From Prevotella sp. oral taxon 475 (lineage in GTDB: Bacteria > Bacteroidota > Bacteroidia > Bacteroidales > Bacteroidaceae): a stretch of DNA of 64,000 nucleotides. The translations under genes were made by a program, and so were the position numbers. Under the pieces are notes generated by a model, which worked only from the letters and a program-made list of their open reading frames with translations, ran no database searches and had not been told where the DNA came from. Positions 1 through 64,000 of this stretch are shown piece after piece; position 1 is the stretch's first letter, and each line of letters starts with the position of its first letter. Where the stretch lies: NCBI RefSeq assembly GCF_018127805.1, contig NZ_CP072334.1, forward strand, positions 2,272,001-2,336,000. Direction: 5' to 3'.

Positions 1-117
1 GCCGCCAACGAATACGAACGCCGAACAAAACTGATGCGGTTTGCACTGGGCCGCGGTTTTACGATGGATGTGATTAAAAGATGCATGAACGATGCCGACC
101 CGTGGCCCGATGATTAG
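1..117 (+). CDS. recX: RecX family regulatory protein, C-terminal fragment
   Basis: The reading frame open at the window edge gives 38 residues ending in TAG at 115-117. The fragment holds a basic stretch followed by FALGRGF and a short helix, which resembles the last three-helix repeat of RecX proteins, where a K-x-x-x-FLxxRGF motif is typical. RecX binds RecA filaments and modulates recombination. Only the end is present, so the call rests on one motif. The stop codon overlaps the start of the comF-like gene, so the two are probably co-transcribed. Confidence 0.6.
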   Translation, partial: AANEYERRTKLMRFALGRGFTMDVIKRCMNDADPWPDD

Positions 118-1045
118 CGTTTGGAGGCGATGGGCCGACTTGCTTTCGCCCCGCTCCTGCGCCGGCTGTCACTGCCGACTGGCTCCGGGCGAAGACTTTT
201 TCTGCAGTCGCTGCCACCTGGAAGTCCCCCGAACGTATTACCATCTCTCACCCTACGACAACGAGATGGCACGCCTCTTGTGGGGACGCGCATCTGTGGA
301 GCGGTGCACGGCGTTCGCATTCTACACCAGTAAGTCGAACATATGCCGCCCGCTGTATCGACTGAAATATGGCCATCATCCCGAGGTGGGCGTCGCCTTG
401 GGCAGACTCGTTGCTCAAGAACTCCATCCAACAGGTTTCTTCGAAGGAGTCGATTTCCTCCTGGCCATGCCGCTGACCCAAAAACGAGAACGGCACCGGG
501 GCTATAACCAATGCGAAAAGTTGGCGGAAGGCATCATCGACATCACCGGATTGACCTTGCTGCGCGGGGTGGTCGTACGCGTCAAAGACACCGAAACACA
601 GACGCACAAAAAAGGTCGGGAACGCATCGAGAACGTAAAGAATGCTTTCGCACTGGCCGAGAATGCCTCAGAATTGATTCATCGCACGCTCCTACGTGCT
701 CAAAAACAGTCGGCTTCACCGGCAGAACGCCTTACTTCCCTGCTCAACACCCTCTCTTCCCTGATCCGACACCCCTCTTTATCCTTCCTAAAACCATCTT
801 TATCCTTTCTAAAACCATCTGCCTCGCCACCCCACCCCTCGGTGCCTACAGGACTTCACTTCCTCTTGATTGACGATGTGATCACCACCGGCTCCACCCT
901 TTGCGCCTGCATGCAAGCCCTGAAAAAACTCCCTGGCGTCAAAATCAGCGTTCTCACCGTGGGTTTTTCCTCCTCGGCTTGCCCCTTGGGCCCTCCACCG
1001 GTAGAAAAAACCACATCTGCAGAAGCAGCAGACAAAACACCGTAA
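92..1045 (+). CDS. ComF family phosphoribosyltransferase-like protein with a long insertion
   Basis: The N-terminus has a zinc-ribbon pattern (Cys23/Cys26 and Cys38/Cys41), followed by the family's RGYNQ segment, a GRERIENVKNAF segment, and the PRPP-binding loop LLIDDVITTGST at residues 258-269. ComF proteins are linked to DNA uptake and phosphoribosyltransferase chemistry, but their substrate is unclear. The family is usually about 230-240 residues; this one has 317 because of a Ser/Leu/Pro-rich insertion at about residues 190-254, just before the PRPP loop. An ATG at 110 is an alternative start that would overlap the recX stop by a few bases. Both starts are in frame. Confidence 0.85.
   Translation: MPTRGPMISVWRRWADLLSPRSCAGCHCRLAPGEDFFCSRCHLEVPRTYYHLSPYDNEMARLLWGRASVERCTAFAFYTSKSNICRPLYRLKYGHHPEVGVALGRLVAQELHPTGFFEGVDFLLAMPLTQKRERHRGYNQCEKLAEGIIDITGLTLLRGVVVRVKDTETQTHKKGRERIENVKNAFALAENASELIHRTLLRAQKQSASPAERLTSLLNTLSSLIRHPSLSFLKPSLSFLKPSASPPHPSVPTGLHFLLIDDVITTGSTLCACMQALKKLPGVKISVLTVGFSSSACPLGPPPVEKTTSAEAADKTP
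777..818. repeat. 21-bp tandem duplication inside the comF-like gene
   Basis: Two adjacent 21-bp copies (777-797 and 798-818) differ at a single base and encode a repeated seven-residue Leu/Lys/Pro/Ser unit. The length is a multiple of three, so the reading frame is kept. The repeat lies inside the insertion that separates the two halves of the phosphoribosyltransferase fold. Confidence 0.9.
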
Positions 1046-1187
1046 ACGTCTTTTTCTCAAGTGCCTACCAAGATCTCTCCCCTTTGATCGCCCCCTTTTG
1101 CTGCTCAACTCCGCCATCCATTAGCGGTGAAAACGCAATGCTGTGGCAGATTGCAAGAAGAAAAATCAAAATTTAAGCTTATTTTAC

Positions 1188-1218
1188 TTGGAGCACAGGC
1201 AAATAAATTCTATATTTG
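1188..1218 (+). promoter_or_regulatory. Bacteroidales-type promoter of gdhA
   Basis: TTG at 1188-1190 and TATATTTG at 1211-1218 are separated by 20 bases, matching the TTG-N19/20-TAnnTTTG promoter of Bacteroidota. The expected transcription start near 1224 leaves a leader of about 50 bases before gdhA. Confidence 0.7.
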
Positions 1219-1275
1219 CAGCATCCAATTGACAAATTGTAAGTTTACTAACCCACCAATAAAAAGATTACAACC

Positions 1276-2613
1276 ATGGAAGTGGAGAAAATCATGCAAG
1301 AACTGGAGCGTAAGCATCCAGGTGAGCCTGAATTCCTTCAGGCAGTCAAAGAAGTGCTCGTTTCAATCAAGGATGTGTACAATCAGCATCCAGAGTTTGA
1401 AAAAGCAAAACTCATTGAACGGATGGTAGAACCTGAAAGGGTCATCACATTCCGCGTTCCTTGGACAGACGACAAGGGAGAAGTGCATGTCAACATCGGT
1501 TATCGCGTGCAGTTCAACGGCGCCATCGGTCCGTATAAAGGCGGTTTGCGTTTCCATCCATCCGTTAACCTCTCTATTTTAAAGTTCTTAGGCTTTGAGC
1601 AAACATTCAAGAATGCCCTTACGACGTTGCCGATGGGCGGCGGAAAGGGCGGTTCCGACTTTGCCCCCCGCGGACGAAGCGATGCCGAAATCATGCGGTT
1701 CTGCCAAGCCTTTATGACCGAACTATATCGCCACATCGGCCCGAACGAAGATGTGCCCGCAGGCGACATCGGCGTAGGCGGCCGCGAAATCGGCTATCTC
1801 TTCGGAATGTATCGCAAACTGACACACCAGTTTGAAGGCGTTCTCACAGGCAAAGGCTTGGAATGGGGCGGCTCCATCTTCCGTCCCGAGGCCACTGGTT
1901 ACGGCGCACTCTACTTCGTCAACCAAATGTTGCAAACCAAAGGCATCGACATCAAGGGCAAGACGGTAGCCTTGAGCGGCTTCGGCAACGTAGCCTGGGG
2001 TGCAGCCAAGAAAGCAAACGAACTGGGAGCAAAGGTCATCACTCTGAGCGGACCTGATGGTTACATCTATGACCCGGAAGGAATCAGCGGCAAGAAAATC
2101 GATTATATGCTCGAGCTTCGCAACAGCGGCAACGACATCTGCGCACCTTATGCAGAGCAGTTCCCGGGTGCTCAATTCTTCGCCGGTAAGAAACCGTGGG
2201 AGACGAAGGCAGACATCTATCTGCCATGTGCCACCCAAAACGAGCTGAACGGTGCCGATGCAGACAGCATCTTGGCGTTTAAGCCCGTCTGCGTGGCCGA
2301 GGTTTCAAACATGGGCTGCACGGCAGAAGCCGCAGAAAAGTTCGTAGCATCGAAGACGTTGTTCGCTCCTGGTAAGGCGGTTAACGCTGGTGGCGTAGCC
2401 ACGTCGGGCCTGGAGATGACGCAAAACTCCCTCCGTTTGGGTTGGACCGGAAAGGAGGTAGACGAGCGTCTGCACCACATCATGTCGTCCATCCACGAGC
2501 AGTGCGTAAAATATGGCACTGAAGCAGATGGTTACATCGACTATGTGAAGGGTGCCAACATCGCTGGATTTATGAAGGTGGCCAACGCCATGATGGCGCA
2601 AGGCATCGTATAG
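1276..2613 (+). CDS. gdhA: Glutamate dehydrogenase, hexameric NADP(H) type
   Basis: Catalyses reversible reductive amination of 2-oxoglutarate to glutamate, a main route of ammonium assimilation in Bacteroidales. At 445 residues the protein has the usual length of small hexameric GDHs. The substrate-binding segment GPYKGGLRFHP is at residues 85-95, the segment PMGGGKGGSDF with the catalytic lysine (Lys124) at 119-129, and the dinucleotide-binding GFGNVA motif at 235-240. It has its own promoter and stands alone between comF and the rlpA-like gene. NADP versus NAD preference is inferred from overall similarity to the 445-residue class, not proven. nrfHA further along the window would supply ammonium, the substrate of this enzyme. 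Confidence 0.95.
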   Translation: MEVEKIMQELERKHPGEPEFLQAVKEVLVSIKDVYNQHPEFEKAKLIERMVEPERVITFRVPWTDDKGEVHVNIGYRVQFNGAIGPYKGGLRFHPSVNLSILKFLGFEQTFKNALTTLPMGGGKGGSDFAPRGRSDAEIMRFCQAFMTELYRHIGPNEDVPAGDIGVGGREIGYLFGMYRKLTHQFEGVLTGKGLEWGGSIFRPEATGYGALYFVNQMLQTKGIDIKGKTVALSGFGNVAWGAAKKANELGAKVITLSGPDGYIYDPEGISGKKIDYMLELRNSGNDICAPYAEQFPGAQFFAGKKPWETKADIYLPCATQNELNGADADSILAFKPVCVAEVSNMGCTAEAAEKFVASKTLFAPGKAVNAGGVATSGLEMTQNSLRLGWTGKEVDERLHHIMSSIHEQCVKYGTEADGYIDYVKGANIAGFMKVANAMMAQGIV

Positions 2614-2620
2614 ACAGAGC

Positions 2621-2690
2621 GCGGGCCGGCAGACAAGAGACCGAAGGAGTGGCAATCCAAGTCTCTGTAAATAGGCATCATAGGGCCCGC
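2621..2690 (+). terminator. Nested inverted repeats behind gdhA, possible terminator or processed 3' structure
   Basis: An outer pair GCGGGCC (2621-2627) and GGCCCGC (2684-2690) encloses an inner pair AGAGAC and GTCTCT. There is no T-run after the outer stem, so this is not a standard intrinsic terminator. It may protect or end the gdhA transcript. Confidence 0.3.
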
Positions 2691-2718
2691 AGCTTCTATC
2701 ACTCATAAACAAAACAAC

Positions 2719-3417
2719 GTGACGCATTTCAGAAACGTATTGTTTATAGTACTCCTCACAACAGGCTTTATCCCTTTGTATGCACAACAAAGGGGTAAAG
2801 CCTCTTTTTATTCTCGGCGGGCAACTGGTGCACGCACCAGCAGCGGCGAACGGCTGCATCACGACAGCCTGACATGCGCCCACCGCACACATCCCTTCGG
2901 CACCTTGCTCAAAGTGAAAAACCTCTCTAATGGTAAAGAGGTAGTGGTGCGGGTGACCGATCGCGGTCCTTTCGGACGAGGCAGAATCATCGACCTCTCC
3001 TGGGCTGCGGCCAAGGCTTTGGGCATGCTCTCGCAAGGAGTTGCAGCCGTAGAAATTGTTCCGGTCAGGCCTACCACCATCCCCTTCAAAGACGATGCAC
3101 CTACCGAGATACCTCGAATGGAATTCGACCTCGTAGAAAATGATTATCCCGACAATGCATTCTGGAAGAAAGAGGAAACAGAGAAGGCTGCGAAGAAAGA
3201 CGGGAAGACGGTGGGTAAGAAAAGCGAAGCGGGCAAGCCGGAACAGTTGCCACGCCAACCTTCCTCGGGGAAAGAAAAAGAAATAGTCAATAAAAACAAC
3301 CCCACCTCCATCGAGACGACAAACCCGAAGAGAGATTCCCTTCATAAAAAGGCCATCACCCCCAAGCGGCGAATGGCGAAAAAACACAAGTTCAGTAAGA
3401 AAAGACGAAGGAAATAA
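2719..3417 (+). CDS. RlpA-like septal ring lytic transglycosylase family protein
   Basis: A secreted protein of 232 residues that begins with GTG. A hydrophobic signal peptide ends near residue 22 (LYA). Residues 25-115 form a double-psi beta-barrel of the RlpA type, with GKASFY at 26-31, the TCAHRTHPFGT segment, VRVTDRGPF at 78-86 and RIIDLSWAAA after it. RlpA proteins act on peptidoglycan in the periplasm. The SPOR domain of E. coli RlpA is absent; instead residues about 150-232 are a Lys/Pro-rich, low-complexity basic tail, strongest in the last 30 residues. Whether the enzyme is an active glycan cleaver cannot be told from the sequence. Confidence 0.85.
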   Translation: MTHFRNVLFIVLLTTGFIPLYAQQRGKASFYSRRATGARTSSGERLHHDSLTCAHRTHPFGTLLKVKNLSNGKEVVVRVTDRGPFGRGRIIDLSWAAAKALGMLSQGVAAVEIVPVRPTTIPFKDDAPTEIPRMEFDLVENDYPDNAFWKKEETEKAAKKDGKTVGKKSEAGKPEQLPRQPSSGKEKEIVNKNNPTSIETTNPKRDSLHKKAITPKRRMAKKHKFSKKRRRK

Positions 3418-3468
3418 ATAACGTTCCACACGTACAAACTGAACAAAAATCGAACCTCGAATAAAAAA

Positions 3469-3490
3469 AAAGAGATGAGTTGATCTCTTT
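3469..3490. terminator. AT-rich hairpin behind the rlpA-like gene
   Basis: AAAGAGAT (3469-3476) and ATCTCTTT (3483-3490) form an 8-bp stem with a six-base loop, followed on the plus strand by a short T-rich stretch. It is a weak but plausible terminator, some 50 bases after the stop codon. Confidence 0.4.
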
Positions 3491-3547
3491 CTTTCCCTAT
3501 CATCCCTCTCCCATCAACCACCATCCCAAGCCTCCCTGGCGTCAAAA

Positions 3548-3618
3548 CTTAGCTTTTGGCTCGTATTTTCTTAGTTTTTAGGATGCAAAAGCTAAGAAAA
3601 TACGAGCCAAAAGCTAAG
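3548..3618. repeat. Perfect 27-bp inverted repeat containing the AAAAGCTAAG word
   Basis: Left arm 3548-3574 and right arm 3592-3618 are exact reverse complements, with a 17-base loop that itself contains GATGCAAAAG. The arms begin and end with CTTAGCTTTT/AAAAGCTAAG, a word that recurs in other long intergenic gaps of this window (14578-14612 and 25341-25421). The structure lies between convergent genes (rlpA-like on plus, mini-protein on minus). Confidence 0.9.
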
Positions 3619-3669
3619 AGATGGGAAGGGGGTTGGTAAGAGGCCGATTAACAGTACTCTTTTAAGATG

Positions 3670-3708
3670 TAAGAGGTGGCTTCCTCATATTCAGGAAACC
3701 ACCTCTTA
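3670..3708 (-). terminator. Hairpin behind the LRR/mini-protein operon
   Basis: TAAGAGGTGG and CCACCTCTTA, extended inside by TTCCT/AGGAA across one mismatch, form a stem of about 15 pairs with a seven-base loop. It lies about 80 bases after the stop of the mini-protein on the minus strand. A downstream T-run is poor, so function as an intrinsic terminator is only likely. Confidence 0.5.
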
Positions 3709-3788
3709 AGCTTCAGGAATCGTTCTCTCGAACGAGAGCAAACCGTCTCTCTCTTCATGACAGGGAAACGCCCTACTCCCGGCAGTGT

Positions 3789-3986
3789 CTAATATGCTGC
3801 GTCTTCCCAGGGTCGTTCTTCAAACTGCGTTTCGTCTTCTTCGTCGAAGAAGTCGCCCTGCTTGGCGTCACCCTCGCTGATGGAATGGTGAGAGTTGACG
3901 GGAAACTGTTGCTGAGCCAGGTCGCCATCGGTTGTGAGACGGATGATGTGGCTGAGGGGCGTGGTGTATGTTTGTTTGCTTGTCAT
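3789..3986 (-). CDS. Acidic mini-protein following the BspA-like surface protein
   Basis: A 65-residue protein without a signal peptide. The N-terminal part reads YTTPLSHIIRL (polar start, proline, then a short beta-like Ile/Leu stretch) and the C-terminal third is very acidic (DFFDEEDETQFEE, then PWEDAAY). It starts 33 bases behind the 472-residue surface-protein gene on the same strand. A second protein of the same design (73 residues, 37026-37247) lies next to the fimbrillin gene at the other TG-repeat locus. Small proteins of this kind are common in Prevotella genomes but have no known function. None is assigned here. Confidence 0.6.
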   Translation of the reverse strand: MTSKQTYTTPLSHIIRLTTDGDLAQQQFPVNSHHSISEGDAKQGDFFDEEDETQFEERPWEDAAY

Positions 3987-4019
3987 TGTCTGATTGCTTT
4001 TTTACTTATACTTTACTAC

Positions 4020-5438
4020 TTATTCCTTGACTACTTTCTTTCCATTGACAATGTAAATGCCGCGGGTGGGATGAAGAACGCGACGACCTTGCAAGTCGAA
4101 GTAGACGTCTTCTTTACTCGGCTGGACTGCGGAACCAACGGAGCGGATGCTGGTAGTTTCGGGCGTGGAGAAGTCGATCACGAAGCTCTTGGCCGAACCG
4201 ATGGCGGTGCTGGGGAGTCGCAATCCGGCTTTGTGCGCCTTGAGATGGATAGAGTTGATGTCGTGCCCGGTCTGCCTGTAGAAGCCCTGTCCGTCGGGAC
4301 CGCTACCGAAGAGGAAGTATTTGTAGCCCGCAGCGTTGAGGGTTTGCTCGGTGGCCGTGCCCACAAGCAGATTCTTAGCAATGGTAACGGGTGTTCCGGT
4401 CAGGTTGGCCTTGTAGGCATAGGTATGTCCGGCCGTGCCTTTCAATATTACAGCTTGCCCGGCGGGGATGATGCTGCCGGCGGCAAAGGCCTCGGTCTTG
4501 GCTTGATATTGCCCGCTTTCCTTTTTCACCTCGGTGATGACGTAGGCCGTACAACCTGCCGGTACCTCGAAGTTGTCATTAACCAAATAATAGGTGGCAT
4601 AGCCACTGGCCCCAATTGTCACTTCACCATAATACTTACTGGCGAAATCAGACCATTTCTCAGCTTGGGAATATGCCGTAGCAGCATCAGCGGGAACAAA
4701 AATCTTTTTAATTTTTGGAAAATAGAAACCGGAAGAAGCCGTGGTTGGGGGAGTAGCATTCTTTATGCGAAGAGTCTCAAGATTCATTAAAGAAGCATAA
4801 TCCAGTGAATTCACTGCTGCCGGTAAGGTCAATTCTTTAAGTCCGATGAGTCCAATAAGACCGAGACTCGTTAGCGTTTCAGGAAAGATAATTTTACTGA
4901 TTGCGTCATTCATTCCTCCAAAGGCATCTGTTAGAGTGGTTACTTTAGTACGTGACAAATCCAAGGTTACTTCACTCAAACTGTAGCCAGAAATCTCTAC
5001 AAAAGAACTCTGACCCACAGTTTCTAATGTTGATGGAAAATAAATACTTTTAAAACCACCAAGAAACGTTAGAGAGAATGTTTTTAATGTTGTAAGTCCC
5101 TCTGGAAAAACAATCTTCCACTCGTCTCCAGCTAAACTTAGTCCAACATACGATGCTATCATCTTTATAGAATATTGATTTCCTCCATACATCACAGTTG
5201 CCGGCACATTGAATGTATCAATCCCTAAGCTTGTCATTTGTGAACCATACTTGTCTGTACTTTGAGGATTCACTTCTCCATCTGCCGTGGTGAGCATTAC
5301 ATACCTTTTGCTGGTATCGGTAATTTTATAATAAAGCCGAATACCATCAGAATTGGGCACCATGAAATCGTAAGCAGTTTGCGCATGGAGTAAAATTGCT
5401 ACCATGCATCCTAAAAAGACTAAAATGATTTTCTTCAT
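4020..5438 (-). CDS. BspA-like leucine-rich-repeat surface protein
   Basis: A secreted protein of 472 residues. A signal peptide (MKKIILVFLGCMVAILLHAQ) is followed by a central region, about residues 100-250, with repeats of the LRR_5/BspA type (patterns such as IVFPEGLTTLK, IYFPSTLETVG, IIFPETLTSLG and ELTLPAAVNSL). A second region, about residues 275-410, is rich in Gly/Ala beta segments. The end, with DLQGRRV and GIYIVNGKKVV, is the C-terminal module common in Prevotella surface proteins and resembles type IX secretion sorting domains. BspA-like proteins often bind host proteins or other bacteria. The start lies about 190 bases downstream of a long AC tract, so expression is probably phase variable. 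Confidence 0.85.
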   Translation of the reverse strand: MKKIILVFLGCMVAILLHAQTAYDFMVPNSDGIRLYYKITDTSKRYVMLTTADGEVNPQSTDKYGSQMTSLGIDTFNVPATVMYGGNQYSIKMIASYVGLSLAGDEWKIVFPEGLTTLKTFSLTFLGGFKSIYFPSTLETVGQSSFVEISGYSLSEVTLDLSRTKVTTLTDAFGGMNDAISKIIFPETLTSLGLIGLIGLKELTLPAAVNSLDYASLMNLETLRIKNATPPTTASSGFYFPKIKKIFVPADAATAYSQAEKWSDFASKYYGEVTIGASGYATYYLVNDNFEVPAGCTAYVITEVKKESGQYQAKTEAFAAGSIIPAGQAVILKGTAGHTYAYKANLTGTPVTIAKNLLVGTATEQTLNAAGYKYFLFGSGPDGQGFYRQTGHDINSIHLKAHKAGLRLPSTAIGSAKSFVIDFSTPETTSIRSVGSAVQPSKEDVYFDLQGRRVLHPTRGIYIVNGKKVVKE

Positions 5439-5525
5439 ATTCTTTTGTTTTTATCGTTGAATGTTTAACCTGAATCATCTGTTGCTATTTTCTTTCCGCC
5501 CCTTAACTAAAAGGCACAAAAAGAG

Positions 5526-5556
5526 AAACAAAGAGAACTCCTGTGAGCCCTTTGTT
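5526..5556 (-). terminator. Conserved leader hairpin (attenuator or terminator), copy 1
   Basis: AACAAAG and CTTTGTT arms enclose a small inner CTC/GAG pair. On the minus strand the stem is followed by a T-rich stretch (TTTCTCTTTTTG). The equivalent stem in copy 2 has G-C in place of an A-T pair, a paired change that supports a real structure. Being in the leader, it could act as an attenuator. Confidence 0.5.
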
Positions 5557-5628
5557 GATGGGGGTTGCGCTCGCTTCGCGCGCGCGTAGGAAAAAGCAAA
5601 AAAGTGTTACACTACAATAGGTGCGAAT

Positions 5629-5705
<77 letters not shown>

Positions 5706-6014
5706 GCAAATTATTGGGCACTACCAAATATAATATGTTAAAAGATGCAGAAAAATTCATCTTCCTCTGCAACATCGTTACACCGATATGTCTGTATCTG
5801 CTACACATCATATTCTCACGTTCTTCTGTCTTCTGCCTAAAAGTCTATCGCTCTATCTTGAGGCTTAATCGTTCTAACCTCTTAAAGAGCAGGCCTGTAA
5901 GACGGCGACAAAGGTAATACTATCTTTTGAAACAAGCAAACTTATGCACTTCATTATGCAGAAAGCTCGACTTTTCTCCGCTTTTTCGTTGCTATTCTCT
6001 TGCAAAATGCTGGC

Positions 6015-6054
6015 AACAAAAAACGTCTCTACCCCTTTGAGGGTAGAGACGTTT
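6015..6054 (-). terminator. Intrinsic terminator of the ribosomal protein block
   Basis: AAACGTCTCTACCC (6021-6034) and its exact complement GGGTAGAGACGTTT (6041-6054) form a 14-bp stem with a six-base loop. On the minus strand it is followed by a T-run. It lies 25 bases behind rplQ, the last gene of the block. Confidence 0.9.
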
Positions 6055-6078
6055 CATACATTTGTCAACCAGCCTAGA

Positions 6079-6585
6079 CTATTCTGCCTTTGCTTCTTCT
6101 GCAGTCTCCGCCTTGGGAGCTTCTTCTACAGGAGTTGCCTCAGTAACAGGAGCCTCTGCCTTAGGAGCAGCCTTACGACTACGACGTGTCTTCTTGGCTT
6201 CCGCTTTCGGTGTCTTAGCCATGTTCTCATCAAAGTCTACAAGCTCGATGAAAGCGATTTCAGCAGCATCGCCCTTACGAACACCCAACTTGATGATACG
6301 AGTATATCCGCCGGGACGGTCGCCCACCTTTGCTGCTACTTCTTTGAAGAGCTCTGTAATGGCATACTTGTTTTGCAAGTAACGGAAAACCACACGACGC
6401 GAGTTGGTGGTATCATCCTTCGAGCGTGTGATCAGCGGCTCTACATATTTCTTTAAGGCTTTGGCTTTGGCAAGGGTCGTAGTGATTCTTTTGTGCATGA
6501 TCAGCGAAATGGCCATGTTAGCCAACATAGCATTACGGTGAGGTGCAGTACGACCCAAGTGGTTGAATTTCTTATTATGTCTCAT
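6079..6585 (-). CDS. rplQ: 50S ribosomal protein L17
   Basis: The first 120 residues are a complete L17 ([20 protein letters not shown] start, VEPLITRSK segment, [17 protein letters not shown] end). The remaining 50 residues are a tail of Ala, Lys, Glu and Pro ([16 protein letters not shown] onward), of the kind found on L17 in Bacteroidota. L17 sits near the peptide exit tunnel. It is the last gene of the alpha part, 73 bases behind rpoA, and a strong terminator follows. Confidence 0.97.
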
Positions 6586-6658
6586 TGTTCAATTTTCTTT
6601 TATGACAAGATGGATGCGGGAGAAAAGCTTGTACAGCCTACATTCTCACTGCTCGCTT

Positions 6659-7651
6659 TTAATCCTTGTCAAGTTTATACTTTGCAATATCGGTTCCAAA
6701 AGACAGATTCAGACCCTCGAGCAAATCATCAAGCTCTGAGAGCGATTTCTTACCGAAGTTACGGAACTTCAAGAGGTCGGTCTTGTTGTATTGCACAAGG
6801 TCGCCCAGTGTTTCCACGTCGGCCGCTTTCAGACAGTTGAGCGCACGAACGCTGAGGTTCATATCCACCAACTTGGTCTTCAGCAATTGTCGCATGTGCA
6901 ACACTTCCTCATCAAACTCTTCGTTGCCATCGACTTCGGGACTCTCAAGAGAAATCTTTTCGTCGGAGAACAACATGAAGTGATAGATAAGAATCTTAGC
7001 GGCCTCTTTCAGTGCATCCTTCGGACTAATGGAACCATCCGTCGTAACGTCAATCACCAGTTTGTCGTAGTCGGTCTTCTGCTCAACACGATACGGCTCA
7101 ACGGCATAACGCACATTACGGATTGGGGTGTAAATGGAATCGATGGGGAGTACATTTACATCAGTGCAGAATTCTCGATTCTCGTCAGCAGGAACGTATC
7201 CACGCCCTTTGTTAACGGTAAGATCAATCTGCAATGAAGCTTTGGCATCTAAATGACAAATCACCAAATCAGGGTTTAACACTTCAAATCCAGTCAGATA
7301 CTTACCAATATCTCCAGCTTTGAACTCTGTTACGTTCTCTACCGTGATACTAACTTTTTCGTTCTCGAATTCTTCTACTACTTGCTTGAATCTTACTTGT
7401 TTCAAATTCAAGATCATGTTGGTTACATCTTCTTTCACACCTGGCACTGAAGAGAATTCGTGCTCAACCCCGGCAATACGCACGGTGTTGATAGCGAAGC
7501 CTTCAAGAGATGAAAGAAGAATGCGACGGAGGGAATTACCTATGGTAACGCCAAACCCTGGCTCAAGAGGACGGAATTCGAACCTGCCGAATTTGTCATT
7601 GGCCTCCAACATTACAACTTTATCAGGTTTTTGAAATGCTAATATCGCCAT
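6659..7651 (-). CDS. rpoA: DNA-directed RNA polymerase alpha subunit
   Basis: A 330-residue protein with the standard two-part layout: N-terminal dimerisation domain with the [13 protein letters not shown] segment near residue 40, and a C-terminal domain containing [19 protein letters not shown] and [15 protein letters not shown], which contacts UP elements and activators. It nucleates assembly of the polymerase core. It lies 12 bases behind rpsD, as expected for the alpha operon, so its level is tied to ribosomal protein synthesis. Confidence 0.98.
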
Positions 7652-7663
7652 TAACTTAATGAT

Positions 7664-8269
7664 TTATTTAGAGTACAACTCAACGATTAACTGTTCCTTA
7701 ATGTTCTCAGGAATGTCGGCACGCTCGGGCTTATGCAGGAATTTTCCACTTTTAGAAGCATCATCCCACTCAATCCAAGGGAACTTGCTGTGGTTAAAGC
7801 CGGCAAGTGCTGCCTCAATTACTTCGAGCGATTTTGCCTTCTCGCGAACACCGACAATCTGTCCGGCTTTCACTGAATAAGAGGGAATGTTGACAACCTT
7901 GCCATCAACGACGATATGCTTATGGCCTACAAGCTGCCGTGCTGCTGCGCGGGTAGGAGCTAGACCCAAACGAAATACGACGTTATCCAAACGACTTTCG
8001 AGGTTCTGCAACAATACCTCACCGGTAATACCCTCGGCCTTTGCTGCTTTTTCAAACATATTGCGGAACTGACGTTCCAATACGCCGTAAGTGTATTTAG
8101 CCTTTTGCTTCTCTGCCAACATGACACCGTACTCTGAAGTCTTTCTGCGACGGTTGTTGCCATGCTGTCCAGGAGGGAAGTTTCTCTTGGACAAAACTTT
8201 GTCTGCACCGAAGATGGGTTCACCAAATCGGCGAGCAATTTTAGATTTCGGACCTATATATCTTGCCAT
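7664..8269 (-). CDS. rpsD: 30S ribosomal protein S4
   Basis: At 201 residues, with the [19 protein letters not shown] start and the S4 RNA-binding domain at about residues 90-155 ([30 protein letters not shown]). S4 binds 16S rRNA early in 30S assembly and, in other bacteria, represses the alpha operon. The Cys4 zinc motif of some S4 proteins is absent. It is followed after 12 bases by rpoA. Confidence 0.98.
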
Positions 8270-8345
8270 TTTCTTTTATACTTTAATATTGTTGAATCTT
8301 TAACTGCCAATCGGAGTTCATTTCAAATCCGATCTTACCGCGTAA

Positions 8346-8732
8346 TTAAACACGACGACGTTTAGGAGGTCGGCAACCATTGTGAGGCAACGGCGTAACA
8401 TCAATAATCTCAGTTACTTCGATACCAGCACCATGTACGGCGCGGATCGCACTCTCACGACCATTCCCAGGTCCCTTTACGTATGCCTTCACCTTACGCA
8501 AGCCAAGATCGAAAGCCACCTTCGCACAATCCTCTGCTGCCATCTGGGCTGCATAGGGCGTATTCTTTTTTGAGCCGCGGAAGCCCATCTTACCAGCAGA
8601 AGACCAAGAGATAACCTGACCTTCGCTGTTAGCCAAAGACACAATAATATTATTGAAAGAACTATGAACATGAAGTTGTCCAAGAGCATCTACTCTAACA
8701 TTTCTTTTTTTTGCTGCTATTTTCTTTGCCAT
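8346..8732 (-). CDS. rpsK: 30S ribosomal protein S11
   Basis: A 128-residue protein with [15 protein letters not shown], the [17 protein letters not shown] segment and the conserved end [14 protein letters not shown]11 forms part of the platform of the 30S subunit near the mRNA exit. It lies between rpsM (133 bases upstream) and rpsD (76 bases downstream) in the alpha part of the block. Confidence 0.98.
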
Positions 8733-8865
8733 AATCTTCTTTTAGTTTAAAAGTTTTAAGTCTGCAAGTTTTAAGTTTAGGAATAAGTTCTAAAATAGGA
8801 GAATAAGATTCTCGACATCCAGAAACTAACGCCTCGTCTCTCAACTTTCAACTCTCAACTAAATT

Positions 8866-9246
8866 TTACTTAGTAGCTTTTTTCTTATTAGCAACAGTCT
8901 TCTTCTTTCCCTTACGGGTACGAGCATTATTCTTCGTGCTCTGCCCACGAACTGGAAGACCATTACGATGACGAACTCCACGATAACAACCAATATCCAT
9001 CAGTCGCTTGATATTCATCTGTACCTCAGAACGGAGGTCACCTTCTACTTTGAATTCAGCACCGATAATCTCACGGATCTTGGCTGCCTGGTCGTCGGTC
9101 CACTCGCTGACTTTCAGGTCGCGGCTTACACCTGCCTTGTCCAATATCTTTGCTGAACTACTTCGACCTATACCATATATATAGGTCAATGCGATTTCGC
9201 CACGCTTATTTTGGGGCAAATCTACTCCAACAATTCTTATTGCCAT
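8866..9246 (-). CDS. rpsM: 30S ribosomal protein S13
   Basis: 126 residues beginning [20 protein letters not shown], with the helix-hairpin [14 protein letters not shown] and the C-terminal RNA-binding stretch [21 protein letters not shown]13 contacts the 50S subunit and P-site tRNA. The lysine-rich tail ([12 protein letters not shown]) is normal for the family. Confidence 0.98.
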
Positions 9247-9288
9247 TTGTTAATGATAAAATGATTGATTTAAAATAAAAATTTCTCT

Positions 9289-9405
9289 TTAACCCTGACG
9301 CATCTTATACTTCGGGTTTTTCTTGTTGATAACGAACAAGCGACCCTTACGACGGACAATCTTACAGTCAGGTGTACGTTTCTTCAATGATGCTCTTGTC
9401 TTCAT
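9289..9405 (-). CDS. rpmJ: 50S ribosomal protein L36
   Basis: A 38-residue gene read on the minus strand from ATG at 9405 to TAA at 9289: [20 protein letters not shown], then [18 protein letters not shown]. Only one cysteine (Cys14) of the zinc-binding Cys3-His set is kept, so this is the zinc-independent (C-minus) form usual in this phylum. It lies between infA (12 bases) and rpsM (42 bases), the standard order. Confidence 0.95.
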
Positions 9406-9417
9406 ATTCTTATTGAA

Positions 9418-9636
9418 TTATTTGTATCTAAACACGATTCTACCCTTGGTAAGGTCATAGGGACTCATTTCCACTTTTACCTTATCACCAGGCAATATCT
9501 TGATATAGTGCATTCTCATCTTGCCAGAGATGTGAGCTGTTATGGGACATCCATTTTCCAACTCTACGCGAAACATCGCATTTGATAACGCTTCAACGAT
9601 TGTTCCATCTTGCTCAATAGCAGATTGTTTTGCCAT
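9418..9636 (-). CDS. infA: Translation initiation factor IF-1
   Basis: A 72-residue single OB-fold protein ([20 protein letters not shown] start, then [20 protein letters not shown] and [12 protein letters not shown]). IF-1 occupies the ribosomal A site during initiation. It begins one base behind the map stop codon, so the two genes are translationally close, as in most bacteria of this group. Confidence 0.98.
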
Positions 9637-9637
9637 A

Positions 9638-10438
9638 TTATTTCTTTTCTTTTTCTGTAAGTTCTATTTCCTCAAACGAAGATAAAATTTCTGCTTGGCC
9701 TTTTCTAATAGCAATCGTATGCTCAAAATGTGCGGCCGGCTTTCCATCCAAGGTTCTGATAGTCCACTTATCAGGCATTAACCCGATATGCCTATCTCCC
9801 ATTGTAATCATGGGTTCAATGGCAATGCACATTCCTTCCTTTAAAAGAATTCCGTTTCCCCTCCGACCGTAATTCGGTACTTTGGGTTCTTCATGCATCT
9901 CCTTTCCTATCCCATGACCCGTCAATTCGCGGACAACGCCATAGCCACGGCTCTCGCAATATTGCTGAATAGCATATCCAATGTCACCTAAATGATTTCC
10001 TGCAACAGCCTCTTTAATGCCAAGATACAAAGCCTCTTTTGTTACATCCAAAAGCTCTTTCGTTTCTTTAGCAACTTCACCTACACAGAAGGTATAACAA
10101 CTGTCACCATTATATCCAGCAAGAAGTATGCCACAGTCAACAGAAATGACGTCACCCTCTTTTAAGATCTGATTCTCCCGAGGGATTCCATGCACCACTT
10201 CTTCATTGATCGATGTGCAAATGCTTGCAGGAAAGGGCTCTCCAAAAGGATTAGGAAAATTCTTAAAAGTAGGGATTCCTCCATGATCACGGATAAATTC
10301 ATCCGCAATTTTATCCAATTGGAGAGTTGTCACACCCGGTATGACATGTTTTGCCAATTCTGCCAAGGTTTTACCAACAAGTTGGTTCGCCTCACGCATT
10401 AAGCTAATCTCATCTTCAGTCTTTAGAAAGACCTTCAT
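9638..10438 (-). CDS. map: Methionine aminopeptidase, type I
   Basis: Removes the initiator methionine from nascent proteins. The 266-residue protein keeps the pita-bread fold ligands: Asp in VDCGILL, Asp in GDSCYTF, His in GHGIG, Glu in EPMIT and Glu near the end. The substrate-gating His is in NEEVVHGIP. It lies 22 bases behind secY and one base before infA. Confidence 0.97.
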
Positions 10439-10460
10439 TACTTAAGCTAAGAGCAGAAAG

Positions 10461-11801
10461 TCAATAGGCAGAAACGACACCGTTTCCACGGGTATGTCCC
10501 GAATTAAGCAATCCATCGTAATGACGCATCATCAGATAGCTTTCAATCTGTTGTAATGTATCGATAACAACTCCTACCAAAATTAAGAGCGACGTTCCTC
10601 CAAAGAATTGGGAGAAGGCTTGTTGTACATTCAGCAGACCGGCCAATGCAGGCATCACCGCAATAAATGCAATGAACAAAGAACCTGGTAGAGTGAGACG
10701 AGACATCACCGTATCAATATACTCAGCCGTATCTTTCCCCGGTTTAACGCCAGGAATAAAACCATTGTTACGCTTCATATCTTCCGCCATCTGAGTCGGA
10801 TTCAGAGTAATTGCCGTATAGAAATAAGTAAATGCGATAATCAATACCACATAAATTATATTATACAAGAGACTCCGGTTATCCATCAGAGACTGCACCA
10901 CATAACTTGCATTTTCAGACTGATACCTTACGATAGCCAAAGGAATAAACATCAGAGCCTGTGCAAAGATGATAGGCATCACGTTAGCTGCAAACAGCTT
11001 CAGAGGCACATATTGACGTGCGCCACCATACTGCTTATTACCAACAAGACGCTTTGCATATTGAACAGGAACTTTCCGTGTACCTTGTACTAAAAGAATT
11101 GCAGCACAAACGATTCCGTATAAGATGAGAATCTCAACGATAAACATGACAAGTCCACCACCCGTTATCGCCGTAAAGCGAGAGCCTACTTCCTGGATGA
11201 AAGCTTGTGGCAGTCGGGCAATGATACCCACCATGATGATCAATGAAATACCGTTTCCCACTCCCTTGTCGGTGATACGTTCGCCCAGCCAAAGAACGAA
11301 CATACTTCCCGCTGCGAGAATAATGGTGGCTGGAATCATAAACACCGACCACGAGATACCGGAAGCCAAAGCTCCCTCGGCTTGCATCTTGAGGTTGACA
11401 AGGTAAGACGGTGCCTGAAACAGTAGAATAACTACTGTCAGAGCACGCGTATACCAGTTTATCTTCTTCCGTCCGCTCTCACCTTCCCTCTGCATTTTTT
11501 GAAAATACGGAACTGCTACAGCCAAAAGCTGCATCACAATGGAGGCTGAGATATAAGGCATGATTCCCAACGCGAAGATAGACGCATTAGAGAATGCACC
11601 ACCGGAAAACATATCCAAAAGCGACATCAAGCCACCAGAGGTCTGGGACTGCAGTTTTTCCAACATTCCCGGATTGATACCCGGAAGGACCACAAACGAT
11701 CCAAAACGATAGATAGCTACAAATAGTATGGTTATGAGGAGTCGCTGGCGCAAGTCCTCAATTCTCCAACAATTCTTCAGTGTCTCGATAAACTTTTTCA
11801 T
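10461..11801 (-). CDS. secY: Preprotein translocase subunit SecY
   Basis: The channel subunit of the Sec translocon, 446 residues with about ten membrane segments. The plug region GGLMSLLDMFSGGAFSNASI follows the first segment, and ALGIMPYISASIVMQLL is the typical second one. The cytoplasmic loop with GARQYVPLKL and the NPTQMAEDMKRNNGFIPGVKPG loop that binds ribosome and SecA are present. It starts four bases behind rplO. Confidence 0.98.
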   Translation of the reverse strand: MKKFIETLKNCWRIEDLRQRLLITILFVAIYRFGSFVVLPGINPGMLEKLQSQTSGGLMSLLDMFSGGAFSNASIFALGIMPYISASIVMQLLAVAVPYFQKMQREGESGRKKINWYTRALTVVILLFQAPSYLVNLKMQAEGALASGISWSVFMIPATIILAAGSMFVLWLGERITDKGVGNGISLIIMVGIIARLPQAFIQEVGSRFTAITGGGLVMFIVEILILYGIVCAAILLVQGTRKVPVQYAKRLVGNKQYGGARQYVPLKLFAANVMPIIFAQALMFIPLAIVRYQSENASYVVQSLMDNRSLLYNIIYVVLIIAFTYFYTAITLNPTQMAEDMKRNNGFIPGVKPGKDTAEYIDTVMSRLTLPGSLFIAFIAVMPALAGLLNVQQAFSQFFGGTSLLILVGVVIDTLQQIESYLMMRHYDGLLNSGHTRGNGVVSAY

Positions 11802-11805
11802 TGAT

Positions 11806-12252
11806 TTAGATTATAGTTGTGTTACCACCAACTGCCTTGATTGCTTCTTCGGCAGTTTTAGAGAATGCATTGGCTTCAACAGTGAGAGCGACCTTCAATT
11901 CGCCATCACCAAGAATCTTAACGAGGACCCTACCTTTCAACAGACCTGCCTCTTTCAATTCCACCAAACCAATTTTATGAAGTCCTTTCTCCTCTGCCAA
12001 AGCCTGGAGTGCGGATAGATTAATTGGCAAATACTCCTTATGGTTGATATTTTTGAAGCCGGCTTTAGGAATACGACGCTGCAAAGGCATCTGTCCTCCT
12101 TCAAATCCAATCTTTCTTTTATAACCAGAACGAGCCTTAGCACCTTTATGTCCACGAGTAGAAGTGCCTCCCAATCCAGATCCCGGACCGCGACCGACAC
12201 GACGACGTGAATGTGTAGAACCCTTAGCTGGTTTCAAACTATTTAATTTCAT
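11806..12252 (-). CDS. rplO: 50S ribosomal protein L15
   Basis: 148 residues starting at the ATG at 12252 (MKLNSLKPAKGSTHSRRRVG); an in-frame extension to 12288 is not conserved in the family. The Gly/Arg-rich N-terminal tail (GRGPGSGLGGTSTRGHKG) reaches into 23S rRNA and the C-terminal half is globular. It is placed between rpmD and secY in the spc order. Confidence 0.97.
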   Translation of the reverse strand: MKLNSLKPAKGSTHSRRRVGRGPGSGLGGTSTRGHKGAKARSGYKRKIGFEGGQMPLQRRIPKAGFKNINHKEYLPINLSALQALAEEKGLHKIGLVELKEAGLLKGRVLVKILGDGELKVALTVEANAFSKTAEEAIKAVGGNTTII

Positions 12253-12277
12253 AATTGTTCTAATTTGATAAAATTGA

Positions 12278-12454
12278 TTATTCAACAACGTTTACCAGAT
12301 GGTGAACTTTTTTAATCATACCACGGATGCTTGGAGTATCTTCCACTTCAACAACCTGAGAAATCTTACGGAGCCCCAAAGCCAAAAGTGTACGCTTTTG
12401 GTCTACCGGATATCCAATTCTACTCTTAACCTGTTTGATTTTTATTGTTGCCAT
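12278..12454 (-). CDS. rpmD: 50S ribosomal protein L30
   Basis: A 58-residue protein starting at ATG 12454 ([20 protein letters not shown]). A longer in-frame reading to 12529 overlaps rpsE and adds residues unlike L30, so it was not used. It ends HHLVNVVE, with the conserved [11 protein letters not shown] before it. Spacing is 13 bases to rpsE and 25 to rplO. Confidence 0.96.
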
Positions 12455-12467
12455 GTAATTATACTCT

Positions 12468-12980
12468 TTATCCGTTAAATACTTTTTCCATGCTAACACC
12501 ACGTACGCCAGCAATCGTATAAGCATCACGCATCCGACTCAAGGCCTCGATGGTTGCCTTCACCAAGTTATGAGGGTTGGAAGACCCTTTCGACTTAGCA
12601 ATCACATCTGTGATACCACTACTCTCAAGAACGGCACGCATAGCACCACCGGCTTTAAGTCCGGTTCCGGCTGCGGCTGGCTTAATCAGCACCTTTGCAC
12701 CTCCAAAAGAAACTTCCATTTCATGGGGAACAGTACCTTTGAGCACAGGAACCTTTACAAGATTCTTCTTTGCGGCCTCTACTCCTTTAGCGATAGCCGA
12801 AGTAACCTCACCGGCTTTACCCAAGCCATATCCGATAACTCCGTTACCATCACCGACAACGACAATTGCAGCGAACGTAAAGGTACGACCACCCTTGGTT
12901 ACTTTTGTAACACGGTTGATAGCCACCAAGCGATCTTTCAATTCAGCGTCACTATTTACTCTTACTCTATTCATTGCCAT
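12468..12980 (-). CDS. rpsE: 30S ribosomal protein S5
   Basis: 170 residues, with the double-stranded RNA-binding-like N-terminal domain ([20 protein letters not shown]) and the C-terminal [19 protein letters not shown] segment, sites where changes affect decoding accuracy and spectinomycin response. It lies between rplR (6 bases) and rpmD. Confidence 0.98.
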
Positions 12981-12986
12981 AATCGT

Positions 12987-13331
12987 TTAAAAATTAAGTC
13001 CACCTTTACGGGCTGCATCAGCCAGCTCTTTCACACGACCGTGGTAAAGATAACCATTACGGTCGAAAACAACAGCGGTGATACCGGCAGCCTGTGCCTT
13101 CTGTGCAACCAACTCGCCGACTTTCTGTGCCTGTTCTTTCTTAGGCATCGTTTCCAAGCCCAGCGAAGAGGCCGAAGCAAGAGTGGTACCGGTGAGATCG
13201 TTGATGATTTGAACGTAAATCTGCTTGTTCGAACGGAACACGCTCATGCGAGGACGCTCTGCAGTACCATTGACGCTCTTGCGAATTCTATATTTGATTT
13301 TAATTCGTCTTTCTACTTTCTTTGTTGTCAT
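12987..13331 (-). CDS. rplR: 50S ribosomal protein L18
   Basis: 114 residues beginning with a basic tail ([20 protein letters not shown]) and containing [20 protein letters not shown] and [20 protein letters not shown], the 5S rRNA-binding core. Together with L5 it attaches 5S rRNA to the large subunit. Confidence 0.98.
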
Positions 13332-13349
13332 AATCGTGTAAATTTAAAG

Positions 13350-13916
13350 TTACTTAGCTGCAGCAGTCTTACCAGACTTCCTACGAATAACCTCACCCTG
13401 GAACAAAACACCTTTTCCTTTATAAGGTTCAGGCTTGCGGAAAGAACGAATTTTAGCACAGATGAGACCCAGCAACTGCTTGTCGCAGGACTCCAGGATA
13501 AGAAGCGGGTTCTGATTTCTCTCAGATTTGGTTTCCACTTTCACCTCACTGGGCAGCTGAATAAAGATGGGATGCGTGTAACCCAAGGAAAATTCGATAA
13601 TATTTCCCTGGTTGGAAACACGATAACCCACACCAACAAGCTCCAAAACCTTTTTGTAACCCTCGCTCACACCAACAACCATGTTGTTGACCAGCGAACG
13701 ATACAAGCCATGGAAAGCCTGCTTTTGTTTGATATTTACCGGGCTATTTTCATCTACAGTAAAGATGATCTGACCATCTTCGATGTTCATCTTGATGGAA
13801 GCATCTACCTTTTGGGAAAGTTCACCCTTAGGTCCCTTTACCGTTACAAGCCCATTATTCTGCGATACAGTAACTCCAGATGGAATGACAATTGGCAAAT
13901 TTCCTATTCTTGACAT
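13350..13916 (-). CDS. rplF: 50S ribosomal protein L6
   Basis: 188 residues made of the two related L6 domains: MSRIGNLPIVIPSGV with VTVKGPKGELS in the first, and VEVGYRVS-like GVGYRVSNQGN and PEPYKGKGVLF in the second. L6 lies near the factor-binding site. The C-terminus (RRKSGKTAAAK) is the usual basic tail. Confidence 0.98.
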   Translation of the reverse strand: MSRIGNLPIVIPSGVTVSQNNGLVTVKGPKGELSQKVDASIKMNIEDGQIIFTVDENSPVNIKQKQAFHGLYRSLVNNMVVGVSEGYKKVLELVGVGYRVSNQGNIIEFSLGYTHPIFIQLPSEVKVETKSERNQNPLLILESCDKQLLGLICAKIRSFRKPEPYKGKGVLFQGEVIRRKSGKTAAAK

Positions 13917-13931
13917 AATTCAATCCTCCAA

Positions 13932-14327
13932 TTAATAAACATAACAAAGAACTTCACCACCGATTTTCAAGTCGGCAGCTTCCTTGTTGGTCATTACACC
14001 TTTAGATGTGGACAAAATTGCGATGCCCAATCCGTTAATTACTCTCGGCATGTCTTTGTAACCTGTGTACTGACGCAAACCGGGAGTAGAAACGCGTTTC
14101 AAGCTTGTGATAGCGTTTGCTTTTGTTACCGGGTGATACTTCAAAGCCACTTTGATGACACCTTGCGGGCCTTCCTCTACGAACTTATAGTTCAGGATGT
14201 AACCCTTTTCAAAGAGAATCTTCGTGATCTCTTTCTTCAAATTAGACGCAGGCACCTCAACCACGCGATGATGTGCCATGATTGCGTTTCTGAGTCGAGT
14301 CAGATAATCTGCTATTGGATCTGTCAT
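13932..14327 (-). CDS. rpsH: 30S ribosomal protein S8
   Basis: 131 residues with the MTDPIADYLTRLRNAIMAHH start and the C-terminal 16S-binding part RVSTPGLRQYTGY and GLGIAILSTSKGVMTNKEA. S8 binds the central domain of 16S rRNA and in E. coli represses the spc operon. It is unusual here because 404 bases without a gene separate it from rpsN, where a few bases are normal. Confidence 0.98.
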   Translation of the reverse strand: MTDPIADYLTRLRNAIMAHHRVVEVPASNLKKEITKILFEKGYILNYKFVEEGPQGVIKVALKYHPVTKANAITSLKRVSTPGLRQYTGYKDMPRVINGLGIAILSTSKGVMTNKEAADLKIGGEVLCYVY

Positions 14328-14731
14328 AAATAAAAATGTTTAATTGATCGGGATTTTCCCGACAATATTAAATAATTTCTGTTCTCAAATGCTGGAATGT
14401 CGACACGCTCGATAGGTTATTAGCCCTGAGGTTGTTCTATACGAACAAGCTCTCCTTGCGATTCTACATTCTCGTCTCTTTTCACCTCAAATTCGGAACA
14501 AACCTTTCACGTCGATTCAGACAAGATTTTCCCAACGTTACATTTCCGTTTTCCAATCTCTTTGTTTTTCGCATCCCATCTCTTAGCTTTTACGATGCAA
14601 AAGCTAAGAGATTGCATCCCTAAAGCTTAGCTTTCGCAAACGGGTTTCCAATCATCTGATTTTCAACCCTATAAGAGATCGATTCGAGTTCGACTGTTTT
14701 GGCTATTCCAACCCTATCGGCATAGAGAGAA
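14328..14731 (-). other. Gene-free 404-bp gap inside the spc operon
   Basis: No coding sequence was recognised. The stretch holds a 14-bp perfect inverted repeat of the AAAAGCTAAG family (14578-14612) and a further near-palindrome AAAGCTTAGCTTT at about 14622-14634. It separates rpsN from rpsH, genes normally almost adjacent, so it may hold an internal promoter or a processing site, or be the site of a repeat insertion. Confidence 0.7.
14578..14612. repeat. Inverted repeat of the AAAAGCTAAG family
   Basis: ATCTCTTAGCTTTT (14578-14591) and AAAAGCTAAGAGAT (14599-14612) are exact complements around a seven-base loop ACGATGC. The loop and arm edges resemble those at 3548-3618, where GATGCAAAAG also joins loop and arm. 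Confidence 0.9.
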
Positions 14732-15034
14732 CTACCAGCTTGCCTTCTTCACGCCGGGAATCAAACCGGCAGATGCCATCTCGCGGAATTGAATACGCGA
14801 AAGACCGAACTGACGGATATATCCTTTCGGACGACCGGTGATTTTACAACGATTGTGAAGACGAATGGGGTTGGCATTCTTCGGAATAGACTGCAACTTG
14901 CGAGCGGCCTCGTAAGCTTCAGCATAATCGTCAGAGGTTGCAATAATCTTTTTCAGAGCCGCACGCTTCTCAGCATAACGAGCAACCAGTTTTGCACGCT
15001 TTACCTCGCGAGCTTTCATTGATTCTTTTGCCAT
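14732..15034 (-). CDS. rpsN: 30S ribosomal protein S14
   Basis: 100 residues ([20 protein letters not shown] start; [20 protein letters not shown] core). Only one cysteine remains of the CxxC zinc motifs, so this is the long zinc-independent type. S14 is a late-assembling protein of the 30S head. It lies five bases behind rplE. Confidence 0.98.
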
Positions 15035-15039
15035 ATTGC

Positions 15040-15594
15040 TTAATCGTTTTTAGCGTTTTTGAAAGGAAGACCGAAAGCTTTCAACAGCGCATAGCCTTCC
15101 TCGTCGGTATGGGCTGTTGTAACGAACGTGATGTTCATTCCTTGAATGCGATCGATTGAATCGAGGTTGATTTCAGGGAAAATGATCTGTTCTGTAATTC
15201 CCAATGTGTAGTTTCCACGACCGTCGAACTTACTTTCGATACCTTTAAAGTCGCGAATACGAGGAAGCGCAACACGGATGAGCTTTTCAAGGAACTCATA
15301 CATACGCTCACGACGCAACGTCACCATTACACCGATAGGCATCTTCTTGCGAAGTTTGAAATTCGCGATGTCTTTCTTAGAGTAGGTGGCAACTGCTTTC
15401 TGACCGGCGATAGAAGAAATCTCATTGATGGCAACATCTATCATCTTCTTATCTTGAGTGGCATCACCAAGTCCTTGATTGATGACAATCTTCTTCAGAA
15501 CCGGTACCTGCATCGCTGAGGAATAGTTAAACTGCTTTTGCAATGCCGGGGCAATCGTCTCAGCATATACTTTCTTTAACTGTGCTGTATTCAT
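15040..15594 (-). CDS. rplE: 50S ribosomal protein L5
   Basis: 184 residues with [17 protein letters not shown], the [20 protein letters not shown] loop and [16 protein letters not shown], all typical of L5, which binds 5S rRNA and contacts P-site tRNA. Its first base overlaps the last base of the rplX stop codon, so translation is probably coupled. Confidence 0.98.
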
Positions 15595-15914
15595 TATTTT
15601 ATCACCTCCCCAGATTTCTTTGCGATGCGTACTTTCTTTCCATCATCTGTTTTCTTAATGGCTATACGAGTAGCCTTACCACTCTTCGGATCTATCAAGC
15701 TCAAGTTCGAAACGTGAATAGGAGCTTCCTGCTTAACGATACCTCCCTGAGGATTCTTTGCAGATGGCTTTGTGCTCTTAGATACCATATTGATACCTTC
15801 GACAAAAGCACGCTCCCGTTCTACCAAGACTTTGAGCACCTTACCTTTCCGACCTTTGTCTTCGCCGGCCAGAACGATAACCTCGTCACCTTTTTTAATA
15901 TGTAACTTACTCAT
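15594..15914 (-). CDS. rplX: 50S ribosomal protein L24
   Basis: 106 residues with the KOW motif [20 protein letters not shown] at the start and the [20 protein letters not shown] segment after it. L24 starts assembly of the 50S subunit. It overlaps rplE by one base. Confidence 0.98.
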
Positions 15915-15935
15915 TACTTTCTGTTTATTAATTAT

Positions 15936-16301
15936 TTAAAGAACCTCAGGTGCCAAAGAAACAACTTTCATGTTGACTGCACGAAGCTCACGGGCTACCG
16001 GACCGAAGATACGGCTGCCACGAATTTCACCGGCATTGTTCAACAATACACATGCATTGTCGTCAAAACGGATGTAAGAGCCGTCAGCACGACGTATCTC
16101 TTTTTTCGTGCGGACAATCAAAGCCTTCGATACTGCACCCTTTTTCAAATCACTTGATGGGATAACGTTCTTGACTGCAACGACAATCACGTCACCAACA
16201 CTTGCATAACGGCGGCGGGTTCCTCCAAGCACACGGATGCAAAGAGCCTCGCGTGCACCGCTGTTATCGCATACTGTAAGTCTTGATTCTGCTTGTATCA
16301 T
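15936..16301 (-). CDS. rplN: 50S ribosomal protein L14
   Basis: 121 residues beginning [20 protein letters not shown] and ending [23 protein letters not shown]-like, complete for the family. L14 forms an intersubunit bridge with 16S rRNA and is bound by the silencing factor RsfS. Spacing is three bases to rpsQ and 21 to rplX. Confidence 0.98.
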
Positions 16302-16304
16302 AAT

Positions 16305-16571
16305 TTACTTAGCCTTTTCAATTATTTGAACTAATCTCCACCGCTTGGTTTTACTCAAGGGACGGGTTTCCATGATAAGAACCGTATCACCGATATTGGC
16401 TTCGTTCTTCTCGTCATGAACATGGTATTTCTTTGTCTTCTGAACAAATTTACCATAGATAGGATGCTTTTCCTTGAACTTAGACGCAATAACAATGGTT
16501 TTATCCATTTTGTTGCTGACAACAACACCCTGTCTTACTTTTCTTAAATTTCTTGCTTCCATCTGGACCAT
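16305..16571 (-). CDS. rpsQ: 30S ribosomal protein S17
   Basis: 88 residues with the OB-fold core [20 protein letters not shown], the [19 protein letters not shown] segment and [20 protein letters not shown]. An ATG at residue 4 is an equally likely start. It lies two bases behind rpmC. Confidence 0.97.
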
Positions 16572-16573
16572 TA

Positions 16574-16768
16574 TTATTTGTTAAGTTCTCTCTGACGAAG
16601 TTCTGTCTTCATACGCGCTATATCACGACGAGCATTCTTAATCTTTGATGGATTCTCAAGAGGAGTGGTGTTGTGACCTATCTTCATCTGACTGTAAGCA
16701 GCCACAGCATTCTCCAACTTCTCTGCCAAATCTTTAGCGGAGAGTTCTTTCAATTCGTTCATCTTCAT
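16574..16768 (-). CDS. rpmC: 50S ribosomal protein L29
   Basis: 64 residues of alpha-helical character with [20 protein letters not shown] and the conserved [18 protein letters not shown] end. L29 lies at the tunnel exit, where trigger factor and SRP dock. Start could be residue 1 or the Met at residue 3. Confidence 0.96.
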
Positions 16769-16771
16769 AGC

Positions 16772-17200
16772 TTAAGCGTTTTTATCGTAATCACGTCTAA
16801 CAACAAACTTTGTCTTAACAGGAAGCTTCTGTGCTGCAAGGCGAAGAGCCTCTTTAGCAATGTCGAAGCTAACTCCTTCTACTTCAAAAAGAATGCGACC
16901 AGGTGTTACCGGAGCTACCCAACCTGCGGGATCTCCCTTTCCTTTACCCATGCGGACGTCAGCAGGCTTACGGGTAATGGGTTTATCCGGGAAGATGCGA
17001 ATCCATACCTGGCCTTCACGTTGCATATAACGGTTCACGGCTACACGGGCCGCTTCTATCTGTCGACTGTCTATCCACTTTGCTTCAAGGGTCTTGATGC
17101 CAAATGAACCGAAAGCCAATTGTGTCCCTCTACCGGCGTTGCCTTTGTTGCCACGGCCGTCTTGCGGTCTTCTATATCTTACTCTTTTGGGCTGTAACAT
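16772..17200 (-). CDS. rplP: 50S ribosomal protein L16
   Basis: 142 residues starting [20 protein letters not shown], with the conserved [20 protein letters not shown], the PVTRKP-like [20 protein letters not shown] loop and [11 protein letters not shown]16 helps position A-site tRNA. Spacing is 15 bases to rpsC and three to rpmC. Confidence 0.98.
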
Positions 17201-17215
17201 AATAACTTCTTACTT

Positions 17216-17950
17216 TTAGCGGTTATTGTTTCTCTTACGATTACCACGACCAGAGCGACCACCTGCATTGTTGGAACGAACTCCACCCTGTTTATCCTGA
17301 GCAAAGTTGGGGGCTAAGTCACGTTTGCCGTAAACTTCACCACGACAAATCCAAACCTTAATACCCAAAAGTCCTACCTTGGTCAAGGCCTCTGCCTGAC
17401 AGTAATCAATATCTGCACGGAAAGTATGAAGTGGCGTGCGCCCTTCCTTATACATTTCCTTACGCGCCATCTCGGCACCGTTGAGACGTCCGGTGATTTG
17501 AATCTTAACACCTTCAGCTCCTGCACGCATCGTATTCTGAACTGCCATCTTGATAGCACGGCGATAAGCAATCTTACCTTCTACCTGACGAGCGATGTTA
17601 TTAGCAACGATCGTAGCATCGAGATCGGGTCTTTTAACTTCAAATATGTTGATTTGAATATCCTTATTGTAGAGTTTCTTCAACTCTTCTTTCAGTTTGT
17701 CAACATCTTGTCCACCTTTACCAATGACGATTCCAGGACGAGCCGTACAGATGGTGATGGTTACGAGCTTCAATGTACGCTCGATAATGATGCGAGCTAC
17801 ATTTGCTTTTGCCAAACGCTCGTTCAGATACTTGCGTATCTTCATATCTTCAACGATATTCTCGCCGAAGTTCTTTCCACCAAACCAATTAGAGTCCCAA
17901 CCACGGATAATACCAAGACGGTTGCTTATTGGATTAACTTTCTGTCCCAT
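17216..17950 (-). CDS. rpsC: 30S ribosomal protein S3
   Basis: 244 residues: a KH domain with the [20 protein letters not shown] motif near residue 75, then the C-terminal domain with [20 protein letters not shown]. The last 25 residues are an Asn/Arg/Gly-rich tail ([18 protein letters not shown]). S3 is part of the mRNA entry tunnel and helicase activity of the 30S subunit. Confidence 0.98.
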
Positions 17951-17953
17951 TCT

Positions 17954-18361
17954 TTATTCTTTTTCGTCGTTAGTTTTGGCATCAACAAACAATGTAACGT
18001 GATTAGAACGCTTGCGAATTCTGTAACCGCGTCCCTGTGGAGCGGGTCTCATGCGCTTCATCGTTACGCCTTCGTCTACGAACACTTTGCTTATATAAAG
18101 TTCTCCTTCGTCTGCCTTGCGCTCATTCTTTGCTTCCCAATTGGCAATCGCCGAACGCAGCAATTTCTCTACATCCGCTGCAGCTTGCTTTTTGGAAAAT
18201 CTCAATACGCCAAGAGCGCGGTTTACCTCCATACCACGAACCATGTCTACTACGTAGCGCATCTTACGCGGAGAAGAGGGAACACCTTTGAGTTTTGCAA
18301 AATACAATTTTTTAAGGGCCTCTTTTCTTGCTTCGGCCGCTATATGTTTTCTTGCTCCCAT
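17954..18361 (-). CDS. rplV: 50S ribosomal protein L22
   Basis: 135 residues with the tunnel-lining beta hairpin near the end ([20 protein letters not shown]). The body contains [20 protein letters not shown]. Changes in this hairpin affect macrolide response in other bacteria. The tail [16 protein letters not shown] is slightly longer than in E. coli. Confidence 0.98.
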
Positions 18362-18391
18362 TATTATTCCTATGATTAAATGGTTGTCCCT

Positions 18392-18658
18392 TTACTTTCT
18401 GTTACCAGAATGGCCGCCAAAACGACGCGTGGGAGAGAATTCACCCAACTTGTGACCAACCATATTCTCGGTAATGTAAACAGGGATAAATTTATTTCCG
18501 TTATGAACTGCAACAGTATGCCCCACAAAGTCGGGGGAAATCATTGAAGCTCTGGCCCACGTTTTAACAACGCTTTTCTTGCCACTCTCATTCATTGCGA
18601 GAATTTTCTTTTCAAGAGAAACGTTGATATATGGACCTTTTTTTAATGAACGACTCAT
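18392..18658 (-). CDS. rpsS: 30S ribosomal protein S19
   Basis: 88 residues beginning [20 protein letters not shown], with IHNGNKF-like [20 protein letters not shown] and [17 protein letters not shown] at the end. S19 lies in the 30S head near the A and P sites. It is 14 bases behind rplB. Confidence 0.98.
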
Positions 18659-18672
18659 AATTTACTCTTTAA

Positions 18673-19497
18673 TTATTTTTTAGCTCTTTCAATAATATAC
18701 TTGTTAGACTGCTTTTTGGGTGTGCGTGTCTTGAGCCCTTTAGCATACAAGCCCTTACGTGAGCGTGGGTGACCACCGCTTTGACGGCCTTCACCACCAC
18801 CCATCGGGTGATCAACAGGGTTCATAACAACACCGCGGTTGTGCGGACGACGACCTAACCAACGAGAACGTCCAGCCTTACCAGACTGTTCCAAAGCGTG
18901 GTCAGAGTTGCCTACACTACCTACCGTAGCCTTACAAGCAGAGAGCACCTTACGAGTCTCTCCCGAAGGAAGCTTAATAACACAATAACTGCCCTCACGA
19001 GAAGTCAACTGAGCAAAGTTACCAGCCGAACGAACGAGAAGCGCACCTTGGCCGGGACGTAATTCAATATTATGAATCACGGTACCGACGGGGATGTTTG
19101 CAAGGGGGATTGCATTTCCTACTTCAGGAGCAGCCCCTGCACCCGACAGCAAAGTCGCCCCAACTTCAAGTCCATTAGGAGCAATAATGTAACGTTTTTC
19201 ACCATCTGCATAATACAGCAATGCAATACGAGCCGAACGGTTCGGATCGTATTCAATTGTCTTTACTACAGCTGGAACACCATCTTTCTCACGTTTAAAA
19301 TCGATCAAACGATATTTTCTCTTATGACCGCCACCCATATAGCGGACAGTCATCTTACCGGTATTGTTTCGACCACCGGTTGAGCGTTTGCCGTAAACGA
19401 GAGACTTCTCTGGCACGGATGCAGTAATATCCTCGAACGTGCCAATAATCTTGTGTCTTTGTCCCGGGGTTACCGGTTTTAATTTACGTACTGCCAT
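18673..19497 (-). CDS. rplB: 50S ribosomal protein L2
   Basis: 274 residues: the OB-fold and SH3-like domains, with the C-terminal peptidyl-transferase-proximal segment [20 protein letters not shown], whose histidine is needed for activity. The start [20 protein letters not shown] is typical for the phylum. Confidence 0.98.
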
Positions 19498-19505
19498 TTT
19501 CTATA

Positions 19506-19850
19506 TTAAATATTGCTGTAAAAATCAATTTGGTCGCCGGCCTTCAGTGTAACGATAGCCTTTTTGAAGGCATTCTTTTGTCCCTTCACCAATCCGGCCT
19601 TTGTATAACGGCTCGAACGTTTGCCAGCATAACGCATTGTATTGACATCCAACACCGTAACGTGATATAAGCTTTCGACTTCGCTCTTAATTTGAAGTTT
19701 GTTTGCTTCAGGACGAACGATAAAGCCATAACGAGCCTCTGCGGCTTTTGTCTTGACTTCACCTTTCACCTTATAACTTCTTTCAACAGAAGACTTGTCT
19801 GTTATCTTGGTCATCTTCTCGGTGACCAATGGTTTTATGATAAATCCCAT
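19506..19850 (-). CDS. rplW: 50S ribosomal protein L23
   Basis: 114 residues, longer than the usual 95-100 because of an insertion near residues 18-38 (SSVERSYKVKGEVKTKAAEA region) between KPLVTEKM and YGFIVRPEANKLQIKSEVE. L23 is the docking site for trigger factor and SRP at the tunnel exit. Spacing is 15 bases to rplD. Confidence 0.96.
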   Translation of the reverse strand: MGFIIKPLVTEKMTKITDKSSVERSYKVKGEVKTKAAEARYGFIVRPEANKLQIKSEVESLYHVTVLDVNTMRYAGKRSSRYTKAGLVKGQKNAFKKAIVTLKAGDQIDFYSNI

Positions 19851-19865
19851 AATCTTTTTGTCTCC

Positions 19866-20495
19866 TTATTTATTTAAGACTCCATCGATAGCCTCCAACG
19901 ACTTTTCAGTCACAACAAGCACATCTGCATTCAAAACTTTGTAAGCATTGAGTGCATGTGCCGTCATCACCTCTGAACGTTGCAAGTTACGAGCCGACAA
20001 ATATACATTTTTATTCACACTTGGCAAAAGAACAAGCGTCTTCTTACCCTCAACTTTAAGATTCTTAGTGATATTTACAAAATCTTTTGTTTTGGGGGCT
20101 GTCAAATCGAAATCCTCAACGACAACAATCGCATTTTCCTGGGCCTTATAAGATAACGCCGACTTACGGGCGAGGAGTTTTACTTTCTTGTTCAGCTTGA
20201 AACCATAATCACGAGGTTGAGGACCAAACACACGTCCACCACCAACGAGCACAGGCGAATTGATGTCACCACGACGTGCACCGCCGCCGCCTTTCTGACG
20301 ACCGAGTTTGCGAGTAGAACCGCTTACCTCGCTTCTCTCTTTGGACTTGGCAGTACCTTGACGCTGGTTAGCGAGATACTGCTTCACATCGAGATAGAGA
20401 ACGTGGTCATTAGGCTCAATACCGAAGATGGCTTCGTTCAACGTAACCTTTCTTCCGGTCTCCTGACCATTGATATTTAATACGCTAACTTCCAT
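19866..20495 (-). CDS. rplD: 50S ribosomal protein L4
   Basis: 209 residues with the tunnel loop segment [20 protein letters not shown] and [17 protein letters not shown]4 lines the tunnel constriction and, in Gammaproteobacteria, represses the S10 operon; such control is not known for this phylum. Its ATG overlaps the rplC stop by one base. Confidence 0.98.
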
Positions 20496-21109
20496 TATTT
20501 CTTAATTAAAAGGGTTGAACCATTGCATCCAGCCACACTTCCTTTCACGAGGATAAGGTTGTGTTCAGGAATCACCTTTAACACTTTCAGGTTCTGAGTT
20601 GTCACTCTATCACCTCCCATTTGGCCTGCCATGCGCATACCCTTAAACACTTTAGCGGGATAAGAACATGCACCGATAGAGCCCGGTTTACGAGCGCGGT
20701 CATCCTGGCCGTGTGTACTCTGACCTACACCACCGAATCCATGACGTTTAACAACTCCTTGGAAACCCTTACCTTTAGAGGTTCCTACCACGTCTACAAA
20801 CTCTACACCTTCAAAAAGGTCTACCGTGAGGGTATCACCGAGATTGTATTCGGTATCAAATTTGAACTCGGCCAAGTGCTTCTTCGGTGTTGTACCTGCT
20901 TTTTTGAAGACTCCTGCCATCGGCATTGTAGTTCTGCTTTCTTTAGCTTCACCAAAAGCGAGTTGCACTGCTTCATAACCGTCTTTCTCTACGGTCTTTA
21001 CCTGGGTTACAACACAAGGACCAGCTTCGATAACAGTGCACGGAACATTCTTACCGTCGGCACTGAAAACGGATGTCATTCCGATTTTTCTTCCAATTAA
21101 TCCTGGCAT
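20495..21109 (-). CDS. rplC: 50S ribosomal protein L3
   Basis: 204 residues beginning [20 protein letters not shown], with the long loop [20 protein letters not shown] reaching the peptidyl transferase centre and [17 protein letters not shown] near the end. It is separated from rpsJ by 161 bases, in which no gene was found. Confidence 0.98.
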
Positions 21110-21270
21110 TTCAATAATATATTAATAAAAATAAAATTGTTGATCAGTTGATCTGTTATAGAACAGACTCTAATTTACGAGAATCTTGTTTGCCAACAAA
21201 CGCCTGTCGTTCAATCGACATAACATTTCGGCTCATAGGCCCAAGTATGGCTCTCACGAGCCCATCTGTC

Positions 21271-21576
21271 TTACACCTTAATCTCTACCTCTACGCCACT
21301 GGGCAATTCAAGTTTCATCAGCGCGTCTACCGTCTTTGCTGTTGAGCTATAGATATCGATCAAACGCTTGAAATCTTGCAATTGGAACTGCTCACGCGAC
21401 TTTTTGTTGACGAACGTACTACGGTTCACCGTGAAGATACGCTTATGTGTAGGCAATGGAATAGGGCCGCTAACGATGGCTCCAGTGGTTTTCACTGCTT
21501 TCACAATCTTCTCTGCTGACTTGTCTACCAACTTGTGATCGTAGCTTTTCAGCTTAATTCTGATTTTCTGACTCAT
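21271..21576 (-). CDS. rpsJ: 30S ribosomal protein S10 (NusE)
   Basis: 101 residues with [20 protein letters not shown] and the loop [21 protein letters not shown]10 is part of the 30S head and also acts as NusE in antitermination and transcription-translation coupling through NusG. It lies 94 bases behind fusA, so the str and S10 parts may form one transcript. Confidence 0.98.
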
Positions 21577-21670
21577 ATCGATAATTTTGTTTTAATGATG
21601 TATATAAAAGAATGGAGTACATCGCTTAAGAGTCATTCGCTAAGCGATGCCCCATCCTTTTGATTTCTTG

Positions 21671-23785
21671 TTATACCAAATCTGTGCGGCCTTTCACTTC
21701 TTCAAGAACTGCTTTTGCGATAGAACTTGACAGCGGAGCATGGTGATCGTATTCCATCGAACTGGTTGCACGACCCGAAGTAATGGTACGCAGGGCGGTA
21801 ACATAGCCGAACATCTCTGCCAAAGGTACTTGGGCTTTCACGATGCGTGCACCGCTACGGGCCTCGTCCATACCTTCCACCTGACCACGACGCTTATTCA
21901 AGTCGCCGATCACATCACCCATGTTCTCCTCTGGAGTAACAACTTCTACCTTCATGATAGGCTCCATCAGTACAGGACCTGCTTTCGGACAAGCATTCTT
22001 ATAAGCGTTGATGGCTGCCAATTCGAACGAAAGCTGATCGGAGTCTACCGGGTGGAACGATCCATCGGTCAAAGTCACCTTCAGATTTTCCATCGGATAA
22101 CCACCCAACACACCGTTCTTCATTGCATTTTCAAAACCTTTCTGTACGGAAGGAATGAACTCCTTGGGCACGTTTCCGCCCTTCACCTCGTTGATGAACT
22201 GGAAGTTGCCCTCTGTATAGTCTTCATCCTTAGGTCCAACGGTAACGATAATATCGGCAAACTTACCACGACCACCACTCTGTTTCTTGTAAACCTCACG
22301 CAGAGTGACAGGTTTCGTGATGGCCTCTTTGTAGTTCACCTGAGGTTTACCCTGGTTACACTCTACCTTGAACTCGCGTTTCAGACGGTCGATGATAATA
22401 TCGAGGTGCAATTCGCCCATACCCGAGATAATGGTCTGTCCGCTCTGCTCGTCGGTACGAACGGTAAACGTGGGGTCTTCCTCGGCCAATTTCGCCAATC
22501 CGTTATCCAATTTGGCAACGTCTGCCTGGCTCTTAGGTTCAACAGCGATAGAGATCACCGTGTCGGGGAACGACATCGACTCGAGAACAATCGGTGCATT
22601 CTCGTCGCAAAGCGTATCTCCCGTGCGAATATCCTTAAAGCCTACGCCTGCACCAATATCGCCGGCATCAATCGACTCCATAGGAATTTCCTTGTTAGAG
22701 TTCATCTGGAACAGACGACTAATACGTTCTTTCTTACCCGAACGAGCGTTGTAGACATACGAACCGGCCGTTACCTTACCCGAATAGACGCGGAAGAACA
22801 CCAAACGGCCCATGAACGGGTCGGTAGCAATCTTGAAAGCGAGCGCCGAAGTAGGAGCTTCTTCAGACGGTTTGCGTTCTTCTTCCTCCTCGGTATTGGG
22901 ATTGGTACCAACGATCGCCACCGTATCCAACGGAGAGGGCAGGAATGCACAAACATAATCGAGCAGCGGCTGAACACCTTTATTCTTGTAAGAAGAGCCC
23001 AACACCATCGGTGTGAGATCCATCGAGATGGTAGCTTTGCGAATAGCCGCCATCAATTCTTCTTCCGTAGGCTCCACGCCTTCGAGATACTTCTCCATCA
23101 ATGCATCGTCGAAGTTAGCAGCATTCTCAATCATTTTGTCACGCCACTCTTTGGCTTCATCCAGCAGATCGGCAGGAATCTCTTCGATGCTGTATTCGGC
23201 TCCCATAGTTTCGTCGTGCCACAAGATAGCTTTCATCTTGATGAGGTCAACAACACCCTTGAAGTTTTCTTCTGCACCAATGGGAATCTGCACCGGACAA
23301 GGGTTCGCTCCCAAGATATCCCTCATCTGTTGCACGGTTTCAAAGAAGTCGGCACCAGAGCGGTCCATCTTGTTCACGTAACCGATACGCGGCACGTTAT
23401 ATTTGTCTGCCTGACGCCAAACCGTCTCCGACTGAGGCTGAACACCGTCTGCAGCCGAATAAGTAGCAACTGCTCCGTCGAGAACACGCAGCGAACGCTC
23501 CACCTCGGCGGTAAAGTCGACGTGTCCCGGAGTGTCGATCAGGTTGATTTTGTATGATTTGTTATTGTAATTCCAGTTACATGTGGTTGCAGCAGACGTG
23601 ATGGTGATGCCTCGTTCTTGTTCTTGTGCCATCCAGTCCATCGTAGCGGCGCCATCGTGCACCTCGCCTATCTTGTGGGTCTTTCCCGTATAGAACAAGA
23701 TACGCTCCGAAGTAGTGGTTTTTCCGGCATCGATGTGTGCCATGATGCCGATATTGCGTGTCAAATGTAAATCGCGATTTGCCAT
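21671..23785 (-). CDS. fusA: Elongation factor G
   Basis: 704 residues in the normal EF-G layout. The GTPase domain has the P-loop AHIDAGKTT (residues 16-24), the switch region [11 protein letters not shown], the DTPGH motif and NKMD. Domains II-V follow, including [16 protein letters not shown] and, near the end, [20 protein letters not shown]. It drives translocation. The gene lies 23 bases behind rpsG, in the str operon position, which favours the main translational EF-G over a paralogue such as a tetracycline protection protein. Confidence 0.97.
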
Positions 23786-23808
23786 TGTCTTTATACCTAT
23801 TATATATA

Positions 23809-24285
23809 TTAGAATCTGAAATGAGCGAATGCGCGGTTTGCTTCTGCCATGCGGTGCATATCTTCCTTACGTTTGTAGGCACCGCCTTGATTGTTGAAAG
23901 CATCCATAATCTCGGCAGCCAATTTGTCGGCCATACTCTTTCCGCCGCGTTTGCGTGCATAGGAGATCATATTTTTCATCGAGATACTCTCTTTACGATC
24001 GGGGCGAATTTCGGTAGGAACTTGGAAAGTCGCACCACCGATGCGCCGACTCTTCACTTCCACCTGCGGAGTAATATTGTCCAGAGCCGTCTTCCATATT
24101 TCAAGGGGAGACTTTTCCTCTTTTTCCATCTTCACTTTCACCACATCGAGGGCGTTGTAGAAAATCTGATACGAAGCATTCTTTTTGCCATCGTACATCA
24201 AGTGATTAACAAACTTGGAGACCTTCTGGTCGCCGAACACGGGATCGGGAAGGATCACGCGTTTCTTGGGTTTTGCTTTTCTCAT
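23809..24285 (-). CDS. rpsG: 30S ribosomal protein S7
   Basis: 158 residues with [20 protein letters not shown] at the start and [20 protein letters not shown] and [20 protein letters not shown] in the body. S7 organises the 3' domain of 16S rRNA. The 272 bases between it and rpsL contain no recognised gene. Confidence 0.98.
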
Positions 24286-24557
24286 TTTATTTTGAAAAAT
24301 AAAGTCTGCATGGGGTTGTCATTGTTCTTCAACTTCCGCTCTCGGAGGTTTACTCAACCTTTTATTAACAAATCACCAGCAAAACAATGAATAATGATTG
24401 GGGCTTTCAAGTGACCACCCTACTTTTTGTTTCGGGCAAAGGATTTTAAGCAAGTGAGACCCGGCAAATTCTCTCGCCACAGTCCTGAAGTGCTTGCAAG
24501 GGCAAGACTTACCGACTAAAGTGCTCACAAACTTAAAAACCTGCCTGAACGTTTCTT

Positions 24558-24941
24558 TTACTTCTTGGCTGCCTTCGGTCGCTTAGCACCGTATTTAGAA
24601 CGGCGTTGCGTACGATTGGCCACACCAGCAGTATCCAACGTTCCGCGAACGATGTGATAGCGAACACCGGGAAGATCTTTCACACGACCACCGCGAACGA
24701 GCACGATGCTGTGCTCTTGCAGATTGTGACCTTCTCCCGGAATGTAGGAGTTCACTTCCTTTTGGTTGGTCAAACGAACACGGGCAACTTTACGCATTGC
24801 CGAATTAGGCTTTTTAGGGGTGGTTGTATAGACGCGCACACAAACGCCACGACGCTGCGGACATGAGTCCAATGCCGGCGATTTGCTCTTGTCGACAAGC
24901 ACCTTTCTGCCTTTTCTTACCAATTGTGAAATAGTAGGCAT
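24558..24941 (-). CDS. rpsL: 30S ribosomal protein S12
   Basis: 127 residues starting at the ATG at 24941 ([20 protein letters not shown]); an in-frame extension up to 25046 lacks similarity to S12. The decoding-site loops [20 protein letters not shown] and [13 protein letters not shown] are present with Lys at the site (KKPNSA) linked to streptomycin sensitivity. It is the first gene of the whole ribosomal block. Confidence 0.98.
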
Positions 24942-25021
24942 AATTTTACTTTTAAATTTATATATTCTTTTTTCGTTATTATCTACGACATGAAACTGCA
25001 CGAGAAGTGCATTTCGGGGTG

Positions 25022-25029
25022 CAAAGTTA
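25022..25029 (-). promoter_or_regulatory. Candidate -7 box of the rpsL promoter
   Basis: On the minus strand TAACTTTG matches TAnnTTTG, about 80 bases upstream of rpsL. No good TTG was found at the -33 position. Confidence 0.5.
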
Positions 25030-25046
25030 CGAACAATTATCGGCAC

Positions 25047-25596
25047 TACCTAATATATAGGCAAACGGAATCCCGCTCACCTCTTTGTTTTAACAATATA
25101 TAACCACCATTATTTTAATTTACCAACCCATCTTTCTCTTTTCGAGAGAAAAGAAAACTTTTATCCATCGCCGGCCTCTCAGAAAACGCCCTCTACCCTA
25201 TCCTTTTTTCACACACAAGAGTCTGCCTTTTGTATACGTTTTGAATCGGGCGATTCGAAACGTGTTGAGCCCCTATATATAATAAGGTGGAAATTTCACC
25301 CACCCCATTTCGTCTGATCATCTGAAAAAGATGGTTTTGCAAAAGCTAAGAAAACGCATCGTAAAAGCTAAGAAAACGCAACATCAAAGCTAAGAGAATG
25401 ACATTCAAAAACTAAGCTTTTGAAAACACATCGGCAACCTATTGAGTATAAGCATGTTATCTTCCACATTTGAGGAAAAGAATTTCCACGCCAAGTCAAC
25501 CCAAGGAGGAGAAGATGAAAAAGCATGATTTTCAAGCAATTTTTATTTTTATTATCAAATGTCTCTTCAATCCCCCGTGAAAAGAAAAAGAATCAT
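25047..25596. other. Long intergenic region between divergent rpsL and the secreted-protein operon
   Basis: The region has no recognisable gene. It contains the rpsL promoter side, a hairpin at 25237-25262 (CGTTTTGAATC against GATTCGAAACG, one mismatch), and a cluster of AAAAGCTAAG words at 25341-25421. Confidence 0.7.
25341..25421. repeat. Cluster of AAAAGCTAAG-type direct repeats
   Basis: AAAAGCTAAGAAAACGCA occurs twice (25341-25358 and 25363-25380), followed by CAAAGCTAAGAGAA and AAAACTAAGCTTTTG. Here the word is mostly in direct orientation, unlike the perfect inverted repeats at 3548 and 14578. Confidence 0.85.
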
Positions 25597-25604
25597 TATC
25601 TTTG
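25597..25604 (+). promoter_or_regulatory. Candidate -7 box of the four-gene secreted-protein operon
   Basis: TATCTTTG matches TAnnTTTG and lies 28 bases before the first ATG. The -33 region is weak. Confidence 0.55.
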
Positions 25605-25631
25605 TAGCGTTATCCTAACATCCAACAAAAG

Positions 25632-26993
25632 ATGAAACCAACTACCTTATTTGCAGCATTATTATGTTGCACAGCGAGCATGGCCCATGCTCAAAAAATG
25701 ACCAAAGATGCCAAGTATCGCCGCAGTTCTCTTTACACCATGATGATAGAGGATAGAAAAATGACGGGAGGTGCCGAGGCGATTGTGGTGAACACCTTCA
25801 GCAAGATGCCCACTCCCGACAAGTATGACGACCACTGTGTAGGAGCTCGTATCGCAGAGATCGACGGTCTAACAATTAGCGAAGCAGACCTGAAAGCGGC
25901 GGCAGAGCTGACCGGAAAGGGTACAAAAAAGGGCTTAGGAGGCCTGATGAAGGCGGCCGGAAAACAGGTGGCTGCTCCCGAAGAAAAGGGGAAACTGAGC
26001 GACAACGAGTACATTGCGCGCCTGATGAAGTATTTTGAGCAGAACCATACGGCCAATAAAATGATTGCCAAATGGTATGGCGTAGAAGACCTGAACCAAG
26101 CTAACACCTATCAGTTTGGTTTCAAACTCATCAAAGAGCGCGGCCTTCAGAATGCCAGTAAAGAGGATTTAGACAAGGCTACACTGGTAAAAGGTGGTGT
26201 CGATAAGATTGTAAGTGCTGCGGCTTTAGAGCTGATTCCCAACACGTTTGTCATGGTGACGCGCTATTCTTACCTACCCGCCGAAGAGCTGATGGCGCAA
26301 ATTTCGGCCTACACCAACGCCATTGGGGCGTACTTAGGCGGTATTGGTTCTCTTGCAGGAACGGCCACTTCGCTGGCAGGCTCTACGCTAAAGGGCTATT
26401 TTGTCAAGACCACCAGCTATCTTTTTCAGTTGGATTGGGATAAAGAGACACAGGATGCTTTCGAGATGGCCTATGCCGACCAATCGCCGCAGAAGCTCAT
26501 CGATGAGGGGAAATATCGACTGAAATATGTCGGGAAGACGTGGGATTATGCACCGGCTACCCTCAAAGTAACCCTCAACAACAATCATGACAGCAGGCTG
26601 ATCGAACGGGCCACGGTGCGGGCCACGGATGGAGCGATGGCTAAACTGCAAAAGAAATATGATGTCTTCAAGACGATGTCGCCTCTGCACATCAAAGGCG
26701 ATCAGATCATTGCCTATATCGGCAAGAAAGAAGGCTTGAAAGGCGGCGAAAAATTCGATGTCTTCGAGTTGATACAAAAGGAAGACGGCACCACCGAATA
26801 CAAAAAGACGGGCGACATAACCGCCATCAAAGGTAAGGTGTGGGACAACCGTTATGGCACCGACATCCAATCGGAGGATGCCGCAAGCGACGGCGATGAG
26901 AAAGCTGACACCGACGAACAACTGGAATATACCTTGTTTAAAGGCAATGCAAAGAAACTCATGGACGGTATGCTAATTCGTCAGGCGAAATAG
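25632..26993 (+). CDS. Secreted protein of unknown function, first of four
   Basis: 453 residues with a cleavable signal peptide ending near residue 20 (MAHAQ). No enzyme motif was recognised. A glycine/alanine-rich, weakly hydrophobic stretch at about residues 235-258 (IGAYLGGIGSLAGTATSLAG) could insert into or touch a membrane. The C-terminal half is beta-rich with KGDQIIAYIGKKEGLKGGEK, a pattern seen in short beta-barrel domains. An acidic stretch (SDGDEKADTDEQ) precedes the end. It opens an operon with three other exported proteins, so it probably works in the periplasm or outer membrane together with them. Confidence 0.75.
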   Translation: MKPTTLFAALLCCTASMAHAQKMTKDAKYRRSSLYTMMIEDRKMTGGAEAIVVNTFSKMPTPDKYDDHCVGARIAEIDGLTISEADLKAAAELTGKGTKKGLGGLMKAAGKQVAAPEEKGKLSDNEYIARLMKYFEQNHTANKMIAKWYGVEDLNQANTYQFGFKLIKERGLQNASKEDLDKATLVKGGVDKIVSAAALELIPNTFVMVTRYSYLPAEELMAQISAYTNAIGAYLGGIGSLAGTATSLAGSTLKGYFVKTTSYLFQLDWDKETQDAFEMAYADQSPQKLIDEGKYRLKYVGKTWDYAPATLKVTLNNNHDSRLIERATVRATDGAMAKLQKKYDVFKTMSPLHIKGDQIIAYIGKKEGLKGGEKFDVFELIQKEDGTTEYKKTGDITAIKGKVWDNRYGTDIQSEDAASDGDEKADTDEQLEYTLFKGNAKKLMDGMLIRQAK

Positions 26994-27078
26994 AAACATA
27001 ACATTTTTATCCATCAACATATGGAGGAGGGCTCTCATGCGCTTTTTCAATGTATTTCGATCCAAATCTACAAGCAGT

Positions 27079-27588
27079 ATGAAAAGAATCTTATTTTCTC
27101 TGGTTTTTCTGTTGTCTCTGGGCTGGACGGCCTATGCCGGCAACAAGGTAGACAAGAAAGAGTATCTCTATGAAATAGAGTCGTTCGAAGGAAATGTGCC
27201 CGCACAACAGGGATATTGCATCATCAAGGTGTGGAATTACGGCAGACGTGAAAAGATAACCACCAACTCTTGCATGGAAAACGCTGTGCATGGCATCATC
27301 TTTAAAGGGTATGCCGGACTGGGGAAAACGGCTTCCGACAAGGGGAAAAAGGCTCTGGTGCCCGAAGGCTACGAAGCCCATAAGGCTTATTTCGACAACT
27401 TCTTTAACTCGGGACAGTATCTACAATATGTGCAACTGACCAATAAAGGGGAGCTCTTGGCCGGAGATGTCATCAAGATGCGTAAGGGTGGCTACAAAAT
27501 TGGCATGGTGGTGATGGTGAACTATGATGCCTTGCGCAAACGATTGGAAAACGATAAAATCATCAAGGGGCTGGATTTCCTCTTCTAA
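27079..27588 (+). CDS. Secreted protein of unknown function, second of four
   Basis: 169 residues from the ATG at 27079 (MKRILFSLVFLLSLGWTAYA signal peptide). An upstream in-frame ATG at 27037 has a strong GGAGGAGGG sequence before it but would put a long polar stretch ahead of the signal peptide, and Bacteroidales rarely rely on such sites, so the internal start is preferred. The mature part has no recognised domain. It lies 85 bases behind the first gene and five bases before the DUF6175 gene. Confidence 0.7.
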   Translation: MKRILFSLVFLLSLGWTAYAGNKVDKKEYLYEIESFEGNVPAQQGYCIIKVWNYGRREKITTNSCMENAVHGIIFKGYAGLGKTASDKGKKALVPEGYEAHKAYFDNFFNSGQYLQYVQLTNKGELLAGDVIKMRKGGYKIGMVVMVNYDALRKRLENDKIIKGLDFLF

Positions 27589-27592
27589 TTGA

Positions 27593-28540
27593 ATGAATAT
27601 GAAAAGAATATGGCTATTATTTGCTGCCCTCTGCTGTGCGGTAGGGGCTTTCTCACAAGCTAAGAAACCCACCTTGATGGTGGTTCCCGGAGATGTGTGG
27701 TGCAACGAAAATGGGTTTGTGAAGCATTTTGATAACATGGGAGAAAACCAAGTTGTGCCCGACTATGTGAAGGCTTTTCAGAATAGTGGAGAACTGAAAG
27801 TGGCCGTTACGACCATCGGTAGCATGATGCAACAACGGGGATTCCCACTCAAAGACATGGAACAGACGGTGAAGTCGCTGGCCAACGCCTCGGCCGAAGA
27901 TATGGCAACGACTTCTAAAAATGGAGAGGGCCTGGCCGAATCGCCTTTAGATCTACTCAAGAAACGCGCCAAAAGCGACATCATTCTCGAACTGTATTGG
28001 AAGGTGAATAAAATCGGTATGCGCAAGTCGCTCACCTTTAACCTGCGCGCTTTGGATGCTTACACCAACAAACAGGTGGCCGCCCTATCGGGAACGACAG
28101 AGCCTACCATCAGCGAAACAACAGAACTGATGTTGCAAAGTGCGGTAGAAGGGGGGATGGACCAGTTGAACAGCGAACTGATGACCTATTTTACCGACAT
28201 GGCCAATAAGGGTCGCGAGGTAGCGTTGAACATCAAAGTATGGAACGACTCGCCCAAAAATCTTGAAGACGACTTAAACGGTGGCACGCTGGCCGACTTC
28301 ATTGAAGAGTGGGTGAGCAATCACACCGTCAATAAAAGTTTCTCCCTGCTCGATGCAACGGAGAATATGATGAACTTCGAACAGGTGCGCATCCCCCTGT
28401 ATCTGCCTGGCACTGAGGTGGCCTTAGACACCCGACGGTGGGCCAAAGATCTGTCTAAAGAACTGTCTGCCAAAGGGATTGCCAACAAACTGATGATGAA
28501 AGGACTGGGAGAAGCAACGATTGTGATAGGAGGAAAATAA
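27593..28540 (+). CDS. DUF6175 family secreted protein
   Basis: 315 residues with a signal peptide (MNMKRIWLLFAALCCAVGAF). The start of the mature protein, PTLMVVPGDVWCNENGF, and the segment SDIILELYWKVNKIG are characteristic of the family as I recall it; the function is unknown. The fold resembles periplasmic assembly lipoproteins of the CsgG/LpoB sort only in general outline, so this is not asserted. It overlaps neither neighbour, with four and two bases on each side, so tight co-expression is likely. Confidence 0.7.
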   Translation: MNMKRIWLLFAALCCAVGAFSQAKKPTLMVVPGDVWCNENGFVKHFDNMGENQVVPDYVKAFQNSGELKVAVTTIGSMMQQRGFPLKDMEQTVKSLANASAEDMATTSKNGEGLAESPLDLLKKRAKSDIILELYWKVNKIGMRKSLTFNLRALDAYTNKQVAALSGTTEPTISETTELMLQSAVEGGMDQLNSELMTYFTDMANKGREVALNIKVWNDSPKNLEDDLNGGTLADFIEEWVSNHTVNKSFSLLDATENMMNFEQVRIPLYLPGTEVALDTRRWAKDLSKELSAKGIANKLMMKGLGEATIVIGGK

Positions 28541-28542
28541 AG

Positions 28543-29460
28543 ATGAGAAGCAGGTTAATGATAATCGTATGGCTCGGTTTAATGGGTTGGATGGGCTCTG
28601 CAAAGGCCCAAATCCATCTGACTCCTTATGTTGAAAGCGGCATAAGCGGGACGGACGAGCGTGTATTAGATATGGTGTTGGCCCGATTGAACAACATTCT
28701 CACAACAGGAGAAGGCATTAGTGCATCGGAAAACGGGCGGTTTGTGCTGGCTGCACAATTGAATGTGACGGGCAAAGAGGTGCTATCCACAGCCCCGACA
28801 AAGGTGGTTTACGAGGTGGAAATGCACTTGGGCATCGGCGATGGCATCGATGGCAAATGCTACTCTTCCACTTCGCAAACCCTCAAAGGAGTGGGACGAA
28901 CAGAAAGTCAGGCACTGGTCAACGCCGTTAAGCAGCTTCCGACTCAATCGGAGAAGGTGCAATCGTTAGTGAGAAACGCGAAAACAAAGATTATCACTTA
29001 TTATAATCAGCACGCTCCAGCCATCATGGCCAAAGCTCAAGCGTTGGAGGCGGCCGGCAAATTCGATGAGGCTCTTTTCGAATTATCTGCCATTCCGCAG
29101 GAATGTGTTCATTTTAAGAAGGCTTTCGCCCAAATGAATACTCTCTATAAGAAGATGGTCTATGCCGATGCAGAAAAGACTTTGATGCAGGCTAAGGCTT
29201 TGTGGGCTGCGGCACAGACTGAAGAAAATGCCTTGATGATTGCCGAGATGCTGGGCGACATTTCTCCTTCAGCAGCTTGTTATCCGCAGGTAAAGGCCTT
29301 CGTTGCCAGTGTGACGAAACGTCGCCAACAGGTGGAAGACCGACAGTTCGACGCCGAAGTAAAGGTGGAAATGGCGCGTCTGAAAGCGATTGAACATGTA
29401 GCGGCTGCCTATGCGAAGAATCAACCGCGGGTGACTTATCATATTCACCGTTGGTGGTAA
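28543..29460 (+). CDS. Secreted helical-repeat protein of unknown function, fourth of four
   Basis: 305 residues with a signal peptide ending near MGSAKAQ. The first half is a mixed alpha/beta domain (TPYVESGISGTDERVLDMVL, FVLAAQLNVTGKEVL), which recalls domains found in LpoB/CsgG-like periplasmic proteins. The second half is helical, with TPR-like units (ALEAAGKFDEALFELSAIP). The start follows the DUF6175 stop by two bases. A strong hairpin terminator follows directly. Confidence 0.7.
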   Translation: MRSRLMIIVWLGLMGWMGSAKAQIHLTPYVESGISGTDERVLDMVLARLNNILTTGEGISASENGRFVLAAQLNVTGKEVLSTAPTKVVYEVEMHLGIGDGIDGKCYSSTSQTLKGVGRTESQALVNAVKQLPTQSEKVQSLVRNAKTKIITYYNQHAPAIMAKAQALEAAGKFDEALFELSAIPQECVHFKKAFAQMNTLYKKMVYADAEKTLMQAKALWAAAQTEENALMIAEMLGDISPSAACYPQVKAFVASVTKRRQQVEDRQFDAEVKVEMARLKAIEHVAAAYAKNQPRVTYHIHRWW

Positions 29461-29462
29461 TC

Positions 29463-29498
29463 AACAAAAAACGGCATCTAATGGTGCCGTTTTTTGTT
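29463..29498 (+). terminator. Intrinsic terminator of the four-gene operon
   Basis: AACAAAAAACGGCA (29463-29476) and its exact complement TGCCGTTTTTTGTT (29485-29498) form a 14-bp stem with T-rich 3' side. It begins three bases behind the stop codon and, being symmetric, may also serve the convergent glycosyltransferase gene. Confidence 0.9.
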
Positions 29499-29596
29499 CT
29501 TTTTCGTTCCTCGAAAATGCCTTTTTTTTGCCATGCCCATGCTCAAGTAGGCTTGGCAGGGTTCATTTGGCTTGACTAAAGTATGGATCTCCCCTG

Positions 29597-30505
29597 CTAC
29601 AGGGTTGAGAACTGTCGCTCTCGATCGATGCGATCTAAGAGTGCGTCGCTCGTTCCCGTCATGGTTTTTCGACAAAACATCTTTCCCGACTGCTGCAAAA
29701 CGGGCCAATCTTCTTCCGTCAGCACTTTGATAACGGGATCGTAGTCGATGTAGGTGAGCGGTGTCAAGGCTGCCAGAGAGGTATAACGGCCTTCTTGCAA
29801 CAGACAACGAGAGGCAAACCGACTGTTGAAGGCGACGGTCTGAATAAAGGTTTCGTCGGGACAGAAGGCCGTAGAAAAGTAGTTGACGAGTCTCTTATTC
29901 GTGTCCCACTCGTGCAGCACATAAGCGGCCAACTCGCCAGAGATGCCCCACCACGAGGCTCCTTTATGCAAATGATATTCAACCCCTTGACTGCGAAACG
30001 ATAGGGGCTTGCGAAAGCCGGCCCCATAGATCAACCATTGAAGGGCCACACGCAGTTGGTTGGCCATCGTTCCCGGCTTCCAGGGGTGCGCATTGAGCCA
30101 TCTGTATCGACGATAGTTGGCTGCGGCCGTGCCTTGATGGGTCATACGGATGCCTTGCAAGAGTTCTCGGTCGCCCAGATGGCTGAAGAATTCGACGATA
30201 CGAGCATTGCTCCAAAGCGGATAATCCAGTCCGCTGATGGCGATGAGGCGATGAAAAGGACCAGTGGAAAGAGCCTCACGAATCAGTTCCATTTGATATT
30301 CTACTTGTCGAATGCTGCCCCACACCACGTTGATACGCCGGCGAAGCAGATGCACACGGGGGTCTTCGGCCAACGGAAGAAAAGGGGTGAGGTCGGTTTT
30401 CAGGTCAACATGGATGAAGAAAGCCGCGTCTTCGGGCAGACTTTTTACTAATCGGGCCAAATGAACGGGATCGGTATGGGCAGAAATGAGAAAGGCAAGG
30501 GTCAC
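29597..30505 (-). CDS. Core-2/I-branching enzyme-like glycosyltransferase (GT14 type)
   Basis: 302 residues from a GTG at 30505, whose last two bases are part of the flippase stop codon (GTGA overlap). A longer open frame upstream lies wholly within the flippase gene and is not used. Typical family segments are LAFLISAHTDPVHLARLVKSL near the N-terminus, AISGLDYPLW near residue 90, the WWGISGELAAYVL segment and CPDETFIQTV, the likely catalytic acid region. Such enzymes add sugars to surface polysaccharides in Bacteroidales. Coupling to a flippase supports a role in glycan synthesis. Donor and acceptor are unknown. Confidence 0.85.
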   Translation of the reverse strand: MTLAFLISAHTDPVHLARLVKSLPEDAAFFIHVDLKTDLTPFLPLAEDPRVHLLRRRINVVWGSIRQVEYQMELIREALSTGPFHRLIAISGLDYPLWSNARIVEFFSHLGDRELLQGIRMTHQGTAAANYRRYRWLNAHPWKPGTMANQLRVALQWLIYGAGFRKPLSFRSQGVEYHLHKGASWWGISGELAAYVLHEWDTNKRLVNYFSTAFCPDETFIQTVAFNSRFASRCLLQEGRYTSLAALTPLTYIDYDPVIKVLTEEDWPVLQQSGKMFCRKTMTGTSDALLDRIDRERQFSTL

Positions 30506-31944
30506 CGTTTCCTGATTTTTTGAAGAACAAAAGAGGTGCACTCGTCGAGTATCTTCACACGGGCCAGGCGCATCACGACATAATAAAGCAGGACCGAAAG
30601 AAGGATGCGCGCAGTGAGAAGCAGTATCAACGAGGAGATGGAACGGGTGAGCAGACCCGTGAGCACCATCACTCCGAGAGCCGAAAGGGCGAAAGGAAGA
30701 ATGTCGCTGAGAAACGAGAGGAGGGTGTAGCCTGTGAGTCGGCGTGTGAACGCATGCCAAACAAAGAGCCAAAGCAAATTGAGTGCGGTGTAGGTCATCA
30801 CCATCGTGCGGATGCCCAACGGCCAAATGGCAAGCATCAACACGATCTGAACGACACCGAGACAGAATGTGCAGCCGAAGAAAATGTTGGAACGCCCCTT
30901 ACTGAGAATCATATTCGAGAGCAATGTGCAGAGTGGCATCACTGCACCGCTGATGCAAAGGATCTGCAGGAGAGGCACGCTGACGAGCCATTTCTCGGTC
31001 AGAGCCAGCACGATGAACTCTTTGGCCACAAGTGCCAAACCAAAAAGCAACGGAAAGGAGATGAATGCCGTGAAGCGCATCATCTTGCGAAAGGCTTGCA
31101 ACTGTCGGCCCTGGTCTCCGTTCAAATCTACCAAAACGGGTTGCGCCACAATGTTCACCATTCCCTGAACGAGAGAAAAACATTTAAAATTCCATTGATA
31201 AGCCTGATTGTAACTCCCCGCATCCTGCACTGAGAAATATCGTCCGAGCAGGATATTGAGGATGTTATTATTGATGTGCGTGGTGATGGCGGTGGCCAGA
31301 ATCTTGCACGAGAAGCGAAACATCTTGCGCACCGGTGCGAAATCGATGTGCTTTGTGGGTCGCCAAGGCGAATAATGCCAAAGCAAAAGCGTGTTGGTGG
31401 CCGTAAAAACGATGGTCTGTGTGGCAAGGGCCCAATAAGAAAAGCCCATCCAGGCCATGGCGGCACCGATGATGCTTGAGAGCAACACGGCTGTCATTCC
31501 TGTTTGAGCTTGCTGTTTGGTGTTGAGGTTCTTGAAGAGATAAGCTGCCTGCGCCGTTCCCAAACACGAAAAAAGAATATTGAGAAAAGCGTATCGGCAG
31601 AGCCATACAAGGGCGGACTGGCGGTAATAGGCGGCAATGAGCGGTGCGGAAAAGAAGAGCAGGGCATAGAGTCCCACGCCCATGAAGACGTTGAACCAAA
31701 ACACGGAGTTGTAGTCTTCATGCCGGGGATGCGCCAGATTGGCAAGGGCCGCCGTGAAACCGCTGTTTTGCAAGGCTACGGCGATCAGCGAAAAGATAGT
31801 GATCATGGCAATCATGCCATAGTCGGAAGGTGAGAGCAGACGTCCCAAGACAATGCCGAAGACGAGGCCAACGCCCTGCTGCACGCCGTTGCTCATACCT
31901 CCCCAGAAGAGTCCTTTAGCTGTTTTTTCTTTTAACGACTCCAT
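30502..31944 (-). CDS. Oligosaccharide flippase (Wzx/polysaccharide transporter family)
   Basis: 480 residues with about 12-14 membrane segments and the family's opening pattern (KEKTAKGLFWGGMSNGVQQG, then GRLLSPSDYGMIAMITIFSL). It is expected to flip lipid-linked oligosaccharides across the inner membrane for capsule or O-antigen assembly. Its last codon overlaps the start of the glycosyltransferase gene. Only two glycan genes are present here, so this is a small stand-alone pair, not a full polysaccharide locus. Confidence 0.88.
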   Translation of the reverse strand: MESLKEKTAKGLFWGGMSNGVQQGVGLVFGIVLGRLLSPSDYGMIAMITIFSLIAVALQNSGFTAALANLAHPRHEDYNSVFWFNVFMGVGLYALLFFSAPLIAAYYRQSALVWLCRYAFLNILFSCLGTAQAAYLFKNLNTKQQAQTGMTAVLLSSIIGAAMAWMGFSYWALATQTIVFTATNTLLLWHYSPWRPTKHIDFAPVRKMFRFSCKILATAITTHINNNILNILLGRYFSVQDAGSYNQAYQWNFKCFSLVQGMVNIVAQPVLVDLNGDQGRQLQAFRKMMRFTAFISFPLLFGLALVAKEFIVLALTEKWLVSVPLLQILCISGAVMPLCTLLSNMILSKGRSNIFFGCTFCLGVVQIVLMLAIWPLGIRTMVMTYTALNLLWLFVWHAFTRRLTGYTLLSFLSDILPFALSALGVMVLTGLLTRSISSLILLLTARILLSVLLYYVVMRLARVKILDECTSFVLQKIRKR

Positions 31945-31995
31945 CTTTTCACCTGCAAAAGTTGCCTTTCCTCTTCACGTCGCCTCTTTGTTGGT

Positions 31996-32313
31996 CTATG
32001 CCTCGCCCTTCCCGCCTATGTTGAAAGGAGCAATGACGCGCGCTTCGGCCTCGGGCATCTGAATCTTTCCAAACTCCTGTTCGTACTTATAGATGTTCTC
32101 TTGCAGGGCATGAAGCAGTCGTTTGGCGTGTTCGGGCGCAAGAATCACTCGGCTGCACACCTCAGGTTTGGGCATACCAGGCAGGATTCGAGCGAAATCT
32201 ACCACAAAATCGCTATGCGAATGGGAGATGAGCGCGAAGTTGGAATACACACCCGAGGCAATCTCGGGCTTCAGTTCCAATTCAAATGGAACGGGGTTCT
32301 CTTGAGTGTTCAT
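31996..32313 (-). CDS. DUF3467 family protein
   Basis: 105 residues. The body has the family's layout: a short beta strand (FELELKPEIASGVYSNFALI), then SHSHSDFVVDFARILPGMPK, then VILAPEHAKRLLHALQENI. It is cytoplasmic with no known function and widely found in Bacteroidota. The last residues (FNIGGKGEA) are typical. It is followed after 51 bases by the flippase gene. Confidence 0.85.
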   Translation of the reverse strand: MNTQENPVPFELELKPEIASGVYSNFALISHSHSDFVVDFARILPGMPKPEVCSRVILAPEHAKRLLHALQENIYKYEQEFGKIQMPEAEARVIAPFNIGGKGEA

Positions 32314-32327
32314 ATTTTTTAGTTGTT

Positions 32328-32549
32328 AAGTTGACGAGGTAATTAGGTGACGAGGTGATAAGTTGATGAGGTGATAAGTTGATGAGTTGACAAGTTTACA
32401 AGTTAACAAGTTAACGAGGAAGTTTGTTTTTAATGAACGAGTCGACAGAAAGGTAACTTCCTTATCAACTCATTAACTTGTTAACTTGTTAACTCGTCAA
32501 CTTGTTAACTTATTAACTCGTCAACTCGTCAACTCGTCACCTCTTCAAT
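32328..32549. repeat. Octamer-repeat block A with large inverted symmetry
   Basis: The right part (about 32457-32545) is built from 8-bp units of the form TTAACTTG, TTAACTCG or TCAACTCG in a row. The left part (about 32328-32425) is the same unit on the other strand (AAGTTGAC, AAGTTAAC, GAGTTGAC), with a unique 30-base centre. Together they form an imperfect inverted repeat with arms of about 90 bases. The block starts right behind the yitT stop codon. No gene was seen in it. Confidence 0.85.
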
Positions 32550-33434
32550 CTACATTTTCTTTTTTCTCTTCGTTTTAAACTTATCGAAGCCCAAACCGTA
32601 GACGCCGATCACCGCACTTTGCGAGACGAATGCGGCAGGATCGATCTCATTGATAATCGAAAAAATGGTCGATGCCTCCGTCTGTCGGGCCAGCACGAAA
32701 AGCATTTTTACTTCTTTGCCCGAGTAAAACCCCTGTCCGCTGATGGTGGTACAACCACGGCGTGCGCTCACGTTGATAGCATGTCCGATATCCTCGTATT
32801 TCTCAGAGATGATGAAAAACTGCACCGACTGCCGCATCATATTCACGATTTTATCCACGCAGATCGACGACACGAAGAGAAAGACATATCCGTAGAGCAC
32901 CTGTTCCCAGTCGCGCAGCACAAGATAGCTCGTCGTCACCACCGAGATGTCTACCAGCAGGATGAGCTTCCCCAGCGAGATGTCATAATATTTATTGATC
33001 ATCGCCGCAATCACATCCGTACCGCCCGAGCTTCCATTGCAAGCCAGTCCCAGTCCGACGGTGCTTCCCAAGCACGCCGCCCCCAGCACAATAGCCATAA
33101 ACGGCTGACCCTGCAACAACGTCGAGCCCTCCATCCAGTGTTGGCCCATCGCACTAAAAATCGTAAACATCACCGCAGCATAAAGCGTTTTCAAACAGAA
33201 TCGCCATCCCAGCACTTTCAACGCGATGAGCAACAGAAGGATGTTGGCCCCCAGGAACGTCACCTGCACCGGAATCTTTAATCCCCAATACAAGATGGAA
33301 GCCAGTCCGGGCAGTCCGCCCGTCGTCACATGATTGGGCAAAAGGAAGATCACCCAGCCCAAACTACCTATCAACATGGCAATGGTCAGCAACAGATAGT
33401 CTTTCAAAACGGTGTATTTTCTTAGATTCAGCAT
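32550..33434 (-). CDS. YitT family membrane protein (DUF161 and DUF2179)
   Basis: 294 residues. The N-terminal 190 residues hold about five or six membrane segments with the family's GLPGLASILYWGLKIPVQVT and ACNGSSGGTDVIAAMINKYYD segments. The C-terminal 90 residues are a soluble DUF2179 domain (GHAINVSARRGCTTISGQGF, EIDPAAFVSQSAVIGVYG). The transported substrate, if any, is unknown. The C-terminus is Lys/Arg rich. Both flanks are occupied by octamer-repeat blocks. Confidence 0.9.
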   Translation of the reverse strand: MLNLRKYTVLKDYLLLTIAMLIGSLGWVIFLLPNHVTTGGLPGLASILYWGLKIPVQVTFLGANILLLLIALKVLGWRFCLKTLYAAVMFTIFSAMGQHWMEGSTLLQGQPFMAIVLGAACLGSTVGLGLACNGSSGGTDVIAAMINKYYDISLGKLILLVDISVVTTSYLVLRDWEQVLYGYVFLFVSSICVDKIVNMMRQSVQFFIISEKYEDIGHAINVSARRGCTTISGQGFYSGKEVKMLFVLARQTEASTIFSIINEIDPAAFVSQSAVIGVYGLGFDKFKTKRKKKM

Positions 33435-33454
33435 AGAAATATGGATTGATGCGG

Positions 33455-33462
33455 CAAAGTTA
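33455..33462 (-). promoter_or_regulatory. Candidate -7 box of yitT
   Basis: TAACTTTG on the minus strand, 21 bases before the ATG. The -33 region overlaps the edge of octamer-repeat block B. Confidence 0.45.
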
Positions 33463-33480
33463 CAAAATTGAATCGAAAAA

Positions 33481-33672
33481 ATGAGTTAGTTGACGAGGGG
33501 TTCCAGTTAACAAGTTGACAAGGGGTTTAGTTGACGAGTGAACAAGTTGACGAGTTGACAAGGAAGCAACCTTCCTGCCAACTCGTCAATCAAAAAGCAA
33601 ATCTACTCGTTAACTTGTCAACTCGTTAACTTGTTAACTGGAACCCCTTGTTAACTCGTCAACTAACAAGCT
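33481..33672. repeat. Octamer-repeat block B with large inverted symmetry
   Basis: The left half (GTTAGTTGACGAG, GGGTTCCAGTTAACAAGTT and more) is mirrored by the right half (TTAACTTGTTAACTGGAACC, CCTTGTTAACTCGTC, AACTAAC). Octamers of the same type as block A fill the arms. The centre at about 33563-33580 (AAGGAAGC/AACCTTCCT) is itself near-palindromic. Confidence 0.85.
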
Positions 33673-33714
33673 AATGTCTTAACTCCTTTTCACTCCTTCA
33701 CTCCTTAACTCCTC

Positions 33715-34842
33715 CTACGGCTCCGCCCCCCACGGCGCGAGGGTGCCGTCGGCGCGGAGTGTGGCCCAGGTCCACACCTTTGTGCGAGTGTTGTAGAATT
33801 TAAAGCGGCGATCTTTGCCCGTGCCCACCACTTCGCGGGCGAAGGAGAGAGAGCCGGGACGATCCCCAATCTCTTTCTCAAAGGCAGGGATGAGCGGAGT
33901 GAGCATCTTTTCTATTTCGTCCAGTTCTTTTTCCTTCTCGGGATCCTTTCCGGGTTCTTTGCCAGGATTGGGCGTCTTTCCGCCGCCACCAGGATTTCCG
34001 CCGGGATTTTTCCCGCCACCATCGGGCTTTTTACCGTCGCCGGGATTACCTCCGCCAGGATTGCCACCAGGCTTTTTCCCGCCGCCGTCGCTGGGATGCT
34101 TTTTCTTTTGGGCATCGCTGGACTTATGACTGGCTTTAAAGTCGGCCGTAATTTTATTCATCTCCGCGGCCAGCGAGTAGATCAGCAGCCGATCGGCCTC
34201 GACGGTAGAGAAGAGGTAGCTGCCCTGAATGTGCTGAACGACGAACTCGAGTGCCTCGTCCGTTTTGGGGCGAATGGCCGTGGCGCTGGGCCGTTTGGCC
34301 TCGACGGCTTCATGCCGGCGAGTGGCTCCCAGCTGTTCAAACTCGCCGTTCACCGTGCGCAGCTGCGAGAGCACGGCCGTGAGCCCCAGCGTGGTGAGAT
34401 CGGCGGTGCATTTCTTGGCATCTTCAAACATCCCGGCGATGTGCCCGCTTTCGGCCTCGAGAGCCTCGTTCTGGATGCCGGCGTAGGGCTTGAAAATCAC
34501 CTCCGCGCGCTGGGCAGCCTCTTGTATAGCCGCCACGGGCGAGAGTTTTTGGATGCGAATCACGCCGAAGAAGTTCGTCAGCAGCCGGTCGCGCTCGGCA
34601 TCGAGTTTCACCAGCCGAGCGGTGTGCACCGATTGCGTGGCCTCTTTGTTGAGTTCCACCTCCTGATCGATGGCCTCGCGCCATTCTGCCAGTACGGCAT
34701 CCGTCAGCTTGAGCTTCTCTTTGTCTACCGCCACCACTTGGTCGTAGAGCCGACGATGGTACTGCATGTGCATCACATTGGAAAATCGGGCGCAATTGCC
34801 GCCTTCAATTTTCACGAACCTGGGTAATTTGTTCTTTTCCAT
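33715..34842 (-). CDS. DUF6261 family protein with a Gly/Pro/Lys-rich linker
   Basis: 375 residues without a signal peptide. The N-terminal 240 residues are mostly helical (FSNVMHMQYHRRLYDQVVAV, then a long helix with EWREAIDQEVELNKEATQSV) and match the DUF6261 pattern of about 240 residues as I recall it. Residues about 250-305 are a low-complexity linker of GGGKKPGGNPGGG-type units. The last 60 residues are a small domain with KFYNTRTKVWTWATL. Function unknown. The linker joins two folded parts, or is a result of slippage in repeated GGN codons. Confidence 0.7.
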   Translation of the reverse strand: MEKNKLPRFVKIEGGNCARFSNVMHMQYHRRLYDQVVAVDKEKLKLTDAVLAEWREAIDQEVELNKEATQSVHTARLVKLDAERDRLLTNFFGVIRIQKLSPVAAIQEAAQRAEVIFKPYAGIQNEALEAESGHIAGMFEDAKKCTADLTTLGLTAVLSQLRTVNGEFEQLGATRRHEAVEAKRPSATAIRPKTDEALEFVVQHIQGSYLFSTVEADRLLIYSLAAEMNKITADFKASHKSSDAQKKKHPSDGGGKKPGGNPGGGNPGDGKKPDGGGKNPGGNPGGGGKTPNPGKEPGKDPEKEKELDEIEKMLTPLIPAFEKEIGDRPGSLSFAREVVGTGKDRRFKFYNTRTKVWTWATLRADGTLAPWGAEP

Positions 34843-34946
34843 GTTCTTGTTTTTTTAAAGGGTTAAAAAATGGTTTAACTTTCAAAGCAGCTCAAGGCCG
34901 CCATGTCGTAAACAAGTTTGTCAAAAGTGTATTTTCTATTTTAAGG

Positions 34947-35212
34947 GATGTTATTGAGCGGCTCAATAGCGTCGTTTTGGTCTCCGCGACGTTACTGAGT
35001 CGCTCAATTTCATCATTTTGGTCTCCGCGGCGTTACCGAGTCGCTCAATTTCATCATTTTTGTCTCCGCGGCGTTACTGAGTCGCTCAATTTCGCCATTT
35101 TTGTCTCCGCGGCGTTACTGAGTCGCTCAATTTCGCCATTTTGGTCTCCGCGACGTTACTGAGTCGCTCAATTTCGCCATTTTGGTCTCCGTGGCGTTAC
35201 TGAGTCGCTCAG
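34947..35212. repeat. 41-bp tandem repeat, six copies plus one degenerate copy
   Basis: Units begin TCTCCG at 34981, 35022, 35063, 35104, 35145 and 35186, an exact 41-bp period. A degenerate copy precedes them at 34947-34980. Each unit holds a short palindrome-like GAGTCGCTC; in the degenerate copy it is perfect (ATTGAGC-G-GCTCAAT). The array fills the gap between the fimbrillin stop and the DUF6261 gene. No gene is proposed in it. Confidence 0.95.
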
Positions 35213-35218
35213 TAGCCC

Positions 35219-36991
35219 TTAGAAGTGCACAAAGGGTAGCACGTAGATGCTGGCCGTATTCTTGGGCATGGCATCAGCTTCCGCAGTTGCTCCCACGGGG
35301 CCGGACGGAAGTATCGTCGTTACAAACTTTATTGCGATGGGCATGTTTTGTCCAAGAGCGGAATTATTGGCAGTGGAGGCCGTCCACAAAAAAGTGTCAG
35401 CAGGAAGCAGGCCGCCCGCATCGGTAAATGCAGAAAACAGCTTATCAATGTGTCCACCTGTAGAACCAAGAGAGAATCGTGCATCATCAGTTCCTGGATT
35501 GGCAACATGATAACCCCATTTGCCAGAACTTGCACTAAAGCTTGGACTATCCAAAAATTGATTGTAGAGGCCATGGTTTTCATCATCCCAATATCCTGTC
35601 ATTTCTCCTAATGCAGGAATGTACCATTTGCCAATACCAGAGGCGGGAGTAATGCTGCTTACCGAATAATGGGCTGCCCAATGGAATGCCGGATATTGTG
35701 TTGATTCGTCTGCTCGTTTCTTATCGTCCACGGTGCTTGTTTTATCCCATGTCAGTTCGTAACCATTCGTTTCCATCATGGTTCCACTTTGAGGAGGACC
35801 TGGTACAATCAAGCTTTCGCTGGCCACTTTGTTTCTCGGCCCATCGGCTACACCTGCTGCCACCAAATCTTCCCATAACCAACTTGTTGGCGACACCGAA
35901 AGGGCGGCTGCCGTACCCGGTCGGTTTTTCATTTTCTCCCTGGTGAGAATGCCTACCGGAATTCGCGAGCCTTTCTCGGCAAGAGTTCCGTTAGTGCCGT
36001 CGTTGAAGAGATAGATAACATGCGGACGTGGCTTGAGACTGATCGTGTAGGATTTGTTGCGGTCTAAAGCCTGAAAGCTCCCGTTACGCACTTTGTTGCC
36101 CGTCATATCTATCCCTTTGTAGAGTTCGCCACCGTTGAAAGACAGTTGTAATTCGTTGACAAGCATGCTGGGGCGAACGTAGAGATAGTCGGTAAGCCAA
36201 CGATGGGCTTTTACGTAGGTTTTATCCATCTCGGTAAGAGTGGCAGGCATAGTGTAGGGAATGGGGACGATGCTACCCGACTCGCTGGTGATGAGGTTGC
36301 CTGTTAGGTCGTACTTATTCGTTATTTGATGTGCTGCGACAGAGGTGATATTGAACGAAATGTTATCGGTGGTTTCTGTATAAGCCGCGATCTTGAACCG
36401 AACGCGGGCCGCAAGATGCTTCATTTCAAACTTGATTTTTCGGTCGGTGTTGGTAAGAGCCTTTACCGTTTTGCCTATCATTGGATTTTTGGTTCCGCTG
36501 GTAAAGGATAGCGAGGTGCCGTTATCGGTCACGCCGTCGCTGATGCACACAAAGGTATAGGTGGTTCCGCTGGCCAACTGTAGACGCGATCCGGGGTCTT
36601 TTATAAATACACCGCCTTGCATCTTACCAGTTAGTTTTTTATTGGCCCCCGGAATGCGATTAACACCGGCTGCATCCATCGCATAAATGGTATAACGCCC
36701 CTCGGACATATCTACAGCGCGAGTCTCGGGTTCCTCGTCTTCTTCAATACTCATTTCAGCCACAAGTCCGTTGCCCATGTCTACCATTGTTGGTTTGATT
36801 GCGTTCCAAGTGGCGCGAGTTGCCGAATTGGCGGATTCATACTTTTCGGTAGTAATGGTAAACGTTACTTCGTCTCCAAAATCAACCAACTGCTCTTGAT
36901 TTGCTATACTCTCGTCGCTGCTACATGCAGACATTAAGCCTGCAAATAACAATAAGGCGAAGCCACTGTTTCTAATAATTGTCTTCATCAT
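35219..36991 (-). CDS. Fimbrillin family lipoprotein (Mfa-like)
   Basis: 590 residues. A lipoprotein signal with lipobox LMSAC (Cys23) is followed by the N-terminal beta-rich fimbrillin-type domain, with FGDEVTFTITTEKY and, later, KIKFEMKHLAARVRFKI, the latter typical of the Mfa-like/FimB family. A C-terminal domain, about residues 340-590, has WYIPALGEMTGYWDDENH and SASSGKWGYHVANPG, resembling the lectin-like ends of such tip proteins. It is expected to be surface exposed and used for attachment. It lies 34 bases behind a gene for an acidic mini-protein and downstream of an AC-tract leader, so phase variation is likely. Confidence 0.85.
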   Translation of the reverse strand: MMKTIIRNSGFALLLFAGLMSACSSDESIANQEQLVDFGDEVTFTITTEKYESANSATRATWNAIKPTMVDMGNGLVAEMSIEEDEEPETRAVDMSEGRYTIYAMDAAGVNRIPGANKKLTGKMQGGVFIKDPGSRLQLASGTTYTFVCISDGVTDNGTSLSFTSGTKNPMIGKTVKALTNTDRKIKFEMKHLAARVRFKIAAYTETTDNISFNITSVAAHQITNKYDLTGNLITSESGSIVPIPYTMPATLTEMDKTYVKAHRWLTDYLYVRPSMLVNELQLSFNGGELYKGIDMTGNKVRNGSFQALDRNKSYTISLKPRPHVIYLFNDGTNGTLAEKGSRIPVGILTREKMKNRPGTAAALSVSPTSWLWEDLVAAGVADGPRNKVASESLIVPGPPQSGTMMETNGYELTWDKTSTVDDKKRADESTQYPAFHWAAHYSVSSITPASGIGKWYIPALGEMTGYWDDENHGLYNQFLDSPSFSASSGKWGYHVANPGTDDARFSLGSTGGHIDKLFSAFTDAGGLLPADTFLWTASTANNSALGQNMPIAIKFVTTILPSGPVGATAEADAMPKNTASIYVLPFVHF

Positions 36992-37025
36992 CTTTCAATT
37001 TTTTGTTTTACTGTTTTTAAATAAA

Positions 37026-37247
37026 CTACCACTTGTCTAAGCGGTCCTGCCATCCTGGGGCAATCTCTTCGTCTTCCTCCCATTCTTCTTCCTCAGAACC
37101 TTGTTCGTCAAGTTCACCCGAAACACATATAAAGTCCTCGCTCTCTAAAGGAATTATACGGCACCATGGTGCGGTGTACGGTTGCCCATTGGGTAAACCT
37201 TGCAGAGTAAACTCTCTAGCAGGGCGTTGTTGTTCTTGTCTGTTCAT
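37026..37247 (-). CDS. Acidic mini-protein preceding the fimbrillin gene
   Basis: 73 residues, no signal peptide. It contains YTAPWCRIIPLESEDFICVS, followed by an acidic region (GSEEEEWEEDEE) and GWQDRLDKW. The pattern (Tyr-x-x-Pro, then a hydrophobic strand, then acidic tail) is the same as in the protein at 3789-3986. In both loci it lies in one transcription unit with a surface protein, once before and once behind it. No function known. Confidence 0.6.
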   Translation of the reverse strand: MNRQEQQRPAREFTLQGLPNGQPYTAPWCRIIPLESEDFICVSGELDEQGSEEEEWEEDEEIAPGWQDRLDKW

Positions 37248-37322
37248 AAATCTCTAATATTTAAAAGGTGAAAAATCGGCGTTGTTTCTCTTTCCGCCCC
37301 TTGGCTCATGGGCACGAAAAAA

Positions 37323-37354
37323 GAAGCAAAGGCCGCTCCGAAGAGCCCTTTGCT
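37323..37354 (-). terminator. Conserved leader hairpin (attenuator or terminator), copy 2
   Basis: AAGCAAAGG and CCTTTGCTT enclose an inner GCTC/GAGC pair with a CGAA loop. On the minus strand it is followed by TTCTTTTTT. It is stronger than copy 1 and carries paired base changes relative to it. Confidence 0.55.
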
Positions 37355-37426
37355 TATGGGGGTTGCGCCCGCTTCGCGCGCGCGTAAGAGAAAGCTAAAA
37401 AATCTTACACTACAATAGGTGCGAAC

Positions 37427-37479
<53 letters not shown>

Positions 37480-37686
37480 AAGGTAGTCATTTTCTGGGAG
37501 ACTACCAAAGAAAAGGCGTTAAAAGATGCAGAAAAGTTCGCCCTTTTCTGCCCTCCGCTCTGCCGATATGTCAACACATTTTGTTTCACGGGGGCAAAGG
37601 TAGAGAATAAAATCGGGATGGGCAAACAAACGGAGGAGATTTCTCGCCGCCGGAATATTCAATATAGAATACTCAGTATCGAATGT

Positions 37687-38475
37687 TCAGTCCATACTGT
37701 AGGTGTGCACACTAGCCCCTTGTGCCGCGGGCAGATAGTTGATGCCCCACCAACACATCTGCAACAACACGAAACACGCCAGTAGCATATACAAAGCCGG
37801 CTTGATGCTACCGGGACGCGCCCTACGAAAATGCACGTAGGCCAAATAGGCCATCCACGTAGCGGCAGCCCAGGTTTCCTTCGGGTCCCACGCCCAATAA
37901 TGCCCCCAAGCCTCTTTGGCCCACAGCGCACCCATAAGCATGCCCAGCGTCATAAACGACAGACCTACGTAGACGAGGTTGTCGCTGATATCGAGTTCGT
38001 CGGCAGTGGGTGCCTCCTTCTTGAAAAACAGTAGATAGACGGCCATCACCGCGGCGGCTCCCAGCAAAGCGTAAGCAAACATATAGACAATGACGTGGGG
38101 TGCAAACCACGCACTTTGCAATGCCGGCATGAGGGTTTTGTTGTGTATCTCGGGTTTCAGCAGATTCACACCGATGAATACGGCAGAGAGCAAAGTGCTG
38201 AAAGAGAGAATCCACTTGTAACGCCAACGCACGAAAACGGCCACACCGGCAAAGGGCAAGAAGAGCGAATACCACAGACGGGTTTCGCCCATGGTGCGCA
38301 ACGGTGGACGTTCGAGCGACATCCAAAGGGCTATGATAAAACTGAAAAACACCAACAGTCCGGCCACGGTGGCAGCAACGGCCGTGCGGTTTTTACCTTT
38401 CCAGGCGGCCAGGGCTCCGGCTGCCCAAAGCAACACACTGGCGATGGCGAAGAAGATAAAATGGTTCCAAGTCAT
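37687..38475 (-). CDS. ccsA: Cytochrome c assembly protein CcsA/ResC
   Basis: 262 residues with about eight membrane segments. The tryptophan-rich heme-handling WWD-type motif is WGHYWAWDPKETWA (about residues 187-200). Conserved histidines in HVIVYMF and near the end (SVHTYSMD) fit the external heme ligands. Together with ResB it forms system II cytochrome c synthase, which attaches heme to CxxCH motifs outside the inner membrane. The start overlaps the end of resB by four bases. Its natural clients here are NrfH and NrfA. Confidence 0.92.
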   Translation of the reverse strand: MTWNHFIFFAIASVLLWAAGALAAWKGKNRTAVAATVAGLLVFFSFIIALWMSLERPPLRTMGETRLWYSLFLPFAGVAVFVRWRYKWILSFSTLLSAVFIGVNLLKPEIHNKTLMPALQSAWFAPHVIVYMFAYALLGAAAVMAVYLLFFKKEAPTADELDISDNLVYVGLSFMTLGMLMGALWAKEAWGHYWAWDPKETWAAATWMAYLAYVHFRRARPGSIKPALYMLLACFVLLQMCWWGINYLPAAQGASVHTYSMD

Positions 38476-39749
38476 TCTTGCAGTCCTTTCTCTGTTTCAG
38501 GGTTTGCCTTCGAGACGACGACGGAAGAAGATTTCCGGCGTTGCAGCGATAAAAACATACACACGGCTCCCAACATCATCATCCCCAATCCGGCGTAGAC
38601 GAAAGGTAACCACGGGTCGCTCACCAGTTCGAGCACGCTCGTCTCGCTCCATCTTCCCATCTGCGTGTCGTAAGACAGCTGGTAGATCTTCCATCCCTCG
38701 ATGCTCAGCGGCCGATTCACCTCGATGCGTTCGACGGCGTGAAGACCAGCTTTCGTCATTACCTCCACGGTGGAAACATATCGTTGCGGCTCGCGTTCGG
38801 GCATGGCGATGCACACTTTTCCATCGAGTGAGAGCACCTGATAGGGAAAGTGATAGCTGCCGCAGGTGGTCCAACCCGTCTTTTTCAGTCGGCCATCGGG
38901 CGATGTAGCCGTGATGTTCACCGCGCAAACAGCTCCCGAAGAGTGCCAAGGCAGATAGTTAGTAGTATCTCTCGTCATGAGCGGAGCCGCCTCGTCAAGT
39001 CGCTGATTCAGTCGAATGTGCCATCCCATCAGACTACCCGACCGAAAAGCGCTATCTAACAACAACGTCGCAGGTTTCTCCTTGGGAATCGGACTCCCCG
39101 TCTTTGCGTCTACCAACATCAACTTGGGCGGATATTCCTCGATGGTAAACCGTTTCAGTTGCATAGCGATGGGCAGGCTGTACACCTTCCCGTTATTGTC
39201 AGTAGCCCGCCATTCGGGCGACGAGAGGTGAACAGTCATCTTCAATCGTCGCATATCGGCGTTGCCCAAGGTGGCACAAAGCAGCACAACGAGCAGTCCG
39301 GTGTGGTTGAGCAAGAAAGGAACGTCGCGCCACCGAAAGTGAACCAATCGGTGAATCGTTGCCTGGGCCACGATAACCGACAGCCAAAGATACACCCATA
39401 CGAAAGCCCATTGCGATAGCATCTTCGACAATCCGAGTGGATCGGCCGAGGGATGTCCCTCGGGAACCTGTCGCGTCAGTCCCATGATGACCGTTAACAC
39501 CACGGCATAGACCAACGCCGGAACGGCCGATGCATAGGACGTGACGAAGCGAAAGGCATAAACGCGCCCCCGAAGGGCATACATGGCCATCATTGCCAAC
39601 CAATAGACGGCCAGCAAAACGATGTTGACAGGAAAGGCAAAGGCCTCCCAATTGATTCCGCCGACAGAGATCTACAACAGCAGACCCACAACCACCAGTC
39701 CGCCACCGATGAGGAAACCTTCTGTCAGTTTCCAAGGTTTATTCCACAT
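38472..39749 (-). pseudogene. resB: ResB/CcsB-like cytochrome c biogenesis gene with an in-frame TAG
   Basis: The full reading frame runs from ATG 39749 (MWNKPWKLTEGFLIGGGLVV) to the stop at 38472, but codon 26 is TAG (39672-39674), inside the first membrane segment; CAG would restore the frame. After the TAG the frame stays open for 400 codons with normal ResB features: four membrane segments in all and the large periplasmic domain (KMTVHLSSPEWRATDNNGKV, GWKIYQLSYDTQMGRWSE). No frameshift or second stop is present, so the lesion is recent, a read error, or is bypassed. A start downstream of the TAG would lose the first membrane segment. Confidence 0.85.
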
Positions 39750-40053
39750 ACTTCAATCAATAGCAACCCGACTATTCACAACAAAGGAGAGAAACGCCCA
39801 GAGAACAGTCACCGCAACAGCCTGTGCGGCCCCTCCTCTTCAACGCGTTTCTCACCTTATTATATAAATATCGTGCAGCTCCTTATTTCTTTCTTCTTTA
39901 TTGATCGCCTTCGATAGGCACTTAAGGCTTTAGAGAGAGCGTATTTCCTTCTTGCCTCTAACCTCTCTTGATGGCCTCGATGAGACCCGCAAGATGCATA
40001 AAAAGCACAGCTCCTTACAACTCATCTCCCTTTACTGCCTTTACTACAACATC
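39750..40053 (-). other. Gap between nrfA and resB with nested inverted repeat
   Basis: The 304 bases hold no gene. GAGAAACGC (39789-39797) and GCGTTTCTC (39845-39853) enclose a smaller hairpin CCGCA/TGCGG. A terminator or RNA processing site between nrfA and the biogenesis genes is possible. Confidence 0.4.
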
Positions 40054-41538
40054 TTAAATCTCGACCGACCGGCCCGCAGCTTGTGCCTTTTTCACCCACT
40101 GCGGTACGACCGTCTTGAGGAATTTCTCCTTATCGGCGTGACGTTTCTTCATGTCCAAACCGATGTAAGCCTGGGCTTTCTCTTTGGTGGAGATGTCGGG
40201 CATGGGCACATCTCCCGTGAAACCGTGTTGTGCCAGCACCTTCGAGATTCTCAATCGAGCCTGATTGGCATAGTCCAAACTATGCGAAAGGATGCGTATC
40301 ACCTCTTGTGGAGCATGGAAAGAAGCTCCATGGGAAGCCACAGCAAAGTCCCAACGCCACTGACTCTTCCGCAACAACTTCAGCACCGGCTCCATTTCCT
40401 TCGCCGAAGCCCCCTTGTCCCAAGCAAACTTCGCCTCGATATGCGCCGTAGCCAGTTCCTGTTCGGCTCGGTTTCTGATCTCGTTGCACTTGCGTTGACG
40501 TTCGTAAACATTCTGCCGAAGCGTCTCTGCGCTCTGCCGATGACACGTTTGACAAGTGCGTTCGATATGCGCCAGCGGACTCATAATGTGGTGATCAGTG
40601 TATTTCACACCACCTTCGTTGATGTAAGGCATGTGACAATCGGCGCAGGAAAGCCCACGTTGCCCATGAATACCCATTTTATGAATCTCGTAACCAGGGT
40701 GCTGTGCTTTCAAGATAGGAGCCTTACTGAGCGCGTGAGTGTAGTCGGAATAGTTTTGTGCATCGAAATACCGTTCGATGGCCTCTACCGTCATACCGCT
40801 GTCCTGGGGGAAAGTGAGATAGTTGGTACCCTTTTTAAAATAGTATTCGGTGTGACATTGTGCACAAACCAGCGATCGCATCTCCTGATGTGAAGCCTTG
40901 TTCACATCCTTCCCCACCCGTTGCCAAGCCTCGTAAAGGGCCGGACGGGCCGGTCTTAAATCCATCGTCTTCGAGTCGTGACAGTCCGAACAGCCTACGC
41001 TATTCATCACCTGATCTCCCCACTTCGACCATTGGGCCTGATAGAAAGCCCCCACGCCATGTTCTTTCATCAGTCGCGGAACGTCCGGACCCTTACAAGT
41101 CCAACACGTGCCGGGCTGCGGTTCCTTTCCTTCCGTTACGCCGGGAGCTCCCGTTCTCAGAATGGCGCGCATGTCTTCCACGGCATGATGGTGTCCGCGC
41201 GGTGTGTTATATTCCCACGAAAAAGCATAGCCCGCCCACAAAATCACCATATTGGGGCGTTGGGCCAACACGTCTACCGCGTTCGAACTATTAAATTCGC
41301 TCTTGAAAGTAGTGTCTGCCGTCTGCCGCCATGTTTCGTATTCGCGAGGAAAATCGCCGGCAAACTTCGAGTTGTCGGTAACGATTCCCTCCATCTTCAC
41401 CTTTCGATTGTTGAAGATACTCACCACCTCAGCCCTGCGTTCGAGCAGAGAAGAGACCAGCAGTCCAAGGATAAAGACGACAACCATCGAGCCGCCGAAG
41501 AGCATCCAGCCCTGCCAACGTTTTAATTGCTTTGCCAT
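40054..41538 (-). CDS. nrfA: Cytochrome c nitrite reductase, catalytic subunit
   Basis: Reduces nitrite to ammonium with six electrons in the periplasm. The 494 residues contain an N-terminal anchor/signal segment (residues 12-32), the catalytic heme motif CWTCK (145-149), whose Lys ligates the active heme, and four CxxCH motifs: CSDCH (183), CAQCH (225), CADCH (298) and CQTCH (329), for five hemes in all. The conserved Tyr follows CAQCHTEY. It lies 39 bases behind nrfH. Maturation needs the ResB/CcsA system encoded next, whose resB copy has a TAG. Confidence 0.97.
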   Translation of the reverse strand: MAKQLKRWQGWMLFGGSMVVVFILGLLVSSLLERRAEVVSIFNNRKVKMEGIVTDNSKFAGDFPREYETWRQTADTTFKSEFNSSNAVDVLAQRPNMVILWAGYAFSWEYNTPRGHHHAVEDMRAILRTGAPGVTEGKEPQPGTCWTCKGPDVPRLMKEHGVGAFYQAQWSKWGDQVMNSVGCSDCHDSKTMDLRPARPALYEAWQRVGKDVNKASHQEMRSLVCAQCHTEYYFKKGTNYLTFPQDSGMTVEAIERYFDAQNYSDYTHALSKAPILKAQHPGYEIHKMGIHGQRGLSCADCHMPYINEGGVKYTDHHIMSPLAHIERTCQTCHRQSAETLRQNVYERQRKCNEIRNRAEQELATAHIEAKFAWDKGASAKEMEPVLKLLRKSQWRWDFAVASHGASFHAPQEVIRILSHSLDYANQARLRISKVLAQHGFTGDVPMPDISTKEKAQAYIGLDMKKRHADKEKFLKTVVPQWVKKAQAAGRSVEI

Positions 41539-41577
41539 ATATCTTTTCAGTTTTTAGTTTCGTTGATTGGGATTCTT

Positions 41578-42177
41578 TCATTTTCGCCGCCCCAGCATGC
41601 CTTGCAGCCAGTCGGGCACAGGCGATTTGGGTAGTGGAACATCGGCTCCCGGTGTGGATGAGAGCGAATTCACCCCTCCATGGGGCACGTTTCGGTGGCA
41701 ATCCCAGCAGGCCATACCCTCGCCCCGCTTAGCCATCATGTAATCGATGCGCCCCGTTCGCACAAATTCTTGGTTGAGTTGCGTGTGGCAACGGATGCAA
41801 TTGTCCATAATCACCCCTGCACTGGCATCTTCGGCCGTGATGGCCTGCCGTTCATTGAAGGTGATAAACTTGCGCACATGGTTCATTCCGTCTTTCGCTT
41901 TAAAGAAATATTTAGCGAAGATATTGTTGTGTGGAACGTGGCAATCGTTGCAAGTGGCATCGCGTGCATGCGAAGAATGCATCCACGTGGCATAATAAGG
42001 TGTCATGATGTGGCAGTTGACACAGGCCGAAGGGTCGTCGGCCAGGTAGGTATGCATCCTGAGCAGATACATGAACAGTCCGCCCAAGCCCACCACCAAG
42101 CCTCCCATCACCAGCAAAAACATCTTTTGCCGGTAGGTCAATGCAGCCAAAATGGCATTCAGCTTCTCTTTTATCAT
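41578..42177 (-). CDS. nrfH: NrfH, membrane-bound tetraheme quinol dehydrogenase
   Basis: A NapC/NirT-type protein with one N-terminal membrane segment (KMFLLVMGGLVVGLGGLFMY) and four CxxCH motifs: CVNCH, CNDCH, CIRCH and CWDCH. It passes electrons from menaquinol to NrfA. Three in-frame starts exist (42228, 42186, 42177). The promoter at 42198-42228 predicts transcription from about 42191, which rules out 42228 and leaves only a few bases before 42186; 42177 (MIKEKLNAILAALTYRQK) is preferred. Confidence 0.95.
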   Translation of the reverse strand: MIKEKLNAILAALTYRQKMFLLVMGGLVVGLGGLFMYLLRMHTYLADDPSACVNCHIMTPYYATWMHSSHARDATCNDCHVPHNNIFAKYFFKAKDGMNHVRKFITFNERQAITAEDASAGVIMDNCIRCHTQLNQEFVRTGRIDYMMAKRGEGMACWDCHRNVPHGGVNSLSSTPGADVPLPKSPVPDWLQGMLGRRK

Positions 42178-42197
42178 GTTCGCCATCTTCTTTTTCG

Positions 42198-42228
42198 CAA
42201 AAATAGAGTTTATTTTTCTTCCTTCCAA
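42198..42228 (-). promoter_or_regulatory. Promoter of the nrfHA operon
   Basis: On the minus strand TTG (42226-42228) and TATTTTTG (42198-42205) are 20 bases apart, an exact match to the Bacteroidales promoter. Transcription would start about six bases further, giving a leader of only 5-15 bases. Confidence 0.7.
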
Positions 42229-42402
42229 TAAAAATCGAGAGATTCTTTAACAGAACGCAAACATTTAACGTCTATTAAGCCCTTGATTTAACACACATTC
42301 CATTTCCAGCTCCTTACAAATAAGGATTTTACGATTTATACAAGCCGATAAATTGACGAAAAGTAAGAAAACGAGCGCTTCGACCTATGTTATACCTTAT
42401 TT

Positions 42403-43430
42403 AACGTGAGTTCGACGAATTCAGAACAATGCAAGCTGTGTATCAATGGTCCTTTGTAAATTGATACACGGTTTCTTTGGAAACAGGCAATAGGCAGCAA
42501 TAGCCCCTAATAAGTTGACGATGAAATTGTCAAAGCATCTATTTCCTGAGTGTTCCACTTGTGCAATGTTCTTAAGTTCATCATTCACCGTTTCTATAAT
42601 GGCTCTTTTTCTGAGTAAAAGTCTGTCTGAAACACTCATTAAAGCTCCTTTCATGTTACTTTTCAATTTGGTAATAAGTTGTATTCCGTCAACGAAAAGC
42701 CTTTGAAAGAGGTTCTTGCTGATGTACCCCTTGTCACCGAACAGCTTACCATATATAAAATCTATGAATGCTTTGTACTCCAAAGGCTTACGGTCATCAA
42801 CATCTCCCGGCGTTATCATAAAGTTGAGAAGTTCTCCTTTCTCATTGCAAATCAAATGCAATTTGAAACCGAAGAACCAACCCATAGAGCATTTTCCTCT
42901 TTGGGCTATGCCTTTGAAAACTTTGTGAATATGTATTCTTTGGTTCTTGCAGACATGCAATGATGTACTGTCAACAAAGCTTATGCCCGTGCATTTTCCC
43001 AACAGGACTTTCTTGATAAACAAGGTTAAGGGTACGGCTACATCCCTTTCCAATTCTACTAAACGGTTATAAGAAACAACATTGGGAAACAGATGGTGAA
43101 GATGCTTGCATACTTTTTCAAGATAGAAATGTTTAAAGCAGCGATAACCGGAGTCGTGGAAAAGAATCATTATCAGCATGACTTCGGCCTTTGACATCGT
43201 GGAACTGCGATGATATTTTCTTTTCCCGGCAGGTTTTAGCGTATATTTTGCCGTCATAGCATCAAAAAACTTGCAGAAGTCGTCTGCCATACAAAATATT
43301 TCAGTAATTTTGTCTTCGGTGATCATAGCGATTTTTGTTTGTAATTATTTGAATGTTAACACCTTAAAATTACAACAAATTTCGCTAATCACCAAATCTA
43401 TAGACACTTATAATTCATCGAACTCACGTT
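42403..43430 (-). mobile_element. IS982 family insertion sequence, complete
   Basis: About 1028 bp, bounded by inverted repeats AACGTGAGTTCGACGAATT (42403-42421) and, on the other strand at the right end, AACGTGAGTTCGATGAATT (43412-43430), with one mismatch. It contains one full transposase gene. TTATTT lies next to the left end (42397-42402) and again at 43429-43434, a possible 6-bp target duplication that overlaps the right tip, so exact tips are uncertain. The right end abuts the last codon of the thioredoxin-fusion gene. Confidence 0.88.
42421..43326 (-). CDS. IS982 family transposase
   Basis: 301 residues, full length for the family. The DDE catalytic residues are visible as Asp119 (FVDSTSLH), Asp198 (FGDKGY) and Glu245 (IIETVNDELK). 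The N-terminal region is helical and DNA binding. It appears intact, so the element is probably active. A truncated copy of the same element lies at 55833-55964, identical over the first nine codons. Confidence 0.93.
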   Translation of the reverse strand: MITEDKITEIFCMADDFCKFFDAMTAKYTLKPAGKRKYHRSSTMSKAEVMLIMILFHDSGYRCFKHFYLEKVCKHLHHLFPNVVSYNRLVELERDVAVPLTLFIKKVLLGKCTGISFVDSTSLHVCKNQRIHIHKVFKGIAQRGKCSMGWFFGFKLHLICNEKGELLNFMITPGDVDDRKPLEYKAFIDFIYGKLFGDKGYISKNLFQRLFVDGIQLITKLKSNMKGALMSVSDRLLLRKRAIIETVNDELKNIAQVEHSGNRCFDNFIVNLLGAIAAYCLFPKKPCINLQRTIDTQLALF

Positions 43431-44583
43431 ATTTTATCATCTTTTGAATCATCAATTCCAGCTCTTCCGATTTAGGTCCCACGACCTGTTGTGGCAATCC
43501 CTTTGCGGGAATCATATATAAAGTAGGTAAAGCTCCGATGCCCAAATCCTTGGATAATTGTTGTTCTGTATCGTAATTGACTTTGAAGAATCGAATCTTT
43601 CCCTTATACTTTTCTGCTAACCGGTTGAGTAAAGGAGAGAGCCGTTTGCAAGGAACACACCATGTTGCCCAGAAGTCTATCACCGTGGGAACAGAGTCTT
43701 TATAGGCAAATTGATGATGGGTGGTATAGTCCCAGATATGATTCAAGAAGTAGGTTCGCCCTATTTCCTCCACCTTGCCATCCGTCATTATCGGTTGCTT
43801 TTCGACAGATGCGTCATAAGACGGCGCAGAAGAGTCGAAAGATTGGAAGTAAACGGCCGATTTAGTAAAGTCTATTGAAAGCAAGCCATGCCGCAACAGA
43901 TCGCGCCCAAGATAAGAATGAGCGGGCTGATTCGTTCTGACCGACACGGTCTGAATTGACGTGTTAGCGATTCGGATTGTGCAAGAATCCCCCTTCCCGA
44001 CACGTTGTAGGTCATCGGGCGTCAGACAAAGAAGCGAAGAAAAATCCAATGAAATGGGCAAAGCGTAATCCTTTCCATCAATAGAAACAGGTATCTTTAC
44101 CTCCTTTTCTGGTTCTGTAAGCAATCTAATCCGATTGCTCAATTTAATAAAACCGGGTCTGTAAGGGCTGGAAAAGGTTAGTTTGTGTTGCTTGGAATCG
44201 ATTGTCAAGATTACATTCCGCAGCATGTCAAGTCCCAATACTCCCACAACCTTACTCGTTCGGAAGGCCAACGGCCTCGTCGTATATGGAAAAATCCGTT
44301 CGTGGGCATACAGACTCTGCCCCAAGACGAGGGTGTGCGGAAGGGCGGGAGTAGCCTCTTTAGGAAGTGTTTCGCTAAACAAAGCCGTTTCTTTGGACAC
44401 ACTTAACACGAACAAAGCATCCCGACCATCCATTTGCAAAGTAACGGCTATGGAACCGTCATCCAACTGCTGATAGTCATAAGTTTCCTGAAGAGAGTTG
44501 GCCGATTGAGCAAACACGCTCGAATGTGTCGACAACAAACCGACCAAAAGGAAAAGAATAAACTTGAAAACACGCATAATCAT
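43429..44583 (-). CDS. Degenerate retropepsin-like lobes fused to thioredoxin
   Basis: 384 residues with a signal peptide (to about residue 25, SVFAQ). Residues 35-250 follow the layout of the upstream retropepsin-like paralogue (shared VGVLGLDMLRNV flap-like segment, YRPGFIKLSN against YRPKGLKLSD). The first DTG is lost (SVS at 61-63) and the second reads DFS (180-182). The last 110 residues are a thioredoxin domain with WCVPCK (308-313) and cis-Pro353 in ALPTLY. It begins four bases behind the paralogue. Thiol exchange in the periplasm coupled to a substrate-binding pepsin-like scaffold is the likely role. The stop codon is completed by the IS982 end. Confidence 0.8.
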   Translation of the reverse strand: MIMRVFKFILFLLVGLLSTHSSVFAQSANSLQETYDYQQLDDGSIAVTLQMDGRDALFVLSVSKETALFSETLPKEATPALPHTLVLGQSLYAHERIFPYTTRPLAFRTSKVVGVLGLDMLRNVILTIDSKQHKLTFSSPYRPGFIKLSNRIRLLTEPEKEVKIPVSIDGKDYALPISLDFSSLLCLTPDDLQRVGKGDSCTIRIANTSIQTVSVRTNQPAHSYLGRDLLRHGLLSIDFTKSAVYFQSFDSSAPSYDASVEKQPIMTDGKVEEIGRTYFLNHIWDYTTHHQFAYKDSVPTVIDFWATWCVPCKRLSPLLNRLAEKYKGKIRFFKVNYDTEQQLSKDLGIGALPTLYMIPAKGLPQQVVGPKSEELELMIQKMIK

Positions 44584-44587
44584 TTGT

Positions 44588-45748
44588 TTAACGCCGATGA
44601 ACAGGAATATCGAACTTCCGATTCCCTCGCTTCATCGTAATGATGGTTTCTGACGAAACAAGCCTATCGAAGATGTCAGAAATCGTTGTTTCACTCAACA
44701 GAAGGCGAGTAATATCTTTCCCATTGACGGCAACAACCTCATCACCGATGTTTAATCGGTCAGTCAGAGGTTCCCAAACCGCGGTTATTTCAAACCTTCC
44801 GTGGGCAGGAAGAATACTCACATCCCAGATGGGAGCTGCCTTCGCGAGATCCGCGGAAGCCTCTTCGTAGGGCTGAAAATAAAACCGTCCACGAGGATAA
44901 TCAATCGTTACGACACCGTATTTCAGCAATTCCGCGCCGAGTATTGTTGGCACATTGGGGGCGACAAGGCACGTAGCATTCTGAAAAGACTTACCACCCA
45001 GCGCGAATTCGCCCAGCTTAACCTGCTTCAAAGGCTTGGCTTCACCCAGCCCTTCAAGGCCTGCGCCCAACGTTCCTCTACCCTTCCGAACGACCGTTGC
45101 GGCCTGGGTCTGCGCTAAAAAAAGGTAATCCTTTTCGCTCATCGTAAGCAATTCGGGCACTCCTGTGTCGAACATGACCTGCACGGACGCGCCTGAAAAC
45201 GACAAAGGAAAGTTCACATGCCACGTCTCCGAATAAGCTAACGGAATGCCATCGCTTAGCTTCAGTCCCTTCGGACGATAAGGATAATAGAGGCGCAACT
45301 CACCTTTTGCCCCGTCCAAAGCCATGACAACATCCTTGAAGGCGTCACCGCCGAGGATTCCGACTACACCCAGTTCCCGAAATCCCTTGATATCGGGTAG
45401 CGCAATCGTAGTAAGCGACAGTTTCAGATTACTTCCAATCTTCACCTCGGGCAACCTTCCCATCGAATACATATTGGCCTTGCCGTTCATGTCGGCCGTC
45501 ACCTTGCTGGCTCCGGTCAGCTGTCCTCCCATCGCCTTTGCCTCCTCCCAAATGGTAGCGGTCTGCCCTCCGGTGTCCAAGATGTATCTGTATACCACCT
45601 GATTGACCGTGACAGGAACGATGATGCGTCCATATTTCATTTCATACCGTATCGTGTCGGCATACCGTTTGGTCGAAAGATCTTGCGCGACAAGCCTCAA
45701 CGGCAACAGCAGCAAGACGACGGAAAGAATATAATTGCGGCCTTTCAT
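44588..45748 (-). CDS. Two-lobed retropepsin-like aspartic protease with PDZ-like end
   Basis: 386 residues with a signal peptide (residues 1-22, ending VAQ). Two retropepsin-like lobes each keep the active-site motif: ILDTGGQ (DTG at 58-60) and MFDTGVP (DTG at 194-196), with flap-like GILGGDAFKDV at 130-140 and ILGAELLKYG later. About residues 310-386 form a PDZ-like domain (NIGDEVVAVNGKDITRL). It is the only protease-like member of this operon with intact catalytic residues. It overlaps the pseudo-subtilase gene by four bases, so the products are likely made together. Confidence 0.8.
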   Translation of the reverse strand: MKGRNYILSVVLLLLPLRLVAQDLSTKRYADTIRYEMKYGRIIVPVTVNQVVYRYILDTGGQTATIWEEAKAMGGQLTGASKVTADMNGKANMYSMGRLPEVKIGSNLKLSLTTIALPDIKGFRELGVVGILGGDAFKDVVMALDGAKGELRLYYPYRPKGLKLSDGIPLAYSETWHVNFPLSFSGASVQVMFDTGVPELLTMSEKDYLFLAQTQAATVVRKGRGTLGAGLEGLGEAKPLKQVKLGEFALGGKSFQNATCLVAPNVPTILGAELLKYGVVTIDYPRGRFYFQPYEEASADLAKAAPIWDVSILPAHGRFEITAVWEPLTDRLNIGDEVVAVNGKDITRLLLSETTISDIFDRLVSSETIITMKRGNRKFDIPVHRR

Positions 45749-47472
45749 TTTTTCGATTGCTCGCGTTTGATGGCTTCCTTTACGGCATTTGCCACATTGA
45801 CAATGCCTCCCGAAAGGCAGAGATCAGAATATAGGAACAGGTCTTGAACCTTACGGTCGTTCACCACCATCGTCTTTTCAACCTCCATATCGTTCGGTTT
45901 CGTTGCGGTCTCGTTGAGCAATCGGCGCACATCACCAGCCTTCAGCGAGGGGAAGTAGGCTCTTATCAAGGCGGCAGAGCCTGCCAACGACGCAGCGGCC
46001 ATGCCCGTTCCGGTAGCCAATCCGTAGGTGTTTGCCACGCCGGCCGTATAGATTTCCTTCCCCGGAGCATGGATATCCAGTTCTTTCCGACCGAAGTTCG
46101 CACTCAGCGAAGGTTTGCCTTCCTTGTCGCTCGGAGCCACAATCATCAGGTTGCCGAGTTCATGTCCGGGAATCATGAAGCGATTCGGATAATACAATGT
46201 GTGCCCCAAGTCCTGTGAACTCTCAGTAACTGGCGCAATCACAAGTACGTCCTTCTGCTCCGCATAGCGCAAAGCGTCTGCTATCCAGCTACGTTCTGAA
46301 GCAGGAAACAACGTGTTTTGAGAAGGCAAAACGACAACTTTCGCCCCATGATCGACCGCGTATCGCATGGCCAAAGCCACGTCTTTGAGATACGGATCGC
46401 CGGCGGTCGCAACACGCAAAGGCATGACAAGCGCTTCGTTACAAATGCCGTCGCCGCCGATTCGGTTATCTCTCACACCGGCAATGATACTCGCCTCCAT
46501 GGTTCCGATGTTGGCATCTTCCGTCAATAGCTGCCCATTCCCGTAACGGGTGTCGCGAATATCATTCGGTTTATCACCCACAATTTCCTTTCGGTTGTCG
46601 TCACCATGCTTCTGAAGATACGCTTCATACGCCTGCTGAGCCTGACGGATAGGTGTTCCTTGCATTTCTACCTCATATATCTTTTTCCATGATTCCGTCT
46701 TGGCAATAGGAAAACTATAGCCTAATATCATGAAAGACATATCTGCCAACGAATCCTTTGGCGCGTTCTTATCATAGAGAGTCTCGAACTCTTTTAGCGT
46801 TATCTCTTGACCGGGAAAGCGCTGGCGGAGTTTCGCGTCAAAGATCTTGGTATAGTGGCGCACGACTTTGGCTGCCAGAATGCCTGCGTATCGTGAGGCG
46901 AGTGGCGACTCATACACAATCGTATCACGATAATATCGGTATTCTTTCATATTCCGTGGCGCATCTACCTGCACCATCTCGTCGCCGTCGAACTTATAAA
47001 ACCGCTTGCCATCAGACACATAGTCGGCATATTTCTCACGCAATCTGAAATACTCCCGGTCACCTTGATTCAGGGTAAAGTTCATCGAACGATTTGTGCC
47101 CGCCTTGTCTTTACCTCCCAAGAAGTTCCAACCGACAATGTCGTCTACCAGTCCATTACCGTCGTCATCGCGCCCATTAAGTTTCTCTCTTTGGTTTTTC
47201 CAGACCTTACCTTTCAAATCCTCGTGGCTCACATCCAGGCCGGAGCCTATCAAGGCCACGACGACGCGCCGGGCTTTACGCCCTTTCAGCAATTGATAGG
47301 CCTCGTTCGCCCCCACTCCATAGACCTTATCAGCCGTAGGAGACAGGTTATACCAGTCAAGATCACTTTGTTTATATTCCTGTGCCTTCATCGTTTGCGT
47401 CATCGAAGGCGCAAACAATAAAAGCATTATCGATAGGATTGCGTTATTTACGTTCATGTGTTTCATTTTCAT
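45745..47472 (-). CDS. Subtilisin-family (S8) homologue lacking the catalytic triad
   Basis: 575 residues with a signal peptide (to about residue 31). The fold signature is clear: VVALIGSGLDVSHEDLKGKV, GTMEASIIAG, VLVIAPVTESSQDLG, YPNRF and GTGMAAASLAGSAAL. Every catalytic position is changed: Asp to Gly76, His to Ile322 (Met325 replaces the second His), the oxyanion Asn to Thr416 and Ser to Gly490. The frame is intact and the surrounding fold residues are kept, so it is a selected pseudoprotease and not a decaying gene. The insertion at about residues 117-320 is typical for this phylum. A binding or chaperone role is inferred. Confidence 0.88.
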   Translation of the reverse strand: MKMKHMNVNNAILSIMLLLFAPSMTQTMKAQEYKQSDLDWYNLSPTADKVYGVGANEAYQLLKGRKARRVVVALIGSGLDVSHEDLKGKVWKNQREKLNGRDDDGNGLVDDIVGWNFLGGKDKAGTNRSMNFTLNQGDREYFRLREKYADYVSDGKRFYKFDGDEMVQVDAPRNMKEYRYYRDTIVYESPLASRYAGILAAKVVRHYTKIFDAKLRQRFPGQEITLKEFETLYDKNAPKDSLADMSFMILGYSFPIAKTESWKKIYEVEMQGTPIRQAQQAYEAYLQKHGDDNRKEIVGDKPNDIRDTRYGNGQLLTEDANIGTMEASIIAGVRDNRIGGDGICNEALVMPLRVATAGDPYLKDVALAMRYAVDHGAKVVVLPSQNTLFPASERSWIADALRYAEQKDVLVIAPVTESSQDLGHTLYYPNRFMIPGHELGNLMIVAPSDKEGKPSLSANFGRKELDIHAPGKEIYTAGVANTYGLATGTGMAAASLAGSAALIRAYFPSLKAGDVRRLLNETATKPNDMEVEKTMVVNDRKVQDLFLYSDLCLSGGIVNVANAVKEAIKREQSKK

Positions 47473-47535
47473 CCTGCTCCTCTAATCGAAGCATCCTTTA
47501 TGTTTATTCTTGATTCCGATACCTTCTGCCAGCAC

Positions 47536-48423
47536 TTAATCACTCATATTACCGATACGCTGCAAGTCTACATTGAATTGTTCTTTGAAATACCTAATGA
47601 CAATATCATACTTCCGTCTTACCAATTCATGACTCAGGACTCCATCCGAAGCCTCAAGTTTGGCCAGCGGAGTAGACACAATAGTCTTCAAATAGTCGAA
47701 CCAATCCTCACGCTCGCTGCTCTTATGAGCGCTATTTAAGAATCCTTCTGCCAATGAACCCTCAATATTAGAGCCGTAAGCAGATACCGCGGTAAAAGCT
47801 TGAGGAATACTTTCGCGCGCAGTTCCCTTGTTTACATCGGGATAGATACGTCGTAATAAGAGCGTACACATATCCTGTCTGAATTGGTCTTTCTGTTCTT
47901 TGGTCATCTGCGGAAGCTCGCTGCTTCCCCAATTCACCGCAAAATACTCGTAGCCTTCAAAGGCATTGATACGCTTGTAGTCCTCTTCTGTGGGTACTTC
48001 GGTATATCCACCTTCCAGATAAAAGAGCTTTCCGCAAAGCAGAATGCGCAAGGGTAAATGCTTTTTCAGGAACTCGGTAGGGAATAAATCTAAGAACTGC
48101 GTCTTCAATAAAGACACTTGTTCCCCCACCTGTGCTTCTTCCGGCAACGCGTAAAGATAGCCCTCATCCTGCATTCTGTTCTTGCTCCACAGGAAACTTT
48201 GTGTAGATCCCCATGCAAAATCAGTATCGCTAAATTTATAAAGCAACAAGGAACCTGTCTTATCATACACCTCCCGAATTGTTTTATCATAAGGATGATT
48301 ACCTTGAGGCAGGGTGTGCGGGCCTACGATTTCTTCAGAACCATTGGTTGGTTTGACCGGATCTTCATTTCCACAGGCGGCCAATGTCAACGCCAAAGCT
48401 ATATATAAAATACTCTGTTTCAT
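47536..48423 (-). CDS. SusD-adjacent lipoprotein, metallopeptidase-like without HExxH
   Basis: 295 residues with a lipoprotein signal (LTLAAC, Cys17). Its place directly behind susD, its size and its ending (RRKYDIVIRYFKEQFNVDLQ) resemble the putative zinc-binding metallopeptidase lipoproteins (Peptidase_Mx1) that often follow susD. No HExxH motif is present anywhere. The Mx1 relation is a weak inference from the C-terminal segment and the position. If right, the zinc site is lost. It lies 13 bases behind susD and 63 before the pseudo-subtilase. Confidence 0.55.
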   Translation of the reverse strand: MKQSILYIALALTLAACGNEDPVKPTNGSEEIVGPHTLPQGNHPYDKTIREVYDKTGSLLLYKFSDTDFAWGSTQSFLWSKNRMQDEGYLYALPEEAQVGEQVSLLKTQFLDLFPTEFLKKHLPLRILLCGKLFYLEGGYTEVPTEEDYKRINAFEGYEYFAVNWGSSELPQMTKEQKDQFRQDMCTLLLRRIYPDVNKGTARESIPQAFTAVSAYGSNIEGSLAEGFLNSAHKSSEREDWFDYLKTIVSTPLAKLEASDGVLSHELVRRKYDIVIRYFKEQFNVDLQRIGNMSD

Positions 48424-48436
48424 ATCTTCGTCATTC

Positions 48437-49936
48437 TTATTTATCTAATTCAGGATTCCGTTCTCTCACTTCGCGAGGGATAGGCAGCACATATTTGCTA
48501 CTGTTCTTTTCCAAGCGAACGGTCTGTACCTGCCCTTTTACAATCGAGAAAGTATGCTGGAGCGCGGGCATTCCCAATCGCCGCAAGTCAAACCAGCGAT
48601 GATCTTCAAAACTGAACTCAAGTCTTCGTTCATCCAAGCAGGCTTTCAACAGTTCCTCTCCATCCATTATATCCAGCTTTACATACGGATCTGTGAAGCG
48701 TGCCTCACGCAATGTATTGAGATCGTTCAACGCCAACCTACGCATTTCTTCATCTTTGGTAAGCAGATACTTACGAGCATAAACCTCAGCTCTGTTCAGA
48801 TAAGCTTCCGCCACACGCATTCCTTTGGTAGGATTCTGGATAACATTATCACTTTTACGGCCTACCAACAGATGCTTTTCAGGGAAAAAACCATTCATAA
48901 CAAGGTAAGCATTGTAGTAAGCCTCACGCCGAATGTCGTTGGAAGCATACTTGTTTTCCAGTTCCTTGCTCACGGTGAAGGCCGGTAGCTTACCCGGATC
49001 GATATAAAAGTTTACTCCCATGAAATATGCCGAATACTCGCCGTTGACCGAATAGCCCCAGATCAATTCCGGACTACCGCTGTTATACACTCCTCCTTTT
49101 GATATATCATACATTACGATGCCCTGCCAATCGTCATACGAATAGAATTGACGAAGCTTCAAAAGCGTGGGCTTACGTTCTATAACGGAAGAACTGTATT
49201 TGATAACCTCGTCCCATTTGCCCTCATAAAGATATACCCGAGCCAACAACATGTCGACAAACAACGGCGATACGGTGTACACGTTATGAGTTATCGGGCC
49301 ATTCTTGGCAAAGAGGTTACGTGCTTCAAGAAGATCTTTTATGATTTGTTCGTACACTTCAGCCACGCTACTGCGCTTCGGGAACTCATCTTTCACCGTA
49401 GACTTCAGAACAAGTGGCACGCCGGGAGCCGCGTTGGCCTCTGTATTCTCCGTGTTGTAAGGTGGCGCGTATGCGTTGACAAGCATGAAATAGTAGAAAG
49501 AGCGCAGACTCAAAGCCTCGGCCTTGATACGTTCTTTTGCCTGTTCGGAACCCGTGACCAAAGGTAACTGATCAATGACAACATTACATCCATTGATCCA
49601 ATGATAGAGATTCTGCCATGAATTATACCATGGCACATTGTTTTTCTGCAGCTGTTCAAACATGTCTTCAGCCCAAGTAAAAACCGGTCCACCACCAAGA
49701 AGCATCGTTTCCTGACCTGTGGCGTCGGAGTAATTGCTTTCTACATTATCTGTCAACAACTCAAGATAAGGAAAGATGGGCGTACGAGAAGCATAACCCT
49801 CACCCAACAGCAGTTCTTCCAAATCGGTTGTAGTACTTGGTCTTACCTCGTCTTGACTGCTTTCCGTAAGAAAATCGCTACAAGCCGTCAATAACAAGGC
49901 TATCGATAACGCACCTAAGAATATGATATTTTTCAT
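48437..49936 (-). CDS. RagB/SusD family outer-membrane lipoprotein
   Basis: About 499 residues from the ATG at 49936 (MKNIIFLGALSIALLLTAC, lipidated Cys19); ATGs at 49945 and 49948 are alternatives. The N-terminal DFLTESSQDEVRPSTTTDLE and C-terminal RLEFSFEDHRWFDLRRLGMP segments are diagnostic of SusD-like proteins, which form the lid over the SusC channel. It follows susC closely. The cargo could be glycan or peptide; protease-like neighbours point to peptide. Confidence 0.93.
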   Translation of the reverse strand: MKNIIFLGALSIALLLTACSDFLTESSQDEVRPSTTTDLEELLLGEGYASRTPIFPYLELLTDNVESNYSDATGQETMLLGGGPVFTWAEDMFEQLQKNNVPWYNSWQNLYHWINGCNVVIDQLPLVTGSEQAKERIKAEALSLRSFYYFMLVNAYAPPYNTENTEANAAPGVPLVLKSTVKDEFPKRSSVAEVYEQIIKDLLEARNLFAKNGPITHNVYTVSPLFVDMLLARVYLYEGKWDEVIKYSSSVIERKPTLLKLRQFYSYDDWQGIVMYDISKGGVYNSGSPELIWGYSVNGEYSAYFMGVNFYIDPGKLPAFTVSKELENKYASNDIRREAYYNAYLVMNGFFPEKHLLVGRKSDNVIQNPTKGMRVAEAYLNRAEVYARKYLLTKDEEMRRLALNDLNTLREARFTDPYVKLDIMDGEELLKACLDERRLEFSFEDHRWFDLRRLGMPALQHTFSIVKGQVQTVRLEKNSSKYVLPIPREVRERNPELDK

Positions 49937-49953
49937 TGAAGCCATCATTAAAA

Positions 49954-52900
49954 TTACAAACTAAAATTCAAAGTAAGACTATAACTCGGCGTAATCGGCT
50001 GAGAGCCGGTAGCTACTTCGGGGTCTACGCCGTTATAATCTTTGCTTACTATGATAAACGGATTACTAATAGCACCGCTGACAGAGAGGTTTTTCAACAT
50101 CATCTTGCTTGCGACTTTCGCGGGTACTGTATAGGACAAAGAGATGTTATTACACCGTAAGAAAGAGGCATTTACCACCCGTGCCGTAGAATAATTGTAC
50201 ATTCGGTGACGATACTCCGTTGATCCATCAGGCAAATTCACCAGCGGTATGTTTCGATAAGGGATGGTAGGAATCTGGGTATGCGCCTCATCACCGGGCT
50301 TCTGCCAACGCCGCACCATGTCTTTAGACAAATTGGAATAGGCCGAAGGTGTGCTGTTATTCAAATAATCTTCGTCAAACAAATCTGTAAGGAAGCGCTT
50401 TCCACCGAGCGCAATACTGAAAGATGTAGACAAAGTCAATGTCTTCCAACGCAACACGGTCGACATACCACCCGAGAAATCAGGCTCCGTTGTTCCGGCA
50501 TAGGCCATATAGGTTGTAGCGTCGAACGGATTAGCACCTTCCTCTTTGGTTGGAATCTTAAACAAAGGATACCCTCCTTGCGAGTCAAGTCCCGTAAAAT
50601 TCCATGCCCAAAAGGCTCCTACCGGATAACCTTTCTTATGAACGGATCCTCCCGCTGCGGCTCTCCAATTCTGATTTTCGGCGATAGTGGATCGTATTTC
50701 GTTGAAATTCTTTGCCGTGTTAAGCGAAAAACTCCACACCCAATCCTTAGTTCTCACAGGCGTTACGCTTGCCGTCAACTCGAAACCTCGGTTGGTCATG
50801 CTGCCACCGTTGATTGGCATGAACAAAACTCCATACTCATAAGGCACGGCTTTAGAAACAATCATGTCCGAAGTATGCTTCGAATAATATTCCGCACTGA
50901 AGGCAATACGGTTTTTCAATACACCGAAATCAATACCGAGGTTGATACTTTTCGTCTTTTCCCAGCGCAGATTGTCATAAGGTAATGACTTTATCTTCAG
51001 GATATAACGTCCTGTTCGGATATCAATAAACTCACGACCACGCCCTAACTGCGCTATCAAGTCAGGGCCACAGTTCTCTACCACATTGCCCTGCCAACCG
51101 TATGAGCCACGCACATTGAAATCACTAATCCACGACAGATGCTTAATCCATGGTTCATTGATGATGTTCCAACGGGCACCGACAGACCATACGGGCAGGA
51201 AACGGTTGCGTTCGTCCTGCCCAAAACGGTTGGACGCGTCCGAACGGACACTGGCCGATAATATGTAACGTTCGGCATAGCTGTACATTCCTGTGGCAAA
51301 CAGGCCGACAGTATTGATTTTACGGTCGATAACGGAGTTAGAGAAGTTATCGTATAGTTCATTGGCTATCAAATTGGAACTATTCAACGGGTCTACAATT
51401 TGACGTGGCGGCAACATAATAGATTTACCCCGCTGACGAAAATAACCATAAACGGTCGTATTATATCCGTCGTATTTATTGCTGCGCATTTCACCTCCGG
51501 CCATGAAACTCAGTCGATGTACATCGTTTAAAATCTTATTATAAGATAAGGTAGCACGCAAAGTATAGTTCTTGTTACGGCTTTCCGTTGTGTTCAACTC
51601 GCCTCCATGCGGCAAACGAGACTTCTTATATTCCAGGTCTCCAGGCCCATAAAGCCCGAACTCATAGCCTCGCAGATTGGTGATAAAAAAGCTCCGCTCA
51701 TCGGCATACGACTCTCCAACCACGTTGGAGGTGTTGTATCCGAGCAGACCTTCGAAGCGTAAGCCTTCAGCGATCATCCATCTCAGGTTGGCAGAGAGTG
51801 CCATAGTGTTCGTCGTATTGGTATTTCCGGTATTATTAAGTTCATTGATGATATTATACATTCTGCGGTTGGCATCCTGTGTTTTAGCATAATAAAACAA
51901 GGAACCATCTTCATTGTATGCCGGAATAGCACGATTTATCGTTCGGGCATAGTAGTAAGGATCTACGCGGAAGAAACCATGGGTCTCATGAGAAGCCGCA
52001 TTCAAGCGCACACCCAAACTCACCTTACTACTGATTTTGGTATCAATGCTCACCGAAGCGCTATAATTTTTCGAATCATTACCTTTGGATATACCATTAG
52101 TAAACGAACCATTAAGTGATGCATAGTAATTCATATTGCCCGATCCTCCACTGAGACTTACACCATGATGATGGCTCATCGAATTGCGAAACAACTCTTT
52201 AAACCAATCTGTATTGTTGGAACGTGCCTGTCTTACCCCATCCACAAATTGCTGATAGGTAATCTCTTTACGCAAATATTGCCCTAAAAGTCCTTCATAT
52301 CCGATTCGTTCGAGGGGGCGATTGGCCTCACTGATAAGTCCTCTTCGATAAATTTCACTTGAAACATCGATACGTTCCGAGGAATTCATCAGATTCATCC
52401 GGCTGTAGTGTATACGTGGAGTGACGGATATACCACCGCTGTAATTCACCGAAATACGTCCGCTCTTACCTTGCTTGGTTGTAATAACAATGACACCATT
52501 GGCCGCTTTCACGCCATACATCACTGTCGCTGCGGCATCTTTCAATACAGAAATCGTCTGAATATCATTCGGACTTAACCACGAGATAGAATTACCTACG
52601 AAATTCTTAATCATATCGAAATTGTCCTGATTGATATTGCCCAAAGCATCGAGGTCGCGCGTTTTAAATGGCAGCGGGTCTTCTTGAATGATACCATCGA
52701 CCACCCACACCGGTTCCTGATTACCCAACAGAGTAGACGTTCCACGCACGCGTACCTTTGGAGTGGCACCTACCAATCCGCTCGTATTCAACACACTCGT
52801 ACCCGACAGCTTTCCCTGCAACATCTGTTCGATACTCTTTTGTCCGTCATAGAAAAGATCTTCTATCTGTACTGTGTTGGCCGAACCGATCATTTCGTTT

Positions 52901-53592
52901 TTTCTAATGCGCTGATAACCGGTAACGATGACCTCGTCGATGAGCGACACGTCGTCGGCCATCGTCACATGGAGCATTTCCTCACCGCGCCATGCCACCG
53001 TCACAGCCTTCATGCCGGCATAAGTAAATTGCAGAACAGGACGCTTCGTATAGGTTTCTATCCTAAAAAAGCCTTCCAGATTGGTCTGCGCGCCTTCCGA
53101 TGTCCCTTTAATAAAGACGGTAACTCCGGGCAAAGGCTCTCTCATATTTTCGGATAAGACCTTACCTTGAATCACGACCTTGCCTTTTCCCGCCTGATTT
53201 CCGGACAAACCACTTTGCGACAAGCCGTCTGAGGCTCCGCCCGTTTGGGCAGATGTCTGCGTGATATTGATAAACTTACCATTCACGGAATACCTGAAAG
53301 GCTTGTTTTGCAGCAAGAGAGAAAGGACTTTCTCTACCGTTTTGTTTTTTAGTTGTACGCTAACCGTATAACCTTGCACCTCATCATACGTGAACAAGAC
53401 CTTGAATCCGGATGCTTTTTCAACTCTTTTCAGCGCGTTGGCCAATGATTCATTACGACATTCCACCGTAATTTTGTCGGTCAACGATTGTGCTTCAACA
53501 GCAGCAACGTTTCCCCAAAAAGCAAACAACGCCACAACAATCCTGCAAGCAAATCTACTCAACGCTTGCCGTTTTTTTAGTTTATAACTCAT
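49954..53592 (-). CDS. SusC/RagA family TonB-linked outer-membrane receptor with STN domain
   Basis: 1212 residues. After the signal peptide (ending VEAQ near residue 35) come an STN domain (residues about 38-110, ITVECRNESLANALKRVEKA), a carboxypeptidase-regulatory-like domain (about 140-220, IQGKVLSENMREPLPGVTVF), the plug with DEVIVTGYQRIRKNEMIGSA and the SusC signature segment, and a 22-strand-type barrel ending in SYSLTLNFSL. The STN domain signals to FecR, so this is a transducing receptor that reports substrate to the ECF sigma factor next to it. Confidence 0.95.
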   Translation of the reverse strand: MSYKLKKRQALSRFACRIVVALFAFWGNVAAVEAQSLTDKITVECRNESLANALKRVEKASGFKVLFTYDEVQGYTVSVQLKNKTVEKVLSLLLQNKPFRYSVNGKFINITQTSAQTGGASDGLSQSGLSGNQAGKGKVVIQGKVLSENMREPLPGVTVFIKGTSEGAQTNLEGFFRIETYTKRPVLQFTYAGMKAVTVAWRGEEMLHVTMADDVSLIDEVIVTGYQRIRKNEMIGSANTVQIEDLFYDGQKSIEQMLQGKLSGTSVLNTSGLVGATPKVRVRGTSTLLGNQEPVWVVDGIIQEDPLPFKTRDLDALGNINQDNFDMIKNFVGNSISWLSPNDIQTISVLKDAAATVMYGVKAANGVIVITTKQGKSGRISVNYSGGISVTPRIHYSRMNLMNSSERIDVSSEIYRRGLISEANRPLERIGYEGLLGQYLRKEITYQQFVDGVRQARSNNTDWFKELFRNSMSHHHGVSLSGGSGNMNYYASLNGSFTNGISKGNDSKNYSASVSIDTKISSKVSLGVRLNAASHETHGFFRVDPYYYARTINRAIPAYNEDGSLFYYAKTQDANRRMYNIINELNNTGNTNTTNTMALSANLRWMIAEGLRFEGLLGYNTSNVVGESYADERSFFITNLRGYEFGLYGPGDLEYKKSRLPHGGELNTTESRNKNYTLRATLSYNKILNDVHRLSFMAGGEMRSNKYDGYNTTVYGYFRQRGKSIMLPPRQIVDPLNSSNLIANELYDNFSNSVIDRKINTVGLFATGMYSYAERYILSASVRSDASNRFGQDERNRFLPVWSVGARWNIINEPWIKHLSWISDFNVRGSYGWQGNVVENCGPDLIAQLGRGREFIDIRTGRYILKIKSLPYDNLRWEKTKSINLGIDFGVLKNRIAFSAEYYSKHTSDMIVSKAVPYEYGVLFMPINGGSMTNRGFELTASVTPVRTKDWVWSFSLNTAKNFNEIRSTIAENQNWRAAAGGSVHKKGYPVGAFWAWNFTGLDSQGGYPLFKIPTKEEGANPFDATTYMAYAGTTEPDFSGGMSTVLRWKTLTLSTSFSIALGGKRFLTDLFDEDYLNNSTPSAYSNLSKDMVRRWQKPGDEAHTQIPTIPYRNIPLVNLPDGSTEYRHRMYNYSTARVVNASFLRCNNISLSYTVPAKVASKMMLKNLSVSGAISNPFIIVSKDYNGVDPEVATGSQPITPSYSLTLNFSL

Positions 53593-53651
53593 AAATGATG
53601 TATTTTAAGGTATCACCTATAGGATTAACGACCCAAATGAAATATCGGGCA

Positions 53652-54824
53652 TTAGTTTTTCTCTCTTTTTTTAGAAAGAACGATTTTGTTATCTTTCAAC
53701 TCGGCTTCGATATAGCTGAACGCGTTCAGGTTTTTCACAACCTGCGATATATCGGCATTGCGGTCGGCAATGAAGTGAAGACGATAGCTCATCAAGGAGT
53801 TATCGCAGATCTCAATGCTCACATTATACCATCTGCCGATTTCCTTCAGGATGTCAATCAGTGGCAGATTGTCAAAATAAAAATAACCGTCTTTCCACTG
53901 AATGTAATACTCCGTATCGACACAGGTCACGTTAAATCCTTCGTCATCGCTTAATGTCGCGTCTTCGCCGGGCTTTAATACGACTTTTTGACGGCTCGTT
54001 TTATTGCTTATCGCCACCGAACCCGACACCAAAGTCACATGATTGTCCGAGCCGGGATAAGCTTTCAGATTGAACTCTGTGCCCAATACACGGGTCAGAA
54101 TCCTATCGGTTTCTACGATAAAAGGATGCCGGGCGTCTTTCTTCACTTTAAAATAAGCTTCCCCTTTCAGTTTTACTCGCCTTACATCGCCCGAGAAACG
54201 AGCCGGAAATATCAACTTACTCTCCGCATTGAGCGTAACACTTGTGCCGTCGGAAAGAATCAGTTTATATGCTTTCCCACGAGGTGTAGACAACATTCGC
54301 ACCCCCTCCGCACGCGTCGAGGTATGTGAAAAATCGGCCCGTTCGTCATCAATCACCACCCCTTCGTCGTGATAGGCGAGTTCAATATCCTTCATCTGTT
54401 CGTCGGCTTTGCCCAACAAAATCTTCTGCGGGCGGTCTTCGGCCACGAAAGCCATCAGATGATCGGTAGCCGGCCGACCATCTAAATAGGAATGAATGCC
54501 CCATACCATTGCGACAACGGCAGCCGCCGCGGCGGCAACATACAACAATCTGCGGCGATAAGAACTCCGTAAACGGCGGGGCGCAAGCTCGGTAGCGCAA
54601 AAATGTTTCCAAGCTTTCGCTGTGTCAGGAGCTGGACTTTTCTCTCTAAGTCTTGCACAACGATAGCTCCACAACAAACGATACGCATCCTGCGAAGCTT
54701 TGTCAGACAGCAACGCGCCTATTTCGTCACCCGTCAACTCGTCCCAGTTATCTATCCGATTCACCACCTCGTGCTCTTCAGTAGCGTCCGTGTTCTGATG
54801 TAAATTATCAATATCCATGTTCAT
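53652..54824 (-). CDS. FecR family anti-sigma factor
   Basis: 390 residues: a cytoplasmic part of about 88 residues, one membrane segment (YVAAAAAAVVAMVWGIHSYL), a FecR domain (RMLSTPRGKAYKLILSDGTS to GTEFNLKAYPGSDNHVTLVS), and a DUF4974 end (FDNLPLIDILKEIGRWYNVS). It holds the sigma factor inactive until the STN domain of the SusC protein signals. It lies 15 bases behind the sigma gene and 59 before susC. Confidence 0.93.
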   Translation of the reverse strand: MNMDIDNLHQNTDATEEHEVVNRIDNWDELTGDEIGALLSDKASQDAYRLLWSYRCARLREKSPAPDTAKAWKHFCATELAPRRLRSSYRRRLLYVAAAAAAVVAMVWGIHSYLDGRPATDHLMAFVAEDRPQKILLGKADEQMKDIELAYHDEGVVIDDERADFSHTSTRAEGVRMLSTPRGKAYKLILSDGTSVTLNAESKLIFPARFSGDVRRVKLKGEAYFKVKKDARHPFIVETDRILTRVLGTEFNLKAYPGSDNHVTLVSGSVAISNKTSRQKVVLKPGEDATLSDDEGFNVTCVDTEYYIQWKDGYFYFDNLPLIDILKEIGRWYNVSIEICDNSLMSYRLHFIADRNADISQVVKNLNAFSYIEAELKDNKIVLSKKREKN

Positions 54825-54839
54825 TATATAATATAACGA

Positions 54840-55373
54840 TTATCGATTCTTTTTGGTTATCTTCCGGTTTGCATATTCTATAGAAAAAGATTCACGCAAT
54901 AATCGCAAACCTTTCATGACATGCTGCTTCACGCCACTGATTGAAATATCGAGCAAGGCCGCAACTTCCTTATAGGTATGTCCCTCATAAAAACATTGAT
55001 CCATTACAAAACGTGTACGTGCAGGCATTCTTTCCATCATTCGATCTATCAATTCCAGGTATTCCTCTTGCTTATCCGAATCCCATTCTATGCTGTGCCG
55101 GCTCATATCGAGGAAGAACTTTACATAGGCCGACTCTACCTTGGAATGTTTCAAATAGTCCAGGCAGCGATTATAGACACACTGCCGCAGATAAGAAGCG
55201 CCATATCGATTATGTGAGTAGGAGAAATCTTCCCACGCACGAGTAAAGACATCGTTTACCACATCTCGGGCCACTTCTGAATCATGCACTATATAAAGGG
55301 CATTATAATATAAAGGGGAATAATTTTCTTTGAATAATTTTTCAAATGCGCGTTCCCGGTCACGTACTCCCAT
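54840..55373 (-). CDS. ECF sigma factor (sigma-70 family, Bacteroidales FecI-like)
   Basis: 177 residues with sigma region 2 (FEKLFKENYSPLYYNALYIV, DVVNDVFTRAWEDF) and region 4 (MPARTRFVMDQCFYEGHTYK, EVAALLDISISGVKQHVMKG). It is expected to direct transcription of the downstream operon when released by FecR. A TATCTTTG box lies upstream, next to an isolated IS982 end. Confidence 0.93.
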   Translation of the reverse strand: MGVRDRERAFEKLFKENYSPLYYNALYIVHDSEVARDVVNDVFTRAWEDFSYSHNRYGASYLRQCVYNRCLDYLKHSKVESAYVKFFLDMSRHSIEWDSDKQEEYLELIDRMMERMPARTRFVMDQCFYEGHTYKEVAALLDISISGVKQHVMKGLRLLRESFSIEYANRKITKKNR

Positions 55374-55405
55374 AACTATGCTCTTTCTTAACTAAAATAC
55401 ATTTA

Positions 55406-55413
55406 CAAAGATA
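55406..55413 (-). promoter_or_regulatory. Candidate -7 box of the sigma/FecR/SusCD operon
   Basis: TATCTTTG on the minus strand, about 33 bases before the sigma-gene ATG. The -33 region comes close to the IS982-type inverted repeat at 55432-55450. Confidence 0.5.
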
Positions 55414-55431
55414 GTGATAAATCTATAAATT

Positions 55432-55450
55432 AACGTGAGTTCGACGAATT
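55432..55450. repeat. Isolated IS982-type inverted repeat
   Basis: AACGTGAGTTCGACGAATT, identical to the left end of the complete IS982 element at 42403. Only the end is present; the following bases are unlike the element interior. It lies between the sigma operon and the small cysteine-rich protein gene. Confidence 0.85.
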
Positions 55451-55459
55451 CTCGTTATG

Positions 55460-55807
55460 TTAATAACATCTTGAACATGAACGATAGCCTTCACTTCGTG
55501 CAGAACTTAAAGATGTGCGAGAGTAGTTTCCACGCCACAATGCAGGACAAGATGTTCGTGAATGGTAACAAGAACCTGTAGGAGTGATGTATACAACCCG
55601 ACCTACCTTAACAGAGCGGGTAGTTCTTTTCTTATGGACACTTGGCTTACGGGCTTTCGAACGCTTACAAGCTTTCCTCCCCTTATACTTCATTTGCGTC
55701 TGCAAACTAATGTTTTCTGTGCGGGTTGTAGATGTCGTTTCATACGTAAAACTACTTGTGCCTATTAGTGTTGCCACGAAGAGAAGAACAGAAAATAGAT
55801 GTCTCAT
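55460..55807 (-). CDS. Small secreted basic protein with Cys/His-rich end
   Basis: 115 residues with a signal peptide (to about residue 20), a basic middle (GRKACKRSKARKPSVHKKRT) and an end with VYITPTGSCYHSRTSCPAL and GYRSCSRCY. The order YHxxxxC...GYxxCxRC matches small metal-binding-like modules found at the ends of some nucleases and Ada-like proteins. Function unknown. It is framed by two IS982-type ends in the same orientation. Confidence 0.6.
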   Translation of the reverse strand: MRHLFSVLLFVATLIGTSSFTYETTSTTRTENISLQTQMKYKGRKACKRSKARKPSVHKKRTTRSVKVGRVVYITPTGSCYHSRTSCPALWRGNYSRTSLSSARSEGYRSCSRCY

Positions 55808-55832
55808 AATTTTGTTTATATTTGTTATTAAT

Positions 55833-55964
55833 AACGTGAGTTTGATGAATTATAAGTGTCTATAGATTTGGTGATTAGCGAAATTTGTTGTAATTTTAAG
55901 GTGTTAACATTCAAATAATTACAAACAAAAACCGCTATGATCACCGAAGACAAAATTACTGAAA
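55833..55964 (+). mobile_element. Truncated IS982 element (transposase 5' end)
   Basis: AACGTGAGTTTGATGAATT at 55833-55851 is followed by sequence nearly identical to the transposase-upstream end of the complete element, through the start codon and nine codons (MITEDKITE). The match stops abruptly near 55964. The remainder of the element is not found downstream in the window. The breakpoint probably marks the left end of the mobilizable element that follows. Confidence 0.88.
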
Positions 55965-56256
55965 ATCGCTGTAATATTTGCATAAAATCAGCAGTTTAAC
56001 GCAATTGGGCTTGATTATTAAGGATATACGGCGCAAGCCGCAGAAAATCCGTCAACTGCAACGAGGCAGTAATATGCGGATTATTGCGACAGAAAGGTTT
56101 TCAAATCGTTACCCGAAAGCAGGGTAACCGCCTCCACCCAAAAGGAGAAAAACTGCGATTTTTCGTGCATCCGTTGCTGTTGCTTCATTGCTCCATATTT
56201 TGCATAGCAGAGTTAGGCTCTTTCATGTTTAATTTTGCAACCAAAAAGAAAAGGCA
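55965..56256 (+). other. Probable left end of an integrated mobilizable element
   Basis: About 290 bases between the IS982 breakpoint and the integrase gene. No gene was seen. GC content rises and short inverted repeats occur (CGGCGCAAGCCG at about 56030-56041). An attachment core cannot be fixed without the right end. TAATTTTG at 56230-56237 is a candidate -7 box for the integrase. Confidence 0.5.
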
Positions 56257-57480
56257 ATGGCAAGAAGCACATTCAAGGTGCTGTTCTATGTGAACGGCAG
56301 CAAGGAGAAAAACGGTATCGTCCCCATCATGGGACGTGTTACAATCAACGGCACGGTGGCACAGTTCAGCTGCAAGCGCACCATTCCGAAGGAACTTTGG
56401 GACGTGAAGGGCAACAGGGCTAAAGGCAAGAGCAAGGAAGCCATCGCCACCAATCTCTCGCTCGACAACATCAAGGCGCAAATCATCAAGCACTACCAAC
56501 GGCTTTCCGACCGTGAGGCGTTCGTCACGGCAGAGATGGTGCGCAATGCCTATCAGGGGCTGGGCAGCGAGTACGACACCCTGCTCAAATCCTTTGACAG
56601 GGACTGCGCCTCCCTGCTCAAGCGTGTAGGCAAGGACAGGAGCATGGGAACATACAAGGTGATGCTCAGGGCAAGGAACAACACGGAAAAGTTTATCCGC
56701 TACAAGTACAACCGCAGCGATATGTCGATGCTCGAACTCACCCCCGACTTCATCAGGGACTTCGCCGTGTACCTCAGCACGGTGAAAGGAAACAGGAACG
56801 CCACTATCTGGCTGAACTGCATGTGGCTCAAGGGCGTGGTGATGCGTGCGCACTTCAACGGCAAGATACCCAGAAATCCGTTTGCTCAGTTCCATGTCAG
56901 TCCGAACACGAAGGAGCGTGAGTTCCTTACGGAGGACGAGCTGAAGACGCTGATGTCGCACGAGTTTGCCGACAGCCACTCCGCCTTCGTGCGTGACTTG
57001 TTCGTCTTCGCCTCCTTCACCGCCCTTTCGTTCGTGGACTTGAAGGAACTCACCACCGATGAGATAGTGGAGGTGAACGGCGAGAAGTGGATAGTTGCGA
57101 AAAGACACAAGACGCATATTCCGTTCCAAGTGAAACTGCTTGATGTCCCCCTGCAAATCATTGACAGATACAGACCGTTCCAGAAGGACAACTCTATATT
57201 CGGGGACATCAACTACTGGACGGTCTGCAAGAGGCTCAAGAAGGTCATGAGCGAGTGCGGCATCACAAAGGACATTTCCTTCCACTGCGCAAGGCACGGC
57301 TTTGCGACATTGGCACTCAGCAAGGGCATGCCCATCGAGAGCGTGAGCCGCGTACTCGGACACACGAACATCGTAACCACGCAACTCTATGCGAAAATAA
57401 CCACCGAGAAACTCGACACCGACCTCTCCATGCTCGGCAGCAAGCTCAACGCATCATTCGGCAATATCAAAATGGCATGA
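56257..57480 (+). CDS. Tyrosine recombinase/integrase, IntDOT-like
   Basis: 407 residues: an N-terminal arm-binding part (residues 1-90), a core-binding SAM-like domain (about 105-205) and the catalytic domain (220-400). His343, Arg346, His369 and Tyr378 (HCARHGF, HTNIVTTQLY) are in place. The first catalytic Arg is replaced by Ser258 (FTALSFVDLKEL), as is known for IntDOT of CTnDOT, an enzyme that tolerates non-identical crossover sequences. The gene is at the edge of the element, as expected, and overlaps the next gene by four bases. Confidence 0.92.
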   Translation: MARSTFKVLFYVNGSKEKNGIVPIMGRVTINGTVAQFSCKRTIPKELWDVKGNRAKGKSKEAIATNLSLDNIKAQIIKHYQRLSDREAFVTAEMVRNAYQGLGSEYDTLLKSFDRDCASLLKRVGKDRSMGTYKVMLRARNNTEKFIRYKYNRSDMSMLELTPDFIRDFAVYLSTVKGNRNATIWLNCMWLKGVVMRAHFNGKIPRNPFAQFHVSPNTKEREFLTEDELKTLMSHEFADSHSAFVRDLFVFASFTALSFVDLKELTTDEIVEVNGEKWIVAKRHKTHIPFQVKLLDVPLQIIDRYRPFQKDNSIFGDINYWTVCKRLKKVMSECGITKDISFHCARHGFATLALSKGMPIESVSRVLGHTNIVTTQLYAKITTEKLDTDLSMLGSKLNASFGNIKMA

Positions 57481-57866
57481 CAATGAAAGGAGAAGACATA
57501 AACGGCAATGCCCGTCGGATAATCACGATGGACGAACACGGGAACATCACCGTACCTAAAGGGGAAATATGGATGGGCGAGTATGAGATTGCCGACCTGT
57601 TTGGCGTGTTCGGGCATACTATCCGCACGCAGGTCAAGGAAATATACAAGTCTGGGCTGCTGCATCCCTGCACGGCAGAGAGGAACATCAAGATAGCGGA
57701 GGGGCACTGGCTTGATGCGTACAGCCTTGAAATGGTCATAGCCCTTGCGTTCCGCATCAAGTCGCAAAGGGCAAAAAGGCTTCGGAAGCATGTCGTCGCA
57801 ATGCTGACCGAACGGCACGAAAGGTTTGTCATGCTCCTTCCTGAACAGACAGGCAGTCCCTGCTGA
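57477..57866 (+). CDS. RhuM-like/HTH conserved protein of mobilizable elements
   Basis: 129 residues starting at ATG 57477 within the integrase stop (ATGA overlap); 57483 is an alternative. A segment WMGEYEIADLFGVFGHTIRT looks like a helix-turn-helix, followed by YSLEMVIALAFRIKSQRAKR, as seen in RhuM-type proteins. It could regulate excision or transfer. A strong terminator follows 25 bases later. Confidence 0.6.
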   Translation: MTMKGEDINGNARRIITMDEHGNITVPKGEIWMGEYEIADLFGVFGHTIRTQVKEIYKSGLLHPCTAERNIKIAEGHWLDAYSLEMVIALAFRIKSQRAKRLRKHVVAMLTERHERFVMLLPEQTGSPC

Positions 57867-57890
57867 AACACCTTGACAGAGGTTTATAGA

Positions 57891-57933
57891 GGTTTATCCC
57901 CATCGACACAAGGGGATAAACCTTTTTCTTTTT
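57891..57933 (+). terminator. Intrinsic terminator behind integrase and HTH genes
   Basis: GGTTTATCCCC (57891-57901) and GGGGATAAACC (57912-57922) form an 11-bp stem with a nine-base loop, followed by TTTTTCTTTTT. Confidence 0.92.
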
Positions 57934-58286
57934 GGGTGGTTGAAGGGCAGGGATAATAGTCAGGAACGAGTCGTATAGGACTGCCGGGAAAAGAAAAACA
58001 TACCGAACACAACTTCTTTTATTTTGATGAATTGATGAATATTGATATAATATGATTGAATATCAAGCGATTGCAGGTTCATCAACATATCATCAGACGC
58101 TTGCGAACGATGAAAGGAAAAGGGATTTTCCCTTTTTCAGCAACCCTCGACAAATCCTACCAAATTATCCTCCTATTCCCTCAAATCTTGCTCTGCACCT
58201 CCCAGCTTCCCCTGTTTTTATTCCGTTCCGTTTTTCTTTCACCGTTCCGCGCCATTCTTCACAAGTAGTTTTCGGAACGATGTCCG
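57934..58286 (+). other. Intergenic region before the primase/helicase-like gene
   Basis: No gene is supported. AT-rich stretch 58020-58075 contains repeated TTGATGAAT, GAATATTGAT and GATTGAATATC words and a TCATCA cluster after it. It could be a replication origin or a regulatory site of the element, but the sequence alone does not decide. Confidence 0.35.
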
Positions 58287-58294
58287 TAACTTTG
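58287..58294 (+). promoter_or_regulatory. Candidate -7 box for the primase/helicase-like gene
   Basis: TAACTTTG matches TAnnTTTG and lies 37 bases before the ATG at 58332. The -33 region is poor. Confidence 0.45.
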
Positions 58295-58331
58295 CACGAT
58301 GCTATATATCAATCATTTAAGCAAGAAAGAA

Positions 58332-59579
58332 ATGGATAAGAAAAACAATGACGGGCTGCTGGAAGATATGCCCGAAAAAAGAAAAAAGGACGGGGCTTTC
58401 GTCCGTGTGGGCACAACGCTCTACAAACTTGCAGACATGCCTCTCATCGGAGGTGGTTTTGTAAGGAAGCGCATCGTATGGAACAACGAGACGCTCCGTC
58501 AGGACTACGGCAGGGACTATCTGGCGACCGTCCCGAAGTATGACGGTTTCTGTACCGTCCCCGACCATGTGAACTATCAGCCCGTAGTAGGCAGTTTCCT
58601 CAACCTCTACGAGCCGACGGGACATCAGCCGAAGCAAGGCGTGTTCCCCCATATCAAGGCATTGGCAAGGCACATCTTCGGAGGACAGTACGAACTTGGC
58701 ATGGACTACCTGCAACTGCTCTACCTGCATCCCATAGAGAAACTGCCCATCCTGCTGCTCGTATCAGAGGAACGCAACACGGGCAAGAGCACGTTCCTCA
58801 ACTTCCTCAAAGCCCTCTTCGGGGGCAATGTAACCTTCAACACCAACGAGGACTTCCGAAGTCAGTTCAACTCGGACTGGGCAGGGAAACTGCTCATCCT
58901 CGTGGACGAGGTGCTTCTCGACCGCAGGGAGGACAGCGAGCGGCTCAAGAACCTCAGCACCACCCTTTCCTACAAGGTGGAGGCGAAGGGCAAGGACAGG
59001 GACGAGATTTCATTCTTCGCCAAGTTCGTACTATGCTCCAACAACGAACGTCTGCCCGTCATAATCGACACAGGAGAGACACGCTATTGGGTGAGGAAGG
59101 TGGGGAGGATAGAAAAGGATGACACGGACTTCCTGCAAAGGGTAAAGGAGGAAATACCCGCCTTCCTCTATTTTCTCCAGCACCGCACGCTCTCCACGAA
59201 AAAAGAGAGCCGCATGTGGTTCAGTCCCGAACTCATCCACACGCAAGCCCTGATCAGGATTATACGGAGCAACCGCAACAGGACGGAAGTGGAGATGGCG
59301 GAAACCTGCCTTGAAGTCATGGACTGCATGAAAGCGGACGCTTTCTCCTTCTGCATCAACGACATGCTCCTTCTGCTGAACTGCGCAGGCTGCAGGACGG
59401 ACAGGACGCAGGTAAGGCGTATCGTGCAGGATATATGGAAACTCACTCCTGCCGAAAACACGCTCACCTATACGACCTGCCAGCCGAGCTATGACAACAT
59501 GCGCCCATATACGGAGATTAGGCGCACGGGGCGTTTCTACACCATCGGCAGGAAGCAGTTGGAGGAAATGCAGGGATAG
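58332..59579 (+). CDS. Primase/helicase-like ATPase of a mobilizable element
   Basis: 415 residues from ATG 58332 (MDKKNNDGLLEDMPEKRKKD). Walker A is EERNTGKSTF, Walker B is LLILVDEV, and FVLCSNNERLPVIIDTGETR serves as sensor and arginine-finger region, as in the SF3/P4-type helicases (DUF5906-like) on plasmids and integrated elements. The C-terminal part (about 310-415) is a winged-helix-like region. It would help replicate the excised circle. The 11 bases to the next gene suggest co-transcription. Confidence 0.8.
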   Translation: MDKKNNDGLLEDMPEKRKKDGAFVRVGTTLYKLADMPLIGGGFVRKRIVWNNETLRQDYGRDYLATVPKYDGFCTVPDHVNYQPVVGSFLNLYEPTGHQPKQGVFPHIKALARHIFGGQYELGMDYLQLLYLHPIEKLPILLLVSEERNTGKSTFLNFLKALFGGNVTFNTNEDFRSQFNSDWAGKLLILVDEVLLDRREDSERLKNLSTTLSYKVEAKGKDRDEISFFAKFVLCSNNERLPVIIDTGETRYWVRKVGRIEKDDTDFLQRVKEEIPAFLYFLQHRTLSTKKESRMWFSPELIHTQALIRIIRSNRNRTEVEMAETCLEVMDCMKADAFSFCINDMLLLLNCAGCRTDRTQVRRIVQDIWKLTPAENTLTYTTCQPSYDNMRPYTEIRRTGRFYTIGRKQLEEMQG

Positions 59580-59590
59580 AGGAATCGGAA

Positions 59591-60007
59591 ATGATGAAAC
59601 TCCACTTTGACAAGCGGCTTGATGAGGGCATGATGAAAGCATATTATGTTGATTTCCAGATTATTGGAACGACATTCATCAATTCATCAGAATTTTCATC
59701 ACTCCGACTTCGGTGGGAAACGGCAGTGGCATTACAGGCTGAAACGGAACAGGCAAGACACGCTGATATAAGCAACAGAAAAAGGCAGTCACGGCAAGCC
59801 GTGCATTCTGTATTTCCAAGCATGCAGAGTATTCAGATATTCGGGTGCAGTCCAAGTATGCCTTCGGAGAAACAAGTCCAATCGGCAGCACCGATGGAGA
59901 AACCGTGGGGACTTCAGGTTATAAGGGAAAGAAGTGGCAGGGGCAAATGCCCACGTGGTAAGCACGGTACGGATATTTTCAAAAGAGAAAATACCGTAGC
60001 TTATTAG
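59591..60007 (+). CDS. Possible small protein before the relaxase, unrecognised
   Basis: 138 residues, no signal peptide, no domain recognised. It is basic in the middle and end. Position between helicase and relaxase fits an accessory mobilization protein of the MobA/MobC kind, but nothing in the sequence proves it. Composition is less regular than neighbours, so it might be non-coding. Confidence 0.3.
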   Translation: MMKLHFDKRLDEGMMKAYYVDFQIIGTTFINSSEFSSLRLRWETAVALQAETEQARHADISNRKRQSRQAVHSVFPSMQSIQIFGCSPSMPSEKQVQSAAPMEKPWGLQVIRERSGRGKCPRGKHGTDIFKRENTVAY

Positions 60008-60054
60008 GGGATTTTCTTAACGCTTCACTCCGTGTCCGCTAAAAATCCTCCAAT

Positions 60055-60130
60055 AAGCCAACAGGGTTGCACCCCTCTGGACACCCCTGCCGAGCCTGTC
60101 GGCATGAAGGAACGGGCAAGCCGAAACACA
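60055..60130 (+). other. Candidate oriT upstream of the MobV relaxase
   Basis: A GC-rich region with GGGTTGCACCCCTCTGGACA and the perfect stem TGCCGA-gcctg-TCGGCA (60088-60104), about 100 bases before the relaxase gene. Short stem-loops at this position are usual for origins of transfer recognised by MobV proteins. The nick site is not identified. Confidence 0.45.
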
Positions 60131-60203
60131 TTTCATTTTTCTTCTCACCGATAAAATCAGAAATATAAAAGACAAAAGACGACAACTATAAAACGATAAC
60201 ATC

Positions 60204-61565
60204 ATGGGATATTGTGTATTGCATTTGGAAAAGGCAAAGGGAGCTGACAGCGGAATGTCGGCACATATCGAGCGCACCATTGTGCCAAAGAACACAGACC
60301 CAACGAGGACGCATCTAAACCGTGAGTTAATAATGTTTCCCGACGGCGTGTGCAACCGCACGTTAGCCATACGCCACCGCCTTGACACGGCGGGACTGAA
60401 ACGTAAGATTGGAAAGAACCAAGTGCAGGCAATACGAATTGTATTGAGCGGCACACACGAGGACATGGCACGCGTGGAGGGTGAGGGCAAACTCGATGAG
60501 TGGTGTGCGGACAATGTAAAATGGTTGAGGGAAACCTATGGAGCAGATAATCTTGTTTCAGCAGTCTTGCACATGGACGAGGAAACACCGCATATCCATG
60601 CCACTATCGTGCCGATAGTACAGGGAGAACGTAGGAAGCAGAAAAAGGAAGAAAATGTGAAGCGCAAGTACAAGGTAAAAGCACCTGCCCCACGCCTGTG
60701 TGCAGATGAAGTGATGAGCCGTGCCAATCTTATACGCTATCAGGATAGCTATGGCGATCACATGGCAAAGTACGGGCTAAAAAGAGGCATCAGAGGCTCG
60801 GTTGCCAAGCACCTCTCCACGCATGAATATTATCGCAACCTTATCATACAGGGTGAGGACATACAGGCGAACATCGCTAACTTGTTGGCAAGGGAGGCAG
60901 AAGCACGGCGCATCATAGCAGAGGCAGAGAAAGCTAAGCAGGAACTCGCACGCATCAAGGCAGAGACAAAGACGGTGGAACTGAAGAACTCCGCTGCCAG
61001 GACTGCCACCGCAGCACTCAACGGAATTGGTTCTCTTTTGGGAAGCAACAAGATGAGCAGGCTCGAAAGCGAGAACAGGCAGTTGCACGGTGAGGTGGCG
61101 GAACTGAAAGAGAACATTGGACAGATGCGCATGGATATGCAGAATATGAAAGACAGCCACACCGCAGAGCGATTGCGAGCATCGGAGCAGCATCAGCGAG
61201 AAATCGGCAATCTCAGGCGCATCGTCGACAAGGCGAAGGAGTGGTTTCCCATGCTTGCCGAGTTTCTCAAGATAGAAAGGCTTTGCCGTTCGGTTGGATT
61301 GTCCGAGAAATACACGGACGAACTCTTGCAAGGCAAAGTTCTCGTTGTTACGGGAAAACTGCGGTCGGAGGAATACAGGCGTTCGTTCGCCGCTGAGAAG
61401 GTTCGTTTGCAGGTGGGTAGGACGGAGAAGGAAGGCAAGACCATACTCGACCTGCTTGTGGATAGAGTGCCGATTGCCGCATGGTTCAAGGGGCAGTGGG
61501 AGAAAATCAGACAGACGTCCATCCTTTCCTCAAAAGAAAACAGGAGCAAGGGAGTCAGGCTGTAA
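60204..61565 (+). CDS. MobV family relaxase
   Basis: 453 residues. The N-terminal 200 residues are the Pre/Mob domain with MGYCVLHLEKAKGADSGMSA, the conserved NRE-like HLNREL, and the histidine motif HMDEETPHIHA (His123, His130, His132) that binds the metal. Residues about 210-340 are a coiled coil (EAEARRIIAEAEKAKQELAR), and a C-terminal tail follows. It nicks oriT and pilots the strand into a recipient, needing a helper conjugation system, as no transfer genes are present here. Confidence 0.92.
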   Translation: MGYCVLHLEKAKGADSGMSAHIERTIVPKNTDPTRTHLNRELIMFPDGVCNRTLAIRHRLDTAGLKRKIGKNQVQAIRIVLSGTHEDMARVEGEGKLDEWCADNVKWLRETYGADNLVSAVLHMDEETPHIHATIVPIVQGERRKQKKEENVKRKYKVKAPAPRLCADEVMSRANLIRYQDSYGDHMAKYGLKRGIRGSVAKHLSTHEYYRNLIIQGEDIQANIANLLAREAEARRIIAEAEKAKQELARIKAETKTVELKNSAARTATAALNGIGSLLGSNKMSRLESENRQLHGEVAELKENIGQMRMDMQNMKDSHTAERLRASEQHQREIGNLRRIVDKAKEWFPMLAEFLKIERLCRSVGLSEKYTDELLQGKVLVVTGKLRSEEYRRSFAAEKVRLQVGRTEKEGKTILDLLVDRVPIAAWFKGQWEKIRQTSILSSKENRSKGVRL

Positions 61566-61598
61566 CCATGTCTCCGCATGCTCCTTGTTTTCTGCATC

Positions 61599-62390
61599 TC
61601 ATTCCATGACCTTTTCAGGCAAGGTTGCTTCCTTATAAGATATTTCCGCCATGATATGCTCTTCCATGTCATGCTCGTCAAGAAAGACAGGATAGATGAA
61701 TTTCTCTTCATCCGGAAGTAGGCCGAGCTTTCCTAATTTCCCAAGCCTTTCCAAAGCCTCTTTCTTATTTTTCACTGTTAGGGTGAAATCACGGACAAAC
61801 TCCTGTTTCTTGCTTTTCAGGCGCAAGTTCGTCGGAATGCCGTCTTTCATGACAATCTCATATACCCCCGAGAGAACGGCAGGCCCGACATGCCGATATA
61901 CAGTAGGGGTGTAACGGCACAGATAAAAAGAATGCGCTGCGTTCTGGACAAGGAAAAGTCCCGAAACTCCGCTTCCTATTGACCATACAGGGTCTGAGCC
62001 TTCGTGAATTTCCAGTAACAGATAAGGCGGGAGGACTTTAACGGTCAGTTGCTGTCTTTCCTTTGTGAGGTTGTCGGTCAGTGAGACCTGAAATTCTCCC
62101 ACTTGCAGGGCTTGGATTGAAAGAACACCTACATGCCCTGCCTGTTCGGGAGTTCTCGCATAGGCAATTCTAGCATAGTCCTTAAACGCATTGGAATTGC
62201 TTATCTGCAAGTCTCCACTGCCACTCGTGATGAACACACGGAGCGTAGAGCCTTGCATGATTTCCCTATAAGGTTTATCCAATTGAAAAGTCAACTTCTT
62301 ATCCTCATCAGAAGAGGTGCAACTTATTATAAATGCAAACAAAAGGCAGGCCAAAGAGAATCTAAAATATCTACCCATAATAACTGTCAA
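61599..62390 (-). CDS. Lipoprotein of unknown function behind the C10 protease
   Basis: 263 residues; a lipoprotein signal has lipobox AFIISC (Cys near residue 24, from the first Met; residue 5 Met is an alternative start). The mature part begins with a beta-rich domain (QGSTLRVFITSGSGDLQISN, GVLSIQALQVGEFQVSLTDN) that resembles immunoglobulin-like or inhibitor-like folds, then a domain with AHSFYLCRYTPTVYRHVGPA. It lies 29 bases behind the protease gene. C10 proteases in B. fragilis and streptococci are often followed by an inhibitor gene, so it may inhibit or chaperone the protease. This is inference from position only. Confidence 0.6.
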   Translation of the reverse strand: MTVIMGRYFRFSLACLLFAFIISCTSSDEDKKLTFQLDKPYREIMQGSTLRVFITSGSGDLQISNSNAFKDYARIAYARTPEQAGHVGVLSIQALQVGEFQVSLTDNLTKERQQLTVKVLPPYLLLEIHEGSDPVWSIGSGVSGLFLVQNAAHSFYLCRYTPTVYRHVGPAVLSGVYEIVMKDGIPTNLRLKSKKQEFVRDFTLTVKNKKEALERLGKLGKLGLLPDEEKFIYPVFLDEHDMEEHIMAEISYKEATLPEKVME

Positions 62391-62419
62391 TCATTAGAAA
62401 GTGTGAAATGAATTTGGAA

Positions 62420-63808
62420 TTATTTCCTTTTTACCATCGGAAATAAGCGAAGTCTTTGATTATAATGTCCTTCTACCGGTCTTGTATCGAAAGAGAGTGA
62501 AGTCTCATTTCTGTCAACCATATAGTATCCACTTGCATATCCTTTCCAACCAAAATTGGCATGAACATAGACATCGTGTGATTTTATCATTGCCTTTAGT
62601 TTTGTTGGGGTAGAACGCGTCCGTACCTGATAACCGTCTAAAATCCAGCAATGTCCCCCTTTCTTATTTCCAGAACTTCTTGTTTCGGAAGGCTCCTCAT
62701 CTCCTGTTATCAACACAGGACAACCGCGGTCTAAAGATGCAATTATTATGGCCGCATCCATATCATATCCTTTATTTCTTTTTCCCAAATTAAAAGTTAC
62801 TCCCATTGTTTCCAAATATTTATGACTATTAGTCATGGAGGCACCGCCTGTTCCATCCATATTCCATTCTGTTTTGATGCCGTATGCAACATGCTTGCAA
62901 AGCAGTGCGACTTGGTGTTGAATATCATCATCCGTTAAGGCATCTATGCCTGCGCGTTCTTTTATTAAATTCCAATCTAAAGTATGACCATATACAGAAG
63001 ACATCGCCTCATAATGTGCAACAATCTGGGCAATAGCCGTCCCCACACATCCAACAACCTTTGGAATATCATTATTAATATATCCAAGTTCATTATTGTA
63101 AGGCCTATTTTGTCCCCATTCTGTACGCAACATGGGCTTAACTTCTTTTACCAAAATCCCCATTGTTGGTTCAGGTATCCATTGCCCACGAGTAAGAGGT
63201 GTTTGGACTACCTTTATTTTTTCTTTCACATCATGATATGTAATGTCATTTGTATGAAAAGCAGTTTTAAGTTTACATAATGTTTTATCATGAAGAGAGT
63301 CTCTAATAGCATTATAATAACGCAATTTGCTCTTGATGGCATTTTCTGCTTCCCTTACCATCAAAGCAACACTTTTATTTTGTGTTGTATCCGCTAAATT
63401 ACCTTTTTCAGCGAATGCAATAACTGTTGCAAACCTCTCATCCCCAGCAACAAGAGCAAACCCTTCTTTTTCTGATAATTTTAACTGATATATAGGGATG
63501 GAAGAAACTGTGTCTTCTACGCTTTTGGAAGAAATTCCACCAATATAGTACTTCTTTTCGATGATAGGGGATTGAGATATACTTCTTGTCGCTTGTTTCC
63601 CCGAAAAGTCTTTGACAAGAGTTATCGCTTGGTCCTCTGTTATTTCTTTTGGATGTTCAAACGCTATACTAATATACTCTTCTTGAGAAAGGTTTAAGAA
63701 ACTGCTGTCTGTTGCTTCTTCAAAACTTTCTTGTGTAGTGCAGGAATACAAATTTATTAGCCCACAAGCAATAATTCCTAATACTGTAAATTTTCTCATT
63801 AATTCCAT
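62420..63808 (-). CDS. C10 family cysteine protease lipoprotein (streptopain-like)
   Basis: 462 residues with a lipoprotein signal (INLYSC, Cys23), a propeptide of about residues 40-200 of the Spi/SpeB type, and the peptidase domain. The catalytic Cys254 is in VVGCVGTAIAQ, His386 in GGHCWILDGY and Asn418-Phe-Gly-Trp in HANFGWKG. LRTEWGQNRPYN is the conserved start of the domain. Family members cleave host proteins (SpeB, interpain A, Bfp proteases). The gene is much richer in A/T than the relaxase region, which suggests a different origin. Met4 is an alternative start. Confidence 0.93.
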   Translation of the reverse strand: MELMRKFTVLGIIACGLINLYSCTTQESFEEATDSSFLNLSQEEYISIAFEHPKEITEDQAITLVKDFSGKQATRSISQSPIIEKKYYIGGISSKSVEDTVSSIPIYQLKLSEKEGFALVAGDERFATVIAFAEKGNLADTTQNKSVALMVREAENAIKSKLRYYNAIRDSLHDKTLCKLKTAFHTNDITYHDVKEKIKVVQTPLTRGQWIPEPTMGILVKEVKPMLRTEWGQNRPYNNELGYINNDIPKVVGCVGTAIAQIVAHYEAMSSVYGHTLDWNLIKERAGIDALTDDDIQHQVALLCKHVAYGIKTEWNMDGTGGASMTNSHKYLETMGVTFNLGKRNKGYDMDAAIIIASLDRGCPVLITGDEEPSETRSSGNKKGGHCWILDGYQVRTRSTPTKLKAMIKSHDVYVHANFGWKGYASGYYMVDRNETSLSFDTRPVEGHYNQRLRLFPMVKRK

Positions 63809-63836
63809 ATTAAATTAGATTAGATAAGTTATTTTG

Positions 63837-63867
63837 CAAAGATAGGCAATTTTTATATTTAATACAA
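63837..63867 (-). promoter_or_regulatory. Promoter of the C10 protease operon
   Basis: On the minus strand TTG (63865-63867) and TATCTTTG (63837-63844) are 20 bases apart, an exact consensus match, 28 bases before the ATG. Confidence 0.75.
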
Positions 63868-63932
63868 TCCCCATTGTTGGGTATTTTACAACATTTCAAA
63901 GCATTTTGTACAAGTTTTGCCCTACGAATGTT

Positions 63933-63962
63933 TTGAGTTTTCCAAACATCTTACTATCTTTG
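63933..63962 (+). promoter_or_regulatory. Plus-strand promoter directed out of the window
   Basis: TTG (63933-63935) and TATCTTTG (63955-63962) are 19 bases apart. No open frame follows within the window, so it should serve a gene beyond position 64000. Confidence 0.6.
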
Positions 63963-64000
63963 CTCACATAAAGAGTTCTTTGCAAGCAAAACAAAGCAGA

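Follow-up and report, generated by a model that had tools for sequence, protein, structure and literature searches.

A FecIR-controlled SusCD operon of Prevotella with conserved protease homologues lacking catalytic residues and a proposed role in peptide import

The window – the whole stretch of DNA analysed here, 64,000 nucleotides of contig NZ_CP072334.1 of Prevotella sp. oral taxon 475 (positions 2,272,001 to 2,336,000) – carries on its minus strand, from 43429 to 55373, eight genes transcribed in one direction. An ORF check of the window found all frames open, with intergenic gaps of 4–63 bases and a single overlap of 4 bases (ATGA) between the S8 and Asp genes, in agreement with a preliminary description of the same eight-gene set. 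Domains were called with Pfam and NCBIfam profiles at their family cut-offs, and the features are listed below in order of transcription (positions are those of the window).

55406..55413, minus strand: TATCTTTG, candidate -7 element just upstream of the sigma ATG
54840..55373, minus strand: ECF sigma factor with sigma-70 regions 2 and 4; TIGR02985-like (123.5 bits, cut-off 126.4)
53652..54824, minus strand: FecR-type anti-sigma factor; FecR and FecR_C over cut-off
49954..53592, minus strand: SusC/RagA TonB-dependent transporter; TIGR04056 and N-terminal STN over cut-off
48437..49948, minus strand: SusD/RagB-type lid lipoprotein; PF14322/PF07980 over cut-off
47536..48423, minus strand: Mx1-like lipoprotein without HExxH (pseudo-peptidase); Peptidase_Mx1
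45745..47472, minus strand: pseudo-S8, a subtilase homologue without the triad; Peptidase_S8 82.2 bits, signal-peptide-like N-terminus
44588..45748, minus strand: two-DTG retropepsin-like protein with a probable C-terminal PDZ; Asp_protease_2 (PF13650) 45.0 bits
43429..44583, minus strand: AspTrx, a pseudo-retropepsin fused to thioredoxin; Thioredoxin PF00085 75.2 against 23.5 bits

The operon is a SusCD/RagAB TonB-dependent import locus with FecI/FecR regulators and an STN domain: SusC scores 670 bits with TIGR04056 (cut-off 368.25) and adjoins SusD across a gap of 5 bases. The candidate promoter octamer matches the Bacteroides -7 element, TAnnTTTG. The sigma gene is similarly placed in most related operons; at L039 and L185, the 2.9 and 4 kb preceding SusC gave no sigma/FecR match. 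The operon lies between a transposase gene and an integrase gene.

SusCD systems are familiar chiefly from glycan uptake, and cargo processing in the peptide importers among them is little described. The SusC/SusD pair is like that of RagAB of Porphyromonas gingivalis and BT2263-64 of Bacteroides thetaiotaomicron, both peptide importers, although peptide cargo is here a proposal. RagAB is a peptide transporter (PMC7782687, PMC11817032), a Bt2263/64-peptide complex has been described (PMC7782687), and an association of RagAB with peptidases and protein-binding partners is offered as speculation only (PMC11817032). The sections of these two accounts consulted here make no mention of a pseudo-protease set like that of the window operon.

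The subtilase homologue has G-I-G at the positions of the D-H-S triad. Together with AspTrx it was found in 28 loci, window included, with gene order alike in all but a few, and the triad is incomplete in every one of them; the conserved co-occurrence and the recurrent catalytic losses that the preliminary description proposed to look for were both found. The 28 loci are a sample – one homologue search had its neighbours viewed in 20 stretches, leaving aside other matches such as G1194:C2, G1197, G1205 and several subtilases at 34–38% identity – and span Segatella, Bacteroides, Butyricimonas, another Odoribacteraceae MAG, Bacteroidales bacterium CF, one Pedobacter and further genomes. Two subtilase trees were built, one from 56 of 102 sequences (after removal of two duplicates, with 35 rows picked randomly from the other 79) and one from 36 chosen rows; triad loss with AspTrx forms one clade, so that the 28 loci do not count as independent cases. 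The motif NMSFGK of active relatives has given way in pseudo-S8 to a different, conserved motif whose Gln385 is present in 13/13 sequences, a comparison that set aside L187 and L046 (D-Q-G, no such operon). The clostridial CspC/CspBA proteins of spore germination are likewise subtilase folds without a triad retained as working proteins, though in a different gene context; a CspC-type identity was rejected (NF040808, 23.5 bits against a cut-off of 675).

In window AspTrx, LSVSK and SLDFSS stand in place of the retropepsin DTG motifs, the thioredoxin half has an intact WCVPC, and the N-terminal half is homologous to the Asp gene (114.7 bits). The earlier statement that this protein lost its aspartates applies no further than the window protein and its closest relatives: most family members keep both aspartates in altered motifs (DLAG, DTW), with Asp at site 1 in 104 of 118 rows, TW (mostly DTW) at site 2 in 105, and CxxC in 115. 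As aligned, no row has Gly after DT at site 2, and the ten window-type rows have no Asp at site 1, nor, where the row was displayed, at site 2. At locus L065, a MAG, pseudo-S8 (residues 40–569) and AspTrx (583–985) form one protein whose linker stands at the place expected for a second signal peptide; this fusion is known from one MAG contig, L065 and L243 being identical and the nearest relative, G1205, ending at a contig edge.

The Asp/PDZ protein, described earlier as the one active aspartic protease, retains both motifs (ILDTGG and MFDTGV; PF13650 45.0 against 24.3 bits) and is likely, judging by these residues, an active aspartic protease. Its PDZ assignment is less firm, with PF17816 at 16.8 bits, under the cut-off of 23.1, and PDZ_6 also under cut-off (E 3.7e-4) in the Asp protein of the relative L078. 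Because the Asp gene is missing from L065 and L242, cutting by this protease may not be essential; at L242 another subtilase with D-H-S intact lies 1.4 kb after AspTrx.

The lipoprotein matches PF15890 (29.4 bits, cut-off 25.6) and contains no HExxH, as had been noted. It differs from the 'substrate import-associated zinc metallohydrolase lipoprotein' of TIGR04549/PF15890 (PDB 4l7a, 9urd), in which the zinc-site H, E and H are invariant in 7/7 canonical members, both in this and in falling under the TIGR04549 cut-off (26.7 bits against 75); the SusC partners of the two lipoprotein types also separate by score. Cys17 is invariant and Glu20 present in at least 90% of 29 aligned sequences. HExxH occurs in 0/36 Mx1-like rows (two genes counted twice) and 0/22 rows of a further set, and in none of the Mx1-like proteins examined in dead-subtilase/AspTrx loci and related SusCD operons. 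The loss is real and recurrent, but extends to operons with an intact subtilase, and on the alignments compared is a trait of the wider SusCD class, not peculiar to the dead-subtilase operon.

Those related operons show where the subtilase may have changed. D-H-S is intact in six sister loci, and both Asp motifs in five of the six. The FecR–SusC–SusD–Mx1-like–TlpA–S8–Asp operons of Pedobacter sp. HMWF019 (L078), the family of G298 (L199–L202) and G1232 (L258) are like the window in families, in gene order over the length of the stretches, and in lacking HExxH, and have an Asp gene with two D[ST]G motifs (DSA at site 1 in L202); unlike the window, they have an intact triad and no retropepsin-thioredoxin protein. 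Because 6/9 related operons without AspTrx keep an intact subtilase – a count apart from L096 (where an intact S8 lies 3 kb past a weak Mx1-like gene and no Asp gene turned up) and L044/L047 (S8 intact and close to SusCD, no Mx1-like match) – the subtilase probably lost catalysis inside a pre-existing operon. The loci thereby offer a natural series, from intact through partly dead subtilase to a dead one with a dead retropepsin-thioredoxin protein and then to the two fused, in which proteases become components of a transporter locus that seem to have no catalytic role, and a testable model for pseudo-enzyme recruitment.

The same losses are present in L059, of the same species (97% DNA identity), in L185, a same-genus relative (S8 72% identical), and in loci of other families. 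Between L062 and L063, pseudo-S8 is 78% identical (dN 0.13) and AspTrx 81% (dN 0.12), as against 75% for SusC, 58% for SusD and 43% for the Mx1-like protein, whose fast divergence would be expected of a cargo-facing protein. AspTrx identity falls to 65% and 47% in two other locus pairs, in L039/L060 the Mx1-like protein (45%) diverges hardly faster than AspTrx, and dS is mostly saturated, so that dN/dS is rough. Judged from these sequence comparisons, the losses are ancestral in the window's branch and kept by selection, not local decay, because they recur in 28 loci with low dN; with open frames besides, this upholds the earlier view that decay was unlikely. Taken as a whole, the earlier interpretation is supported in part. 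Orthologous operons intact in all three families, named there as the mark of local decay, were found by half: the subtilase is intact in six loci and the Asp motifs too in five, but the Mx1-like protein still lacks HExxH. Pseudogenisation or sequencing error in the window strain, to which catalytic losses in three genes and the flanking transposase and integrase genes might point, is already refuted by the conserved orthologues, and we give it a negligible chance.

We consider it an even chance that this FecIR-controlled SusCD operon imports peptides or small proteins, with pseudo-protease holding, thioredoxin reduction and aspartic-protease cutting. The sequence itself shows which genes occur and in what order, which residues are lost and that these losses are conserved, the homology of the folds and one natural fusion; the predicted substrate (peptides), the placement at the surface and in the periplasm, and the binding, redox and signalling roles would fit together as follows. 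SusC/SusD and a surface Mx1-like lipoprotein would capture and take up cargo, probably disulphide-bearing; since the lipoprotein keeps a peptidase fold and has lost the zinc site, it should bind without cutting. The dead subtilase and AspTrx would form a joint receiving and holding unit in the periplasm, the thioredoxin (plus a TlpA-like protein in most relatives; 8/28 loci, the window among them, have no TlpA gene) would reduce the cargo, and the two-DTG protease would cleave it. Cargo transit through SusC would be signalled to the sigma factor by way of STN and FecR. The peptide cargo is suggested only by neighbouring peptidases, and a role in peptide import fits sister SusCD-Mx1-like operons with intact-looking peptidases – a met-zincin (HEIGHTLGLMH), S9 (GHSGGG), M16 (HFLEH) or intact S8 – often with TlpA-type genes. 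More tentatively, and less likely than not, the operon might encode a receiver machine under SusC, the two dead proteases being peptide-holding walls with a built-in thioredoxin where a disulphide-bonded polypeptide is held, reduced and fed to the aspartic protease, and forming with the outer dead zinc-peptidase lipoprotein a peptide 'utilisome'; if so, protease folds were turned into binding parts three times.

The conserved residues gained by pseudo-S8 could also mean a new catalytic set, and the DLAG and DTW aspartates of AspTrx, given their frequency at both sites, might still work; cutting by such other residues is nevertheless very unlikely, as the window-type AspTrx rows lack them and the His and Ser positions of pseudo-S8 vary freely, which is unexpected in an active enzyme. 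The gained residues would equally suit sensors or allosteric partners, with peptide binding to the dead subtilase and dead retropepsin acting as a switch on the aspartic protease or on the FecR/sigma branch, much like the pseudo-proteases CspC/CspA in spore germination. The fusion, and the higher conservation of both proteins than of SusC between L062 and L063, as expected with fixed partners, favour such switching, but L065 and L242 retain both pseudo-proteases without an Asp gene, and FecIR-SusCD-Mx1-like operons without a dead S8 exist, so that signalling need not depend on it; we rate this reading as rather improbable. It is unlikely, too, that the system takes up, instead of a nutrient peptide, a peptidic metallophore, a haem-peptide or an antimicrobial peptide, or that it serves envelope protein assembly. 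FecIR control is common to iron uptake, and ABC-2 exporter genes, possibly mere neighbours, follow two Butyricimonas Mx1-like operons; against this, four peptidase families (S8, S9, M16 and met-zincin) recur in sister operons, and the several operon copies in Butyricimonas synergistica and in genomes of its family fit varied food peptides better. These loci are candidates for peptide uptake in Bacteroidales.

The operon comprises eight genes that are closely spaced or overlap, and domain searches bear out the family assigned to each gene in the preliminary description. It lies between genes of mobile-element type, with a transposase gene on one side and integrase and DUF5906 genes on the other:

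43429-55373, minus strand: genes for an ECF sigma factor, FecR, SusC with an STN domain, SusD, a Peptidase_Mx1-like lipoprotein, a Peptidase_S8 subtilase, an Asp_protease_2 protein (Asp/PDZ) and a thioredoxin protein (AspTrx)
42421-43326: DDE transposase gene (PF13612), next to the operon on its downstream side
56257-57480: tyrosine integrase gene, on the operon's other side
58299-59579: DUF5906 gene, on the same side as the integrase
40054-42228: adjoining cytochrome c552 (NrfA-type) and NapC/NirT-type cytochrome genes

Upstream of the sigma factor ATG is TATCTTTG, a putative promoter element fitting the Bacteroides -7 motif. The nearest named match is in Segatella baroniae DSM 16972 (locus L059), with 97.0% DNA identity over 11,970 bases and a subtilase 99% identical to that of the window.

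The window subtilase has G, I and G at the D, H and S positions of the catalytic triad. The Mx1-like protein has no HExxH; in our reading of a profile alignment, the HEFTH of canonical Mx1 proteins is aligned with PDVNK, in a region where gaps make up most of the Mx1-like profile. Asp/PDZ keeps both DTG motifs, as the preliminary description had it, and AspTrx keeps neither, while retaining a thioredoxin CVPC. The N-terminal half of AspTrx has no Pfam match in the window protein and is homologous to Asp/PDZ (114.7 bits). The two genes thus appear to be paralogues, thioredoxin in AspTrx taking the place of the probable PDZ domain of Asp/PDZ.

These catalytic losses recur in orthologues. Among the compared loci (L-numbers), a non-exhaustive sample of 28 carries both the triad-deficient subtilase (pseudo-S8) and AspTrx: the window, L039, L040, L059-L068, L185, L186, L240, L242, L244, L246-L254 and L256, with the window and L059 representing one species and repeats counted once (L041=L066, L166=L257=L040, L241=L064, L243=L065, L259=L060). 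The operon subtilase triad is incomplete in all 28, with serine alone left in L065 and L067. HExxH is absent from all 36 Mx1-like rows (L041/L066 and L040/L166 being the same genes) and from 22 further rows (20 genes, some repeating earlier loci); by contrast, all seven canonical Mx1 proteins compared keep the H, E and H, and two of these come from the window's own genome, each directly after its own SusCD. The proposed loss of aspartates from AspTrx holds for the window and its close relatives and not for the family. In a 118-row alignment (105 proteins from the database plus the window, and 12 rows from operons, the window among them again), site 1 has Asp in 104, mostly as DLAG, and lacks it in 10 window-type rows (SVSK and similar), with gaps in four. 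Site 2 has TW in 105 rows, mostly DTW, and as aligned none of the 118 has Gly after DT; CxxC is present in 115. The motifs in L248 and L251 are DING and DSW.

The preliminary description held that orthologous operons with intact residues in all three protease families would indicate local decay. Intact residues do occur for the operon subtilase, but only where AspTrx is missing: the triad is kept in six of nine same-order operons without AspTrx (L078, L199, L200, L201, L202 and L258, all D-H-S) versus none of the 28 with it. This pattern spans one main clade and is not 28 independent events. A branch (100/100) in a tree of 56 subtilases divides 13 pseudo-S8 proteins from all the others; in a second tree, of 36 rows, 14 (adding L187, an S-V-N subtilase without AspTrx from genome G873, of the window's family) stand apart from five active operon subtilases (98/95). 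In the latter tree Pedobacter cryotolerans (L067) lies within the pseudo-S8 clade beside Bacteroidales bacterium CF (100/100), which suggests transfer between orders. Two subtilases in Mx1-like/TlpA/Asp operons, L245 9252-10889 (D-E-R) and L255 9192-10829 (D-E-K), keep D with H replaced by E and S by R or K, seemingly an independent path to an inactive subtilase. Another degenerate subtilase (D-Q-G; L046 13388-15097) is found in a different genome of the order, at a locus where the other operon families are unmatched.

For the Bacteroides pair L062/L063, amino acid identity is 81% for sigma, 81% for AspTrx, 78% for pseudo-S8, 75% for SusC and 73% for FecR, and lower for Asp (69%), TlpA (65%), SusD (58%) and Mx1-like (43%); for S8, Asp and AspTrx, dN/dS ranges from 0.05 to 0.10, with dS near saturation. 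The corresponding values for pseudo-S8, SusC, AspTrx and Mx1-like are 74%, 71%, 65% and 41% in L061/L062, and 59%, 50%, 47% and 45% in L039/L060. Thus pseudo-S8 is top or near top and Mx1-like bottom in each of the three pairs, setting aside Asp in L039/L060, whose copies were not paired as orthologues. Pseudo-S8 no longer has the NMSFGK stretch found in its active relatives (21 rows), presumably a substrate-binding strand as in subtilisins, and has acquired residues invariant across all 13 sequences, among them Gln385 and Pro360. Its low divergence and these new residues argue that the fold is retained for some function.

The operons vary in detail. Of the 28 loci, 20 have a TlpA-like gene separating Mx1 from S8; the eight without it are the window, L039, L059, L065, L067, L185, L248 and L251. 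L065 and L242 have no Asp gene, L061 has it split, and L256 has it after AspTrx, truncated where the contig ends; in the remaining loci it carries both D[ST]G motifs. Beyond AspTrx in L242, at a distance of 1.4 kb, is a second subtilase with D-H-S intact; L067 has an additional S8 roughly 6 kb off that shows H and S but is truncated in the D region. The sequence preceding SusC, 2.9 kb in L039 and 4 kb in L185, gave no sigma/FecR match; the L065 contig starts at Mx1, and about 3 kb separates SusD from Mx1 in L248. In L040 a stretch (L166 6642-15943, genome G106) with integrase- and mobilisation-like genes, judged by eye, parts SusD from the Mx1-like gene.

In L065, from an Odoribacteraceae MAG, a single 988-residue frame joins pseudo-S8 (40-569) to AspTrx (583-985) by a short linker, with no Asp gene between the two parts. 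This fusion, seen on one contig (the nearest relative ends at its own contig end), points to the two pseudo-proteases acting as a single unit. The operon's distribution is patchy. Of 295 genomes searched in the order, four (the window's own included) match the window S8 at E < 1e-100; of 301 searched in the family, four match it at 1e-60, counting the window's own and the L187 variant. The fusion protein is matched at 1e-60 in 12 of 56 genomes from the family of Butyricimonas synergistica (G299), including G1232, where the subtilase is intact; some of the 12 are multi-copy.

On the best reading the operon would import peptides, with cargo held, reduced and cut in the periplasm and with regulation by FecIR (the sigma-FecR pair) through STN. 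The predicted locations are based on an invariant cysteine (Cys17) in the Mx1-like protein and on N-termini of S8, Asp and AspTrx that, judged by eye, look like signal peptides; the acidic residue after the Mx1-like Cys resembles a surface export signal. Our searches of an open-licence library brought up no description of such an operon.

Full-length SusC proteins of operons with HExxH-free Mx1-like genes score 954-1580 bits against a window-clade profile, versus 500-744 bits for those beside canonical Mx1. The HExxH-free lipoprotein thus marks a SusCD lineage in which the downstream processing module varies. Further FecIR-SusCD-Mx1-like operons occur in B. synergistica, with varied genes after them:

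L159 (cut) and L160 (HEIGHTLGLMH): DUF5117/DUF4953 met-zincin genes
L164: S9 peptidase and TlpA-type genes
L161: TlpA-type genes
L162 10277-13554 and L163 10512-13742: ABC-2 exporter genes (Pfam search on L162 only)

The exporter genes could be chance neighbours. L187 has an M16 gene with HFLEH, and at L202 (1-20000) a canonical HExxH Mx1 FecIR-SusCD operon directly adjoins an HExxH-free Mx1-S8-Asp SusCD operon.
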